Positions 1 to 64,000 of a stretch of 64,000 nt of DNA are shown one piece after another. Source of the stretch: Carya illinoinensis (Eukaryota; Streptophyta; Magnoliopsida; Fagales; Juglandaceae); assembly GCF_018687715.1 (NCBI RefSeq), contig NC_056752.1:44662501-44726500 (forward strand). The letters run 5' to 3'. How positions within the stretch are numbered: the stretch's first letter is position 1; each line of letters opens with the position of its first letter. The notes beneath the pieces were generated by a model. That model saw only the letters and a program-made list of their open reading frames with translations, was not told the origin of the DNA and searched no databases. The translations under genes and the position numbers were made by a program.

Positions 1-1534
1 CCCTATATGGGCATGGAACACCCAGCAAATTGGTAAGCATAGAATTATAGAAACATGATGCAAACGAGAAAGGGGGTTAATAATTGTTATTTCAAATTTA
101 TTATGGAAATATCCTTAATTGGAGGTTGCAAGACATAAGCATGTAACAATTTAGTATTAAAGTTGAAAATGTCGAAGGTGTGTAATAATTATTTGGAACG
201 CCCGAGTGGTTCACTGCTGCAACCTTGGAGTACGGGATGACAAACGTTTGCACTCAGTCAACAAATTCAGTGTGTTTTCAGGTCAGCATATAGGGTATAT
301 CAAATTGTAAAATTTAAAATTTAAAATTAAGTTTGATCACATAATCATTTTACTAGATGTATTCTATATATCGACTTGATGATAAAATTTTCATTCGAAA
401 ATATGATGGCTATGAAAAACTTACTAGTTGGATTTTATTTTGAGTTCGAGATTTTTTTATATATATATATATATATATATAATTTTCTGATTTAAAAAAA
501 TTATACAATTCAGATAGAGATAAATACAGTATACAAAATTAAGAAAATTATAAAGAATCTCAATCTTTTGGGTTATGGTATCAACTGTTGAAGGAAGAAG
601 AAAATGTTATAACTGGGAAAGTTCCGAAGCTATTAAAGTGTTTAATTAGAGGACTTATTAAGGACTTTTCTGCAGGGATGTGTTGGCATCACAACCCAAC
701 ACACTCACAGTCCTGCAATTGTGCATGGGCCCAACAGAAGTCCATCACTTTGGAACTAAAGCTGTTCATTACAAGTGCGTTGAATGTGTATGCACAACAG
801 AAGCTCAATGCGTATTTTCTTGAAAACATTTAACAAAGAGAAATATTTTAGGCAGAACAAAATTAAATAAAAATAAATTTATAAATTAATATAATTTGAT
901 ACAGTTTATTAAATTATTAAATTATTTTTATTAAAATATATATCTAACAAATTATATAAAATTATGTTAATTTATAAATATTTTAAATACTTTAAAAAAA
1001 TAAAAACAACTCTGGCCACCCTACACCATGGAAACTAAAATCACATGAGCAATATTGATAGAAAGAGTGAGAAGGTTTTTTATTTTTTCCCCAACTACAA
1101 TTTTTTATTTTTATTTTTTATTTTTAAACATTACCTTCAGTTCCGTTAGATCTGAGAAATATTTCTCATTATATTTTATTATTTTATTATATTAAATACT
1201 GAGATTAAAAATAAAAACAAACATTTATTAATAAAAATAGAATTAAGCAAATTATAATATTTTGTTTTAAAGTTGATTTTAGGAGTCCATTGGCTTCGGA
1301 GTGAGTTTAGACCGTTGAATAGAGTACCCAAAGCATCCAATCTGGAAGATTCTATGACAAAGCAAAGAACACAACAAGGGCAAGGTCTACACAGTACAGA
1401 ACCGTCCAGAATGAGATGGCAGATAACACTCCCTTCTCCTGATATCATTGGTTGCTCCTGAATTGTCTTCTCCCTATTCCCTGCTCTCAGGCCCAAAGCA
1501 AGGACTCGCCTGCACCGTGCTAAACCTCACAGCC
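1..1534. other. Upstream region, no confirmed gene
   Basis: AT-rich DNA upstream of the fibrillin gene. A GT donor-like sequence (gtaagc) follows an open stretch at 1-32, and an open stretch near 205-281 ends at a second donor-like site (gtcagc). These could be internal exons of a + strand gene entering from the left, but I recognise no family and cannot fix a frame. A (TA)n run lies near 457-480. An open frame at 588-833 begins at TTG, resembles nothing I know and is not called. The bases just upstream of 1535 are probably the fibrillin promoter and 5' UTR. Confidence 0.3.
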
Positions 1535-3440
1535 ATGGCCTCTCTGACCTCTCTTCCTCATCTGCAACAGTTTGTTTCTCAATCATCATATTCGTCTTCT
1601 TCTATTAGGCATCTAAGTCCAAGCAAAACTCATCGAGTCACGATCCAGTCTCCAAGACGGTCTCGTTTGGGTAAGCTAAGCCTCGTACCAAGATCAGCTC
1701 TGGACGAGGTTCCCGTGGTTGACCCTCCACCCCCACTTTCTCCATCGTCTTCCGGGGACAAGTCTGAGCTCATTTCGTCCTTGAAGCTCAAATTACTGGT
1801 AATTAGTTCAATTACTGATTAGCTATTTATGGTTTTTGTTTATTATTGATCGTATATTTTTTTTTTCTTCTTAATTTCGCGTTTAGGCTGATAAACGGAT
1901 ACTTCGGTGGTTTCGTATTTTTTTTATTGTTTCTTGTTCTGCTTGTGCAATAAATCCCTTTTTCGCTACTTGATTTTACTAAATCTTCCGGTGCTGGGAA
2001 ATCAAGAGAAGATAGTGCGTACTGTTTAGCCAAGTAGAATTGTTTATTTTAGGTTGCATTGGATTCAACCAAGAAGTCTTTAATACGATGCAGAGTGCTG
2101 TTTTCTATATTACTTTCATATCGAAAAGATTTCCATATTCTATGCTTTTAATATTTGTGCCTAAACATTAATGGGTAATACAATGGAGTGTTGTTTTCCA
2201 TATTCTGTTCTTTTAATATATGTGCCTGAACATGAATGGGTAATACAATTGAGTGTTGTTTTCCATATTCTATGCTTTTAAAATTTGTGCCTAAACATTA
2301 ATGGGTTATCGGTTATCCAATGCAGAGTGCTGTTTCTGGGCTAAACAGAGGACTTGCTGCAAATAAAGATGATCTGGAAAAGGCAGATTCTGCTGCCAAG
2401 GAGATTGAAGATGTTGGAGGACTGGTGGACCTTTCAGTTGATCTTGACAAATTACAAGGGAGATGGAAACTGATATATAGCAGTGCGTTCTCATCTCGCA
2501 CTCTTGGTGGGAGTCGTCCTGGACCCCCCACAGGAAGGCTACTCCCTATAACTCTTGGTCAGGTGTGCTATCAAAGCTGCTCTGTTGTATTCTTCTTTAC
2601 TTTGGTATTATCATATATTTTACACCTGATGATAGGCTGATAGCATTTACATAATTAGTAATGCCTTTTGGAAGGCCATATTATGAAGTGGCAAGTGACT
2701 TTAGGTGAACCTAAGACCCATGGCCAGGAATTTTCCCCCTATTGTCATCATAATCTACAATTAATTAGATGATTAAGCTGAAGGCTAGCATGTTCTGAAA
2801 ACAAATTACTCAATCAGGTGATAGCAAATCAGTCACATTGGATGCTCCAAATGCATCTGAACTTATCTATATTTTTCTTGGGTCCATTTCTTGAATATCT
2901 GAGCATCATGCATAAGGTTAACCTTTTATAGATTTTTAATGTTGTTATCCCTGATCTAAATTTATGTTTTTGTTCTAATTAGGTTTTCCAACGGATTGAC
3001 GTTTTAAGTAAAGATTTTGATAATATAGTGGAGCTTCAATTAGGTGTTCCATGGCCCCTATCACCTGTTGAAGTGACTGCCACCTTAGCCCACAAATTTG
3101 AGCTCATAGGTTGGTTCCCTTCTTAGCTCTTAAGCATTCTACGTATTGCAACTTCTGTATGATTTATCTGAGTAGCGAACATGAAAATGTTATGGTGATT
3201 AAGCCTCCATTTTGTATGGGAATAGGATCCGCAAAGATAAAAATCACATTCGAGAAAACAACCGTAAAGACGACTGGAAGTTTGTCACAACTGCCACCAT
3301 TAGAGCTACCACAGATTCCAGATGCTTTAAGGCGTGCATCAAATAGAGGAAGTGGTGAATTTGAGGTCACCTATCTGGATGAAGATACCCGTATCACTAG
3401 AGGAGACAGAGGCGAGCTTAGGGTTTTTGTCATCTCATGA
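1535..3440 (+). CDS. PAP6: Plastid-lipid-associated protein / fibrillin (PAP6, FBN4 type)
   Basis: Four exons: 1535-1798, 2326-2562, 2983-3109 and 3226-3440, all with GT-AG introns, giving 280 residues. Residues 1 to about 65 are rich in Ser, Thr and Arg and acidic-poor, as in a chloroplast transit peptide. The rest is one PAP/fibrillin domain with the family signatures SGLNRGL, LQGRWKLIYSSAFSSR, PTGRLLP and the C-terminal ITRGDRGELRVFV. Length and sequence best match Arabidopsis FBN4/PAP6 (At3g23400) from memory. Known role of the family: lipid-binding proteins of plastoglobules and thylakoids; FBN4 affects plastoquinone partitioning and oxidative-stress tolerance. The ATG at 1535 was chosen because the open frame upstream begins only at TTG codons and this Met starts the transit-like region. 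It appears intact. Intron 1 carries a 65-bp tandem repeat. Confidence 0.93.
2131..2312. repeat. 65-bp tandem repeat in fibrillin intron 1
   Basis: Three successive units begin with the same motif (ttccatattct) at 2131, 2196 and 2261, a 65-base period. Each carries a variant of 'gtgcctaaacattaatggg'. The last unit is truncated and stops about 13 bases before the 3' splice site at 2325, so the array supplies the sequence just upstream of the acceptor. Confidence 0.85.
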
Positions 3441-5309
3441 TACCCTGACAGGCGCAAATATTCGTGTGTAACATTCACACTGCCTGCTTCAATATGTTGC
3501 TTCACCGTTACTGTTGTCTGTCTTATTGGTTTACCTTCAATGTTTCATGTACAAACTTTTTTTTTTTGGGGGGTGGTTATGCTCCTCAGTTAGGAAGAAT
3601 TCAACCATAGTACACTTGTAAAAAATCCATCTATAGATTGAAACTGTTTCTTCCATAGTACAGCTAGGAAGAATTCAACCATCAGTATGCAGTTCAAGTG
3701 CGCTCAACCTGTCAAATGATGTTGAGAAACTGCGAGATTCGAAAGCCTTTTGTTTTGGAAAATTATATTTTGCATACTTGAACTATCATTGTTTTCTCAA
3801 TTAGCACTGCACTCTAAACTACTAAAACTGCCAATTCTCACGGTAAATTATTAAGTTTTGGCCATTTTCACTTCTAGTTAGATTTAGTCATTAAGACCGT
3901 GCCGTGTGTTTTAGATTTCATCGACCTAAATGGTTTGATCTTGAATTATGGTGTTGTAATTTAGAGCGTAAATTTACATTTTTGGTACTTTATGGTAAAA
4001 CTTGGGTAAATGATGACCGTTTGAGGGTGTGAAATAAAATTCCGTCCCATATCCAAAATGCAGATTTCATTGTTTAATCTTATCTGATCCTTGAGTTGGT
4101 CAATCCCTGCCAAGTTACTCGAAGAACTAGTTCAGAATCAAAAGCTCTAGCTTTTGAGATGAAGGGTCAGGGTGTACTTCGGCTTCCTTGGTAAGAGGCT
4201 TACTACCATGTGTGCAACAATAATAAATGTCATTAGGAAGAGGACATAGAGTTCCAAGGAATGTCAATCCACTTTTGCAATGAAAGTATTACCTCTAAAT
4301 TTGCCGTCATTCTCGATGAAAATCTCCTCCAATTTTCTTCTATTCGGGTTCACATGCTGCGTTTATTCGTTTCTACTTGCACAAAATGATTGTTAGGAGA
4401 AAATTATCGGGAATAAACATTCCTGTGATTTTTTATTTGAATTATGCACTCCATGAATCAGAAATATTTGATTACTTTCGATAGCAACTGTATTTCATGA
4501 TTCAATAGAAGTGGTGATGAATATGGTTGCAGAGTAAATTAGCACCATAAAATTGTGATCGGAAAATTCAAGATTCAATAAGTATCAATAGATCAAAGTC
4601 AAGAATATTAATTAGTGCAAGTAGGAATTAACAATACCGATTTAAAAAAGTTTTATTTTATTTATTTGAACAATTTATTAGAACAATTTAGCATAGAACT
4701 GAGATTATAAAGATTGATATTCAAGAGGGTCATATCTAAATTAATCAATGTTTTACGAGAAATGATTTCTACAATTCTTAAATAGATAAGTTATTTTGTA
4801 AAAAAGTAAACTCCATCTTATAAAAACTATTTTCGTTTTTAGAGGAACTCACATTTTTACAAAATGTCTGCAAATAAATTAATATTATTGACTTCATAAA
4901 ACTACATAAAACAATGTGAATGGAAATTACAAAATTTAAAAAAAAAAAAAAATCATTTATCTTCTAAAAATGGCGTCAACTTGGAAAGTTATTTTTCTTT
5001 TGGATGAAGTTGGAAAGTTGAAAAGGTAAAAATAAGGTCAAATGGCTTATTTCAGGAATTGTGATCGTCCCAGTACCCTCTCATACGAAAAAACTATACG
5101 TTAGAAACGTAACGGCTAGATTTTGGTTTAAACTTCAAAGACCTCGTTTCAAATTCCCAGTCATCTCCTTCTCTTTCCTCTTCAAGAATTCCCAAACCTA
5201 GCTCTCCATTTCTCTATCATTCTGCAAAACCTCTCATTCCTCATACTTTTCTTATCTCTCTAATTCTCCGAGTCAATCTCAATCTTGGACTTTGTGGGTT
5301 CTGTTTCAT
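3441..5309. other. Intergenic region between fibrillin and kinesin genes
   Basis: This stretch holds the fibrillin 3' UTR and then AT-rich DNA with no open frame of note. Around 3770-4010 is a decayed segment with phrases also seen near 12590-12700 and 37690-37800 (variants of 'ctaccaaaactgtcaat'), suggesting an old dispersed repeat. The last 250 bases are the kinesin promoter and a pyrimidine-rich 5' leader. Confidence 0.5.
5108..5118 (+). promoter_or_regulatory. MSA-like mitotic promoter element
   Basis: The sequence cgtAACGGcta matches the M-specific-activator consensus YCYAACGGYYA at 10 of 11 positions, about 190 bases upstream of the kinesin start codon. Three-repeat MYB factors bind this element in plant G2/M genes. 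The position and the kinesin target make it plausible, but one site could be chance. Confidence 0.45.
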
Positions 5310-8300
5310 ATGGCTCCCACGCCATCTTCTAAAGCAAACCAAACCCACCCGACCCAGTTGAAGACCCCGCAATCGAAGCTTCGCATAAATTTCAATGCCG
5401 CCAAAACACACCCATCTCCGAATCCTAACGCGGCGCCCAAAGAAACTCCACAAGACCACCCGGTCGAAGTAATCGCCCGGATCCGAGACCACCCGGATCG
5501 AAAAGAAAAACCCGTTTCGGTTTTGCAAATCAATCCCAACAACCACTCTATACGGGTCCGAGCAGATTTTGGCTACCGGGACTTTAGCCTCGATGGGGTT
5601 TCTTTGTCAGAAGAAGAGGACCTTGATGTATTTTACAAAAAGTTCGTAGAGTCAAGGATTAACAGTGTGAAGCTAGGGGACAAGTGTACGATAATGATGT
5701 ACGGGCCGACTGGTTCGGGCAAGAGTCACACAATGTTCGGGTGCTTGAAGCAGCCTGGGATTGTGTACCGGTCTTTGAGGGGTATTCTTGGGGATGCGGA
5801 GGAAGAAAGTGATTCCAATGGCTCCCGTAGAACGTTCGTGCAAGTTACGGTATTGGAGATTTATAACGAAGAGATTTATGATCTTTTGTCGAGCAATGGT
5901 GGGGGAGGATTAGGCCTTGGATGGCCGAAGGGCAGCGCATCCAAGGTAATATTCTGCTCAGTATTTGGGAATAATAAGTGTTGCATGATACTAGGTCTGT
6001 GTATCTGTTAAAGTTATTGCTTCTTTTATGATTTTGCAACAGATTAAATAACTGGGTCAGCTCTTTTTAGCATTTTTTGACCTTTTCTCACTGAATATTT
6101 TGCATGCACACCTTCTATCTCATTCGTATATTATTGGTAATGCTTCAGTTGCGGTAATTGGCATTGAAGTAAGCGAACCCACTTCCATCATTTGAAAAAA
6201 ATGAAAAATGGTTACTAATATGCATGTACTCTTGTATTGAACTAGCAACATCTTTCATGGTCCATCAAGTTCTGTGACCTTATTTGCATTCTTCATATCA
6301 CCAAAGAGCAGGCTGATGTCCGCATTATTTTATTTTAAAGCTGATCAACTTTCACTTTTGTGTAGAAGTGACTCACGTGCTTATTCTCAACGTTTTGTGA
6401 AGTTTATTGATGTTCATTTTACGCTAAGAGTCAATTTCTTGAGCTATGAGCCTATGAGGACTCTTGTTGGGAGATAAATAATTATTTATTTGTAGGTGAA
6501 ACTAGAAGTAATGGGAAAGAAGGCAAAGAATGCAGCTTATATTTCGGGTAACGAAGCTGGAAAGATTTCGAAAGAGATACAAAAAGTGGAGAAGCGAAGG
6601 ATTGTTAAAAGCACCCTTTGCAATGAGAGAAGTTCTCGGAGCCACTGCATGGTATGGTTCTTTTAGATTTTACTTATCTTGTATGTGGTTGGAGTCACAT
6701 GCTATGAAATTTCTACAGGTAATCCTTGATGTCCCAACAGTGGGTGGACGCCTGATGCTTGTAGACATGGCGGGATCTGAAAATATTGAGCAGGCTGGTC
6801 AAATTGGATTTGAGGCCAAAATGCAGGTAAGATTGGTGAAAACTATGTTTTTGTATCTTCACTGTTTTCTCCTTTTCCTATGCTTTCTTTAATAATGATC
6901 TCAGAGACATTCCCTGCCAATCTCAGACAGCAAAGATCAACCAAGGGAACATAGCATTGAAAAGAGTGGTCGAATCCATTGCAAATGGTGACTCTCATGT
7001 GCCATTTAGAGATAGCAAATTGACCATGCTTCTGCAGGTAACTACTCTTGATATTATTCAGTTACAGTCGTTTAGATGGTTTATATGAAGTTTGATTAAT
7101 GAGGTTTTATGTTCTTCTGTTAAGGATTCTTTTGAGGATGACAAGTCAAAAATCTTAATGATCCTGTGTGCAAGCCCAGATCCAAAGGAGATACATAAGA
7201 CTATCTCCACCCTTGAATACGGAGCAAAAGCAAAATGCATTGTCCGTGGCCCTCATACACCAATTAAAGATAAAATTGGCACTGAAGATTCTTCATCTGC
7301 AGTCATTTTAGGATCAAGGATAGCAGCCATGGACGAATTCATATTTAAGCTACAGAGGGAAAACAAACTCAGAGAGAAAGAGCGAAATGAAGCACACAAA
7401 GAGCTCTTGAAGAAAGAAGACGAAGTTGCTGCACTCAGAGCTAGAGTTGAACTTATGGAAGGGAGTGGATCCGGGGCAAGTGAGGAGGAGATAAACTCAA
7501 AGGTGAATGAGCGGACTTGGATTCTGAAAGGTGAGCTAGAAAAGAAATTGGAGGAGTGCCAGAGAATGACCAATGAGTTCTTTGAATTCGAGAGGAGGAG
7601 AATGGAAGAAAGGATATTCCAGCAACAAAGGGAAGTTGAAATGCTGAGACAGAGGTTGGAGGAGATTGAGTCTGAGCTATGCCATTCAAGAGATACAAGT
7701 GGTGATGAAAGTGCATTGAAGGACATGGATGGAAGTGGATTTGCCAAAAGGTTATTGGGGATATATACCAATGAGGACCCAGGAATGGTAAAATCAATGG
7801 ATTTGGACATGGATGATCAAGAACCAATTATTCGTGAGGTGAAACAAGTTGGCGAGATTATTTATAAACCTGTTGGTATCCAAGGCGTTTTGGATCATTC
7901 TCATCAAGTGGATCATGATATTTTTGCAACAAGATTTGGTGACAAGGTTAGTCTGAGCACAGTATTTGAGGAAGAAGTAGAAGGTGAGGAAGAACAGGAA
8001 GAGAGAGTGTTAGGTGAAGTGGACAAAGAAATCATAGAGGAGAAAGTCTGTACGGTTGAACAGTGTAGCCCTGTACACAGAGTTGAGCAGACGCCAAATC
8101 TGCATAGCAGAAGTCCAAGGGTGAAAGACTATCTGAAGGAAAAATTAGAGGATGGGTGTATAGGTTCAGAATCAATAAGCGAACCAGAAGATGGTAAGGA
8201 TTCAATCTCTTCTAGACGATTGAGAATCCAAAATATATTCACACTTTGTGGTAATCACAGGGAGCTGTCTCAACACATCAGCACCCCAGTACCTGCCAAA

Positions 8301-9164
8301 AAGAGATCTGTGAGCATTGATCCCCAAACATCTCCAGTGATGAGAATTGGGGATACTGCAAACAATTTCAGTAAGGAAAAATTGGAGGCCCCTGAACGTG
8401 GAGCAACAAGTCCAGCACTAACTGTGGAGCCATTTGGATCAATCAAAGAAGTGAATGAGCAGAAACTGACAGAATCACAACTGAACAAAAATCCAGTATA
8501 TAATGAGATGGTTTTGGCTTCAAAGGAGAACTACTACCCCTCATACGATGGTAATGATGAACAGATTGACGTGTACGTGAAATGGGAGGCTTCCAAGGAA
8601 AATCCTGGCATTTTCATTACCACCCTGAAGGTTGTAAAGGATGCAAGCCTTGCTGACCTGAGGAAGTTGATTGAAATCTATATTGGTGCAGACAATCAAG
8701 CATTCACTTTTCTTCTGCTTGGGGTATGTTAAATTTAGCTCAGCTTATTATTAGAGGAATTCGTTTTTCTTAAAATCATTTTAAATTGGATTACTCACAG
8801 GATGTAGTTATACTACTCTCTGCGGGATTTGTTCTTTCAAGCGAAATTATTCTGCAATGTTACTATAATGTTTTGGATGAATACACAGGACCCCACTGCA
8901 GCTCCCGTTCCAAGAGAAAAGGAAGGATTGATACAGGCCATCAAACTTCCTCTTTGCAACAACCAGGCGAATGGCCACTTAGCTTGCTTGAGATCAGCAA
9001 AGGGAATGCAATGCCCTAGTCATCTTCCACCAAGTCCGCTCCCATTGAGGCCACTGGAAAATAAACAGTCATTCACCCCAAATTCCTGCTGCTTGCAGCC
9101 CGGTGATAGTTTATCACCAAACTACACTTCTACCCCCTATATTACTGTTCGAAGGCATCTGTAA
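5310..9164 (+). CDS. KIN10C: Kinesin-like protein, KIN-10 family (KIN-10C type)
   Basis: Six exons: 5310-5945, 6496-6651, 6719-6826, 6927-7037, 7125-8723 and 8889-9164, all phase 0, giving 961 residues. The motor domain spans about residues 53-380. It has the P-loop GPTGSGKS (132-139), switch I NERSSRSH (255-262) and switch II DMAGSE (280-285, normally DLAGSE). A charged coiled coil follows at about 400-525, then an acidic linker and a C-terminal region that is part of the duplicated segment at 18.2 kb. Kinesins of this type move on microtubules using ATP, and plant KIN-10 members are linked to dividing cells. The ATG at 5310 was chosen because the longer frame starts at TTG. It looks intact. 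An MSA-like element lies upstream. Subfamily assignment rests on remembered resemblance, so KIN-10C rather than another KIN-10 is moderately sure. Confidence 0.88.
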
Positions 9165-10983
9165 TCTTTTTTGACTGGGCTGCATCATACTTCTGTATTG
9201 AAAATATACTACTACACAGTATTTTAATATTTGTGGCGCAGTGTGTTTATAGTTGGATGTTCTTTTTCCAATCTTGGTGCCTCCTTTCTGCCACTACCTT
9301 TGAAGTTTGAACTCTTGCTTTCAATTTGATATTCTTAAAAGAACTCCCAGTTATAGCTTATTGTCCAACTAAATCCATCCTTGGAAGAATGAAAAGTCGT
9401 CCCAAGTCAGATTCTTCCTTCCATTAATAATTACTGATAAAATCACAACTCTTTCTATAATTATTTTACAAGTGAAAGATTATAAAGATGATGATACAAA
9501 ACCTGAAATTCAGATCAAATGAAAAACTCAAGTTTCTCAAAAAAATAATATTTTAAACGAAATGACGTTACCACACTCTGTTGGTGTGTTGTTGCATTAT
9601 TCTCCCTGACACATTACAACGATTTTATAGCTTTATTTTTTTTAATAATGTTACTTACAGTCATTTTTACATATTTTTTATATATTTTATTAATGTGATT
9701 GATTGTATTAATTTTTTTAATACATAACTAATCACATCAATGAAGTGCGTAAAAGAATTTACAAAATTACTACATATAAAATTTTTATTATTTTTACTTT
9801 TATTCCTTAGTAGCCTTATTTTCCTTTTAAAATAAGAATAAATCTTCTCTCACCGAAAAGTTGGATCGCATGATTTTTTTTAATTTTTTTAGTAATTAAA
9901 GAAGATTTTTTTAATAATATTATATTTTTTCTAAAAAAAGCATTTAAAGATATAAAAAAGTGAATAAAAAAATCAGAAATAAAAATTGCCTTTATCGGAA
10001 CCCATCTCCCTTTCTTGGGAACAAGCATTTGCTTTTAAGTTGTTATAAAGTAGGAATTCTATCGTATTTTTAAGGTAACGATGCCTTTATCTCTTATTTA
10101 TTACTGTTTTATTATTTATTTATTTATTTATTTATTGTTATTTGAATATGGATTAGAAATCTTAGACCATTACATTCTTACATGATTTAGAAAAAAATAT
10201 ATTCAATCAACTAATATAATTATATAATTAAAAATAAATTTAATTTTATAAATATTGACATTCTTTTACTCTTTGAATTAATTTTTAAAAGTTAAATTCG
10301 TTTTTAATTAAATTACATGATTAAATTCGTTTTTTTTAAGGCATAATTTCCTTGTAAAATATTTAGAAGTATCGCACACAGATCACTTGTTATTATTGAC
10401 TGATTACGTTAAGTGGAACTCATGTTTTGTTTACTAGATTGGATAATTGGGTACTTAATTGTTCTAATAATCATTGAATAATTAATCCTAGTTGTCCCGA
10501 GGATGGGTGTCAATATACAATATATTTATTTTGGGCCATATACCACAGAGATTAAGTAAGTGTTTTAAAATTCTGATGTTATTTAAATAAAAATCTGTTT
10601 TCCGGTTTGAAAAATTGAACTCATATCACACGACCATTCAATTGTTCTTGCAGGTTTATACATATTACTGCAGAAGCATATTCTCATTTGACTGTGAGCT
10701 GTCATCTTCTTCAAGTATATTAATTAGCAGAGCTTTACCGTTTCAATATTAATTCTTCTCATTCTTGGTTTATAAGTAAAGCTTTAATGGTATGCCACTT
10801 GTGATGTTGTGATCCATTATATGTGAAACTTATTCTCATTTATTTTGTTGGGACTGCTATATTTAGCTATTAATGAAATGTTGGAATTGATATGATTTTC
10901 TTCACACATTGAAACACATACTGAAATTCTTGGTATTGCCTCTCTTCTATTTGACCTGATTGTTATTTTGGTTCATGTTAGAA
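9165..10983. other. AT-rich intergenic region
   Basis: Kinesin 3' UTR followed by very AT-rich DNA without a credible gene. It contains a MITE-like inverted repeat (about 9643-9790) and a (TTTA)n microsatellite near 10110-10137. The last few hundred bases are presumably the leader of the GRF-finger gene. Confidence 0.6.
9643..9790. repeat. MITE-like inverted repeat
   Basis: The left arm (ttacttacagtcatttttac) and the reverse complement of the right arm near 9750-9790 are imperfectly alike. The centre carries 'aatgtgattgattg' and its inverted counterpart 'taatcacatcaatg'. The same core (aatgtgattgg) occurs in the clearer element at 31197-31347, so both may belong to one family. Confidence 0.45.
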
Positions 10984-11515
10984 ATGTCGTCATCATCATC
11001 ATCATCAATGTCTTTTTCTTCTTTTGCTAAACATACCTCAAGTCAACCATCGTACTTCTGTGAGGTCAAACCCACATTGAAGTACTTAATTATTGCAAAA
11101 AATCTTAGACGAGACTTCTTAGGGTGTCCAAACTACAACATAGAGGTAATGGATAGCTCATACTTTAGCCGTACATTAATAATTTCTATTAGCATTCATT
11201 AATATTTTGAATTTGTATGCTCAGGGATTACCATTTTGCAAGTATTTCAAATTGGCAGATAGTAATCAAGTAATTGAGCTCCAACTTCGAGAAAGAATTG
11301 ATGAACTTCTACGGAAGGAGAAAGATCTCGAGAAGATAGTCGAGCTTCTCGAAAAGAGGGAAATTGACATTCGCAAGATAGTGGATCAGCTCGAGAAGGA
11401 GTTAGGGCGTCACGCACAACTTGCTGAAAGGAAGCGTTTAGCGTCACTAAAGCGAATGTATTGGGGTGCTGCATTAGTACTCTGTTTTCTTTTTGGACGT
11501 TGGCTTTTGTTTTGA
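10984..11515 (+). CDS. Small GRF-type zinc-finger protein with coiled coil and C-terminal membrane anchor (At4g04775-like)
   Basis: Two exons, 10984-11145 and 11225-11515, joined in phase 0 across a 79-base intron, give 150 residues. A Ser-rich start is followed by a GRF-like finger at about residues 21-66: a Cys in YFCEVK, then RRDFLGCPNY, then PFCKYF. It lacks the first Cys of the usual CxC pair and the final Trp. Residues about 73-130 form a charged coiled coil with the repeat-like KDLEKIVELLEKREIDIRKI. The protein ends in a hydrophobic segment, YWGAALVLCFLFGRWLLF, likely a tail anchor. This architecture is common in large plant families of uncharacterised proteins named after At4g04775; the function is unknown and nucleic-acid binding is only assumed from the GRF fold. 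Such genes are often multicopy and near MULE-type DNA, as here. Whether it is expressed cannot be seen. Confidence 0.65.
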
Positions 11516-13290
11516 ACTCCAGACTTTATGTATTTTGATGTTTGAATTTATGGACGTTGGTTGCTGCATTATTTTGGCTCTTGAATATTTGTAGGCTCTT
11601 ATACTCTAGACTTGGAAGGAGTCTAGAGAAGTGAATTAGTTTGTAATTATTCGCTGAAGGTGTTTGGAGAAGTTGGTGTGAACGTAATATTTGTACATTA
11701 TTGAATTTTAGAGTTGATTAGCCTTCTGAAAGTTTCCATTGGTCCTGTAATGTTAATACTTTATGAGATGCAGCTGAAAGTAATCATTTTGAAGTAGTAA
11801 GTTGGGTTTGGAATATCCAGATTGGTGTGAATGTAATTGACTGTAAATTCTTGAACTTTCAGCTTGATTAGCCTTTTGATTACTTTCAGGGATGGGAGTG
11901 ACATATTTTATGATATGCAGCTTAATGGTATAAACCATGCCCAACTGGCCGAATTAATTGACACGCAATTAACAGACCAACTCAAACCTGATTGTTTGAT
12001 TACAACAACAATAACATTTACGCATACACCATCCTTAACTCTCATCTAAGTCAAACACAGCTGGGCATATAAATTGTACTCCATACTTCGTATTCTAAAT
12101 ACAACACAACATTGATTGGGGAATTACGTACATCTGCCGTTAATACAATCTTGGTACAAACTTCTAATGTCATTACAATCATTCCAAGTCATTCCAAAAA
12201 TGGCTTAAAGCTTTTAATCCATGACACGCAAGTCATCAACACCTTTCAAGTTTCTTTACAATATATCAACATAACCACAAAAAATCAAAATGACTGCCAT
12301 AATAATTGTTGTATATATCAGACCAAAGTCATATATATAGCCATAAATTCAAGAACCTGATACATATTTAAAATCCTCAAAACTTGTAACTCCCACCTGT
12401 ACGTGACTTTGGAAATACAAGAACCTCAAAACTGCTCCAAACATACAGAATTATAGCATCAGTTTCCATTGGTCCTATCAAGTCAATGCCAAATGAGACT
12501 GTCATTAAAAAGTAGTATATTAAATTCATTACTTTCCATTTTATTAAATATATATATGTTTATTTATTTTAAATGGGATTTATCTCAACTACCAAAACTG
12601 TCAATCTACACCCTAGACTACCAAATTTTGGTCAGTTGCACCCTTGACTGACAATTTTGGTAGTTTATTATGCAAATTTAAAACTCTATTGTCTTCTTTA
12701 TATGTCATCTTCAAACTACTCAAGGGCTATGTAAAACAAATGTAATTGACATAAATATTGAAGTAAAAGGAGAAGAAGAAGAAGAAGAAGAATATTATAA
12801 AATACCAACCAAAAATTCTTCTCAATATCATTGTTGTAGTTGTGATCCATCAAAATCAACATGCACCTGTTGTAATCCGTCCAATCCAAATTGCATCTGT
12901 AAAAAATAATAACTAGTGTATTAATATGATGTCGACAAATGTCATTAAAATAGCGATAAACTACAGGGATGCACTTACACTCTGTTGATTTTGAATTACT
13001 GTTTATGGTGCTTGGGTTCCACTAATGTCATATGCTAGTATGCTACCTGGAATAGCCTGATGATAAAATTTCGTAAAAAACACAACAACAAATGAAATAG
13101 TCAAATATAAATAATAACTTATTTATTTTATCTGCAAGTGTCCAACATTGGAGACGTTCAAATCGAAGGGGCAAAATAACCTCCTGCAAGTGTCCATGAC
13201 TGGTATATCCTCTCCATCTCGCTAATAAAATATGGAAAAATTTGTCAGGTATTTGGAATTGGGATAAACCATGCAAGAAGTTAATATTAC
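11516..13290. other. Intergenic region downstream of the GRF-finger gene
   Basis: No gene recognised. Two similar segments, about 11673-11730 and 11820-11882, share phrases such as 'ttggtgtgaa' and 'gattagcctt', a local duplication in the 3' flank. A (GAA)n run lies near 12770-12790. Around 12590-12700 is a copy of the dispersed 'ctaccaaaactgtcaat' repeat also seen at 3.8 kb and 37.7 kb. Short open frames here show no family signature. Confidence 0.5.
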
Positions 13291-15976
13291 TTAAATGCAC
13301 CTATTTGCGTTTTCCCTTTCCTTGTGCTTTCTTCGTCTTCTCTTAACTTTTCTCAGGTATTTCTCCATCCTAGATGCTCTCCTTAGATATGGGGGTCTGC
13401 CTTTCCCTCGAACTATCTTTGGACTGAGAACTTGCGTTGAACTACTAGTTGTATAGCTGCAGTTTCCTTTGTTGTGCCACCAACATTTAAACAATTTCTG
13501 GTTAGAGATGGGGGTTCTTGGTTCTCAGAATACAGGTCAATCATTACATACAACTTAGTTGTTGCATCCTCAGTATGCTTTTTCGAACCTGCCACACAAT
13601 TAATCATTTTATAACAAATATTCAACAAACTCGAATATCTATTAGCATCTTCCCACACCTCGCCTGCGTCATAGCTATTGTTAATTAACGTGTATCTTCT
13701 TTTAATGTCCTTCCTTTATCGATCCAAAATGTACTACTGTGACATTGTCTTAATCACATTACATTTGAACATGGCGAAGATGTGCTAGCATAATATCCCT
13801 CTCAGTTCAAATAAACCATAAGAACACTTGGCGACTACATCTTCCTCATTAAAATCTACTGAGTATGTCACCAGTTTCATAAAATCTTCGACACGAGCTT
13901 CATCTTCTACCATATAAGTCTTAATTGTACCCTCTCTTCTATGTAAAACTGGGTCCAAGTCGATAATGCTGGTAAGCTGGATCTGAACTTCCCTGAATTT
14001 AACATTTGTATACAAATCTTGATATCTTTTTTCAATTGGCGCTCTAGAGATGCAAGGAATTGTGAGATAAAATGAGTGGAAGTCAGCGACATTTTCGTTC
14101 TCAAATTTCTTTTTGAGGGCATTATCGTACTGATCGACAAACTCTTTCAAGTTTGTCTTAGCATGAACGTAACCATAAAAAAATGCATTCATGCTCCCGC
14201 TCCGCTGCGTCGTACTCATCCCAGCCCAAAAAATTTCTTTCAAGAAGGCCAGTACCCAATAGGCATGCTCAGTGTATAAACTCTGCAACCAGACATTATC
14301 ATGCAAGTTATACGTGCTGATCATCTCATCCCAACATTTTTCAAACTCTTCCAGCTTTTGGGTGTCATAAACACATTTCATCAGTGCAGTTTTCATTCTA
14401 CTTTTGTAGGAACCATAGCATCCAAGCTTTTTTGGGACTTTCTTTAGGATATGTCATAGGCAAAATCTATGTCGGCTTTCTGAAAAAACAATTGCAATTG
14501 CATTTTTCATGGCTCTATCTTGGTCAGTGATAATAGCCTTCGGCGTGACACCATCCATACACTACAACCAAGTCTAGAATAACCACACGAAAGTCTCAGC
14601 ATCCTTAGATGAAATCAAGCTAGCTCCCAATAAAATTGACTGCCCATGGTGGTTTACACCAACAAATGGTGCAAAGGGCATCCCATATCGGTTCGTCAAG
14701 TATGTGGTGTCGAAGGTTACCACATCACCGAAATATTGGTAGGCAGCTCTATTACGGGGATCTGCCCAAAATACATTCTTTAGCCTCCCGTCATCATCCA
14801 GGTCCATCAGTGCAAAAAATCCCAAATTTTTGTACTGCATCCGTAAAAAGTAGTCTCGAAGTGCTCTAACACCACCTGCACCCAATCGTAGATGTCTAGC
14901 CTTATTGATGTAGTTACGACAATCTTTTTCCAAAAACGGGAGGTTCTCAAATCCACCCGCGCCTACAACCAGAGATCTGAAACTCTTGTTCATTTGGATG
15001 CCAGCCAAATTATTTGTATCTAAAACTCTTTTGATAGATTCACTCACTTCTCTATGACATTGAAAGAAGCGAGATTTCTTTGGACTAAGGCCATGGTTGT
15101 GGATATTGTGAACTGTAGTTAGCCTAAACTTTCCATCATCAGTTTTTAAGGCATTTATTTTGGCCTTACACTTCGTCTTTCCCATCGGACGTGGGTTGGA
15201 GACATTCAAGATTCTATTCCGAGCCTTCTCACCACGGGCATAGGCAAGGGTGACATATCTAACAGTTTCATCCTCTCCCCTCTCACTTCTTTTAGTCATC
15301 ACCCCAAACCCGCATTTCTTACCATATTCTTTATAATAACTCATTAAATCTTTTAGGGAATTAAACTCCATCCCTGATTTTGGCTCATCATCACCATCCA
15401 TTTGTATCTTCTTAGATGTTTTTGCACTGCCAGACTCAGTTTCTTGTCCATTTGGTCTATCAGAATTAATTTCTTCGACTCTAGAAGATGTACATGGCGA
15501 TTCGGTTTCCTCCTCAACAACATATCTATTATCCTCTGTACCCTGAAATCTGCTTGTAACGGAGCTTGTATCGATGTTCAACAACTGGCCTTCTATGCCA
15601 TGTTGAAATGGATAACTAACATTCTGGCAAAAAGAAAAAACAAACGCAATTAAACTCTTGACACAAACCAACTTATTAAAATTAAACGGAAAACATGATA
15701 CCCCCACCTGTAGGTTGCTTGGATATTGGTTGGCAGCGAGAAAAGCCGATGACCATGCAGGCACTGGTCCATAGTAACCGTGAATTGGTATGTTTGGAGA
15801 AGTTGATGGTATGTCCTAAAATGAAATACTTTCAAATAGTTGATGTATTTTGAAAATAAATATCAACTAATCTCTACTCTAATGTTATTGATATATTAAA
15901 TAAAATAACATACCGCGGATTGGGGATTTGAGCTAGATGATCTTAGCGTGCTAGGATGTTCTTTTCCTTTTTTCAT
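13291..15976 (-). pseudogene. Decayed FAR1-related sequence (FHY3/FAR1, MULE-transposase-derived)
   Basis: Minus-strand exons can be followed from an ATG at 15976: 15914-15976, 15708-15815 and one long exon from 15623 downward. The long exon encodes a FAR1 DNA-binding region (SLKDLMSYYKEYGKKCGFGV, then a Cys/His pattern ending HNIHNHGL), a MULE transposase core (VVTFDTTYLTNRYGMPFAPF) and a SWIM-like end (ELRGILC). The frame then holds several stops: TAG at 14574, TAG 12 bases on, and TGA replacing the Trp expected in a 'CLWHIL' context near 14460. A further TAG occurs right after the SWIM Cys at 13785, with more stops near 13700-13735. A frameshift near 13420 moves the basic tail (GRPPYLRRASRMEKYLRKVK) to another frame ending at 13291. 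Living family members are nuclear transcription factors of light signalling. This copy is almost certainly dead; whether it was a host gene or a mobile element is unresolved. Confidence 0.85.
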
Positions 15977-16860
15977 GCTGAAAGGAAGATAATGCAGCTT
16001 GTCAATAGCAATATTGTATAACTAAAACCACATTAAAATCTACGAACTAGTACAATGGATCTCATTTAAAATAAATGTTTAATATGTCAGACATTTTGGA
16101 CCACCAATCACCAATCCATTAGCACCAACTTCTGGGGGTATAGAATTTGGTTATTTACCACAAAAATATAAAAGACATGCTCGATACTTGGTAGTTGATG
16201 GTACATGCTCGATACTTGGGATTCAATCCCAACCCAGGAATAAGTTTAATTAGACCCCATAAATGGGAACAAACTGTCAGAATACTAAATTGCCTATATT
16301 TCTTTCCAAAGGGTCAAAAATAATAGGTTAGATGATCATAAAAGCATTGAAGGAAGGAGTGATACCGTGGGGTCGTGAAATTCAATTAAGATGTTGTCCA
16401 TGGGCATTTTCATTCTATTAGTTATCGCCAAATTGTAACCAGACCCAGCATTCTTAATTGTATAACTAACAACATAAAAGACATTGATAGAATACTCATT
16501 CAAACAATCTGTTACCTTAAGATCCACATCCCACATAGCAACAAGAAAATGTGTAGAAACTAATGGGAACAAGAAGTTGACTAGATGTGGACTCAAACCA
16601 TTCAGGGATGTAAAGGGAAAATAAAATATTACACAACATGATTAGACAAAAATGATGCTTTTCAACTCTGAAAATGCCTTAAAGATGATCCATTTTGCCT
16701 TTTTAATTCATTTTGCAAGTAGAATAAGAACAAGAACAACTTCCAAATAATAGAATGTTTAAAGAACAACAGAAAATCAAGGTGTGGAAGAGAAAGAAAT
16801 ACATCTAAGTCAACCGTGGCAATGGAAGAAGCAGAGCAGAAATCGAGTCCAACCCACATC
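15977..16860. other. 5' flank of the FAR1-related pseudogene
   Basis: No gene is supported. Short open frames on both strands show no family signature. Around 16190-16230 lies a sequence resembling a Pol III B box (gattcaatcc), which might be an old SINE fragment, but no A box or tail could be assigned. Confidence 0.4.
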
Positions 16861-17165
16861 GTTCGGCGGCTAAAATCTGGGATGTGTGAGAATGGTGTGT
16901 AACCTCAACAGTACGTTCCGTCCACGGCAGCGACCACAGACACAGACGGAATCACAGAGAGAGAGAGTTTCAGAGCTCGGCTAGCAATGGGTTCAGCTCG
17001 GTCGTTCTCCACGTCATTCGATGGCTAAAATTTGGAAACTGTGAGAATGACGTGTTACAGCAATAGTACGTTCCGTCCACAACAGCGACAATAGAAACAA
17101 ACGGAATCAAAGAGAGGGAGTTTCAGAGCTCGATGGCAATGGGGTCAGCTCGCTCGGTTCTGGGT
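16861..17165. repeat. Tandem duplication, about 155-bp period
   Basis: Two adjacent diverged copies (about 16861-17015 and 17016-17165) share the phrases 'ggctaaaat', 'agtacgttccgtccac', 'cggaatca', 'gtttcagagctcg' and 'gtcagctcg' in the same order. They lie in the presumed leader of the FAR1-related pseudogene. The duplicates differ at many positions, so the event is not recent. Confidence 0.8.
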
Positions 17166-17308
17166 CTGAGGTTTCCCTCCCATTTTCCCGCATATTTCAA
17201 TCGGGTTCTTTTTTTTTTAATTTATTATTATTTTAAATGACGTGGTACTGCCACATCAGATGGTTTCGCGCCAGTTACACACTGGTGGTTGCAAATAGAA
17301 GAACTGTT

Positions 17309-17525
17309 TGTAGATATGGATATACTACCATTCGAATTTTGAAGAGGCATCCATGGACTTTGAATGTTGTTGGATTTATCGTTTTGGACATTCCATTCCA
17401 TAATGCTTCTTCCTATTTCCTGGATGAGAAAGCCATGAATATTTTGGTTGCCGATCCATCATTAACCCTTAAAACTCTAGCCACTAGCGTGAGAAGGAAA
17501 CCAAATATCTAAAGAAGAATATAAT
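17309..17525 (-). repeat. Copy 1 of the RIC gene 3' flank
   Basis: From 'gatatggatatac' onward this segment matches the region just downstream of the RIC stop codon (about 28609-28805). Shared phrases include 'ggcatccatggactttgaat' (ggcatccacagaatttgaat at 28.6 kb), 'ccgatccatcattaaccc' and 'actagcgtgagaaggaaacc'. It is repeated again at 17880-18065. It is non-coding and part of the composite block. Confidence 0.8.
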
Positions 17526-17539
17526 GACAATTACAAAAG

Positions 17540-17800
17540 AAAAAAAAAACAGCAGTTTTTCATGTGCTTCCCTTTTATATTGGTCAACGTTTCAGAAAGT
17601 TTCTGGAATTCGAGTAACGTTTTTATTACAGCTCTAAAAAGTATCTCCAGTTGGAAAAGCTCCTCAGTCTTTTGAGCCTCTGCAGTGTCGATATCATTCG
17701 TATAGGTATGGACATCAGCTCTCTCTTCTTTGATTTCCCGCCGCATGCAGCTTGAAAGGAACTTCTGAATTTGTAGGTGTTGATTTTTTGTGTCTTTTTG
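17540..17800 (-). pseudogene. Unidentified coding fragment, copy A
   Basis: The minus strand reads open from about 17800 to 17531 with a protein-like sequence: QKFLSSCMRREIKEERADV, then EAQKTEELFQLEILFRAV, then LLEFQKLSETLTNIKG. A near-identical copy lies at 28370-28606 beside the RIC gene, and that copy has a frameshift in the middle. The charged, Leu-rich helical sequence suggests a coiled coil. I do not recognise the parent gene. It may be one or two exons of a gene carried along with the RIC 3' flank, so it is treated as a fragment. Confidence 0.5.
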
Positions 17801-17802
17801 TA

Positions 17803-17869
17803 GTCCCACACCGGTGGGAAATATGAAAGAAGCAGATTTTTGAGATTATAAATAAGAGGCTTAGCCTCT
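17803..17869 (+). promoter_or_regulatory. snRNA-type promoter pair (USE plus TATA) with short hairpin
   Basis: GTCCCACACCG at 17803-17813 matches the plant snRNA upstream sequence element RTCCCACATCG with one change. TATAAATA follows at 17847-17854, 33 bases after the USE, the spacing reported for Pol II-transcribed plant snRNA genes (Pol III types use about 23-24). Immediately after is a perfect small hairpin, AGAGGC-TTA-GCCTCT at 17855-17869. I see no U snRNA sequence downstream, so this is a promoter-like motif without an identified RNA. Confidence 0.45.
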
Positions 17870-17879
17870 CAGTTTAAGT

Positions 17880-18240
17880 GCATCCATGGACTTTGAATGT
17901 TGTTGGATTTATCGTTTTGGACATTCCATTCCATAATGCTTCTTCCTATTTCCTGGATGAGAAAGCCATGAATCTTTCGACTGCCGATCCATCATTAACC
18001 CTTAAAACTCTAGCTACTAGCGTGAGAAGGAAACCAAATATCTAAAGAAGAATATAATGACAAATAAGATCATTTGAGTCACATCTTCAACTAGAAGATC
18101 GGGTTAAAGCCTCAAACTTACACAAATCACACGTTCCCTCTTGATTTCTCATCAAACCCACCACTCTTCCAAAATCTAATTTAGGCATTTCTGAATGTTC
18201 TTCAGTCTTTCACAGATCTAGATCCGGATCTCATGTCTGT
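17880..18240 (-). pseudogene. Copy 2 of the RIC gene 3' end
   Basis: This segment matches about 28621-28990, including the RIC 3' flank and the last coding bases up to and past the stop (Gly-Ser-Gly-Ser region). Phrases in common include 'ggacattccattccataatg', 'ctagaagatc' and 'ttctgaatgttctt'. It breaks off at about 18240, where kinesin sequence in the opposite coding direction begins. It is a DNA-level copy with scattered substitutions and cannot encode a RIC protein. Confidence 0.82.
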
Positions 18241-18244
18241 AAAG

Positions 18245-19200
18245 AAGAAGTATTTGAGGAAGAAGTAGAAGGGGAGGAAGAACAGGAAGAGAGTGTTAGG
18301 TGAAGTGGACAAAGAAATCATAGAGTAGAAAGTCTGTATGGTTGAACAGTGTAGTCCTGTACACAGAGTTGAGCAGACGCCAAATCTGCATAGCAGAAGT
18401 CCAAGGGTGAAAGACTTATCTAAAGGAAAGATTAGAGGATGGGCGTATAGGCTCAAATTCAATAAGCGAACCAGAAGATGGTAAGGATTCAATCTCTTCT
18501 AGACGATTGAGAATCCAAAATATATTCACACTTTGTGGTAATCACAGGGAGCTGTCTCAACACATCAGCACCCCAGTACCTGCTAAAAAGAGATTTGGGA
18601 CCATTGATCCCCAAACATCTCCAGTGATGAGACTTGGGTATACTACAGTGAACAATTTCAGTAAGGAAAAATTGGAGGCCCCTGAACGTGGAGCAACAAG
18701 TCCAGCATTAACTGTGGAGCCATTTGAATCAATCAAAGAAGTGAATGAGCAGAAACTGACAGAATCACAACTGAACAAGAATCCAGTATATAATGAGATG
18801 GTTTTGGCTTCAAAGGAGAACTACGACCCCTCATATGTGGTAATGATGAACAGCAATACGTGAAATGGGAGGCTTCCAAGGAAAATCCTGGCATTTTCAT
18901 TACCACCTTGCTGACCTGAGGAAGTTGATTGAAATTTATCTTGGTGCAGACAATCAAGCATTCACTTTTCTTCTGCTTGGGGTATGTTAAATTTAGCTCA
19001 GCTTATTATTAGAGCAATTCCTTTTTCTTGAAATCATTTTAAATTGGATTACTCACAGGATGTAGTTACACTACTCTCTGCGGGATTTGTTCTTTCATGC
19101 GAAATGATTTTGCAATGTTACTATAATGTTTTAGATGAGTACACAGGACCTCACCGCAACTCCCGTTCCAAGAGAGAAGGAAGGATTGATACAGGCCATC
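18245..19200 (+). pseudogene. Truncated copy of the kinesin gene 3' portion
   Basis: This block parallels 7955-8945 of the kinesin gene: the second half of exon 5, the whole of its last intron (8724-8888) and the start of exon 6, stopping at 'gatacaggccatc'. Keeping the intron shows it was copied from DNA, not from mRNA. Damage includes a 2-base deletion near 18292, GAG changed to TAG near 18326, a 1-base insertion near 18418 and a 27-base deletion near 18905 relative to the parent. A stretch still reads open (18507-18863), but no motor domain is present, so no function is expected. Confidence 0.92.
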
Positions 19201-20518
19201 GCGTGTTTTTCTCTTAAAACAATTGACAAAGCATTGCCTTTTCTTTTCTTGGCAACAAAGCATTTGCTTTTTGATCAACACAATCCCACAAAGCACCGTC
19301 TTTCGGATGACCCAAAAAAAAAAAAGTCATATGGTGGACCTGTAATGATTTTTTAAAAGAAGATTTTATGAAATTAATTCTCTTTAAAATGTCTAGTTAA
19401 TGTTAAATACAGTTATATATTATTCAAGTATTGGGCATTACTTTTAAAAATACTAAAATTTAAAGTGTAATTAATAATTATTATTTTTTTGTTAGCTCTT
19501 TGAGGTGCATATTTTAGGATGAGGAATGCTACACAACTTCTTAATACTTCATACTCTATTTTTTTTTAATTTTTTAATATTTTTTTTGGATTTATTTTTT
19601 TTAAATTAATTTAATTCTTTTATTTATTATTTATATATTAAATATTTAATAAAAATAAAATAATAAAAAAATGTGGAGTGTAGAGTGTTGAGAGATTGTG
19701 AAGATTTTTTAAAAGGATTTGCTTTTGAAATCCAGTTGTTTCTCACTCGAGTTCTCAGACGATACTTTTCAACGGCGCACTTTACGAAGAGGGTGAACTA
19801 CATGGCTTTGGGATTATTCTTTATTATTATTTTAAAAGAAAAATCTTCTTATCATCTTCACACTTTATATATTATATTTATTTTAATTTATTTTATTTTT
19901 TCTATAATAAATATGTAATGTGTGGATGATAAATAGAATAATTTAATTAGTTTAATAAGAATAAATTAAAATAAAAAATAAAAAAATAAAAAATAATATT
20001 TTAATATATAAAGTGTGTGGTGTGGGATGATTTGTAGCATATCTCTATTTTAAAATATTGAAAGTAGTAAGAAGGTCAGTTTAGATAGAGGAGTATTTTC
20101 AGTATATTTTATTATTATTTTTACATAAATGTTTTTATTATTTTATACTATTATTCATTTTATTTAATATTTTACTATATTTTTTTATTATTTACAAAAT
20201 ATCTAATTCACTCTAATATTCGAACGCGGTTTAAAAATTTAAAGCATGTTACTATGTCCACAATCATGAATCCTCGCTTATCAGTCAAATTTTCTAATTT
20301 TTTAAACTTTTTAGACACTTTTAAATAATTAAAAAATACTTATTTATTTAAAAATTATTACTTAACCATTAAGTAAAAGAAAATAAAAAGGGCCTTCACT
20401 AGTCACTACCGCACGTGAATCACAATAAGCAAGCTTGTACAACTCCAGCGTAGGATTCAAGCTCTAGGTTTTTTCATCGGAACGTCTTGCACTTCTGCTT
20501 TACGTAGAATTATTTTCT
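19201..20518. other. AT-rich intergenic region with MITE-like repeats
   Basis: Extremely AT-rich DNA without a credible gene. Two inverted-repeat elements are visible (about 19515-19715 and 19848-20046). From about 20040 to 20240 is further low-complexity AT DNA. The final 100 bases, ending at the ATG at 20519, are the leader of the tandem ubiquitin-like gene. Confidence 0.55.
19848..20046. repeat. MITE-like element with long terminal inverted repeats
   Basis: The left end, 'tcatcttcacactttatata', is mirrored at the right end by 'taatatataaagtgtgtggt' followed by 'gtgggatgat'. The interior is almost pure AT. There is no coding capacity. A weaker element of similar style lies just upstream (about 19515-19715). 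Confidence 0.6.
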
Positions 20519-23500
20519 ATGGAATCTCCGACAAATGGCAGTGGCTGTTTTCCGTCGAGCTCTGTGGACTTCACCGAAGAAGAGGTCCCTATTCTTCTTC
20601 TCCAATTCTTCATTTCGTTTACCATGTGTGTCTTTCAGTTAGATTTGCTGTTTCTTATTTTTCTTACTTCTCTGTGTCTTTCTGTTAGAATCTAAAGTTT
20701 TTGAGATTCTTGAACTGCATGGATTGTTGAGAGTCGGAGGATTGGTTTTGTTGGTTTTTTTTTTTATCTACCAAAAATGCGTCTAATGTGCTGAAATGAA
20801 AAAGGCCCCTTTTTTTTGGTTCCTTTTTGTTTTCAGATGTTTTGTCTTGCTAGAAAACATAGTAAAGAGAAGAAACTGTGTGGTTGAATATAGATGTTTT
20901 GAAAATCAATATTTAGTAGATTTGAAGAGTCTACTTGGGAACGGAGATTTTAATTTATATTTATTTGGTAGAGATTTTCAGTTGTGTTTTCCATTATATC
21001 ATTAGTAGTCATTGTCCTTGTTAGAGTAGTGCGAATGAAGCAAAGTATGAGCAGAGGATTTTGTAATATTCTCACTGTATTGATATGTGATATTGTACAG
21101 GTATATATATACACTGTAAAGGAATCAAATAAGGAATAAAGTTTGTTATGGGTAACCGTAGATAATAACAAACTATTGTCTACGGTATTTACAAAGAATG
21201 CACACCATGTGCTTGTGATAATGCTCAGTACATATTTATCTAAGGAACATCAAGGCTATTTATTCTAATACGCCCCCTCGAGTTAAAGGGTGTGTCAACA
21301 ACATTGAGACTTGATTTAAAATGAAGAAATTTGTCAGCTACAAGAGGCTTGGTGAGTACATCGGCAATTTGATCTTGAGAACTGATGAACGAAACTTTTA
21401 ATGTATTGGCAGCAACTCTATCCCTCACAAAATGATAATCAATATCCAAATGTTTTGTTCTGGAATGGTAAACTGGATTTGCTGAAAGATATGTGGCCCC
21501 AAGGTTATCACACCATAAAATAGGAGCTTGAGATAAGGGAATACCAAGTTCACGCAAGACAGTTTGAAGCCATATCAATTCGGCTGCAGATGAGGCAACA
21601 GATTTGTACTCAGCCTCTGTTGAGGATCTGGCCACGGTGGACTGCTTTTTGGAGCTCCAAGATACCAAGTGTTGACCCAAGAAGATGCAATAAGCTCCAG
21701 TTGAGCGACGATCATCGGGACAGCCACCCCAATCAGCATCGGAGTAGGCTTGAAGGGTGAGACTCGATTTTGAGGTGAAGAAGAGGCCATGATTAATTGT
21801 AGATTTCAAGTATCTCAAAATCCTTTTTACTGCACTCCAGTGGGGTAGTTTAGGTGCATGTAAAAATTGGCAAACCTTGTTCACAGCAAAGGCAATGTCT
21901 GGTCTCGTGAATGATAAATACTGTAACCCTCCTACAATACTCCTATATAATGTAATATCTTCAAAATCAGGAGTGTCAAATTTGGACAGTTTTAAAGAGG
22001 CTGACATGGGAGAAGACATGGGCTTGGCGTGAAGCATATTACTACGGGTGAGAAGGCTTTTAAGATATTTTCGTTGGGACAACAGAATGCCATCTTGAGT
22101 GTAGTGCACTTCAATACCAAGAAAATAAGCTAGTCGGCCAAGATCTTTTACAGGGAAAGCAGTACCCAAATCATGTATTAAACCAGTAATTGCAGATGAT
22201 TTTGATGATGTGATGACAATGTCATCCACGTAAACCAGCAGATAAATATGAACATCAAGGCTATTTAGTATGAATAGAGATGGATCTGCCCTAGAAGCAA
22301 CAAAACCATAGTTAAGCAACCAAGTACTTAGCTGGGCAAACCAAGCTCGAGGAGCTTGTTTGAGGCCGTAAATTGCCTTCTGAAGCTTGCAGACGTGGTG
22401 TGGCCGAGTTGCATCAACAAAGCCTTGAGGTTGTTGCATGTAAACATCATCTGTCAAGACCCCATGTAAAAATGCATTTTCTATGTCAATTTGATGCATG
22501 AGCCATCCTCTGGAAACAGCAATTGATAACACAAGCCGAATTGTCGATGGCTTCACAACAGGACTGAAAGTGTCCTGGAAATCAATTCCAGGTTGTTGAT
22601 GATACCCCTTCGCAACCAAACGGGCTTTTCTTCGTTCAAAGGAGCCATCCGAAAGAGTTTTGGTGCGGTAGACCCATCGGCAACCCAGAACATTTTGGTG
22701 AGAATTAGATGGAACCAACGTCCAAGTGGAATTTCGAAGAAGAGCTGTATATTCAGCTTTCATTGCTTGCTGCCATTCATCAAATTTGGAGGCTTGAGAA
22801 AAGCTTGAAGGATCATCTGGAACCTGTGCAGAAATAGTTAGACAATGTCGAGTGGGATATGTAATCGTGCCATCCATAAATAGACGAGGACGGGATGAGT
22901 TGGTTTTGGATCTTGTAATGATGGGAGAACGTGGCTGAAATAAGATGCTGGAGGATGGTAATGGATTTGCTGAAGAGTTTGATAGTGGATTTGCTGAGGA
23001 GGAAGGAGGATGTGCAGGTGACAGAGTCGAGGAAGGAGAAGAAGGGCGTGAATTTGGTAAAGGTAGAATCGGGAAATGAGTTGGAAGAGATGATGGTTGG
23101 GGTGGGCCGGAACCAAGGATGGAAGGGCTTGGACTTGGGTTGATTAGTGAGGAGGACGGAATTGGGCCAAGAAGAGAGGAAGAGAAGAGAGGTAGATGAG
23201 CTGGTGGCTGAACTGGTGTTGGAGAGGATTGCATGGGCTTTGTGTGAGAAAAGGGAAAGGAATTTTCATTGAAGAGGACATCACGGGAGACATATAATTT
23301 TTGAGTTTTGAGATCCATACATTTGTAGCCTTTATGAACTGGACTATACCCAAGGAATACACAAGAGGTGGACCGAAAATTTAGTTTATGAGAATTGTAT
23401 GGCCTTAAGTTGGGCCAGCACTCACAACCGAAAATTTTGAGAAATTTGTAGTCCGGTTCACAGTTGTAAACTTTGGAGTAGGGAGATTTATTTTTAAGAG

Positions 23501-26500
23501 TAGGGGTGGGAAGCAAATTTATTAGATAAACGGCAGTTTCAAAAGCTTCAACCCAATAGTGAAAAGGAAGAGAAGCTTGGGCTAGGAGTGCAAGCCCAGT
23601 TTCAACGATATGACGGTGTTTACGTTCGACTAACCCATTTTGTTGATGAGTGTGAGGACAAGAAAAACGATGTGTAATGCCAAGTTGTTTGCATATGGAG
23701 GTGAGAGGTTTGAATTCACCACCTCCATCGGTTTGTAATGTAATTAACTTGGAATTAAACAAGTGTTCAACAAATGGTAAAAAATTGGAGAAAATACTAT
23801 GTACATCAGATTTTAACTTCATCGAAAAAAACCAAGTGAAGCGTGTATAGTAATCAACAAACGAGACATAGTATTTGTAACCATTTTTTGAAACATAGTG
23901 AGCCGGGCCCCATACATCAGCACAAATTAAATCTAGGGGCTTTGTGTAATGCTCGAATGTAGAAGAAAAAGGCAATTGATGACATTTTGCAAGAGGACAA
24001 ACTGAACAATAGAAAACTGAATCTGTGGGAAAATAAGGCAAGCATTTTGAGTGCAAAACACGAGAGACCAAGGCTAGAGATGGATGCCCAAGCCGTCTAT
24101 GCCAGTGAGCAACTGAAGTACGTTCTCCAACATGAACAGAAGGCAGTGAAGACTTGGTAGTGGGAAAGGTATAAAGGCCATCACGGGTGACTCCTGTGAG
24201 GAGGATTTTCTGTGTCGCCTTGTCCTTCACAAGAAAATGTGTGGCATGAAATTCAAAGAAACACTTGTTATCAATGCAAAATTGAAGAACAGAGACTAGA
24301 TTCTTTGTTATAGAAGGAACATAAAGTAAATTTTGAAGACGAAATGAAGAGGAATTGAAGGTGAGAGAGGAGTCACCGAAATGGTCTATTTGAAGGCCCG
24401 TACCATCACCCACTCTAATGGTCTCACTACCTGCATAAGGCTCAGAAGACATATTCAAGTTAGAGAAATCATGAGTGAGGTGATGAGTAGCAGCAGAATC
24501 GGGGTACCAAACCGATTCAAAGGAGGGGTGTTGAGCAGTGTAGTTTGCTGAAAAAATTTTGGGAGCTTCATACTGATACGAATGATTAAATCGTTGCCTA
24601 CACTGAAGAGCAACATGGCCAGTCTTTTGACAGACTTGACACACTGGACGTTGCAAGTTATACTGCTGATATTGAGGCTGTGGTGCAGAGTATTGAGAAG
24701 ACTGAGTACGTCCACCACGGTTTGTGAAATAGCCACGGCTTCGACTGCTACTACTACGTCCTTGACGTCCGCCTCGAAAAGAACTTCTTCCACGTTGATC
24801 ACGGGAGGCAGAGGTGAAATGAGCGGATGGTTCAACAGGAAAAAGTGAGGATCGATTGTGATGCGCAACACGGTTTTCATGTATAAGAAGGAGTTGGTAA
24901 AGTTCGTGAGTAGAAATAGGATCAAACCGAGTGGTAATAGAAGTTACAAATGACTCGTATGAGGGACCAAGACCATTAAGAATATAGGTGATGAGTTCTT
25001 TTTCTGAGAGAAAGGTTCCAGTTGCAGCGAGAGAGTCAGATAGCTGGCGCACCTTGCCAAAATAGTCTGAAATGTTTTGGTCACCTCTAGAGAGATTTGT
25101 GAGCTGAAAGCGCACTTGAAACTCTTTGGCTTGTGATTGAAAGGAGAACATAGAGGAAAGAGAGGTCCAAAGTTGATAGGATGTAGTGGAAGATAGAACA
25201 TGATGGAGTATGGATTCAGAGAGGGAAGAGAAAAGGACGCTGAGGACAAGTTTGTCCGTTTTGCGCCAAGTAAGAAAGGCTGGATTGATCTTAGGAGGAG
25301 CATTGGACGAGTGAGGAAGATATTCAGGTGGGGAAGGAGAAGACCCATCGACAAAGGAGAAGAGATCCTGCCCGATTAGATAAGCCGAAATCTGGACTTT
25401 CCAGAGAATGTAATTTTCAGAGGATAGTTTGGTGGTAACAATATGAGAAAATGAGGAAGTAATATTAGGAGGAGATGAAGGAGGAGGTGGTGGAGGTGGG
25501 GGAGGTGGGGGATTGGGAATTTCTTCAGCCATGGATCGAGGACGATTAGTCTGTAGCTCGTGATACCATGTTAGAGTAGTGCGAATGAAGCAAAGTATGA
25601 GCAGAGGATTTTGTAATATTCTCACTGTATTGATATGTGATATTGTACAGGTATATATATACACTGTAAAGGAATCAAATAAGGAATAAAGTTTGTTATG
25701 GGTAACCGTAGATAATAACAAACTATTGTCTACGGTATTTACAAAGAATGCACACCATGTGCTTGTGATAATGCTCAGTACATATTTATCTAAGGAACAT
25801 CAAGGCTATTTATTCTAATAGTCCTCCAAAACCCAGATGAAGTGTATTTTGTATAAAAGTGGCTCATATATGAGTTCCGAAACCATTTTGGCCAATGCGT
25901 TTTATTTTGAAACAGAGTATTTCAAAGATTTATCAATCAAATTCTAGTATTTTGGCCTTCTGTTTATACGGGCTAGCCAGGAACATTTCATATTTACTAA
26001 AAGGCTACGTGTATGATTTTACTCGGCTATTGCAAAGCAAAGGCAAAATCTGTCTGATGGAAGAGTATGCTTTATGCTCTCGGAGCGAAAGATATATAGA
26101 CCTCGAATTTCTCCCGTCTATGTGTGCCACATGATGTGTGGAGGTTCATGGAACTGAGTGGCAGATAGTTAAATCATCCCTGCCACCTGCTTTATTTTTT
26201 AGGTTATAAAAATCATGAAGTGTGTATATAGGGGAAAACCAGTTTGAGGTTAGGTTTAATATTTAGTTGACATTTTAGGAGCATGGTTAACGTCAGGTGA
26301 CATGCTATATGGTATGAACGGATTTAAGGCAGTAAATAGACGCATAACCTACTTCCACTTGAATGTATTTGGTGTTTGTTTTCTTTTTACATAAAATTCT
26401 GCTTGGATTTCTGTGTGAAATTCTGCTTGGATTTCTGTGTGATGTTATATTTTCACTTGAAGTCTCTCTATGAGCCAAATATAATTTTCATATGTTGTGT

Positions 26501-27889
26501 TGTGTCTTGTAACACATGACATAAAGCTGAAGCTAAGTTTGGCTCCCTGTTTGTCAGATACCTATTACAGAGTTGTTTTGTGTTCCTGTTAAGCTCAGAT
26601 CAACCTTCTATTCTCGTTGTCGTTCCCCCTTCACCACCCCCTCGCCACCCCTCCCCTCCCCCCCTCCCTCCTCCTCTCCAAAAATAAAAAGCGTCTTGCC
26701 ATTTTGAAGTTGCATAAAAAAGAAATAACTGCTATACAATTTTTGAGTGCTCTCAATTAATTATATTGGCTTTTGGTCACAGATAAGCTTATACTTGAAG
26801 ACAATAAATACAATATCTTTAAAAGTTAAAAGATATGAGACAATTAGCAATCTCAAATCAATGATACGCGAGAAGGCAGGCATTTCAGAGAATGTCCAGG
26901 AGCTCTTTTTTGTTGGTAATCAGCTCAAGAATGACCGGAGGCTAGTTGATTATGGTATCCCGCAAGGCTCCACCCTCCACCTTGTTCTACAGAATCTAGT
27001 TGCAATGAGAATATATGTTAAAATGCCATCAGCTCAGAAAATCATTGCAGTTGATTTAAGGACTTATGATACTATCCAAAACATCAAATCAATCATTCAA
27101 GCAAAGGAGGGGATTCAACCAGATCGGTACACTCTTATCCACAATGGAAAAGTACTTGAGGATGACAGGATCCTAGCTGCACTCAATATTCCAAATGAGT
27201 CAACCATTCATTTGATTTTTAATCCGAAAGATGTCATACCAATTTTTGTCAGAACAGTGACTGGAGAGATTTTGAAACTCGAAGTTAAAGTTTTGCATAC
27301 AGTCCATGATGTCAAGGCAATAATTGAGAGCATGACAGGTGTCCTGGTGAATGATTTGGATCTGATCTATGCAGGAAAGCGAGTCGAGGATTCCAAGACA
27401 TTGGCTTCTTATGACATTAAAGAAGAAGCCACCCTAGACATGTTTCCTGCCATGATGCAGATATTTGTTAAGACATGGACTGGGAAGACCATTACTCTTG
27501 ATGTACAAAAAGGTAATACAATCGCAGATGTCAAGGACAAGATTATTCACAAACTGAAGATTTTAGCTGATCACCTGAGTCATGTGAGCATTATATTCGC
27601 TGGAAAAAGGCTTGATGAGGGCCAAGATTTAGCAAGTTATGGCGTCCTGATGCATTCCACTCTCCACATGGTCTTTTCGCCTTCAGCAAGAATCAGTCAG
27701 ATGAAATTAGCTGACATCGGGAACCCAATACAAAACTTTACTACCATTCGCATTTTGAAGAGTATGATTGAGAAGAAGATGAAAGCTCCAGTGAAGGAAA
27801 TTTACTTTCAGGGAACAGCTTTGCGGGATGATCGTTCACTTGCATATTACAGGATTGACAGTGAGGCATCGGTAAAGGTTATTTTTTGA
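20519..27889 (+). CDS. Tandem ubiquitin-like (polyubiquitin-like) protein, five UBL domains
   Basis: Two exons, 20519-20584 and 26783-27889, both phase 0, give 390 residues. Exon 1 encodes a 22-residue acidic leader; exon 2 encodes five ubiquitin-like folds at about residues 23-95, 96-173, 174-246, 247-325 and 326-390. Ubiquitin-like signatures include IFVKTWTGKTITLDV in repeat 4, and LIYAGKRVEDSKTLASYDI and IIFAGKRLDEGQDLASYGV in repeats 3 and 4. None of the junctions has the Arg-Gly-Gly that deubiquitinases cut, and the protein ends VKVIF. It therefore should not release ubiquitin and is more likely a stable scaffold or decoy. The donor after exon 1 (GAG|gtccct) is weak but in frame. Intron 1 is 6198 bases because a copia element is inserted antisense in it; without it the intron would be about 1.4 kb. 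No close named relative is recalled. Confidence 0.8.
21019..21270 (-). repeat. 3' LTR of the copia element
   Basis: Identical by eye to 25569-25820. The polyprotein stop codon (21240-21242) lies inside this LTR, so the last 31 coding bases are LTR sequence. Confidence 0.97.
21240..25532 (-). CDS. Copia gag-pol polyprotein
   Basis: A single open frame of 1430 residues starting at the ATG at 25532; a longer frame reaching into the 5' LTR is not the likely start because it precedes the primer-binding site. In order: a proline run and UBN2-type gag, a CCHC knuckle (CQVCQKTGHVALQC, about residue 297), the aspartic protease motif DSAATHH (about 343), a GAG-pre-integrase HRRLGHPS (about 475), integrase core (DLICADVWGPA, about 531), reverse transcriptase with YVDDIVIT (about 1100) and RNase H with DADWGG (about 1262). 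The order protease-integrase-RT-RNase H is the copia arrangement. No stop or frameshift is seen, which with identical LTRs suggests a functional copy. Its product would copy the element RNA into DNA in cytoplasmic particles and integrate it in the nucleus. Confidence 0.96.
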   Translation of the reverse strand: MAEEIPNPPPPPPPPPPPSSPPNITSSFSHIVTTKLSSENYILWKVQISAYLIGQDLFSFVDGSSPSPPEYLPHSSNAPPKINPAFLTWRKTDKLVLSVLFSSLSESILHHVLSSTTSYQLWTSLSSMFSFQSQAKEFQVRFQLTNLSRGDQNISDYFGKVRQLSDSLAATGTFLSEKELITYILNGLGPSYESFVTSITTRFDPISTHELYQLLLIHENRVAHHNRSSLFPVEPSAHFTSASRDQRGRSSFRGGRQGRSSSSRSRGYFTNRGGRTQSSQYSAPQPQYQQYNLQRPVCQVCQKTGHVALQCRQRFNHSYQYEAPKIFSANYTAQHPSFESVWYPDSAATHHLTHDFSNLNMSSEPYAGSETIRVGDGTGLQIDHFGDSSLTFNSSSFRLQNLLYVPSITKNLVSVLQFCIDNKCFFEFHATHFLVKDKATQKILLTGVTRDGLYTFPTTKSSLPSVHVGERTSVAHWHRRLGHPSLALVSRVLHSKCLPYFPTDSVFYCSVCPLAKCHQLPFSSTFEHYTKPLDLICADVWGPAHYVSKNGYKYYVSFVDYYTRFTWFFSMKLKSDVHSIFSNFLPFVEHLFNSKLITLQTDGGGEFKPLTSICKQLGITHRFSCPHTHQQNGLVERKHRHIVETGLALLAQASLPFHYWVEAFETAVYLINLLPTPTLKNKSPYSKVYNCEPDYKFLKIFGCECWPNLRPYNSHKLNFRSTSCVFLGYSPVHKGYKCMDLKTQKLYVSRDVLFNENSFPFSHTKPMQSSPTPVQPPAHLPLFSSSLLGPIPSSSLINPSPSPSILGSGPPQPSSLPTHFPILPLPNSRPSSPSSTLSPAHPPSSSANPLSNSSANPLPSSSILFQPRSPIITRSKTNSSRPRLFMDGTITYPTRHCLTISAQVPDDPSSFSQASKFDEWQQAMKAEYTALLRNSTWTLVPSNSHQNVLGCRWVYRTKTLSDGSFERRKARLVAKGYHQQPGIDFQDTFSPVVKPSTIRLVLSIAVSRGWLMHQIDIENAFLHGVLTDDVYMQQPQGFVDATRPHHVCKLQKAIYGLKQAPRAWFAQLSTWLLNYGFVASRADPSLFILNSLDVHIYLLVYVDDIVITSSKSSAITGLIHDLGTAFPVKDLGRLAYFLGIEVHYTQDGILLSQRKYLKSLLTRSNMLHAKPMSSPMSASLKLSKFDTPDFEDITLYRSIVGGLQYLSFTRPDIAFAVNKVCQFLHAPKLPHWSAVKRILRYLKSTINHGLFFTSKSSLTLQAYSDADWGGCPDDRRSTGAYCIFLGQHLVSWSSKKQSTVARSSTEAEYKSVASSAAELIWLQTVLRELGIPLSQAPILWCDNLGATYLSANPVYHSRTKHLDIDYHFVRDRVAANTLKVSFISSQDQIADVLTKPLVADKFLHFKSSLNVVDTPFNSRGRIRINSLDVP
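25569..25820 (-). repeat. 5' LTR of the copia element
   Basis: Promoter-side LTR for minus-strand transcription, followed directly by the primer-binding site. It contains a TATA-rich stretch (gtatatatatacac) that could serve in transcription start. It matches the other LTR at every base compared. Confidence 0.96.
26394..26441. repeat. Exact 24-bp tandem duplication in intron 1
   Basis: The 24-base unit beginning 'aaattctgcttgg' occurs twice head to tail (26394-26417 and 26418-26441) without a difference. Nearby, 26620-26680 is a C/T-rich tract. Both lie in the intron of the tandem ubiquitin-like gene, downstream of the copia insertion. Confidence 0.9.
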
Positions 27890-28369
27890 AGGATGTTAGA
27901 CGTGTAATGAAATCTAAATGTGTCTGGAAAACATGAGAATAGACATGCAGTGGATTGTCTTTTAATATACCGTGTAATTCTGCAGATATAGAATATGTGA
28001 CAAAAATGTAGTTGTGAAATAGATGGAATTCATGGTTTGAAAGGCATTTTAAAGTTGGCCCAAATAGATCATGATACAGCAGGGTCATGAAAGTAAAACA
28101 TGGAGTTACCACATGGATTATTTAGAAAATGGTCTCCTTTAATTGGTAATAGAATCTTAGGGCTGTGTCCTCCCATGTGGTTTGGTTTGAAAGTATAATT
28201 TCCCTCACCTTACTACCTTATTTGTTTGGCATCGAATAAGGCATGTCTATTTCCCCTACTTAGAAACTATTTTTTATTTCTCGAGTTATCTTTATTGTTT
28301 TTATCTATAATATGTTCCTTACGAATTATTCAGAGCTGATATCAACATGCTAATTACAAAAAAAGAAAA
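27890..28369. other. 3' flank of the tandem ubiquitin-like gene
   Basis: Presumed 3' UTR followed by AT-rich DNA. No gene is visible. An open frame antisense at 27879-28112 overlaps the end of the coding exon and shows no family signature. Confidence 0.5.
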
Positions 28370-28606
28370 AGACAAAAAACAGTTTTTCATGTGCATCCCT
28401 TTTATATTGGTCAACGTTTCAGAAAGTTTCTGGAATTCGAGTAACGTTTCTATTACAGCTCTAAAAAGTATCTCCGGGTGGAAAAGCTCCTCAGTCTTTT
28501 TGAGCCTGCAGTGTCTGATATCATTCGTATAGGTATGGACAACAGCTCTCTCTTCTGTGTGTTCCCACCGCATGCAGCTTGAGAGGAACCTCTGAATTTG
28601 TAGGAT
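28370..28606 (-). pseudogene. Unidentified coding fragment, copy B
   Basis: Close copy of the fragment at 17540-17800. The minus strand encodes the same LLEFQKLSETLTNIKG end and a QRFLSSCMRW start, but indels in the middle shift the frame, so the acidic 'TAEAQKTEEL' part reads differently here. It lies directly downstream of the RIC gene on the same strand. The parent gene is unknown. Confidence 0.5.
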
Positions 28607-28970
28607 ATGGATATACTTAGAGGCATCCACAGAATTTGAATGTTGTTGGATTTATCTTTTTGGACATTCCATTCCATAATGCTTCGTCCTATGTCCTGGA
28701 TGAGAAGCCATGAATCTTTCGACTACCGATCCATCATTAACCCTTAAAACTCTAGCTACTAGCGTGAGAAGGAAACCAAAAATCCAAAGAAGAATATAAT
28801 GACAAATAACATTTGAGTTGTCATAACATTTGAGTTACATCTTCAACTAGAAGATCAGGTTAAAACATCTAACTTACACAAATCACACGTTTCCTCGAGT
28901 TCTCATCAAACCCTCTACTCTTCCTGCTCTTCCAAAATCTAATTTAGACATTTCTGAATGTTCTTTAGCC

Positions 28971-30228
28971 TTACACAGATCCAGATCCAGATCCCATATC
29001 TATGAAAGGGATGTCGGGTGAAGCATTATGATCTTTTGGCCTCTGTGACTTTGACGAACCACCACCAGATGACCCCTTTGACTTCCTTCGGCGAGATTGT
29101 TTGGGGACAGTAGGCAGATCTGGTATTGTCGAGCTATTTCCAAGTTTCATATTTCGGCCCCGTCTTGTGTGTCTTAAACTACCCGATGAATCTTGGCTTG
29201 GGGAATCCGATGAAACATCTGTCGAGTGGTGGCGCCTGGAGTGCTTTGGGGCATCATAGCTCCATTGAGTCCCGTTAGTAGATGAGCCAATTCCAGCTGA
29301 TTTAGCATGTCGTAGCAGAGATTCCTCAATTCCAACACCAGCTTTTTTTATATCTATCAATAGTGGCAATAATACAACACTTGAGTGTTGTTACAGAAGT
29401 TGTAATAGATGATTAATCATCCTAACTAATACCGGCTCTAGATGTGTCATAGACACGATTTTAGAAGAATCAAACCTTTGGACGACAATTTATCTTCTCC
29501 AAAAGCGTCCAAAGACCGGGATGAAACTTCCCTTGAAGACTCAAACTCTCTCATCTGCACAAATCATATCATCACAAACATAGTTACCTAAACAATGCTC
29601 ATAAATATGGTAGCTTGACACCTAATCTTGGCATCTATGAGGCTTGGCAACATTGATGAATTGCTTTTACTTAATAACAAGAAATTGAGGTAGAGAATTC
29701 AGAAAATGAATGGGAGGTACCCAGCTCGGCGTATTGGCAGAGGGGCCGTCCCATCCAATGTGCGCAACATGCTTTACATCAGTGGGATAGCCAATTTGCA
29801 TGTCCTGCTCTTTCTCATCTGCAAAATTGGCACTTTTGTCACCTCAAATCTCCTAAACCCAGATTGAGGAAATAACTCAATCATTGTTGCTGGATAAATG
29901 GAAGTGTACAAGACAATTACAATGGAAGCAGAGCTTTGTATTTACACACATTTTTATTTGCAACGGAATGAAACATGGATGTGCGAACAAAAAATATAGC
30001 ATTCAAAAGAGAATGCTAGTTTTGAGAAGAGCATGTAAAGGATATAGAAAAATTGAAGAGTTCTTTGTTTTGAAAGCATAATAATCAAGACCAGAAGAAA
30101 TTAATTATAGACCAAGTAGTTTTAAACTTGTGGCAAAATGATGTAATCCATGAAAGGAAGCTTTGATTACCAAATATTTGTGAAATGTATCTTAGGCCTT
30201 TCAAAAGACCCTTCACCTTCGTCGCCAT
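28971..30228 (-). CDS. ROP-interactive CRIB motif-containing (RIC) protein
   Basis: Four minus-strand exons: 30171-30228, 29721-29818, 29476-29554 and 28971-29353. They join with correct phases to give 205 residues. The start, [19 protein letters not shown], is the basic, membrane-associating N-terminus typical of RIC proteins. It is followed by the CRIB motif [19 protein letters not shown] at residues 28-46, with the conserved I, P, H, H and G-W-D. The remainder is Ser/Arg/Lys-rich and low in structure, ending GSGSGSV. RIC proteins bind the active GTP form of ROP GTPases at the plasma membrane and link them to actin or microtubule control in polar growth. Which RIC member this is cannot be fixed. 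Its last exon and 3' flank were copied to 17.3-18.2 kb. The first exon is only 58 bases. Confidence 0.88.
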
Positions 30229-31196
30229 TTGGGCTGAAGTACTTGGCTATTTGCACCAGAAGAAACCTTACCCTGCGAAAGAGCAGGTGTGCGTTAATTT
30301 GGGCACCTCCTGATAAATGAGAAAGAAGCTTTCGACTGGGATTATGTTTTCTTTTAGAAATGGGAAATGCTGGTGGGGTTTTGCGTTTTTGAATCTTCCA
30401 AAACTCTCTCAAAAAGGTATAAATTAAAATTTAGCAATAAGGAAGAACAGAAAAGGTTTTGTGGGGAAAGCATGCCTCGAGATAAAAAATGGAGAGATGT
30501 ACAAAAATTGCTAAATGTTGCATGCATGCTGAAATCAGATCACATCTTCCGACCATACCGCCGGAGAATTTGATGACAAAAATCTCATTTCATCGGTATT
30601 AGTAAGAAAACCAAGAAAATATGTACTGAAAATCATCTCTAGCGATATTGGATCAAGAAGAAAAGAAGAGGAAAGGAGGGGGGGACGCTTATGAGGTTGA
30701 ATTTGTTCGACGACGCGGTGTCGGTTCGGATTGTGACAGGTGAAATGAAAACCAGTAGCTTTAGCGGATTTTCAGGTACTAGAGCTATGAAAATTAGAGA
30801 AATAAAGAAGAAAAAACCATGGCCATAGGCTAAATATGGACGGATCTCTTAACGGTCATTCAGGGAGCGCGGGAAAAACGGTTGGAAGAAGGTAACGTAT
30901 GGCAATTGTGGAACAATTTTTTATTTTTTATTTTCTTTTATTTTTTTATTTTTTTTTAGGGCCTATATCAAGTATTTTGCCCCGAGAGATATTTAAAAAT
31001 TTGTGTAATAAAATTAAGAAAAAACTTGTTTGAGATTTAATTAAGTAGCATGAGCGATATTTACCAAAGATCAAAGCTCCTTGCAAATTTAAACACAAAT
31101 TAATAAATCAAAAATTTTATATATAGTCACTTTTGTGTACTCTTTGTGCATTCTACTAATATGATTGGCTGTGTCACTTTTGTGCACTCATGTAAT
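30229..31196. other. RIC promoter region and intergenic DNA
   Basis: Upstream of the RIC start codon. At 30869-30876 is GCGGGAAA, the reverse complement of the E2F core TTTCCCGC, flanked by two AACGG cores (30851 and 30877). This grouping recalls cell-cycle promoters but lies about 640 bases from the RIC ATG. The rest is AT-rich, with no gene. Confidence 0.4.
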
Positions 31197-31347
31197 AAAA
31201 TTTTGTTACATACAGTTATTTTTACGTACTTCTTATACACTCTACTAATGTGATTGGTCAAAATAGTTACTTTATATTAAAAATATGACGCAACCATGAG
31301 TAAAGTATATAAGAAGTACGTAAAAATAAATATACATAAAATTTTTA
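31197..31347. repeat. MITE with about 40-bp terminal inverted repeats
   Basis: The left arm (31197-31236) contains 'tttttacgtacttcttata'; the right arm (31308-31347) contains its inverse, 'tataagaagtacgtaaaaa'. The interior has 'aatgtgattggtca'. A diverged partial copy (about 31125-31190) adjoins it on the left. It is non-autonomous, with no coding capacity. Confidence 0.8.
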
Positions 31348-31892
31348 TTTTTTTAATATAAAATAAATACTTTTGTTATTCATATTAATGGAGTACGCAA
31401 AAAATACATAAAAATAACTATATGTAACATAATTCATTAAAATATGAGAATCCAAGAAAAGTATTGGATCTTACATGCCGGCGACTCCGTGAGTTAATAT
31501 GAAACAAGTGTAATTAAATTTGCGAATACATGGCAGAAGTTTAGGTATTTAGAGATAGTTTAAAGTGATAATGATAACTAGTTTAGGAGTATTAAATGCC
31601 TTTAATATAATTGAAACATTGAGAGAAAAATTTGCTCTCGTGTGGATTTTTCTTATATAAATTTCAAGAAAAAATAATTATAAACGAAAGAGTTTTAGTT
31701 GTTATCAACATACAACTTTTTTTTTTTTTTTGAAAGAACATACAACTTATTATAGACCAATTTACAGTCATCAAAATTAAAACAATCATATATTTTCAAC
31801 ATTACTTCAATTGTTTGTTAAGTAATAATTATATAACAGAAGGCTAGGAAGACTTTCACACATATTTCCCCAATTCCTGGATAGGTTTAGAT

Positions 31893-32046
31893 GACCGTTT
31901 GTACGAAACGCAAAGCATTGATCTTTTACACAGATGTAAAAGTGCTGCTTTAGCACCTGAGCTAAATGTCTATTTGAAATTGCATTAAGGGCAGTAAAGA
32001 GTATTTAAATAGCCTAAGCTCTTTACCGATTAAATTAGATTGTTTA
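31893..32046. repeat. Left copy of an imperfect direct repeat flanking a LINE
   Basis: Shares 'acgaaacgcaaagcattgat', 'ctatttgaaattgcattaag' and 'atttaaatagcc' with 35064-35163, in the same order. This copy has about 45 extra bases (roughly 31924-31968). The degraded LINE lies between the two copies. Confidence 0.75.
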
Positions 32047-32049
32047 GGT

Positions 32050-35040
32050 TTTTTCTCTCAAGTGACTTCATTAATAAAGCAAGAATTAATACAAGAAGTT
32101 AACATATATTACAAGTCAAGTATTTGTTAGATGTTAGGGAGGATCATTCTCACTGTAAAAGTCTAATAAGCAAGGTGGGATTTCTATACGGTGATGATGT
32201 GTCCATGTTGGAGTAATGATGTGTCCATCTTGGAGTATCTTGTTGATTGTGATATTGGTGTTATGTTAGATGGATTTTTTGAATTTCAATCACTGAATTT
32301 TGTGTAAAAAGTACCTGGAGAAGGATTGTGTTCCATCTTCTTGGTGCCTCTAAGATAAGCTCTGAAATTTTCAAGTGAGGGTCTTGCCATGTGTCTGATG
32401 TCTTTGACTTAGGAGTGAATGAGTTTAGACTTGGTACCCAAGGATTTTAGACCACAGTTTAGTTCTAATCCCATTATTAATTTGAAAGCATAATCTGAAA
32501 AGAATGAAGTCTTTTTGTGTAATAAGACCTTTCCAGAATCTCGAGTCAATTGGTTTTCCTGAGAAAGTGCTCCAAGAGGTGTTTCTCATGTATTTTTGGC
32601 CCGGCATTTCTTTCTATATACTTTTTTCCTTACTGATTAGGTACCAGACAAGTTTACCAAGTAGTGCTTTGTTGAAATTGGAAGCAAGTCTTATGCCTAG
32701 GCCTCCTACTGAATTGGGTTTGCATATTGAATTCCAAGATTTTCAGATGAAATTGTGAATTTCGTTTGTTTTAAAACCCCATCAAAAACACATTAGGGCT
32801 CTATCTATCTTATTGGTGGTTTTCTTAGGAAGCCAAATTGTGGACATTGTGTAAGAAGGAATTGCACTGGCCATTAATTTAATGAGAGTTGTTCTTCCAG
32901 TTTTTGAAACGAGTTTCGATTTTCATCTAGCCAGTTTATTATGGATTTTCTCTTAAATTTCAATACAGTGATGTTTAGTAAAAGATACAAAGTTAAGTGG
33001 CAGAGCTAGGCATTTTATTTTAGAAGGTGAGAGATCTTGAAGTTAAGGATTTCCTTTACTTCTCTTACTATCTTATGTTTGTTGTTCTTACTAAACTGGA
33101 TGGAAGATTTTGTTGTGTTTATTATTTGACCAAACTAGGATTTGTATATTTCTAGACTTTGTAGGAAAGCCAATGTATTATGAGTTGTAGATGTGCTAAA
33201 AAGAATTAGGTCATCTACAAAAAATAGATGGGAGATATAGTATCCATTTCTACTGATTTTTATCCCTATGATGTTTCCATTATATTCTTGTTTTGTTATT
33301 AGTCTTGAAAAGACTTCACTTCCTAGTATGAAAATAAATAGAGAGAGAGGGTCTCATTGCCTAATTCCTCTGTTTGGGTGTTTTAGACCATGTAGTTTTC
33401 CATTGATTACAACAAAGTATGAAGTTGTTGTAATACACTCTTTGATCCAGTTTATCCAAGTCTGATTAAAGCCAAAGCAGTTAAAAATGGTTAAAAGAAA
33501 ATTCCATTCTATAAAATCAAAGGCATTTTCCATGTCTATCTTGACAACCATGAGACATTTTCTTCCTTTTTTGTTTTTTTGAACATGGAACACCTCCTAA
33601 GCTAGAATTATGTTTTCTTGAATTACCTTCCCTAGAAGAAAGGTAGTTTGAAAAGGAAAGATGAATTTTTGCATAACTATTTAAGTCTGTTGGAGAGGAT
33701 TTTAGGTATTACTTTATAACATACATTAGAAAGGCTTATAGGTCTAAATTAATGAATGTTAGGAGAACCAATTTTTGGAATAAGAACAATATGTGTATGT
33801 TTTATCCCTTGTAACACGTGCCTTGATGTGAAAAAACTTTTAATAGCTTTATTAAGATCATCTTTCACAATATCCCAATAATACTTATAAAAAAATCATG
33901 TGAATCCATCTAGACTAGGTGATTTAGAGGATGGGATCTATTTGATTGTGGAGAGAATTTTTCCTTCTGAAGGTAATTTATATAGGAATTGATTGTCTAT
34001 TTCAGTTATCTTCTCAGGAAACAGATTGTCTAGATCTTCTGGGACCAAAGGAGAGGATGTTTGAAATTTTTTTTTAAAGTGCTCCAAGAACATTGTGGAT
34101 ATTCAGTGGATTGGAGTCCCATTGGTTTGATTCATTTTTCAAACAATTGATCAATTAATCTCATTCCTCCTTCTCCTCATTGTGGAAGACATGGAAAAAT
34201 TTTGTATTCAAGTCTGTGGTGGTTAGCCATTGAATTCTAGATTTATGTCTCCACATAATTTCCTCTCTTTTCAATTGCTCATTAAGACATTCTCTAATAG
34301 AATCCTCTTGATGTAAGAGGTTATTAGAAGAGTCCTGCGATTATATTTGAGTTAACATATTGGACAGATTTTTTATGCATGTTTGAATGTGTCCAAAGTC
34401 ATTAACATTCCAGATTTTGAGAACTTTTTCTACTTCTGAGTTTTTGATTGAGAATGAAGGAAGAGGATCCATTCAGATGTATATCCCAAGCCTTTTTTTT
34501 TCTTTTTTTTTCTTTTTTTTTTTTTAATCACAGTGACACATGAGGGATCTCTTGTCCAGAATTTCTCGAATTTAAAAGTTTTGAAATTGTGATTTTTATC
34601 CTGAGTATACAATAGAGATGGAGAGTGATCTAAGGTATGGATTGGTAAATGAAAAAGTTTCACATCTAAATGCAGCATTGTCCACTGAGGGTTTGCTATG
34701 GCTTTATCCAATCTTTCTTTTATATTACCAGATCCTTACCTATTGTTCGTCCATGTGAATTTGGGACCACAATAATCAAGATTTGCAAATCCACTGTCTT
34801 CCATGAATTTTTTTAGACCACTTGATAATGAAGAAGAGGCAAATAACCTTCCTTCATGTTTTTCAATTTGATTCAGTAGTGAATTAAAATCACCTACTCC
34901 TATTATGGGCCTTGGATAAGTGAATGTTATTGGGTTCAAGAGATCCCAGAATTTCATTTTGTATGAATATTGAGCAGGACAGTAAACCATCAAAAGTAAC
35001 CATGGCATATATATAAGATCAGAGTACACAAGCATAGCTA
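32050..35040 (-). mobile_element. Degraded, 5'-truncated L1-type LINE
   Basis: Fragments of one LINE ORF2 read on the minus strand in the expected order. An endonuclease end at 34736-35035 has VGDFNSLL and PKFTWTNNR. Reverse transcriptase at 33354-33593 has KIDMENAFDFIEWNFL and GIRQ. A distal region lies near 32425-32607. Stops and frameshifts separate them and no long frame survives. No full endonuclease or ORF1 is present, so the copy is 5'-truncated. No clear poly(A) remains at the low-coordinate end. Confidence 0.8.
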
Positions 35041-35955
35041 TTATATTGCTTGAGTATTTAGGTTACCATCTGTATGAAACGCTAAGCATCGATCTTCTAT
35101 TTGAAATTGCATTAAGGGCAGTAAAAAGTAATTAAATAGCCGATGAAATCAGATTGTTTAGTTATTACTTATTAAACTACTTTTTAATCTAAAAAAAAAA
35201 AAAGTCTAAAAAGTACCTTTTAAGAAAATTTTCTTAAACATGATTTTTTGAATAATGTGGAACATAGTTCCAATTTTAAAGAAGATTATTAAATGACAAA
35301 AATATTCATACAGCTTTCAGATAATTACATCCTTGTCTTGTGATCTTATAACAGGCACAATACTACCTAAAGAACTTTTTATGTCATTTATAACTCAAAA
35401 AGCACTTTCTTATATTGTTTCCAAATAAATGCAACTTGTTTGAAAGTTATTTAGATATCTGATTACAAAACAATAAATAACTTTTTAATAGTAAAGCTTA
35501 TTACTTAAGCTCTACAACTAAAAATCTTAAAGTTAAAAGTTATATTAGCTACCGCAATCCTAAATATGTACTACTTTTTCAATATAATAGGTACCCACAA
35601 AATACTATTATTCGCAATTCAACTCATCTCAACATCCAAAAGCAGAAGTAAATATTCAAGTACATATTGAATTTCTAGAGAATCGTTAAAAGACAAATTA
35701 ATGTTAAAACAATACAAGATTCAAAGGAGTAATTTGCGTATGGTTTGAAGTAACTTATTAGTTATTACTTGCCCCGCCTACCCCAATTTTAAAAAAACTT
35801 GGAATTTATAAAGTCTTAAACTTTAGAACCTAAGACAAATTTTTTTGATAAGTAGAACCCAAGACAAATTATCCAATACTCAAAACTAAAAGAAAAGGAT
35901 GGTAAACAAGACAGGGTAGCCAGAAGCAAGAGCCACTCATCCAGAGACATTTTCC
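35041..35955. other. Intergenic region with right copy of the LINE-flanking repeat
   Basis: About 35064-35163 repeats the sequence at 31893-32046. The remainder is AT-rich and without a gene. The last part is presumably the 3' UTR of the glycolipid transfer protein gene on the minus strand. Confidence 0.55.
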
Positions 35956-38650
35956 TCATGAAGCCTTCAGATCGTCCAAGCCAACACTAGCCTGTGTCAA
36001 GAGAGGAACTTTCATGAACCACTATAGCTATCTAAAACTCGTGGTAATCTTTTTTTGTGAAAAAATCATGGTAGTTAAAACTCAATGCCACCATTGATGC
36101 TCAAAACTCTGTCCCTCTTGAAACCCACTTACTTTCAGCCCCATTCATTTAGACCCATCCCTCAAAATTCCCAATCTCACAGTTGCTTTCTTCCTTTATC
36201 CAGAAGAAGCTTGAACATCTTTTCAAAAGTGACCAAGGATATTATGACCTGCCTCATCACTAAGGATTTTTGTTTCCTCTACTTTCTTCTCAAGTTTTTA
36301 CAATCAGTCACAAAACCACAAATTTTGCAAACAAAATATGGCGAGACTCAAAGCAACAATTCCAATTTTGCAAGACATCTTACCAGAAACTTGTGATTCT
36401 CTTCAAGAAAAGGGGAAAAACTTGTGCAGAATTTCTCTATGTCAGCATAAATATCACCACTGCCCCCTAGCACCTCCATGAACTTCTTTCTATCTGGAGC
36501 AAGTTTCATTGCAACCTGCAAAGTATTTAATAAGTCCAAACATCCGAATGAAATTACTCCTGTTAGCTAATATGTAATTCAAAATGTCTGAATTAAAGGT
36601 CAGACCAGACAAAGAAAAACGTCTGCAAAGGAAAATCAGAACTTATTGTAAGAATCCAAATAAATTTTCCATTTCCATCAATAATTTAAGAATTATTGGG
36701 TTGAGGGGGGTGGGCATTGAAGACATTACAGTGAAACTTGTACTAGCAAGCCAGCCATGCCATTTCTTCAGGGTCTTTCCATAGGCATCTGTACAGGCCT
36801 GTGACATTGTCCAATCCTTGTGCTCAAGTAAGTTGTGAAACAAAGCCACCAAGAAATCCATTGCTCTGAAGATTTATTGTATTAACATCATAAGTACAAA
36901 GGAATCACATTTTCAAAGCAAATATATGATAAACATTCCTGATAACAACATTATTAAGCATTACAATTCTCATTTAAGCCAATACTCCTTGGTTAGAACA
37001 TGATTACAATTTTATCACTAAGGAAAATTACGACTTGCTGTCAGATTCATAGAGCACATTGACAAAGCAGACATGCAAATACCACAAAGTGGGCAAGGAC
37101 ACCCATTACACAGAGAGAAAGAGAGTAATGTTCCAATGAATTTCCCTATTCTGCTTCATACCTATAAAAAAATCCATATTCTGCTTCTTTTAATTTCCTC
37201 TATTTTATTTTCGATGCAATCCATGTGTTAGATTGAGTTTAGTGATATCTTTGAAGTCCTTTTCTGGAGATTGAATGCTATAATTTTCCAAATTATTTTT
37301 TTCTAACCCTATGGCATACTACAGTTAGCATCATTTACCTTGTCAACCAAAGAAGTCCGTTGGTGCAACTGGATGATTCTTTTGCTGTTTTAGCTTCAAC
37401 CTCTGCTCTCACCATGTTATACAAGTGGTTGAAGTCGGATGGATTTGAAGAATGTTTAGATTCCAATCTCTACAAGAAAAAATATCACAGTCAGAATGGG
37501 AACACATAAAAAATACTTTTAAGTATATATATTTTAAAAAATTAAAAAAATATATATTTAGAAAATTGAAATTTCAAAAATCTATTTTTTCAATTTTTTG
37601 GGAAAATCATTTTTTTTAGTTTTTAAAATTTTTAAAGTGATTTTTGAATTTTTAAAGTTTTATCAAGGGTATTTATGTCAAGTTTTTATGCAGTGGGTAC
37701 ATTGCAATTTTTTGTTAGTTTGAAAGGCAATTGCCAAAATTGATAGTTTGAGGGGTGAATGCAAATTGAGTGGTAGTTTGAGGGGCATTGTGTATTTATC
37801 TCAAAATATACTATTCACCTCATATTGATGTACTTTGGAAGATCACTTTTATTTATACATGTTTAATAACATAACAGTGATATCCAACATTACACAAACA
37901 AATTTACTAGTTAAGCTAGAACTAGATAAGCAAAAGTAACCAATAAAAATATTTAGCTCACTAGCAGAAATAGAAGTACAGCTCACAATCTCCATCTTCA
38001 CAGCTTCTTACAGTTTAATATCACAGACATGCATTGTATGACATATCATAAAGACATCTTCACAAGTAAGAGAAAATAATTTGTCTCAAACACAAACAAG
38101 TGAGCTTGACTGTGGAAAAATACACAATGAGGACATCTTACCGATATGTTTCCTCCAATATCAGATTTAACAAGGGTCATAGAAGCTCCAAACTTATCTG
38201 CCATAAGAAAGAATGAAATAATAAAGTAATTAATCAAGGAAACAAGCCCAGATCTAGCACGCTGTAATATTGATATTTTCCAACCAGACTTTATTACTAT
38301 ATCATGAAAAAACACCAATCACCATAACAAGTTCATATTCTAGAATAGTCACAATACCTAATTCAAATAGAGGACGGGTTTTGAAAGTTTGAAAACAGGG
38401 CTACATTGGATTAGCAACATTTAAGACCAAGTATGCATTTGCCACAGTATCCATGAGGACACTACCGCCGATGGATATAGTTTCATGATCCATCCATTAC
38501 CGTATTCAAATAATGGAGGCAAGAGAATGCACCTATTATAGGCAGTATGTGCTTGCAGACTTCCAAGAAAGGAGTGGTTAGCATGTCCCCTTCCTCGAGC
38601 TTCACATGCTGTATTCCTTCCAATGCGGGAGTGAACACTGTTCCCTCCAT
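35956..38650 (-). CDS. GLTP1: Glycolipid transfer protein (GLTP1 type)
   Basis: Six minus-strand exons: 38533-38650, 38142-38197, 37339-37469, 36730-36865, 36384-36515 and 35956-35991. All have GT-AG introns with matching phases and give 202 residues, the length of Arabidopsis GLTP1. The start is MEGTVFTPALEGIQHVKLEE and the end is ASVGLDDLKAS. The glycolipid headgroup pocket residues of the family are present: Asp52 and Asn56 in KSDIGGN, Trp99 in GLLWLT and His138 in KKWHGWL. GLTP-fold proteins move glycosphingolipids, in plants chiefly glucosylceramide, between membranes from the cytosol. No damage is seen. Most exons are too short to stand out as open frames, so the model rests on splice signals and family similarity, which agree throughout. 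Confidence 0.95.
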
Positions 38651-40150
38651 TTCTATGCTCTACTGCATATATCACCCGAAGTAAATAAATTAGTCTCAGA
38701 TTTCAGAGTGAGAGGGAACAAAATTATCAAGTGAGGTTAAAAGTGTTAAAATTCATCAACTCATTATTTTGAAAATAAAACTTAAGATGCGAAATTAAAA
38801 AATCCCTATCAATACTAGCTGAATTATACCCGTTTATATACTGAGAAAAATTATACACATATTTTTCAATATCTCATAAATGGAAATGAATCGATCCATG
38901 CGAACTGCGAAGTATATAATTCAAAGCTATAATCACAAGTGAAGTATCTCATTATGAAACACACATGTATTTGACAGGCATCAGGATATAAGATCTTCCC
39001 ATATTTTTTATATCGTATAAATCTCAAACAGAGAGAGAGGAAAACAATTTGATCAGATCCACCAACAATCACAAGGATCGGAAAAGCAACAATTTTTTTT
39101 TTTTTTTTTTTTTTTTGGGGTGGGGGGAATCCAAATGTAAATGGATATTCTGGATAATTCGTGCGATTCAGGAGCTCGGAGACGCTTACTGAGCTGCTTA
39201 TAGGCGATCTGAACTGCAGAGAGAGAAACAACAATCAATTCGGTAAGAGAAAAAAGCAAAAGAGAGTAGAGGAAAGTGAGGGTTGGATCCGACGGAGGAA
39301 CGAACCTTTTGGTGATGATGATCAATGGTCGGAGACTGACCGATCGACAACGCATCAGATTCGATCCGTTAACGATTGAGCTTTTTTTCTTTTTTAAGTG
39401 GGACGCCAATTAACGCTGCACTTTTCCTAATTAATTACAATCGAAGGAAGCGAGAAACGGCTCCCGTCGGTGACTTCGACGGATTATTGAGTTTTGCAGT
39501 TTGTTTAAAAAAGAGTATAATTTATTATTAAAAAATTAATTTTTTTAATATAAATTTTTATTTTTATTTTTTAAAAATAATTATGCAGTATTTATATATT
39601 CATGATTGCAAGCATTAATTTTTTTTTTTTTAAATTCTTTTTACTCATAAGCCATCCTTAAAACACTGTTTCTACACTATTCCGTATGATAAGATTACAA
39701 CAAAATTATAAAAAAAAAAAATATAAATCTATAATTATTTTTTACTTTATATATCTTAATATAAAAAATTAATTAATTAATTAATTAGTTTTCACCTCCA
39801 ACAATTAAAAGTGAAAATTTTCATTTATTTAAAGGTCCAAATATCAATTATAAATAGCCTTTTTTGTGCAGTTCATGATGTAAAGTAAAATTAAGATGTG
39901 ATATATACATTGAAAGTGCCAGCTTTGATAGTCATGACTCCTGATTTTTAATTTTTTTAACGTCTCTCTGCAGCACCTCTGCCTCAGTAGTTGTTGAAAA
40001 ATAAAAAAGAACTGTCAATATAGCATTAATCATAATAATTCTAGAATGGAAAAGGTTAATTTATTGTAAACTCTACTTGGGAGTTTCATTGTCATAATAT
40101 TTAATCTAGCTCGGGAAACAAAAAGAAAGTGACTTAGAAAAACAGCTTTT
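38651..40150. other. Promoter region of GLTP1 and intergenic DNA
   Basis: About 39306-39380 reads like a non-coding leader exon of the GLTP gene on the minus strand (donor-like gttcgt at its low end), implying a 5' UTR intron. A poly-A/poly-T tract with a run of G lies at about 39091-39126. From 39500 to 40000 the DNA is very AT-rich with no gene. Confidence 0.45.
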
Positions 40151-40875
40151 TCATATGATTTTGGGTGGGTATTTGGTTGCATTCTTGACAATTTTCTTGG
40201 TGGCAGCATCACCGAGATCAATGCCACATATATCAGCCAGCCTGATGAGGTATAGCAGGACATCAGACAGCTCCTCTCCCAGATGCTCCTTATCTGATTC
40301 CTCCCAATTTGGCAAACCTCTGTCCACCTCTCCCCTCCATTGGAATATTTCTGATAGCTCTCCCACTTCTCCAACCTACACTCGAGATTTGAAGAGTTTA
40401 GAGAATCGTAAGGGAAATGTTTAACGTTTTTGTCAAATTACTGAGACCCAAAATCAAGAGGATGGTAGAAAAAAGAAAACACGTGGGAGCATTAAGGGAT
40501 CATGATGGCTCTGATGCGCTCTAATGCAAAATAACATTTCAGATATATATACTTTCCACATTCAAAAGAAAGAGTGCCTCTCTTCAAAGGCCTCTGGTCA
40601 AATTGGACAGAAGATACTTTTGAATGGATGAGACCCAGAAACAGATAGGAGTATTCCTGTAAAAGAGGATTAGCAAGATTTGCAAAGGAAGCATGGATGA
40701 ATGAATCAGCATTGGATACATATATGCATGCTGAGATTACCATAGCAAGGAGTAGATTCCTGGGAGTATGGTACTTCTCCCAATCTCTGGCCTTTGCAAA
40801 TTCCTCGAGCTTCACTGACAGATCTTTCAGACTGATGTCCGTAGTTTTCTCTTCCAGCACTTCTTCTCCACCCAT
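40151..40875 (-). CDS. dCTP pyrophosphatase (MazG-like, DCTPP1 type)
   Basis: Two minus-strand exons, 40741-40875 and 40151-40375, join in phase 0 and give 119 residues. The MazG-like all-alpha NTP pyrophosphatase motifs are present: WEKYHTPRNLLLAM, then EVGELSEIFQWRGE with the metal-binding Glu residues (about 48-54), then LGEELSDVLLYLIRLADICG with the second acidic set, ending KNATKYPPKII. Family members hydrolyse dCTP and modified dCTP to the monophosphate plus pyrophosphate and sanitise nucleotide pools. The protein is slightly shorter than many plant homologues but has all core helices. A TATA-like stretch on the minus strand (about 40919-40930) lies about 45 bases upstream of the ATG. 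Confidence 0.93.
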
Positions 40876-41700
40876 GATTCAGTTTCTTGGAGTATCTGCA
40901 TGGAGAGGAAGAGGGGTCTTATATATATAGCTTTAAAGAGACCTAAAAGGCTAAAAGCATATTGCTTCTGATGGAATTTTGTATCTTGTATGGCATGAAA
41001 TTGAGAGAAATAATTAAGGGATGATAGTGGGAGAAAATACCTTTGTTATGGTTAATACAGGAGATTCCTCACGGCCACCACCATTCAAAATGGCCAACTT
41101 CAACTCATTAAAATTGATCAAGAATATTACATTTTTACCATTCCAAATGGGTTATCTTTGAAACATGGCTACCGAGTCCAGCCGTAGGGTATAAATTTAC
41201 TACCATATACACTCCCACTGTATCAGAATGACTATCTGGGAGTGGGAAATTCCCATCAATGTGAATTGAGGAGATACACGCATTTAGTGATCTAACAACT
41301 CATTGATTAGGTGGCCCAATGAGTTGGCCATTTAAGGATAATTACAGTTTCAAATTGCAGCACAGAATGAATTAATAGGTTGATCCTAGAGGAACACTGA
41401 TTACTGATGGCACAAAACAAATACACAACCTCATCAGAATGATAATCTATGGAAACAACAGGACCACCTTAAAAGGCATTTCATTTCTCATATTATATAA
41501 TCTGCTCTTTCCGGTGACATAGTTGCAGTAAAATCGGATTTTTGAAAAGCATCAACCCAAAATCAAGTTTTTAAAATCATGTTTTTCAATCAGGGAAAAG
41601 ATACTATACCGTTTTCTCTTTTTTACCTTTTTATGATACCATTCCTTTTCAATGGCTGCTAGCTACCCCCCCCCCCCAAAAAAAAAAAAGTCCCTTCTCC

Positions 41701-41746
<46 letters not shown>

Positions 41747-42730
41747 GGATAATATATAGAGATACATACTGAAGATCGAATAATTTCTTTCCAGACACTC
41801 GTATGCATATCAAAGATTCTAAACGAAAGTGCCACACATTCTGTGCTTGCTGCATATAAAATATTTAGATCAAAGAGGACCAGATGTCATTCAACTGGAC
41901 CTAGCAGTGTGTATCATGCAAATGATTATCATGGCAAACTGGCAGTGGCATACAAAAAACTGCTGTGTAGATATGTTAAGATAGACATCAGACAATATGT
42001 ATATTTCAGATTGTGATGAAATCTGGACTAAAGGAAGGGAAAAAAGAGATCACTATATGGTATTGTATAGAAAGAAAATTCATCAGAGTCGGATATATAT
42101 AATGGACTTCTACTTACGACAGGCATAAATTCTCCATGTTAATTATAGACAGATGATACCGTAGCTAACCCCACAACCCATCAAGATAACCGCCCATAAA
42201 GAGAAATACCTGTGCCTTTTAGCAAGTGGATATGGGCATACCTCGAGCATTAGGCACCAACAAAAGATTTAAGACTTTATTTTGATGCGGTAATCAACAG
42301 AAATACGCACTTGATAAAACATATACCAACAAAATTAAAATTAACATTAATAAGCTTGGTAAGATGAATTTATATATAAAACCTTAGTGTCATGGGATAT
42401 AATGAGTAAAAAAAAGTAATGGTTTGTCCCACCATGTTTTTGATATTGTGTTTTATTTTAGAAAAATTATATTTCTGAGTCAGCGTGGAGAACACTCCCT
42501 CTACAATGTTGATATGAAAAACTTGATTCGTAAAAGAATTTAATTGTATAACTTTAATGCAAATTAAATCTTATTATTCTAACTCTACAAAAATTAGGGG
42601 TGAAAATTGACGTATCGATGTAGTTTTTTTTATTCAAAACCGAAACCGGCTAGTGAATGGGGAGGAAACCATCGTCATCCGTCTCAGCGTAACTCCAGTC
42701 GGCTTGTCGGAGTCTTCAGTGGCTGTGTGT

Positions 42731-42772
<42 letters not shown>

Positions 42773-43308
42773 CAAAACTTGAGAACTGTGAAATTGAAAG
42801 TGGAAAAAGAAATGAGGAGAAATAAGAGGAGCGTGCACCATTCAAATCTTAGAGTTAAAAAGGCGTTGTTCCTTTTATATTTTTTTAAATAGTAAGTCCT
42901 AAATCGACGCCATTTTAGCATCATTTCATATATGTATAATTAAAAGAAATACAGTTAAACTATCGGTCGATTCAAGTGTCTGGCCCAAGCTTAAACCGAA
43001 ATCAAACCACTGGATATCAGTTTTGAATAAATTTCACAGTGCGCCAACCCGTTCTACGCCAATTTCGATCTCTGGAGGCTGGTCTGAGTTTGTCCCCCAT
43101 CGATTTTTCGATATTTTGTACCGCACTAACAAAAATTGTGTCCTATACATCGATTTATAAAAGTGGTTTTTTCTTTAATAAAGATTCTTTTAGAGTAGGC
43201 TGGACTTACACTTTTGTAAGACCTGATATTTTGGATATAGTTTGGGCTCAAGTTCCAGGCTCAAATTGATAACAGTTTGGGTTGGACTTTACGGCACGTC
43301 TAAATTTA
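40876..43308. other. Intergenic region with microsatellites
   Basis: No gene seen. It contains a run of C then A (about 41668-41690), a long (CT)n array (about 41705-41744) and a (GA)n array (about 42735-42766). Open frames across these arrays are low-complexity artefacts. The rest is AT-rich. Confidence 0.6.
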
Positions 43309-43438
43309 GGCCCAACTTTGTTAGATCACACCTGCTACAGGAGCCGGTTCGTTTATATCCAGAAAACCGAAAACCCAAGAAGTCCAAATCGGGCGGTCAA
43401 AAAAACTCTATAAAGGCACTCCTAGAAGAAAAACCCTA
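43309..43438 (+). promoter_or_regulatory. Ribosomal-protein promoter motifs upstream of eL14
   Basis: A site II core GGCCCA (43309-43314), a TATA box TATAAAG (43409-43415) and a telo-box AAACCCTA (43431-43438) occur in this order within 200 bases of the start codon. Site II plus telo-box is the well-known arrangement in plant ribosomal protein and translation genes, bound by TCP and telo-box factors. It supports transcription starting near 43440. Confidence 0.75.
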
Positions 43439-43502
43439 GTTCCTACCCTCCCCTCATTTCTCTCCTTCTAGCTCCGCCTCCGGCATCTCTCACGATACCA
43501 AA

Positions 43503-44909
<1,407 letters not shown>

Positions 44910-46074
44910 GCATAGTTTTTATATCTGTTTCCCAATTTTGTTATGAATTTTCTGCTGTTGTAACGTTTGGATGGTGAGATTGTTTCAATGAAATCAGAGT
45001 TTCAGAGCAGCTTGAGCTTTTATATATTTCCAACAAGACTTAATTTATAGTCAGTTTTATCGGTAGACCTTTTCTTATCTGGATGTTCATGTTACTCAAT
45101 ATTTTAATCTTAGTGTGGGTATTCATCCTCTTTTCTTTGGATGGTTGCATATCGTTATTTTATGGGGTTCCAGTATATGCCCAACTAAATATTATGGTTT
45201 CATATCGCTGCTTTTATTGAATCTGTAGCGTCTTCCCTCCTTTGAGAGGAGCAAGTACTTGGTGTTTTAAACTTTTAAGAGCACTACCATACACTGATAT
45301 GGAGTCTTCATTGTTGGATTCCAGTAATTGAGATTTATCTACTTGTTTTATCAAAATTAGACGCTTCAAGGTAAACACCATTAAATTCTATGTTTGTGTA
45401 ATCCGGGATTGTCTGGGTTTTCTATTTGAGTCATTGCTTGGGTTCTGATCAAGGTGGGGGCAGATATTATATCAAAGAGTCTGATATGGAACGAATTTAG
45501 AGAAGACCCAAAATGAAATACAAGTAGCCTTCTCGAATAGCGCCCAAAGATCCACCACTTTGATCGAATTTATGTTTGTAAGATGAAGTTATTTTAATTT
45601 ATCTCAAATCAATTATTGAGGAGAATTATTATTTTTTTAATTTTTATTTATCTTAAATTAATTATTGATGAGATTTTTTTTTTCATTTTTTATTAAAAAG
45701 TTAAACTTATTTTATACATTTTAATTTAAAAAATTAAATATATTTCAATTTAAAAAAGATAAATCTCAATAGGATTTTCAAAATATTATGGAAAAGACCC
45801 AGAATGAAATACAAGCAGCCTTCTCGAATAGCGCCCAAACATGATATATGGCAGTCTTCTCATAAACATCATGGGTGCGATAACCCTTGTAAAGTCTTCA
45901 TTGACAAACGGACTAATTCGAGCACATTCGAACCAAAGCAAAATTTATTTTATCAAGTCATGTAATGGTTGGAAATTTATAATTTTTGTTTGAAGAAATG
46001 TGTCAGCAGTGCAGTCCAAGCGACGGTGACGGCGAGCAAGGGAAAGAATCAAAGAGAGTTAAAGAGTTTTGTTA
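44910..46074. other. 3' flank of eL14 with split direct repeat
   Basis: Presumed 3' UTR then intergenic DNA. A segment of about 55 bases occurs twice in direct orientation (about 45493-45548 and 45786-45842), sharing 'aatgaaatacaag' and 'ccttctcgaatagcgcccaa'. The AT-rich DNA between them may be an insertion or part of a small decayed element. No gene is seen. Confidence 0.6.
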
Positions 46075-46231
46075 TATACAAATACAGTTGCGTACTAATC
46101 TGTGTATCAATACTGATTCATTCACACTTAAAATTTAAATTAATACTGTTTTTAATAAAATCTATTTTTTGACTAATCACATCACATTGATGCATAGATT
46201 AGTGCACAATTGTACTTACAACTATATTTTT
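46075..46231. repeat. MITE-like inverted repeat
   Basis: The left arm contains 'acagttgcgtactaatctg' and the right arm, reversed, reads 'gtgcactaatctatgcatca'. The interior is AT-rich. It resembles the other MITEs of the window in length and in the 'taatcacatcacattg' core. Confidence 0.55.
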
Positions 46232-46678
46232 CCTAAAATCAAAAAACGTTTGGTGTGGGTGCTTTGACACGTAGGTGTTGGAACTTCAACTTGGAACTTG
46301 GAAGTACCCTTCGGAAATTGGAAGTCCCTTGGTTTAGTAAACTTTTTTAATCAACTTCCCTCAACAAGTGCTGTGAACTACCATGCAATGCAAATGCTTC
46401 CACTGAATTGATTAAACTCCATTGAACCTATAAATTTTTTTGGAACATGCTAAGTTCTCTCCCAAGTTGTCCCGCTCAAGTTTGCCCCTAGTTTATTTTT
46501 TTTTTAAATGTTAGAAAAAAGTTACTACTAGTGAATTTGTGTATTTTTTAAACATTAGAAAAAAAGTTTCTCTCTCCCTAACGTCCTGAGGACGCGAAAG
46601 GAGAAGAAGTTTCTAGTCTCACTTTTCACCAATGAGGTGGTTGAGTGGTTGTTCGCGAGGGTGCTGCAGCTGTGGAGA

Positions 46679-47937
46679 ATGGAAGATCTGGAAGGCATTT
46701 GGGAGAAGCTGAAACTGAACGAGGATGAAAACGAAGCCATTGATGTTGCCCTGAACAGATCCGAGAGAACAAAGCATCGGGGTGACTGCAGCTTAATCGG
46801 GAAGGTGTGCTCGACTCGGGTGAAGGGAAGGGAGGTGGTCCGATTAGCGATGAATAAGATCTGGAAGGTTAGTAAGCCTCCGAACTTCACTGAAATTAGT
46901 CCAAACATTTTTATCATCTCCTTTTCGAACGTGGCTGATAAGAGGAGGGTGCTAGATGGGTGCCCTTGGTTGATTGAAAACTGTTTGTTGTATTGAAATT
47001 GTTTGATGGAATGACACAACCAAACCATCTCAGCTTCGACCGTGAAGCTCTTTGGGTGCAAATGCACCATTTACCGTTTGCATGTATGACGAAAGAAGTG
47101 GGTATGCAGATTCGTAGTTCTCTAGGAAAGGTACTGGAAGTGGATGCGCCAGAGGAGGAAGCGAGTTGGGGTAGCTTCTTGAGAGTGAAAGTAGAAATAG
47201 ATCTGTGGAAGCCGATTGCACGGGGTAGAACTATAACAGTGGAAAAACAGAGGATGTGGGTGTCATTTACTTATGAGAAACTCCCTAAAATGTGCTTTAG
47301 GTGTGGGTGTATCATGCATGGGGAGCAAGGGTTTGAGGGTGTAGGAGGTAGGCGAGGTCAAGAGAGGGAGAGGGGTAGCCAGTTTGGTCCGTGGCTTAGA
47401 GCCAATGGGAATTTTCGAAGGGGCTTTGTGGACAATTCAAAAGGTAGAGAGAATGGTGGATTTGGGAGGGGAATGGAAGAGGGTGAAAAGATATTTGAGG
47501 AAGGGGTAAACAGAGATGAGGGGAAAGGGAACAGGGAGAGCTGTGAGGTGGTATCTTTGAAGACAATAATTGGGGGAGGAGAAGAGGATTCGGGGGGTGG
47601 AGATGTTTCTGAAGTTATTGGGGAGATTGGGGTTAAAAAGGTTGGGGTTGAAAGAGAAGAGGAGGTGATGAAGGAAGGGTATGAGTCTGTCTCTTTAAGA
47701 AGTGAAAAAAATAGCACAACCTCTAGAGGGAAGTGGAAGAAGAGGGCAAGAGAGAAACACATAGAGGAAGGTAGTGGGCTGAAACAGGCCATTAAAAAAA
47801 GAAGTGCAGGCAGTGAGGTGGAGATCATAGAAGGGAGTGGGAGAATAAAGAAGTTTAAAAATTCTGTGGAGATAGGGGTTGGGGATATAGTAATTGTTGA
47901 GGCGGAGGCTGTTGAGCAGCCCACAGCCTCCGCCTAA
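46679..47937 (+). pseudogene. LINE ORF1 (gag-like, DUF4283 plus zinc knuckle)
   Basis: From the ATG at 46679 (MEDLEGIWEKLKL) the frame gives a DUF4283-type RNA-binding domain ending WLIENCLLY. A frameshift near 46985 moves it to the frame of KLFDGMTQPNHLSFDREALW, followed by a single knuckle with CFRCGCIMHG in which the last Cys is missing. The C-terminal third is Gly/Glu/Lys-rich and low in complexity. Plant LINE ORF1 proteins bind the element RNA. This copy is broken. Confidence 0.85.
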
Positions 47938-47941
47938 CCCA

Positions 47942-50900
47942 ATGATTCTCATAAGTTGGAACTGTCGAGGGCTTTGGAACCCTCGAACAGTTCAGGACCT
48001 TTGCTATATGGCAAAGGAAAAGAAGCCCAAAATTATGTTTCTTATTGAAACTTTACTTGTTACTAGTAAGCTGGAGGGAGTTAGGAAGAGGGTGGGTCTT
48101 GAAAACTGTTTTGGTGTGGATCCTGTGGGTAGAAGTGGAGGGCTTGCAATGTTATGGAGTGGAGATTTAGTGGTAGAAATTCAGAACTACTCGAGGTGGC
48201 ATATAAATGCTTGGGTAGAGAATGAAGTTACCAACCAAAGATGGCTCTTTACAGGGTTTTATGGCCATCCCGAGACTGCAAAAAGAAATATGTCGTGGGA
48301 GTTGTTGTGTTCTTTAAAACCACCAGTGCTAACCCCATGGTGTGTAGCTGGTGATTTTAATGAACTAGTGAGCCAATCAGAAAAGTTTGGAGGAAGACAA
48401 AGGGGGGAAGCTCAGATGTGCAGGTTTAGAGAGGCTTTGGAAGTAAATGATCTGTGTGATCTGGGGTATAAGGGAGATAAATTCACATGGAGTAATAGGC
48501 ATATAGATGATACTTTTACAAAAGAAAGGCTTGATAGATGTGTAGCGAACAGTAGTTGGAGGGAGATTTTTAATCATGTGTGGGTGGAAACTTTACCAGC
48601 AAGAAGTTCAGACCACAAGCCTCTAGTGGTGGGGTTATCAACTATCCAGTTGAGAAGGCAAAGGTACAGTAAACCTTCAGATTCGAAGCTGGTTGGACAA
48701 AAGATAAAGAGTGTGAGGAAGTGGTGTTGAGGGAATGGGAAAACACTAGGAGAAGTGGTGGGCTGTTGGGGAAAATAAAAGAGTCTTTGAGGAACTATGG
48801 AGTAGGTTTAAGGAGATGGAGTAAGGCTAAGATGAGTGAAAATGAAGAAGAGTTAAAAAGAAAAACAGAAATATTAAAAAAGATACAAGAAGAGGAGGAG
48901 GGGCATAACTGTGAGGAAGTTAAGAAACTAAAGAGTGAGGTTGGTTTGCTATTGGAGATGGAAGAATTAAAATGGAGGCAAAGGGCGAAGAAAAACTGGT
49001 TTATGCATGGAGACCGCAATACAAAATATTTTCATGCATGTGCAAATCAGAGGAGAAAGAGGAACAGAATTTGTCAAGTAAGGGACTTACAAAACAGAGT
49101 TATGAAGGAACAAGGGGAGATTGCAAGAGCTTTCAAGCTGCATTTTGAAGAGGTTCTTTCCTCAAGAGTACCTTCTGTGGAAGAGCTGGAAGTTTGTTTG
49201 CAGAAAGTGGAGCAAAAAGTAACCCCGGAAATGAATGATACACTACTGAAAGATTTTAATAAGGCTGAAGTGGAGAAAGCAATTTTTCAGATGGGCCCAT
49301 TAAATCACCAGGGCCCGATGGTTTTGGGGCCTGTTTTTTTCAGCAGTATTGGCATATAGTGGGGGAGGAAGTGTGCTAGGCAGTTCTGAATTTTCTAAAG
49401 GGAGGAGGGGATCTGGAGCAGATGAACTATACTTTTATTGCTCTAGTCTCTAAAGTTAAAGATCCTGAGCTGGTTAGTGAATACAGACCTATTAGTCTGT
49501 GTAATGTCATGTATAAGATAGTGGCAAAAGTTCTAGCAAACAGACTAAAGGTTGTGCTAACAGAAGTTATTTCACAGCAGCAAAGTACTTTTATCCCGGG
49601 GAGATTAATTTCAGATAACATTTTAGTAGCCTATGAGTTGCTTCATTCGATGAAAAGGAGACAAAAAGGGAAGATTGGGAGTATGGCTCTAAAACTAGAC
49701 ATGTCAAAAGCTTACGACCGAGTGGAATGGAGGTTTTTGGAAGGGGTAATGAGAAAGTTGGGCTTTGCTGAAGAATGGATTAAGTTAATTATGAGCTGTG
49801 TTTCTTCAGTGAAATATTCAGTTCTGGTTAATGGTATCCCTGGTGAAATCTTTACTCCTTCTAGGGGTTTGAGGCAAGGGGATCCTATGTTTCCCTACTT
49901 GTTTCTTTTATGTGCTGAAGGGTTGAGTTGTCTGATGAGTTGGGCTAAAAAAAGAGGGGTATTAAAGGGAGTAAATGTTGCTAGAGGAGGAACAAGAGTG
50001 AGTCATCTTATGTTTGCTGATGATTGTATTCTTTTTTGTAAGGCATCAGTTGGGGAATGGAGAAGCTTAAGAAAGCTCTTAGAGGTGTATGAGAGAGCTT
50101 CAGGCCAGTGTCTTAATGAGCAGAAAACCTCAATCTTGTTCAGTGGGAATACAAATCAGCAAGTAAGAAAGCAGATTCTGGAGGCTGTGGGTGCAAAAAT
50201 GAGTGGAAATTGTGAGAAATACTTGGGGTTGCCTGCGGTGGTAGGGAGATCCAGGTATAATGCTTTTAGGAGCATCAAAGACAAGGTGTGGCAGAGATTA
50301 AACAGTTGGAAGAATCACTTTCTATCTCAAGCGGGTAAGGAGATTCTGTTGAAAGCTGTCATACAGGCAATTCCCACATACCATATGAGTGTCTTTCGTT
50401 TACCAAAGAAGCTGTGCAATGAAATCTCATCCCTTATGGCAAGGTTCTGGTGGGGGCAGAAACAAAATGGAAATAAGATTCAGTGGAAAGGGTGGGAGAA
50501 AATGGGAGCAACAAAAGAGGTAGGAGGGATGGGCTTTAGGGATATTGACAGTTTTAATATTGCCATGTTGACTAAGCAATGCTGGAGGGTTTTGGTAAAC
50601 CCAAATTCTTTATCTGCAAAATTCTAAAAGAGAAATACTTTAAGAATCATAATCTTCTCTCAGCAAAACTAGGGTGGTGCCCATCAGTGATGTGGAGAAG
50701 CTTGTGGAGTGCAATAAATTTACTTAAAGAAGGTTTGGTGTGGCGTATCGGCAATGGAGATGATGTGAAGATATGGGATAGTAAATGGGTGAAGTCATCT
50801 TCTATGTGGAGGGCTGTGAACAAACCTGTGAAGACATTAGATAAGCAGGCACAGGTAGCTGAATTTATTGATGTGGAAACAAAAGAATGGAAGGAAAATT

Positions 50901-52084
50901 TCATTGAAGAAGTGTTAGGGAAAGAGGAAGCTGAGGTTATCTATAAAATACCTGTGAGTAAACTGGGGTTAAAAGATAAAATGATCTGGGGTTTTACTAA
51001 AACAGGCTTGTTCTCGGTGAGGAGTGCTTATCACTTGGATATGAGTGTGAAGAGGAGGAAAAAGGGGGAGACATCTTATGGCAAGGCTGAAAGGGAAGTG
51101 TGGAAGGGGATATGGGAGTTGAAAGTTCCTGCTGCTGTTAAAAACTTTATTTGAAAAGCTGTTAGCAACTGTCTCCCAACAAAAGACAATCTGGTTAAGA
51201 GGAAAATTCTCTAAGATGCATGGTGTCCGATATGTTTCAATGAAGAGGAATCTGTAGCTCACTCTCTCTGGGGTTGTAGAGCTGCATCTGATGTGTGGAC
51301 TGAGCCACAAAGCTCGGTACAAAAGTGGAGTAGCAACGGTAGGGATTTTTTCTTGATCTGGAAACTGTTGGCACAGAAGCTAAAAAAGGAGGATTTAGAA
51401 AGGGTGGCTGTAATAATGAGAAACTTATGGTTTAGGAGAAATAAAGTGGTGTTTGATGACTCCTTTATCAGTCCAAATAGAGTGGTAAGGAAAGCACTAG
51501 AGGACCTGTGGGAATACCAGATGGCAAGTAGGGAGATTAATGTGAAACTGTCAAGGCCGGTGGTCATTCGATCTAAAATTAGATGGAGGAAACCAGAGGC
51601 TGAGATGGTAAAACTGAATTGGGATGCAGCGTATGATTCAAAACAAATGAGGATGGGAGCAGGAGTGGTTATACGGGATGAAGAGGGTGAGGTACTAATG
51701 TCATTGTGCATGCAAAAAGTGAAAGTATGTAATGCTTTAGTAGCTGAGTTGTGTGCTCTGTGGCGTGCAGTTCAATTGTGTACAGAACTGAATATTTCTG
51801 GAGTTGTATTTGAAGGTGACGCAACAGTAGTTATTGATGGGATAAACAACAAAGATGAATGTAGTACCTGGTATGGACAGATGATAGAAGATTTAAGGGT
51901 GATATTCACAAACAGGAAAACGTGGAGAGTACAACATATACATAGGGAAGGCAATAAAGTTGCCCATGAACTGGCTAAATTAGCCATGATACATACAGAA
52001 GAAAAGATTTGGATAGAAAACAGTCCAATAGAAGTATTTTCTTTCGTTTTACAAGATAAATTTTGTAATGATTATTTACAGTGA
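47942..52084 (+). pseudogene. LINE ORF2 (endonuclease, reverse transcriptase, RNase H)
   Basis: The domains follow the L1 order. An APE-type endonuclease lies at 47942-48720 (ISWNCRGL, GDFNELV, SSDHKPLV). Reverse transcriptase runs from about 48980 to 50560, with LDMSKAYDRVEWRFLE, a RGLRQGDP motif and the catalytic FADD at 50012-50023. A zf-RVT region lies at about 50640-51290, and an RNase H at 51600-51990 (NWDAAYD, FEGDATVVID, GNKVAHELAK). Breaks are a frameshift near 48720, a frameshift near 49310 plus TAG at 49376, a frameshift near 50620, and stops at about 51152 and 51212. An active copy would nick DNA and prime reverse transcription there; this one cannot make an intact product. Confidence 0.9.
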
Positions 52085-52137
52085 ATGAGAAGTATACATG
52101 TTCCTTTCAAAAAAAAAAAAAAAACATTAGAAAAAAA

Positions 52138-54590
52138 AAAATTGCACTGGAGCCAACTTGTATAATTTTTTTACATAAATTTCTCCTGATATAATTATGC
52201 AAAAGATGATAACAATAATTATAGTTATTTCTATTCGCATATATTCCTCTTTCCAAGTTTATTAAGTTCCAACTAAAGATCTACAAAGCGTCTCAAACAG
52301 TTTACCCAAATTTCAAAGAGTTTTTTTCCCCACAGAGAGAGAGACCCCACCAAAATGAGAAATAATTCCATTTCACTTCACTTCATGAACATTAAGCTCC
52401 TTCAATGGTTTCATCCACTTAATCGGCAGTTTCATGATGAAAAGTCATGGAGCAAGATCAGCTCCGTGATTTTGCAACTGGTGGCTTGTAATTTTGCAGC
52501 ATGGAAAGCCATTTATGCATGAGAAATACTCTACTCATAAAGAGATTGCACAAAAGTAATTTTACAAACTGACGTGGTTTGATGTAGTTTATCTGATTAT
52601 AAAGTTACTTTTATTATAAAGTAGATCTAATAAATTAGATAAAAACACATTAATTTATGAGATTATTTTTATATAATTCCTTTATATATGTAACAGTAAT
52701 CTTTATGCATCAGGCAGGCGGGGGTTAGAAGCCATAAACCACCAATATTTATCAAGTTGTTCACCTATCTCACCAAAGCCCAATTTATTACTCTCCAAAC
52801 TTTATTGGTTCAATTTATTTCATTGGCAAACCCAACCCCACAACTGGTTGAGCTAAAAAACAACCCTTTTTAATTATTTTGAGCACAGAACCATGACAGT
52901 AGGAAATCCAACCCAACCACATTCTTCCAATATCATCATTTGTCTTTTCTCTTTATTTTTATTTTTTTTCCCTTTCTATTTCATGTTGCGCGCAACAATG
53001 GCTTTCAATACTCTTTAACAGATCTTATCGACAAGATGTGGTCAGTCCCAAATAAACAAACAAGTCTCCGAATTTGAAGAAAATTAGTTAGCTGATAATA
53101 TATGCCAATGCATAAGATAGGTCTCTCCAGATGTGACACACATTTGAATACTAATTCGAATTCTTCTTCGTGATTGACCTTCAAGTTTGTTATAAATCCA
53201 ACTCTCTTGATAACCTCCAATATTCAAAGTCCACCCCAACCGTATTTGAATGCGCCTTCATTATCATTTCACTTCTTAATCAGTTAATCTAATATTTTTT
53301 AAAAATACAGTGATTTCACAACTTAATATTTCACATCAGAATAATGCTAGATATAATCTTACGATGTATAAATTATGTTGAGTCATTTAAAAAAAAAAGT
53401 GTAATCTATTATTAAAAAATTAATTTTTTGTGTGAGTTTCAGATTTGTAAACTTTTTTTAAAATAAGTGTGTGAAACTTGAAACTTTTTTTTCACATTAT
53501 TTTTTAAATATTTTTTTAAAAAAATTCACAATATTATTAAATAATATTTTCTTAACCACTAAGTAAAAATAAAAATAAAAAAAGAAGAAGCGGTAGCTTC
53601 AAACAAGATCTCTAGCTTTTTTCTTTAATTTATTTCCCTGCAAACTTATTAGTCGAGTTCTTTAGGCACTATTTAAATAGTAAAGTATTTCATCTTACCT
53701 CATTTCATCATTATAATTTTTTTAAATTTTTACATAAATTATAATAAATAATTCAACCTTTTCAAATTCAACCTTTTCAAATTCTAAAATAATAATAATA
53801 TTTAAAAAATAATATTTTAATAATATTTTATTCAACTTTTAACTTTTATCTCAATTCATTAATACGTCAAAAACAAATCCTAAAACTGTTTGAACTAATA
53901 AAAAAAGTCAAATCAAATCAAAAGGGTGATTGAATTCCTCTAAAATCGTTCTAACTTCTGAGAATTGATTTTTCTTTTTCTTTCATATTTTATGTTGCTA
54001 TTTTGTTAGTTCAAATTTGACAAGCAGGTGAAAGACCTTGAATTGCGTGAGTAGAGAGTCATCGTGCCCAACAAGACTGCATGCCAGTTTTCTCTCATTT
54101 ACATGGTTCATAATTAAAAAAATTAAAAATTAAAACATGCATGGCAGTTGCTAAAAATTATTAGACACTCGAGAAATATAGAAAAGAGTATACTTTCATC
54201 CCATCACATCATGCTGCGTTATTTAAAAATTGCTTATATAAGAACCACAATTAATTGACATAAAAAATAAAATAAATAAAAAAAAGGAAAACTGAACGTT
54301 ACATGTTTAATTTTCTTTGTAACAAACAATTAAAAGTAAATTAATTTTTTACTTTTAATGCGTTGACCCAAAAAATGGCAATTGGCAAGTGCAGGAGAAA
54401 GTCTGGTTTTTAGTACTTATTTGACTTTGAACCTTGCTTAACGGTGCCAAGTAAGTTTCTCGGTCTCCCCATTCCTCTCTCTTTTGAAAAGTTTCCGTTT
54501 CTCGTGATTATCTTCTAGATGTTGTAGCATTGTGTGTTTATCTTTTTCTATATTCAAAAAGGCTTTCCTTATCAAATTTCAGAGACAGAC
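52138..54590. other. AT-rich intergenic region with MITE remnants
   Basis: No gene is visible. About 52523-52690 is a MITE-like element related to 57315-57480. About 53340-53590 and 53660-53880 are AT-rich inverted-repeat remnants. The last part is the leader of the PP2C-like gene. Confidence 0.55.
52523..52690. repeat. MITE-like element, family shared with 57315-57480
   Basis: It shares 'gagaaatact', 'acaaaagtaat', 'agttacttttattataaa' and 'atctaataaatta' with the reverse complement of 57315-57480. The two copies lie in opposite orientation on either side of the PP2C-like gene. Confidence 0.6.
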
Positions 54591-57161
54591 ATGGGACTAC
54601 AGGATCTTCATCTCAAGCTCAAGGTAAGCCCCCATAATTTTCTGGGTGTTTTTTGCCTCTTTCTTTCAATAACTTATATTGTTTCATTAGCCTTTCATCT
54701 TGGAGTTCTTGCCCAATCGGATAATTTTGATTACTGGGATTTTGAGTTCTGTTTGATATTTTCTCGGGTTATAAGAAACATTCGTATGCAAATGTGACAA
54801 AAATGAATGTAAAAGCTCTTCTTTTTAGCGTGACTAACTTGTTTACTGAATGGTCTAGGCATTCAGGCTGAAACGCTTTCTGATAGGAGATGGCGGGAGC
54901 ACCAAAAGAGAGCCTCAGACTACAAGGAAACCTTCATGGATGATACCAGTATCACACGGGTATTATGTCGTCGAGGATCAATCATACAGAACTGGTTCAG
55001 AGGAGTCCGAGTCCGACTCAGTCGTTGTACAGAGAGAGCAAATCGAGGAGCTTGAGCTGTGGTTTTTCGGAGTTTTCGATGCTCAAGTTGGAGATGGAGT
55101 TACCAAGTACATGCAATCCCATTTGTTTAACAGGAACCTCAAAGGGGTAATAGATTCGACATTACTCTTAAATTGAATGAAAATGAATGTCCACAGTCGA
55201 GGAGTATGACAAGATTTTGTAAATAGTGGGTGTTTTTAAAAAAGGCAATTCCTTCAGGAAAAGTTACATTTGGCCGATTGGCTTGTATATCAGAGATTTT
55301 AAAAGACAAATTGTAGGTGTTCCCTTTTTCTGTGTTCTAACTTGTATCTTTATAATTTACATGTTGCGGATAGCAGTCTCAGATAAGAAGAAAGAGCAAA
55401 GAGACAATGAGAAAGGCGCTCCTTAGTGCAAGAGCAAAGGTAAGAGAGAGGCAGAAAGAAGAGGAGACATTGAGAGTGGGGTCGGTATCAATGTTGGTAA
55501 CCAATGCAGAAAAGCTGGTGACAGCTTACATGGGAGACTATCGAGCTGTTGTCTGCAGAGATGGTGTGGCTCATCAGATCAACAGCACCGCCCACCGATC
55601 ATCCAAAAGACATTGGCCTCGCAGACTCATTTCAGGTTTGGAGCACTTCCCTACTTTATCTGTGTTCCTCTAAAACCGAATACATTCAATTTGTTATTGG
55701 CACAACAGAGTTTTTTAAAACAAAAATGGTGTTTCTGAGGCCCTAACTGTGTTGGATCAATTTCCCTGAAATCAGAATGCTGGGGTGGTGCAGTGCATGA
55801 TGACACCAGATTATCCCCAAAAGTATGCTTGCATATTTCAGGGAAAAAAGAGATCATTTTCTTGTCTCTGCTTTAACACAAATTGGTCAAATCACGTGTT
55901 TTGCCAAACTGCTTCAAATTTCTTTTATTCTCTGGTTTTTTTTCCTCTAACAAAAATAAGTTTCGTCACATTATTCTAAGAAACAGTATTCTTTGATCAG
56001 GATCAAGATCCTTTTAAGGATCTTTATCTTGTGAATTTCCATAACTCCCCATAATTAATTTCAAATTATATGGTTCAAACCTTACCCTCATCGGCATTTT
56101 AATTTTTATCATCTCAAGATCTTTAAGAAATTTTATCCCTTGAATGTCCTCAAATACTTTCAAGCTGAAAAAATAGGTGAAAATTTACCCCCACAGACAT
56201 TTTGTGTAAGATTTTTAACAAGTCCACCTTATGGAGTCTAAACAATCCTGGTGGGCCGGTGGGAGTCAGACAGTGGAACAGAACCGAAATGATAGCTACT
56301 CTTCGGAGTTTGAATACTTTGAAAGAGAAACAGCTAACAAATTATACAAGTACTTGGGTGATTGGGTGTCCCCTCATACTTCATTCTGTACCATATAACT
56401 AACACTGCCATATTTCTTGCCCATAAAGTACGCATATTTGGATACAGTTTGGGCAAATCTGCAGGCAGTAAACAAACCAAAGGCTCTGAGCTTGTCGTTG
56501 GTTCTGAAAGAATTGATTCCAGTACTGAATTTGTCGTCTTGGCAAGCACCGGCATATGGGAGGTACGATGCATTTTTCACACCATTTAGCACTAGATACT
56601 CTCTTTCCAATATGTATACATCTATTTCAATTTTCACCATTTCAAAAGGAAAAAACAAAAAAGAAAAAAAAAAAAAAAAACCCCAAATACAAGTCCAATT
56701 TGTCATGGTTTCCAATTGGTTTCGCGCTGATTGGCATCAGATACTCATGCTTCCAAGTTCCATGCATGCATTTTTCACAACAAAAAAGGTTTCTCTCCTA
56801 TTGTTGGGTCGTATTAAGAGCTTTGCTACTGAAAACGCCATTAATTTTTTAGGTCCATTACAGTAATAAAAAGAGAAGTTCAAAACACCATTATTTTCTT
56901 TTTTTTTTTATGCTACCTTACTAATAATATCAGTGGTGTGTAGGGTGTGTTAATAAACAAACTTGCAAATATTAATTATTTTCTTGGACAAATGCACACA
57001 CAACACTTGTCATGTTTATTTAGGTTATGAAGAACCAGGAGGCCGTGAATCTCATCAGGCACTTGGAAGACCCACAAGAAGCAGCTGAGTGCTTGGCAAA
57101 GGAGGCTTTAACCAGAATGAGCAAAAGCAATGTTTCTTGCTTAATCATTCGCTTTGACTAA
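54591..57161 (+). CDS. PP2C-like protein with degenerate active site (putative PP2C-like 44 type)
   Basis: Five exons: 54591-54623, 54859-55146, 55377-55635, 56465-56562 and 57024-57161, giving 271 residues. PP2C landmarks are present but altered. The metal-binding FFGVFDGHGG of active enzymes reads FFGVFDAQVGD (about residue 80). The GDSRA motif reads YMGDYRAVV (about 150). The final LASDGLWDV motif reads LASTGIWEV, so its metal-binding Asp is Thr. The order and the tail (NQEAVNLIRHL, then NVSCLIIRF) are otherwise PP2C-like. Family members dephosphorylate Ser/Thr with Mn or Mg. Loss of two metal ligands suggests a pseudophosphatase, perhaps regulatory. The acceptor of exon 4 at 56465 was chosen because it keeps the PP2C frame; another acceptor nearby (56449) would shift it. 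An extra exon in the long intron 3 cannot be excluded. Confidence 0.78.
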
Positions 57162-57931
57162 TAGCTACCATTTTCCTAATTGCAGAGATTATTACAACGT
57201 TTTTCCGGGGAAATTTTTTTACTGCAACTTGGTTGCTAGATGCCCAATGAGTTTTTGTTTTCTAGTATAAATGAATGGTACTGATATTTACAAGTGGAGT
57301 CTATTTTATTTTGAGAAGTGCTATAGGCACAAAGAAATTACATAAAAACTAATTTACAAGCTGACATATTTTCATGTAATTTATTAGATTTATTTTACAA
57401 TAAAAGTAATTTTACAATATGATGTATTTCACTTTGTGAGATTACTTTTGTATATTCACATTGTGAGTAAAGTATTTCTTATTTTACAATATCGTCTGTC
57501 TGTGATGTAATATCGATCTGAGGTAAATATAGTAGAACATAAGCACATTACAGTTCTACTCTTTCTCGTCAACCAAACAGAAATAAAAACTCGGATGGAT
57601 ACGCAATCATTTTTAATGATTTTAGCTTAGTCAAGCCATTCTACACGCCCCGATTTGATCCACATGTTCCAATCAAATTTATGTAGAGCTTACAGCTAAT
57701 GTTGATTTAATAATTTCACATGTGGAGCTCCAGAATAATTCACCATTCAAACATTTAAAACATGAATGTGATATACAATAACCTTTTGACAATAATGTGA
57801 CTAATAATTATGTTTTTTTTTTTTTTTTTTTTCACATTACAACAATTATTTTTGTAAAAATTCACAATCCAGATAGCGCAAAATATACATTTACAAACTG
57901 GTTCCTCACCTTCAGATACATCATCCACTTC
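57162..57931. other. Region between convergent PP2C-like and CIP7-like genes
   Basis: 3' UTRs of both genes plus a MITE-like element at about 57315-57480 (inverted relative of 52523-52690) and a poly-T tract near 57812-57832. No gene is seen. Confidence 0.6.
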
Positions 57932-60900
57932 TCATGATGCAAGTTTCTTTTCGCTAGTCTTGCCCCGGAAGGGTGATAACAAGGAGAACGAGCGAGAAGC
58001 TGCAGGCAGACAAATTAAATCCTCAATATCACATCCAGCCGGCAGGGGAAGAGCCAGAATTAAAGCAAGAAGTGGAGTTTGGCAAGTACATTGCATCATA
58101 AACAGCACTTACCCTTTTGAGGAGTAGACCCAGCTGTGGGCGTTTCGTCTTGAGAGATCAAATTCTTCAATGTATGTACTAATGACATCAACAAAAATAA
58201 AAATGGTGGTTACCACTCGTGCAGCAAGACAATATCTTATTATTAAGCTCCCATTTGAGAACTTACATCACCGAAAAATTTGATCTTCAAGCATTTGAAT
58301 AAGAAAACTTCGTATACTTAAGGCTACATTTGGATGTTCAGATTGTATACTTAAAACAATCTGATTTCTTTGTATATTTCCTGTGTACTTGGAGTGCATC
58401 TTTTGCAACTGTGAAGGAAGTCTTTGTTTTTGTTTTTGTTTTTTGTTTTTTTAACAGAAGGAAGTCTTTAGTTGTAAAAATATAGTAAAAGAATCTGAAT
58501 TACTTGAAAGGGAAATAGGGAAGGTCAGACTGCTTATAATCAAGTGAAAAATGAATGAAAATATATGCACTAACCTCTAACAAAACAAGCACTTCTGATT
58601 GAAAATTAAAATTTTCTTATAAAAAAATGGAAATGTAGTCAATGTAGGAATATAGAACATTTAATGTTTCAGAACATAGATCATGGAAGAGAGTTTCATA
58701 AATTCAACACAATCAACATAGACAAAAAATTTTAACAGGGTTTTTATATCTAAAAAGTAGTGAAGTAAAATAAAATCTTAACACTTCTTTGTGGTGGTGT
58801 GATAAAAAAAGCCAAGACTCGATTTCTCACTCTCATACAGTCATACAAATCTTTAGAACATCACACATACAAGCACAAACAAAAACCTTACCATTGTTGA
58901 ATGGTATAATTCTTTTCATTATATAATCATTGGCACAAATGGGATTCTAATGTCACTGTTTTTGAAACTTACGTGTGAGCATAATCTGTTAGCCATAGTC
59001 AGTAGACTTCAAATGTACGTCAATCATGCATTTCTAAATTGCTCAACAGAGTGTAAGAAGGTGTACTGGCATTACCTTCACTAGTAGAAACAGAGTTTGT
59101 CCCAGCATCATCTGCCTCAGATGATGCTGGGCTATGATTCTTTCTTCCAAACTTCAACAGCCGTCTAAGCCCTTTAGGTGAGTCCTTTACTTGAGGTTTC
59201 TCCAATGATTCTGGAATCTTTTCCAGTCTCAAGTTTCTAGACTCAGATATAAGTGCTGTAACAGACTCTGTGCCTGTTGTCACAATCTCCAAGCTTGGTG
59301 GAGTTCTGCCATACTCAGAATTCCCAGTACATCGATCTTCCAAAGAAGAAACCTGAGCATAGGGGGCTAGATATGGTTTTTCAGCAATACTGGTGCTTAA
59401 AAACTGTGGAGGTTCTTTGTCTGCATTTTTTGTCGTGACCTAACCTCAGATGATGTTAAAAAAGAAGCAAAAGAGAGAAAATCAGACTACTGTGAAAAAC
59501 TCTTACCTTTGCCAAAGAAATTAAATAATTAAAATGTATCCCAAATCAGAGATATTTTAATTATTATTCGTGTTGAAGTGAAAGAAAGAAAATACAAATA
59601 ACTTCAAAAATATAATAGAGAGCATGGGACCGAGACTGCCATTATTACAACTAGGACAATTAATCAACAATAAGGCAACGTGCTTATCAAGTGTAACCAT
59701 AGATGATAGAACAAAATTTTCACCAAGCTCTGCTAGAAGTAGCTAACCACTTTTCTTAACATACATAAAGATACATATCATATAAATACAATAAACCATT
59801 TAACTGGCAAGGTAACAACATCGAGGATTGCTGGTGTAAGAAATTACCTGAAACTACTTGTTACTTCTATTATTTGGAAATATTACATTGTAGAAAGTAC
59901 AGCAATAATATCAAGATATGATGAACCAGCACTGAGTTGGTGAATCACACATCGTAACTAGTTATATCCTCTAGCAAGGAGTGCAACAATCAAGAGAATA
60001 TAATTTAAGCTTACTTCTTAAAGAATCTTGATGCATGTTATATTCATCAAAGTTCTAAGGCAACAAAATATATATATACTTTTTTATTTTGGGGAACCTT
60101 TCCAAGGCAGGGCCCTTTTGACCCACCCATGCAGAATAAACCCCGGTCCCGTGCACCGCACCCTCGGAATTTTCCCTATACGGAACTGGTTAAATCACTG
60201 GCTTTTCACCCAGGAGTGTGGCCCCAAAAGATTGTTTGCACCCATGAGGTGTTGAACCTTGGACCTTGAAGGGAGTGAGACCCCAAGACTAAGGCCTTCA
60301 CCACTTAAACCCATAAAAATATATATATCTATGAGAAAAAAACCAAAGACAGTTACCCATGATCAAAGCCCTTTCATTTGACCAATCCTACCTCAAAAGA
60401 AGTGTGTTGCTCTTGGGATTGGTGTTCCAAAGATTCTCCATCAATTTTATCCATCTTACGTGATGAAGCTGGAGCAAGTATAACAGCATAATCAGACACC
60501 AACTCAACTTTCTTCCCTATCTTAAAGTTATCATACTGTCCATTTTGTGCCCCCAAATTTCCTTCCTTTGCATGTGCAGTTGGAACAGACGGCTTCTCAC
60601 ATTCTAGCATCAGAACGGTCTTTTCAATTACTGGGTTGTCATCTCCGTCACTATGATGAAAATTATTTTCATGATTCCTTTTCACTTCAGCACCTTCAGA
60701 AGTTGTAGAAGACTTATTTCCATTAACCTTCTGTGCCGTATCTTTAGCTCCTGATTTGCTCTGGGCAACATCAGGTCCTTTGGATGTCCTAATTTTCAGT
60801 TCTGGAAGGGTTGCAGCTTTGCTCCTATCATGGTTCATAATTGCAGATATTTTCTTACTCTCAGGCGCAACGGATATCTTTGCCTTTGATACTGATTCAG

Positions 60901-63900
60901 CACTTCGTGACTTCACTGAAGTTGCCTTTGATACTGATTCAGCACTTTGTGACTTCACTGAAGTACCATGATGGCTGCTACCCATTTTAGGTTCAGATAA
61001 TCTTCTAATCCGTGACATGGATGCCTTAGAATCAGCTATAACACTGCTGTTCTCTTTCTTTGGTTCAGGCAGAGGAGACACAGTGTGGCTTAACCTGTTT
61101 CCAACCGAGTGACTTCCACTACTCAATCTGCTGGGTTTAGAGGCTTCCTGAGAATCACTGGCTACGAGGGCAGTTCTGATGGAGGACTTTTTTAGAGGCG
61201 ACGATGATCCTGGTTCTGAGTCACTAAACTTTGATCCTTTTTGAGAGCTTGGGGAAAGTTTTGTTGGCAATTGTTTCCTGGCTGCTTGTGACGTAAGTGG
61301 TGACTTAGCTGGGATGGAACTCCCTCTTGCAGCAATTCTCTTTTGTCTCTCTATCTTTAAAGCTTCCAATCGTTTTAACTCTTCATCTTCCTGAGAAAAC
61401 AGACAATGAAAAAACAAAACATATGTTCAATAAGCAAGCGAGGTGAGCTGGAAAAAGTCTTCACCAGAATGAAAATATAACATAGCTAATGAACAAGTAT
61501 ACAAAACTGAATCATGAGGTGTAACTATGTGTTCTCTTGTATGCATCCGGTGTACTCAGGCTTTGCATAGTCTTCTATTAACAAAAGGTTTACTCATAAA
61601 ACCAGTACACAAAACTGAATGGATAGGTTGTAGCCTAGATCACTGGCCACTAATAATGCTACTTTTTTACTTGAAGATAAGATAAGCAACCCCCCCCCCC
61701 CCCCCCTTGCTCGCCCCGGCTCCCGGTTGCCACTTTCCCGCAAAATTTTACCCAAAAGTAGAATGAAAAACAAACCTTCTCTTTCTTCATTTTCTGAAGA
61801 TCAGCTTTGAAGGTTCTTAGCCTCTCTGCACGTGCTCGTGCTTCTTCCAAAGGACTTGACTTTGAAGGTTTTCCTTTCCTTATTGGTCCCACAGTCTTCT
61901 TTTTATCTAAATTATCTGGCACAAGTCTTGACTTACGGTCATTGCTTAACCTTTTAGACCCTTGCTTGACATCCACCTCCATATTTTTTTTATCTAGAGA
62001 AGCACCATCTTGAACACGAATCTGCATTTCATAATCTAAAGCAAGGTCATAACCAGTTGACTCCTTTTCTATTCCACGTTCAGGCATCAAACTCAATTCA
62101 TCTGGCTCATGATTGACTTGGCTCCCAACTCTATTAGATGAGTTCTCTGACAACTGAGATGCCAATGGGAATTCAGAATCCATGTCAATAGCATTTCTGA
62201 CATTGTTTCCAACTTGATCTAGTGAATTTTCCCTTAGTGCAACAATGTAAGAATCATCATCCATATCATGTGATGATCTTCTGTCCAAGTTATTGGCTAC
62301 ACGATCAAATCCATTTACAAGTACATCCGAGGGCAAATTTGTATAGCCAGACTGGCCTCCTTGCCTGTGTACCATAAAATCATCACTGCCACCCCTCCTA
62401 TATCCACCTCGTCTTCCATCTATTTCTGCAGACTGTATATCCATATGCCTTCTACCATCACCAGATCGACCGTCTCTTCTAGCGCTCAACAATTCATCAT
62501 TTGATGCCTTGGACTTGTAGGTCATGTTTCCACTAAATTTATGCATGTCCATCACATTATCTTCTTGTGTTTCACCCTTTTCTTGCCCACTAAAAACTAA
62601 AGGATCATCACCTACAGTATTTTGTCTCCTTTTCATTTGAACCTCCTTTTCCATCGCAAGCATGCCTTGGTCAACTGCACGTTTGTCCTCATCAGCATCT
62701 CTCAGTAAATAATTTTGAAATGCTTGCCAATGTCCACCATCTATGTCCTTACCATGGGTCATTTCTTCTTTGTCAGATGAATTCCATTTATCCATGGATT
62801 TTGCATGGCTTCCTTTTCTCTTGGAAGATCTCTGGGAGTCCATATGCCTCGTCTCCAGAGTACTAGCCTGTAAATCTCCACCTTCATCAGTTTCAGAGTC
62901 AGAAGCTGATTGTGATTCACTACCAGAGGAGTTCTGCCTCTTTGAAGTGATGTAATTAATGTTCCGGATGACAACCATGCCTGATTGTTTTTTACCTGAT
63001 CGGCTAGCCTTCTTCCGTGAATCTCGAGTTTGTAAAGCTTCCTTGTCCAACTCTACTTCATCTTGTGATGCTGTTTTTAAAGCATCCGTCTCCCAAGTTT
63101 CTATTTCAGCATTGCTATTCCTACTATCCATAGAATGCCTCCTGTGTCCCATTCTTGGATCAGTATTAAGTCTAGGGTCCGACACTGATGGATACGGTGG
63201 CTGAAAAAAGGGGCCATTTCCTGGATAATTCTGATAATATGGCATGCCTTGCATGGGATACGCTTGATAGAGTGGGGGAGCACCAGGAGGAGAATGAACA
63301 GGCCAGGGAGGGAACATATGAGGAGGAAACTGCCCCTGAAAGTATTCTTGATGCCCTGATGGTGTTTTGTGATCCACAGGAGGCTTGTCATCTGGGAAAA
63401 CAAGGAGAAAAGTTTTCTAACTGAAAATTATAAACATATTCATACATAAAACACCACATTTAGGGTTAGTTGAGGAATAATATTGAAAAGAATCCATGCA
63501 ATCAGTAAGCACCTTTAAGGCCCTAACAATTGTACATAGTCCAATTGTCTTGAGGTACTATGTGGACACCTCATGGTTTTGACACCAATACCAGAGCCAG
63601 ACTTACTTATTTTTTACCCTTTTCAAGATTTTCTGGGATGCTGCCAGAAAATAGAAATTGCCCCTTGAATCATTTTTTTTTTTTTTTTTGATACAGAAAG
63701 CTCTGAAGCTATAAGCCCAGAACGTAGCCAAAATAAGGGTTCGCTGTTTAATTTAATTAGTTAGTTAGACAAACACTGTTTACTTTGAAAAGTCCTACAT
63801 AAAGTTTTGGGGCCATTATTCTAACCTGTGCATGTCACTTGAAACTCTCTTTTCCAAACAATGAAATATGATTAGACCATAAGTAATAGTTATGAAATAA

Positions 63901-64000
63901 ATGATTGAGCGGTCCCTTCTGTATTTGCAAGTCAAACTTCATCATGCAAACACATTCATCCATCCAATGAAATACCACTGAAACCTTTCTCTATTTTCAG
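57932..64000 (-). CDS. CIP7: COP1-interacting protein 7-like, 3' part (5' end beyond window)
   Basis: Five minus-strand exons are seen: 61776-63391, 60392-61390, 59076-59439, 58113-58178 and 57932-57999. They join with matching phases for about 1036 residues up to the stop at 57932. The N-terminal exons must lie above 64000. The sequence is hydrophilic and disordered. It begins with a Pro-rich stretch (FPPHMFPPWPVHS), has a central SGKKQSGMVVIRNINYITSK, then a charged coiled coil (QKMKKEKEDEELKRLEALK), then KGLRRLLKFGRKN, and ends FSLLSPFRGKTSEKKLAS. These match CIP7 and its relatives from memory. CIP7 is a nuclear protein that binds the COP1 ubiquitin ligase and promotes light-induced gene expression. 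A 42-base in-frame tandem duplication lies in the second exon listed. An Au-type SINE sits in the intron at 59440-60391. No damage is seen in the visible part. Confidence 0.88.
60080..60315 (-). mobile_element. Au-type SINE in a CIP7-like intron
   Basis: On the minus strand the tRNA-like head has a Pol III B box, GGTTCAACACC (about 60252-60262), after 'ggccttagtcttggggtct'. The body has 'ggtgaaaagccagtgattta' and 'gggtgcggtgcacgggac', and the 3' part 'gggccctgccttggaaagg' as in Au SINEs of flowering plants. AT-rich flanks of the same sequence (aaaatatatatat at about 60066 and 60317) look like the target duplication. Members are non-autonomous and depend on LINE reverse transcriptase. Confidence 0.8.
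60881..60964 (-). repeat. 42-bp in-frame tandem duplication in the CIP7-like exon
   Basis: Units 60881-60922 and 60923-60964 differ at one base. They add 14 residues, doubling a KSxSAESVSKA-type segment in the disordered region. The reading frame is kept. Confidence 0.9.
61690..61706. repeat. Run of 17 C in a CIP7-like intron
   Basis: A C17 homopolymer followed by C-rich DNA (to about 61740) in the intron 61391-61775, which is unusual in this AT-rich window. Its length may vary or be a sequencing error. Confidence 0.8.

What the first reader, a model, noticed from the sequence alone, without database searches (positions are those of the whole stretch)
17309..19200. Composite block assembled from the 3' ends of two neighbouring genes plus an unknown coding fragment
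In order the block holds a RIC 3'-flank copy, an unknown coding fragment (copy A), a snRNA-type promoter motif, a second RIC 3'-end copy, and then the kinesin 3' portion in the opposite coding direction. The kinesin part keeps its last intron, so the copying was from DNA. The parents lie about 10 kb to each side. This resembles gene-fragment capture by a Pack-MULE or Helitron, or patchwork repair of a break. It is the strongest unexplained structure in the window.
Basis: partly seen in the sequence, partly recalled or inferred. Interest (0 to 1): 0.8.

Follow-up and report, generated by a model that had tools for sequence, protein, structure and literature searches.

The report
Relic of a local tandem duplication
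In pecan, a patchwork of dead gene ends lies between the two intact genes it was copied from; it looks like the worn-down scar of an old local duplication of that stretch of chromosome, not like genes carried there by a jumping element.

Summary
The block is real. The window is pecan (Carya illinoinensis). Block 17307-19200 consists of diverged copies of the 3' flank of a CRIB/RIC gene (parent 28352-29001) and the 3' coding part of kinesin KIN-10A (parent 7961-8942, last intron kept), all in their parents' orientation. The "unknown coding fragment" is part of the same RIC flank. At 18239-18249 the RIC end meets the kinesin start, between the two intact parents: the junction expected from a head-to-tail duplication of kinesin-3'...RIC-3'. 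Silent divergence of the two halves agrees (5.6% and 7.0%; roughly 18-23 million years at a published Carya rate). In 5 of the 8 species whose numbered locus tags allow comparison, KIN-10A and RIC are near neighbours, so the donors are probably old neighbours, not captured strangers. I found no transposon ends, except a 24-nt A/T-only inverted pair that controls reproduce. Later events: a younger internal duplication, a 16-nt insert templated from a neighbouring gene, and heavy loss. Weak point: almost nothing else of the duplicated interval survives, so patchwork break repair stays a live rival. The whole-genome search did not complete and relatives' DNA was not examined. An ordinary pseudogene relic.

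The parts
5310..9164 (+). Intact parent kinesin KIN-10A gene (left)
   Evidence: Exon 7089-8732 100% identical to Carya illinoinensis CIPAW_01G181800; tblastn of the full protein covers 5310-9161 in pieces
7961..8942 (+). Stretch of the kinesin gene that is copied in the block
   Evidence: 92% identity with 18249-19200 over 986 columns
17307..17533 (+). RIC-flank copy 1 (28597-28808) with a 16-nt insert at about 17327-17342
   Evidence: insert matches 27739-27762 (E 3e-6) with TACT and AGAG shared at its two ends
17529..17777 (+). RIC-flank piece 'copy A' (28352-28604)
   Evidence: 91% identity; no Pfam match for its reading frame or the parent's at E 0.01
17778..17879 (.). About 101 nt of unknown origin with a snRNA-promoter-like motif (17803-17813 and 17847-17854)
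   Evidence: No match in the window above shuffles; motif positions; no snRNA in Rfam scan
17880..18238 (+). RIC-flank copy 2 (28623-29001)
   Evidence: 86% identity counting gaps; 97% to copy 1 over the shared 187 nt
18239..18249 (.). Main junction: RIC end (about 29001) against kinesin start (7961); TCT(G/A) shared by both sides
   Evidence: Junction letters side by side
18249..19200 (+). Dead kinesin 3' fragment with last intron; stop codon and frameshifts
19245..19271 (+). Possible further remnant, matching kinesin downstream DNA 10011-10036
   Evidence: 92.6%, E 8e-5; 0 of 200 shuffles as good; best of 7 window chunks, score 42 against at most 36
26747..27889 (+). Ubiquitin-like gene, apparent template of the 16-nt insert
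   Evidence: 98% to I3760_01G179000; ubiquitin domains
28352..29001 (-). 3' flank and last codons of the RIC gene, copied in the block
28971..30228 (-). Intact parent RIC gene (right)
   Evidence: Protein 100% identical to I3843_01G174300; exons placed

Best explanation
The block is the surviving junction of an old local tandem duplication. The ancestral order was kinesin (pointing right), intervening DNA, RIC (pointing left). A segment from inside a kinesin 3' exon (7961) to the RIC 3' end (29001) was duplicated head to tail, most likely by end joining or template switching. This set a RIC 3' flank directly before a kinesin 3' fragment, between the intact kinesin and the intact RIC. The fragments decayed as pseudogenes. 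Later break repair made a second copy of part of the RIC flank, added a 16-nt templated filler at its left edge, replaced 18 nt by about 101 nt and, with other losses, removed nearly all the rest of the duplicated interval. Shown: identities, order, orientation, equal age within error, pseudogene state. Supported by a proxy: old closeness of the two genes (locus tags). Inferred: that the main duplication was one event, that the missing interval was once there, and the enzymes.
For: Order RIC-end then kinesin-start, both in parental orientation, between the parents. Silent divergence agrees: 41/587 in the RIC flank, 10/153.7 synonymous plus 3/77 intron sites in kinesin, z=0.73. Kinesin and RIC are 1-5 tag numbers apart in 5 of 8 comparable species. 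Possible collinear remnant just right of the kinesin copy. No homology between the two donor breakpoints beyond 13-nt chance matches and a few shared letters at the junction, as in end joining. At 4 of 15 changed residues the block keeps the state common in the five closest other proteins, so the copy is old.
Against: The two intervals beside the junction share no long paralogy; the best matches are A/T-rich at 60-68% or under 30 nt. tblastn finds no second copy of the ubiquitin-like gene, of RIC exons, or of the remaining kinesin end in the window. Heavy loss on both sides must be assumed. The right-edge remnant is short and could be a filler or a shared repeat. Three of 8 comparable species do not show the neighbour pair in the listed rows.
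Confidence: 0.62

Rival explanations
1. Patchwork (templated) repair of one or more breaks between the genes: pieces of nearby DNA (RIC flank, ubiquitin-like gene, kinesin 3' part, kinesin downstream) were copied one after another into the break, without duplication of the whole interval.
For: No large-scale loss has to be assumed. The 16-nt insert with 4 shared letters at both ends is like the templated insertions of theta-mediated joining in Arabidopsis (PMC10923293, passages). Insertions of 10-1000 nt from nearby, often from several places, are reported for rice (PMC7407515, passage citing Vaughn and Bennetzen).
Against: All pieces have parental orientation and the two main ones have exactly the order a tandem duplication gives. 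Shared against private changes show at least two events of different age (10 shared, 5 only in copy 1, 0 only in copy 2), so not one repair.
Confidence: 0.25
2. Capture of gene fragments by a Pack-MULE, Helitron or other transposon.
For: Fragments of two genes with an intron kept. A FAR1/MULE-domain reading frame lies at 14574-15815. A 24-nt inverted pair, 17209-17232 and 19648-19671, scored above all 100 shuffles (15 against at most 13).
Against: That pair is a run of A and T only, and 9 of 261 same-size control pairs elsewhere in the window score 15 or more. Narrow test at the block edges: 124 of 200 shuffles as good. No 8-nt or longer target duplication, no Helitron-like 3' end in the ranges tested. 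Donors are the immediate neighbours.
Confidence: 0.05
3. Assembly error joining unrelated DNA near 18240.
For: The junction is abrupt, and only one sequence was available here.
Against: Both sides differ from the parents by several percent with indels and a stop, and two flank copies share 10 changes against the parent; a misjoin of parent reads would not give that.
Confidence: 0.03

Closest known systems
Segmental tandem duplication with later pseudogene decay
   Same: Head-to-tail order, parental orientation, lies between intact parents, both halves of one age
   Different: Almost only the junction survives; the rest of the duplicated interval is not recognisable
Templated insertions (filler DNA) of theta-mediated end joining in plants (PMC10923293, passages)
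   Same: Short insert from nearby DNA with a few shared letters at both ends
   Different: The main pieces are 0.2-1 kb; no experiment links this locus to the enzyme
Break-repair insertions in rice (Vaughn and Bennetzen 2014, seen only as cited in PMC7407515)
   Same: Local, partly tandem, from several nearby places
   Different: Donors here lie about 10 kb away, not within 200 bp
Pack-MULE / Helitron gene capture (features from PMC10741241, passages)
   Same: Fragments of more than one gene, intron retained
   Different: No element ends found, donors are the flanking genes

Membership tests
Segmental tandem duplication | End of one parent joined to start of the other, same orientation, between the parents | tested here: met
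Segmental tandem duplication | Both halves equally old | tested here: met
   5.6% against 7.0% silent divergence, z=0.73; not rejected, with wide error
Segmental tandem duplication | Paralogy continues on both sides of the junction through the interval | tested here: inconclusive
   One 27-nt remnant on the right; no long paralogy; none by tblastn
Segmental tandem duplication | Donors were neighbours before the event | tested here: met
   Locus-tag proxy only: 5 of 8 comparable species; no genome map seen
Templated filler insertion | Short insert copied from nearby DNA with microhomology at both ends | tested here: met
   16 nt from 27739-27762, TACT and AGAG; 0 of 200 shuffles. Only for this insert, not for the block
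Pack-MULE | Terminal inverted repeats | tested here: not met
   Only an A/T-run pair; controls equal it in 9 of 261
Pack-MULE | Target site duplication | tested here: not met
   No exact repeat of 8-12 nt between 17230-17344 and 19180-19339; older diverged ones would be missed
Helitron | 3' CTRR with hairpin shortly before it | tested here: not met
   One CTRRT in 19100-19500 (19393), no perfect stem of 5 or more
Helitron | 5' TC inserted between A and T | not tested
   Too short to be informative alone
Either transposon | Other copies in the genome with shared ends | not testable with these tools
   Whole-genome search not answered in 12 calls
Plant snRNA gene | snRNA downstream of the USE/TATA motif | tested here: not met
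   Rfam scan of 17200-19300

The most novel reading that the evidence does not exclude
The space between these two convergent genes is a break-and-recopy hotspot that has been duplicated, re-duplicated and patched over some 20 million years, and it has put a snRNA-type promoter-like module in front of a RIC-flank and kinesin-3' chimera, giving a lineage-specific non-coding RNA that shares sequence with the 3' ends of both intact neighbours and could act on them.
Probability: 0.04. Interest if true: 0.55.

Novelty: new member of a known kind. Interest (0 to 1): 0.2.

Why it matters
It shows how a tandem duplication can shrink to little more than its junction and then pass for transposon capture. 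Checking order, orientation and the old neighbourhood of the donors separates the two and may help to avoid false Pack-MULE or Helitron calls. Otherwise it is a dated local repair scar in a tree genome, without evidence of function.

Tried and rejected
Transposon capture: inverted repeats, target duplications and a Helitron 3' end were sought (control); nothing convincing. Recombination between flanking repeats: the two donor breakpoints share only chance-level matches up to 13 nt. Misassembly: disfavoured by divergence and shared changes. snRNA gene: none found. Coding function of 'copy A': no Pfam family for either reading frame at E 0.01, and its alignment to the parent has small indels that shift the frame locally. 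Continued paralogy of the two intervals: not found beyond the short right-edge match. Left flank 17200-17306 against 25821-28600: chance level, 134 of 200 shuffles as good. Other copies in the genome: the whole-genome search was sent 12 times and not answered. Papers: 8 searches; I saw only listings except for passages of PMC7407515, PMC6097286, PMC9845283, PMC10741241, PMC10923293 and PMC9899254. The search for KIN-10A, RIC, pecan and tandem duplication (3 of 4 terms) found 0 papers; that is no proof that the locus is undescribed.

Full report
Identity of the window. The kinesin exon 7089-8732 is 100% identical to a Carya illinoinensis protein, CIPAW_01G181800, kinesin KIN-10A. The RIC protein is 100% identical to I3843_01G174300 and the ubiquitin-like protein 98% to I3760_01G179000, both named as the same species; the tags point to chromosome 1. 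Kinesin is on the plus strand, RIC on the minus strand; they are convergent and about 20 kb apart.

Observation. A self-comparison of the window and alignments confirm the pieces. In order: RIC flank 28597-28808 with a small insert; RIC flank 28352-28604; about 101 nt of other sequence; RIC flank 28623-29001; kinesin 7961-8942. Each has the orientation of its donor. The 'unknown coding fragment' is contiguous with the rest of the flank at the parent.

Main inference. A head-to-tail duplication of 7961..29001 puts the RIC end against the kinesin start, with an intact kinesin on the left and an intact RIC on the right. That is what lies at 18239-18249. If order and the two orientations were free, the chance of this arrangement would be about 1 in 8 (my reckoning), so it favours the model without proving it.

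Age. The RIC flank (copy 2 and copy A) differs from the parent at 41 of 587 aligned sites; kinesin at 10 of 153.7 synonymous and 3 of 77 intron sites; z=0.73. With the rate of 1.60e-9 per site per year that PMC9899254 gives for C. illinoinensis (passage) this is about 18-23 million years. Flank copies 1 and 2 share 10 changes against the parent; 5 are only in copy 1 and 0 only in copy 2. Four of the five lie within 8 nt. The internal duplication is younger, about 2-9 million years by the same rate, the range depending on whether the cluster is counted.

Polarity and decay. Of 239 kinesin codons compared, 24 differ: 9 silent, 15 changing the residue, one to a stop. At 4 of the 15 (8142, 8310, 8313, 8682) the block has the residue found in at least 4 of the five closest other proteins (P0002-P0006, of which only P0006 is named, Fagus crenata), while the intact gene has changed. 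The other 11 are changes in the block or unclear. Differences are 17 of 563.3 nonsynonymous sites (0.030) and 10 of 153.7 synonymous (0.065), as expected of one constrained and one dead copy.

Old neighbours. I compared by eye the 120 rows shown of 495 kinesin matches and the 120 of 1096 RIC matches. Eight species show numbered tags in both. In five they are 1 to 5 numbers apart with equal contig length: Salix brachista 015195/015194, Salix udensis 021605/021604, Ulmus minor 010008/010006, Corymbia H1395/H1400, and Craigia twice (36dG0076300/0076500 and 40dG0029400/0029200, one tag between if tags step by 100). In three they are not: Populus tomentosa, Fragaria, Escallonia; there the true neighbour may be outside the rows shown. 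Some untagged pairs also share a contig length, including short contigs of Parasponia (294,196) and Morus (353,810); others do not (Durio, Actinidia eriantha, Rhododendron vialii). The ubiquitin-like gene is also close: kinesin 006884 and ubiquitin 006888 in Xanthoceras, RIC 012891 and ubiquitin 012896 in Tetracentron. Tags are a proxy for position.

Edges. Left: 17307-17326 matches 28597-28617, and 17323-17346 matches 27739-27762 in the ubiquitin-like gene (E 3e-6; 0 of 200 shuffles; score 43 against at most 28 in 7 other stretches of the window). The simplest reading is a 16-nt insert copied from there, with TACT and AGAG shared at its ends, like the templated insertions described in Arabidopsis (PMC10923293, passages). 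Right: 19245-19271 matches 10011-10036 (E 8e-5; 0 of 200 shuffles; 42 against at most 36 in 6 other chunks). It is collinear with the kinesin copy if about 1 kb is missing; it could also be a filler or a shared repeat.

Against the model. The intervals beside the junction share no long paralogy, and tblastn finds no second ubiquitin-like gene, RIC exon or remaining kinesin end in the window. The interior must have been lost on both sides, so the patchwork-repair rival keeps about one chance in four. A 24-nt inverted pair near the block did exceed its 100 shuffles, but it is an A/T run and 9 of 261 control pairs equal or beat it. The whole-genome search did not complete in 12 calls, and no relative's DNA was examined.

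Verdict. A real but ordinary relic of local, DNA-level duplication and break repair. No convincing sign of a transposon and none of a function.

Noticed in passing
window 21019-25820: Complete, apparently young Copia retrotransposon on the minus strand: 255-nt end repeats 99.6% identical, 5-nt flanking repeat GTCCT, 1519-residue open frame with gag, integrase and reverse transcriptase domains.
   Followed up: partly
window 13785-15815: FAR1/MULE-domain gene on the minus strand, whose two long frames are separated by 14454-14573; pseudogene or intron not decided.
   Followed up: no
window 16854-17161: Two direct copies of about 155 nt, 81% alike, just left of the block.
   Followed up: no
window 31106-31438: Long imperfect palindrome, 68% self-complementary over 333 nt, MITE-like (the label is recalled).
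   Followed up: no
window 17441-17448: Four of the five differences private to RIC-flank copy 1 lie within 8 nt, as if from one multi-base event.
   Followed up: partly
window 17778-17879: 101 nt of unknown origin with a USE/TATA snRNA-promoter-like pair and a short palindrome AGAGGCTTAGCCTCT, no snRNA after it.
   Followed up: partly
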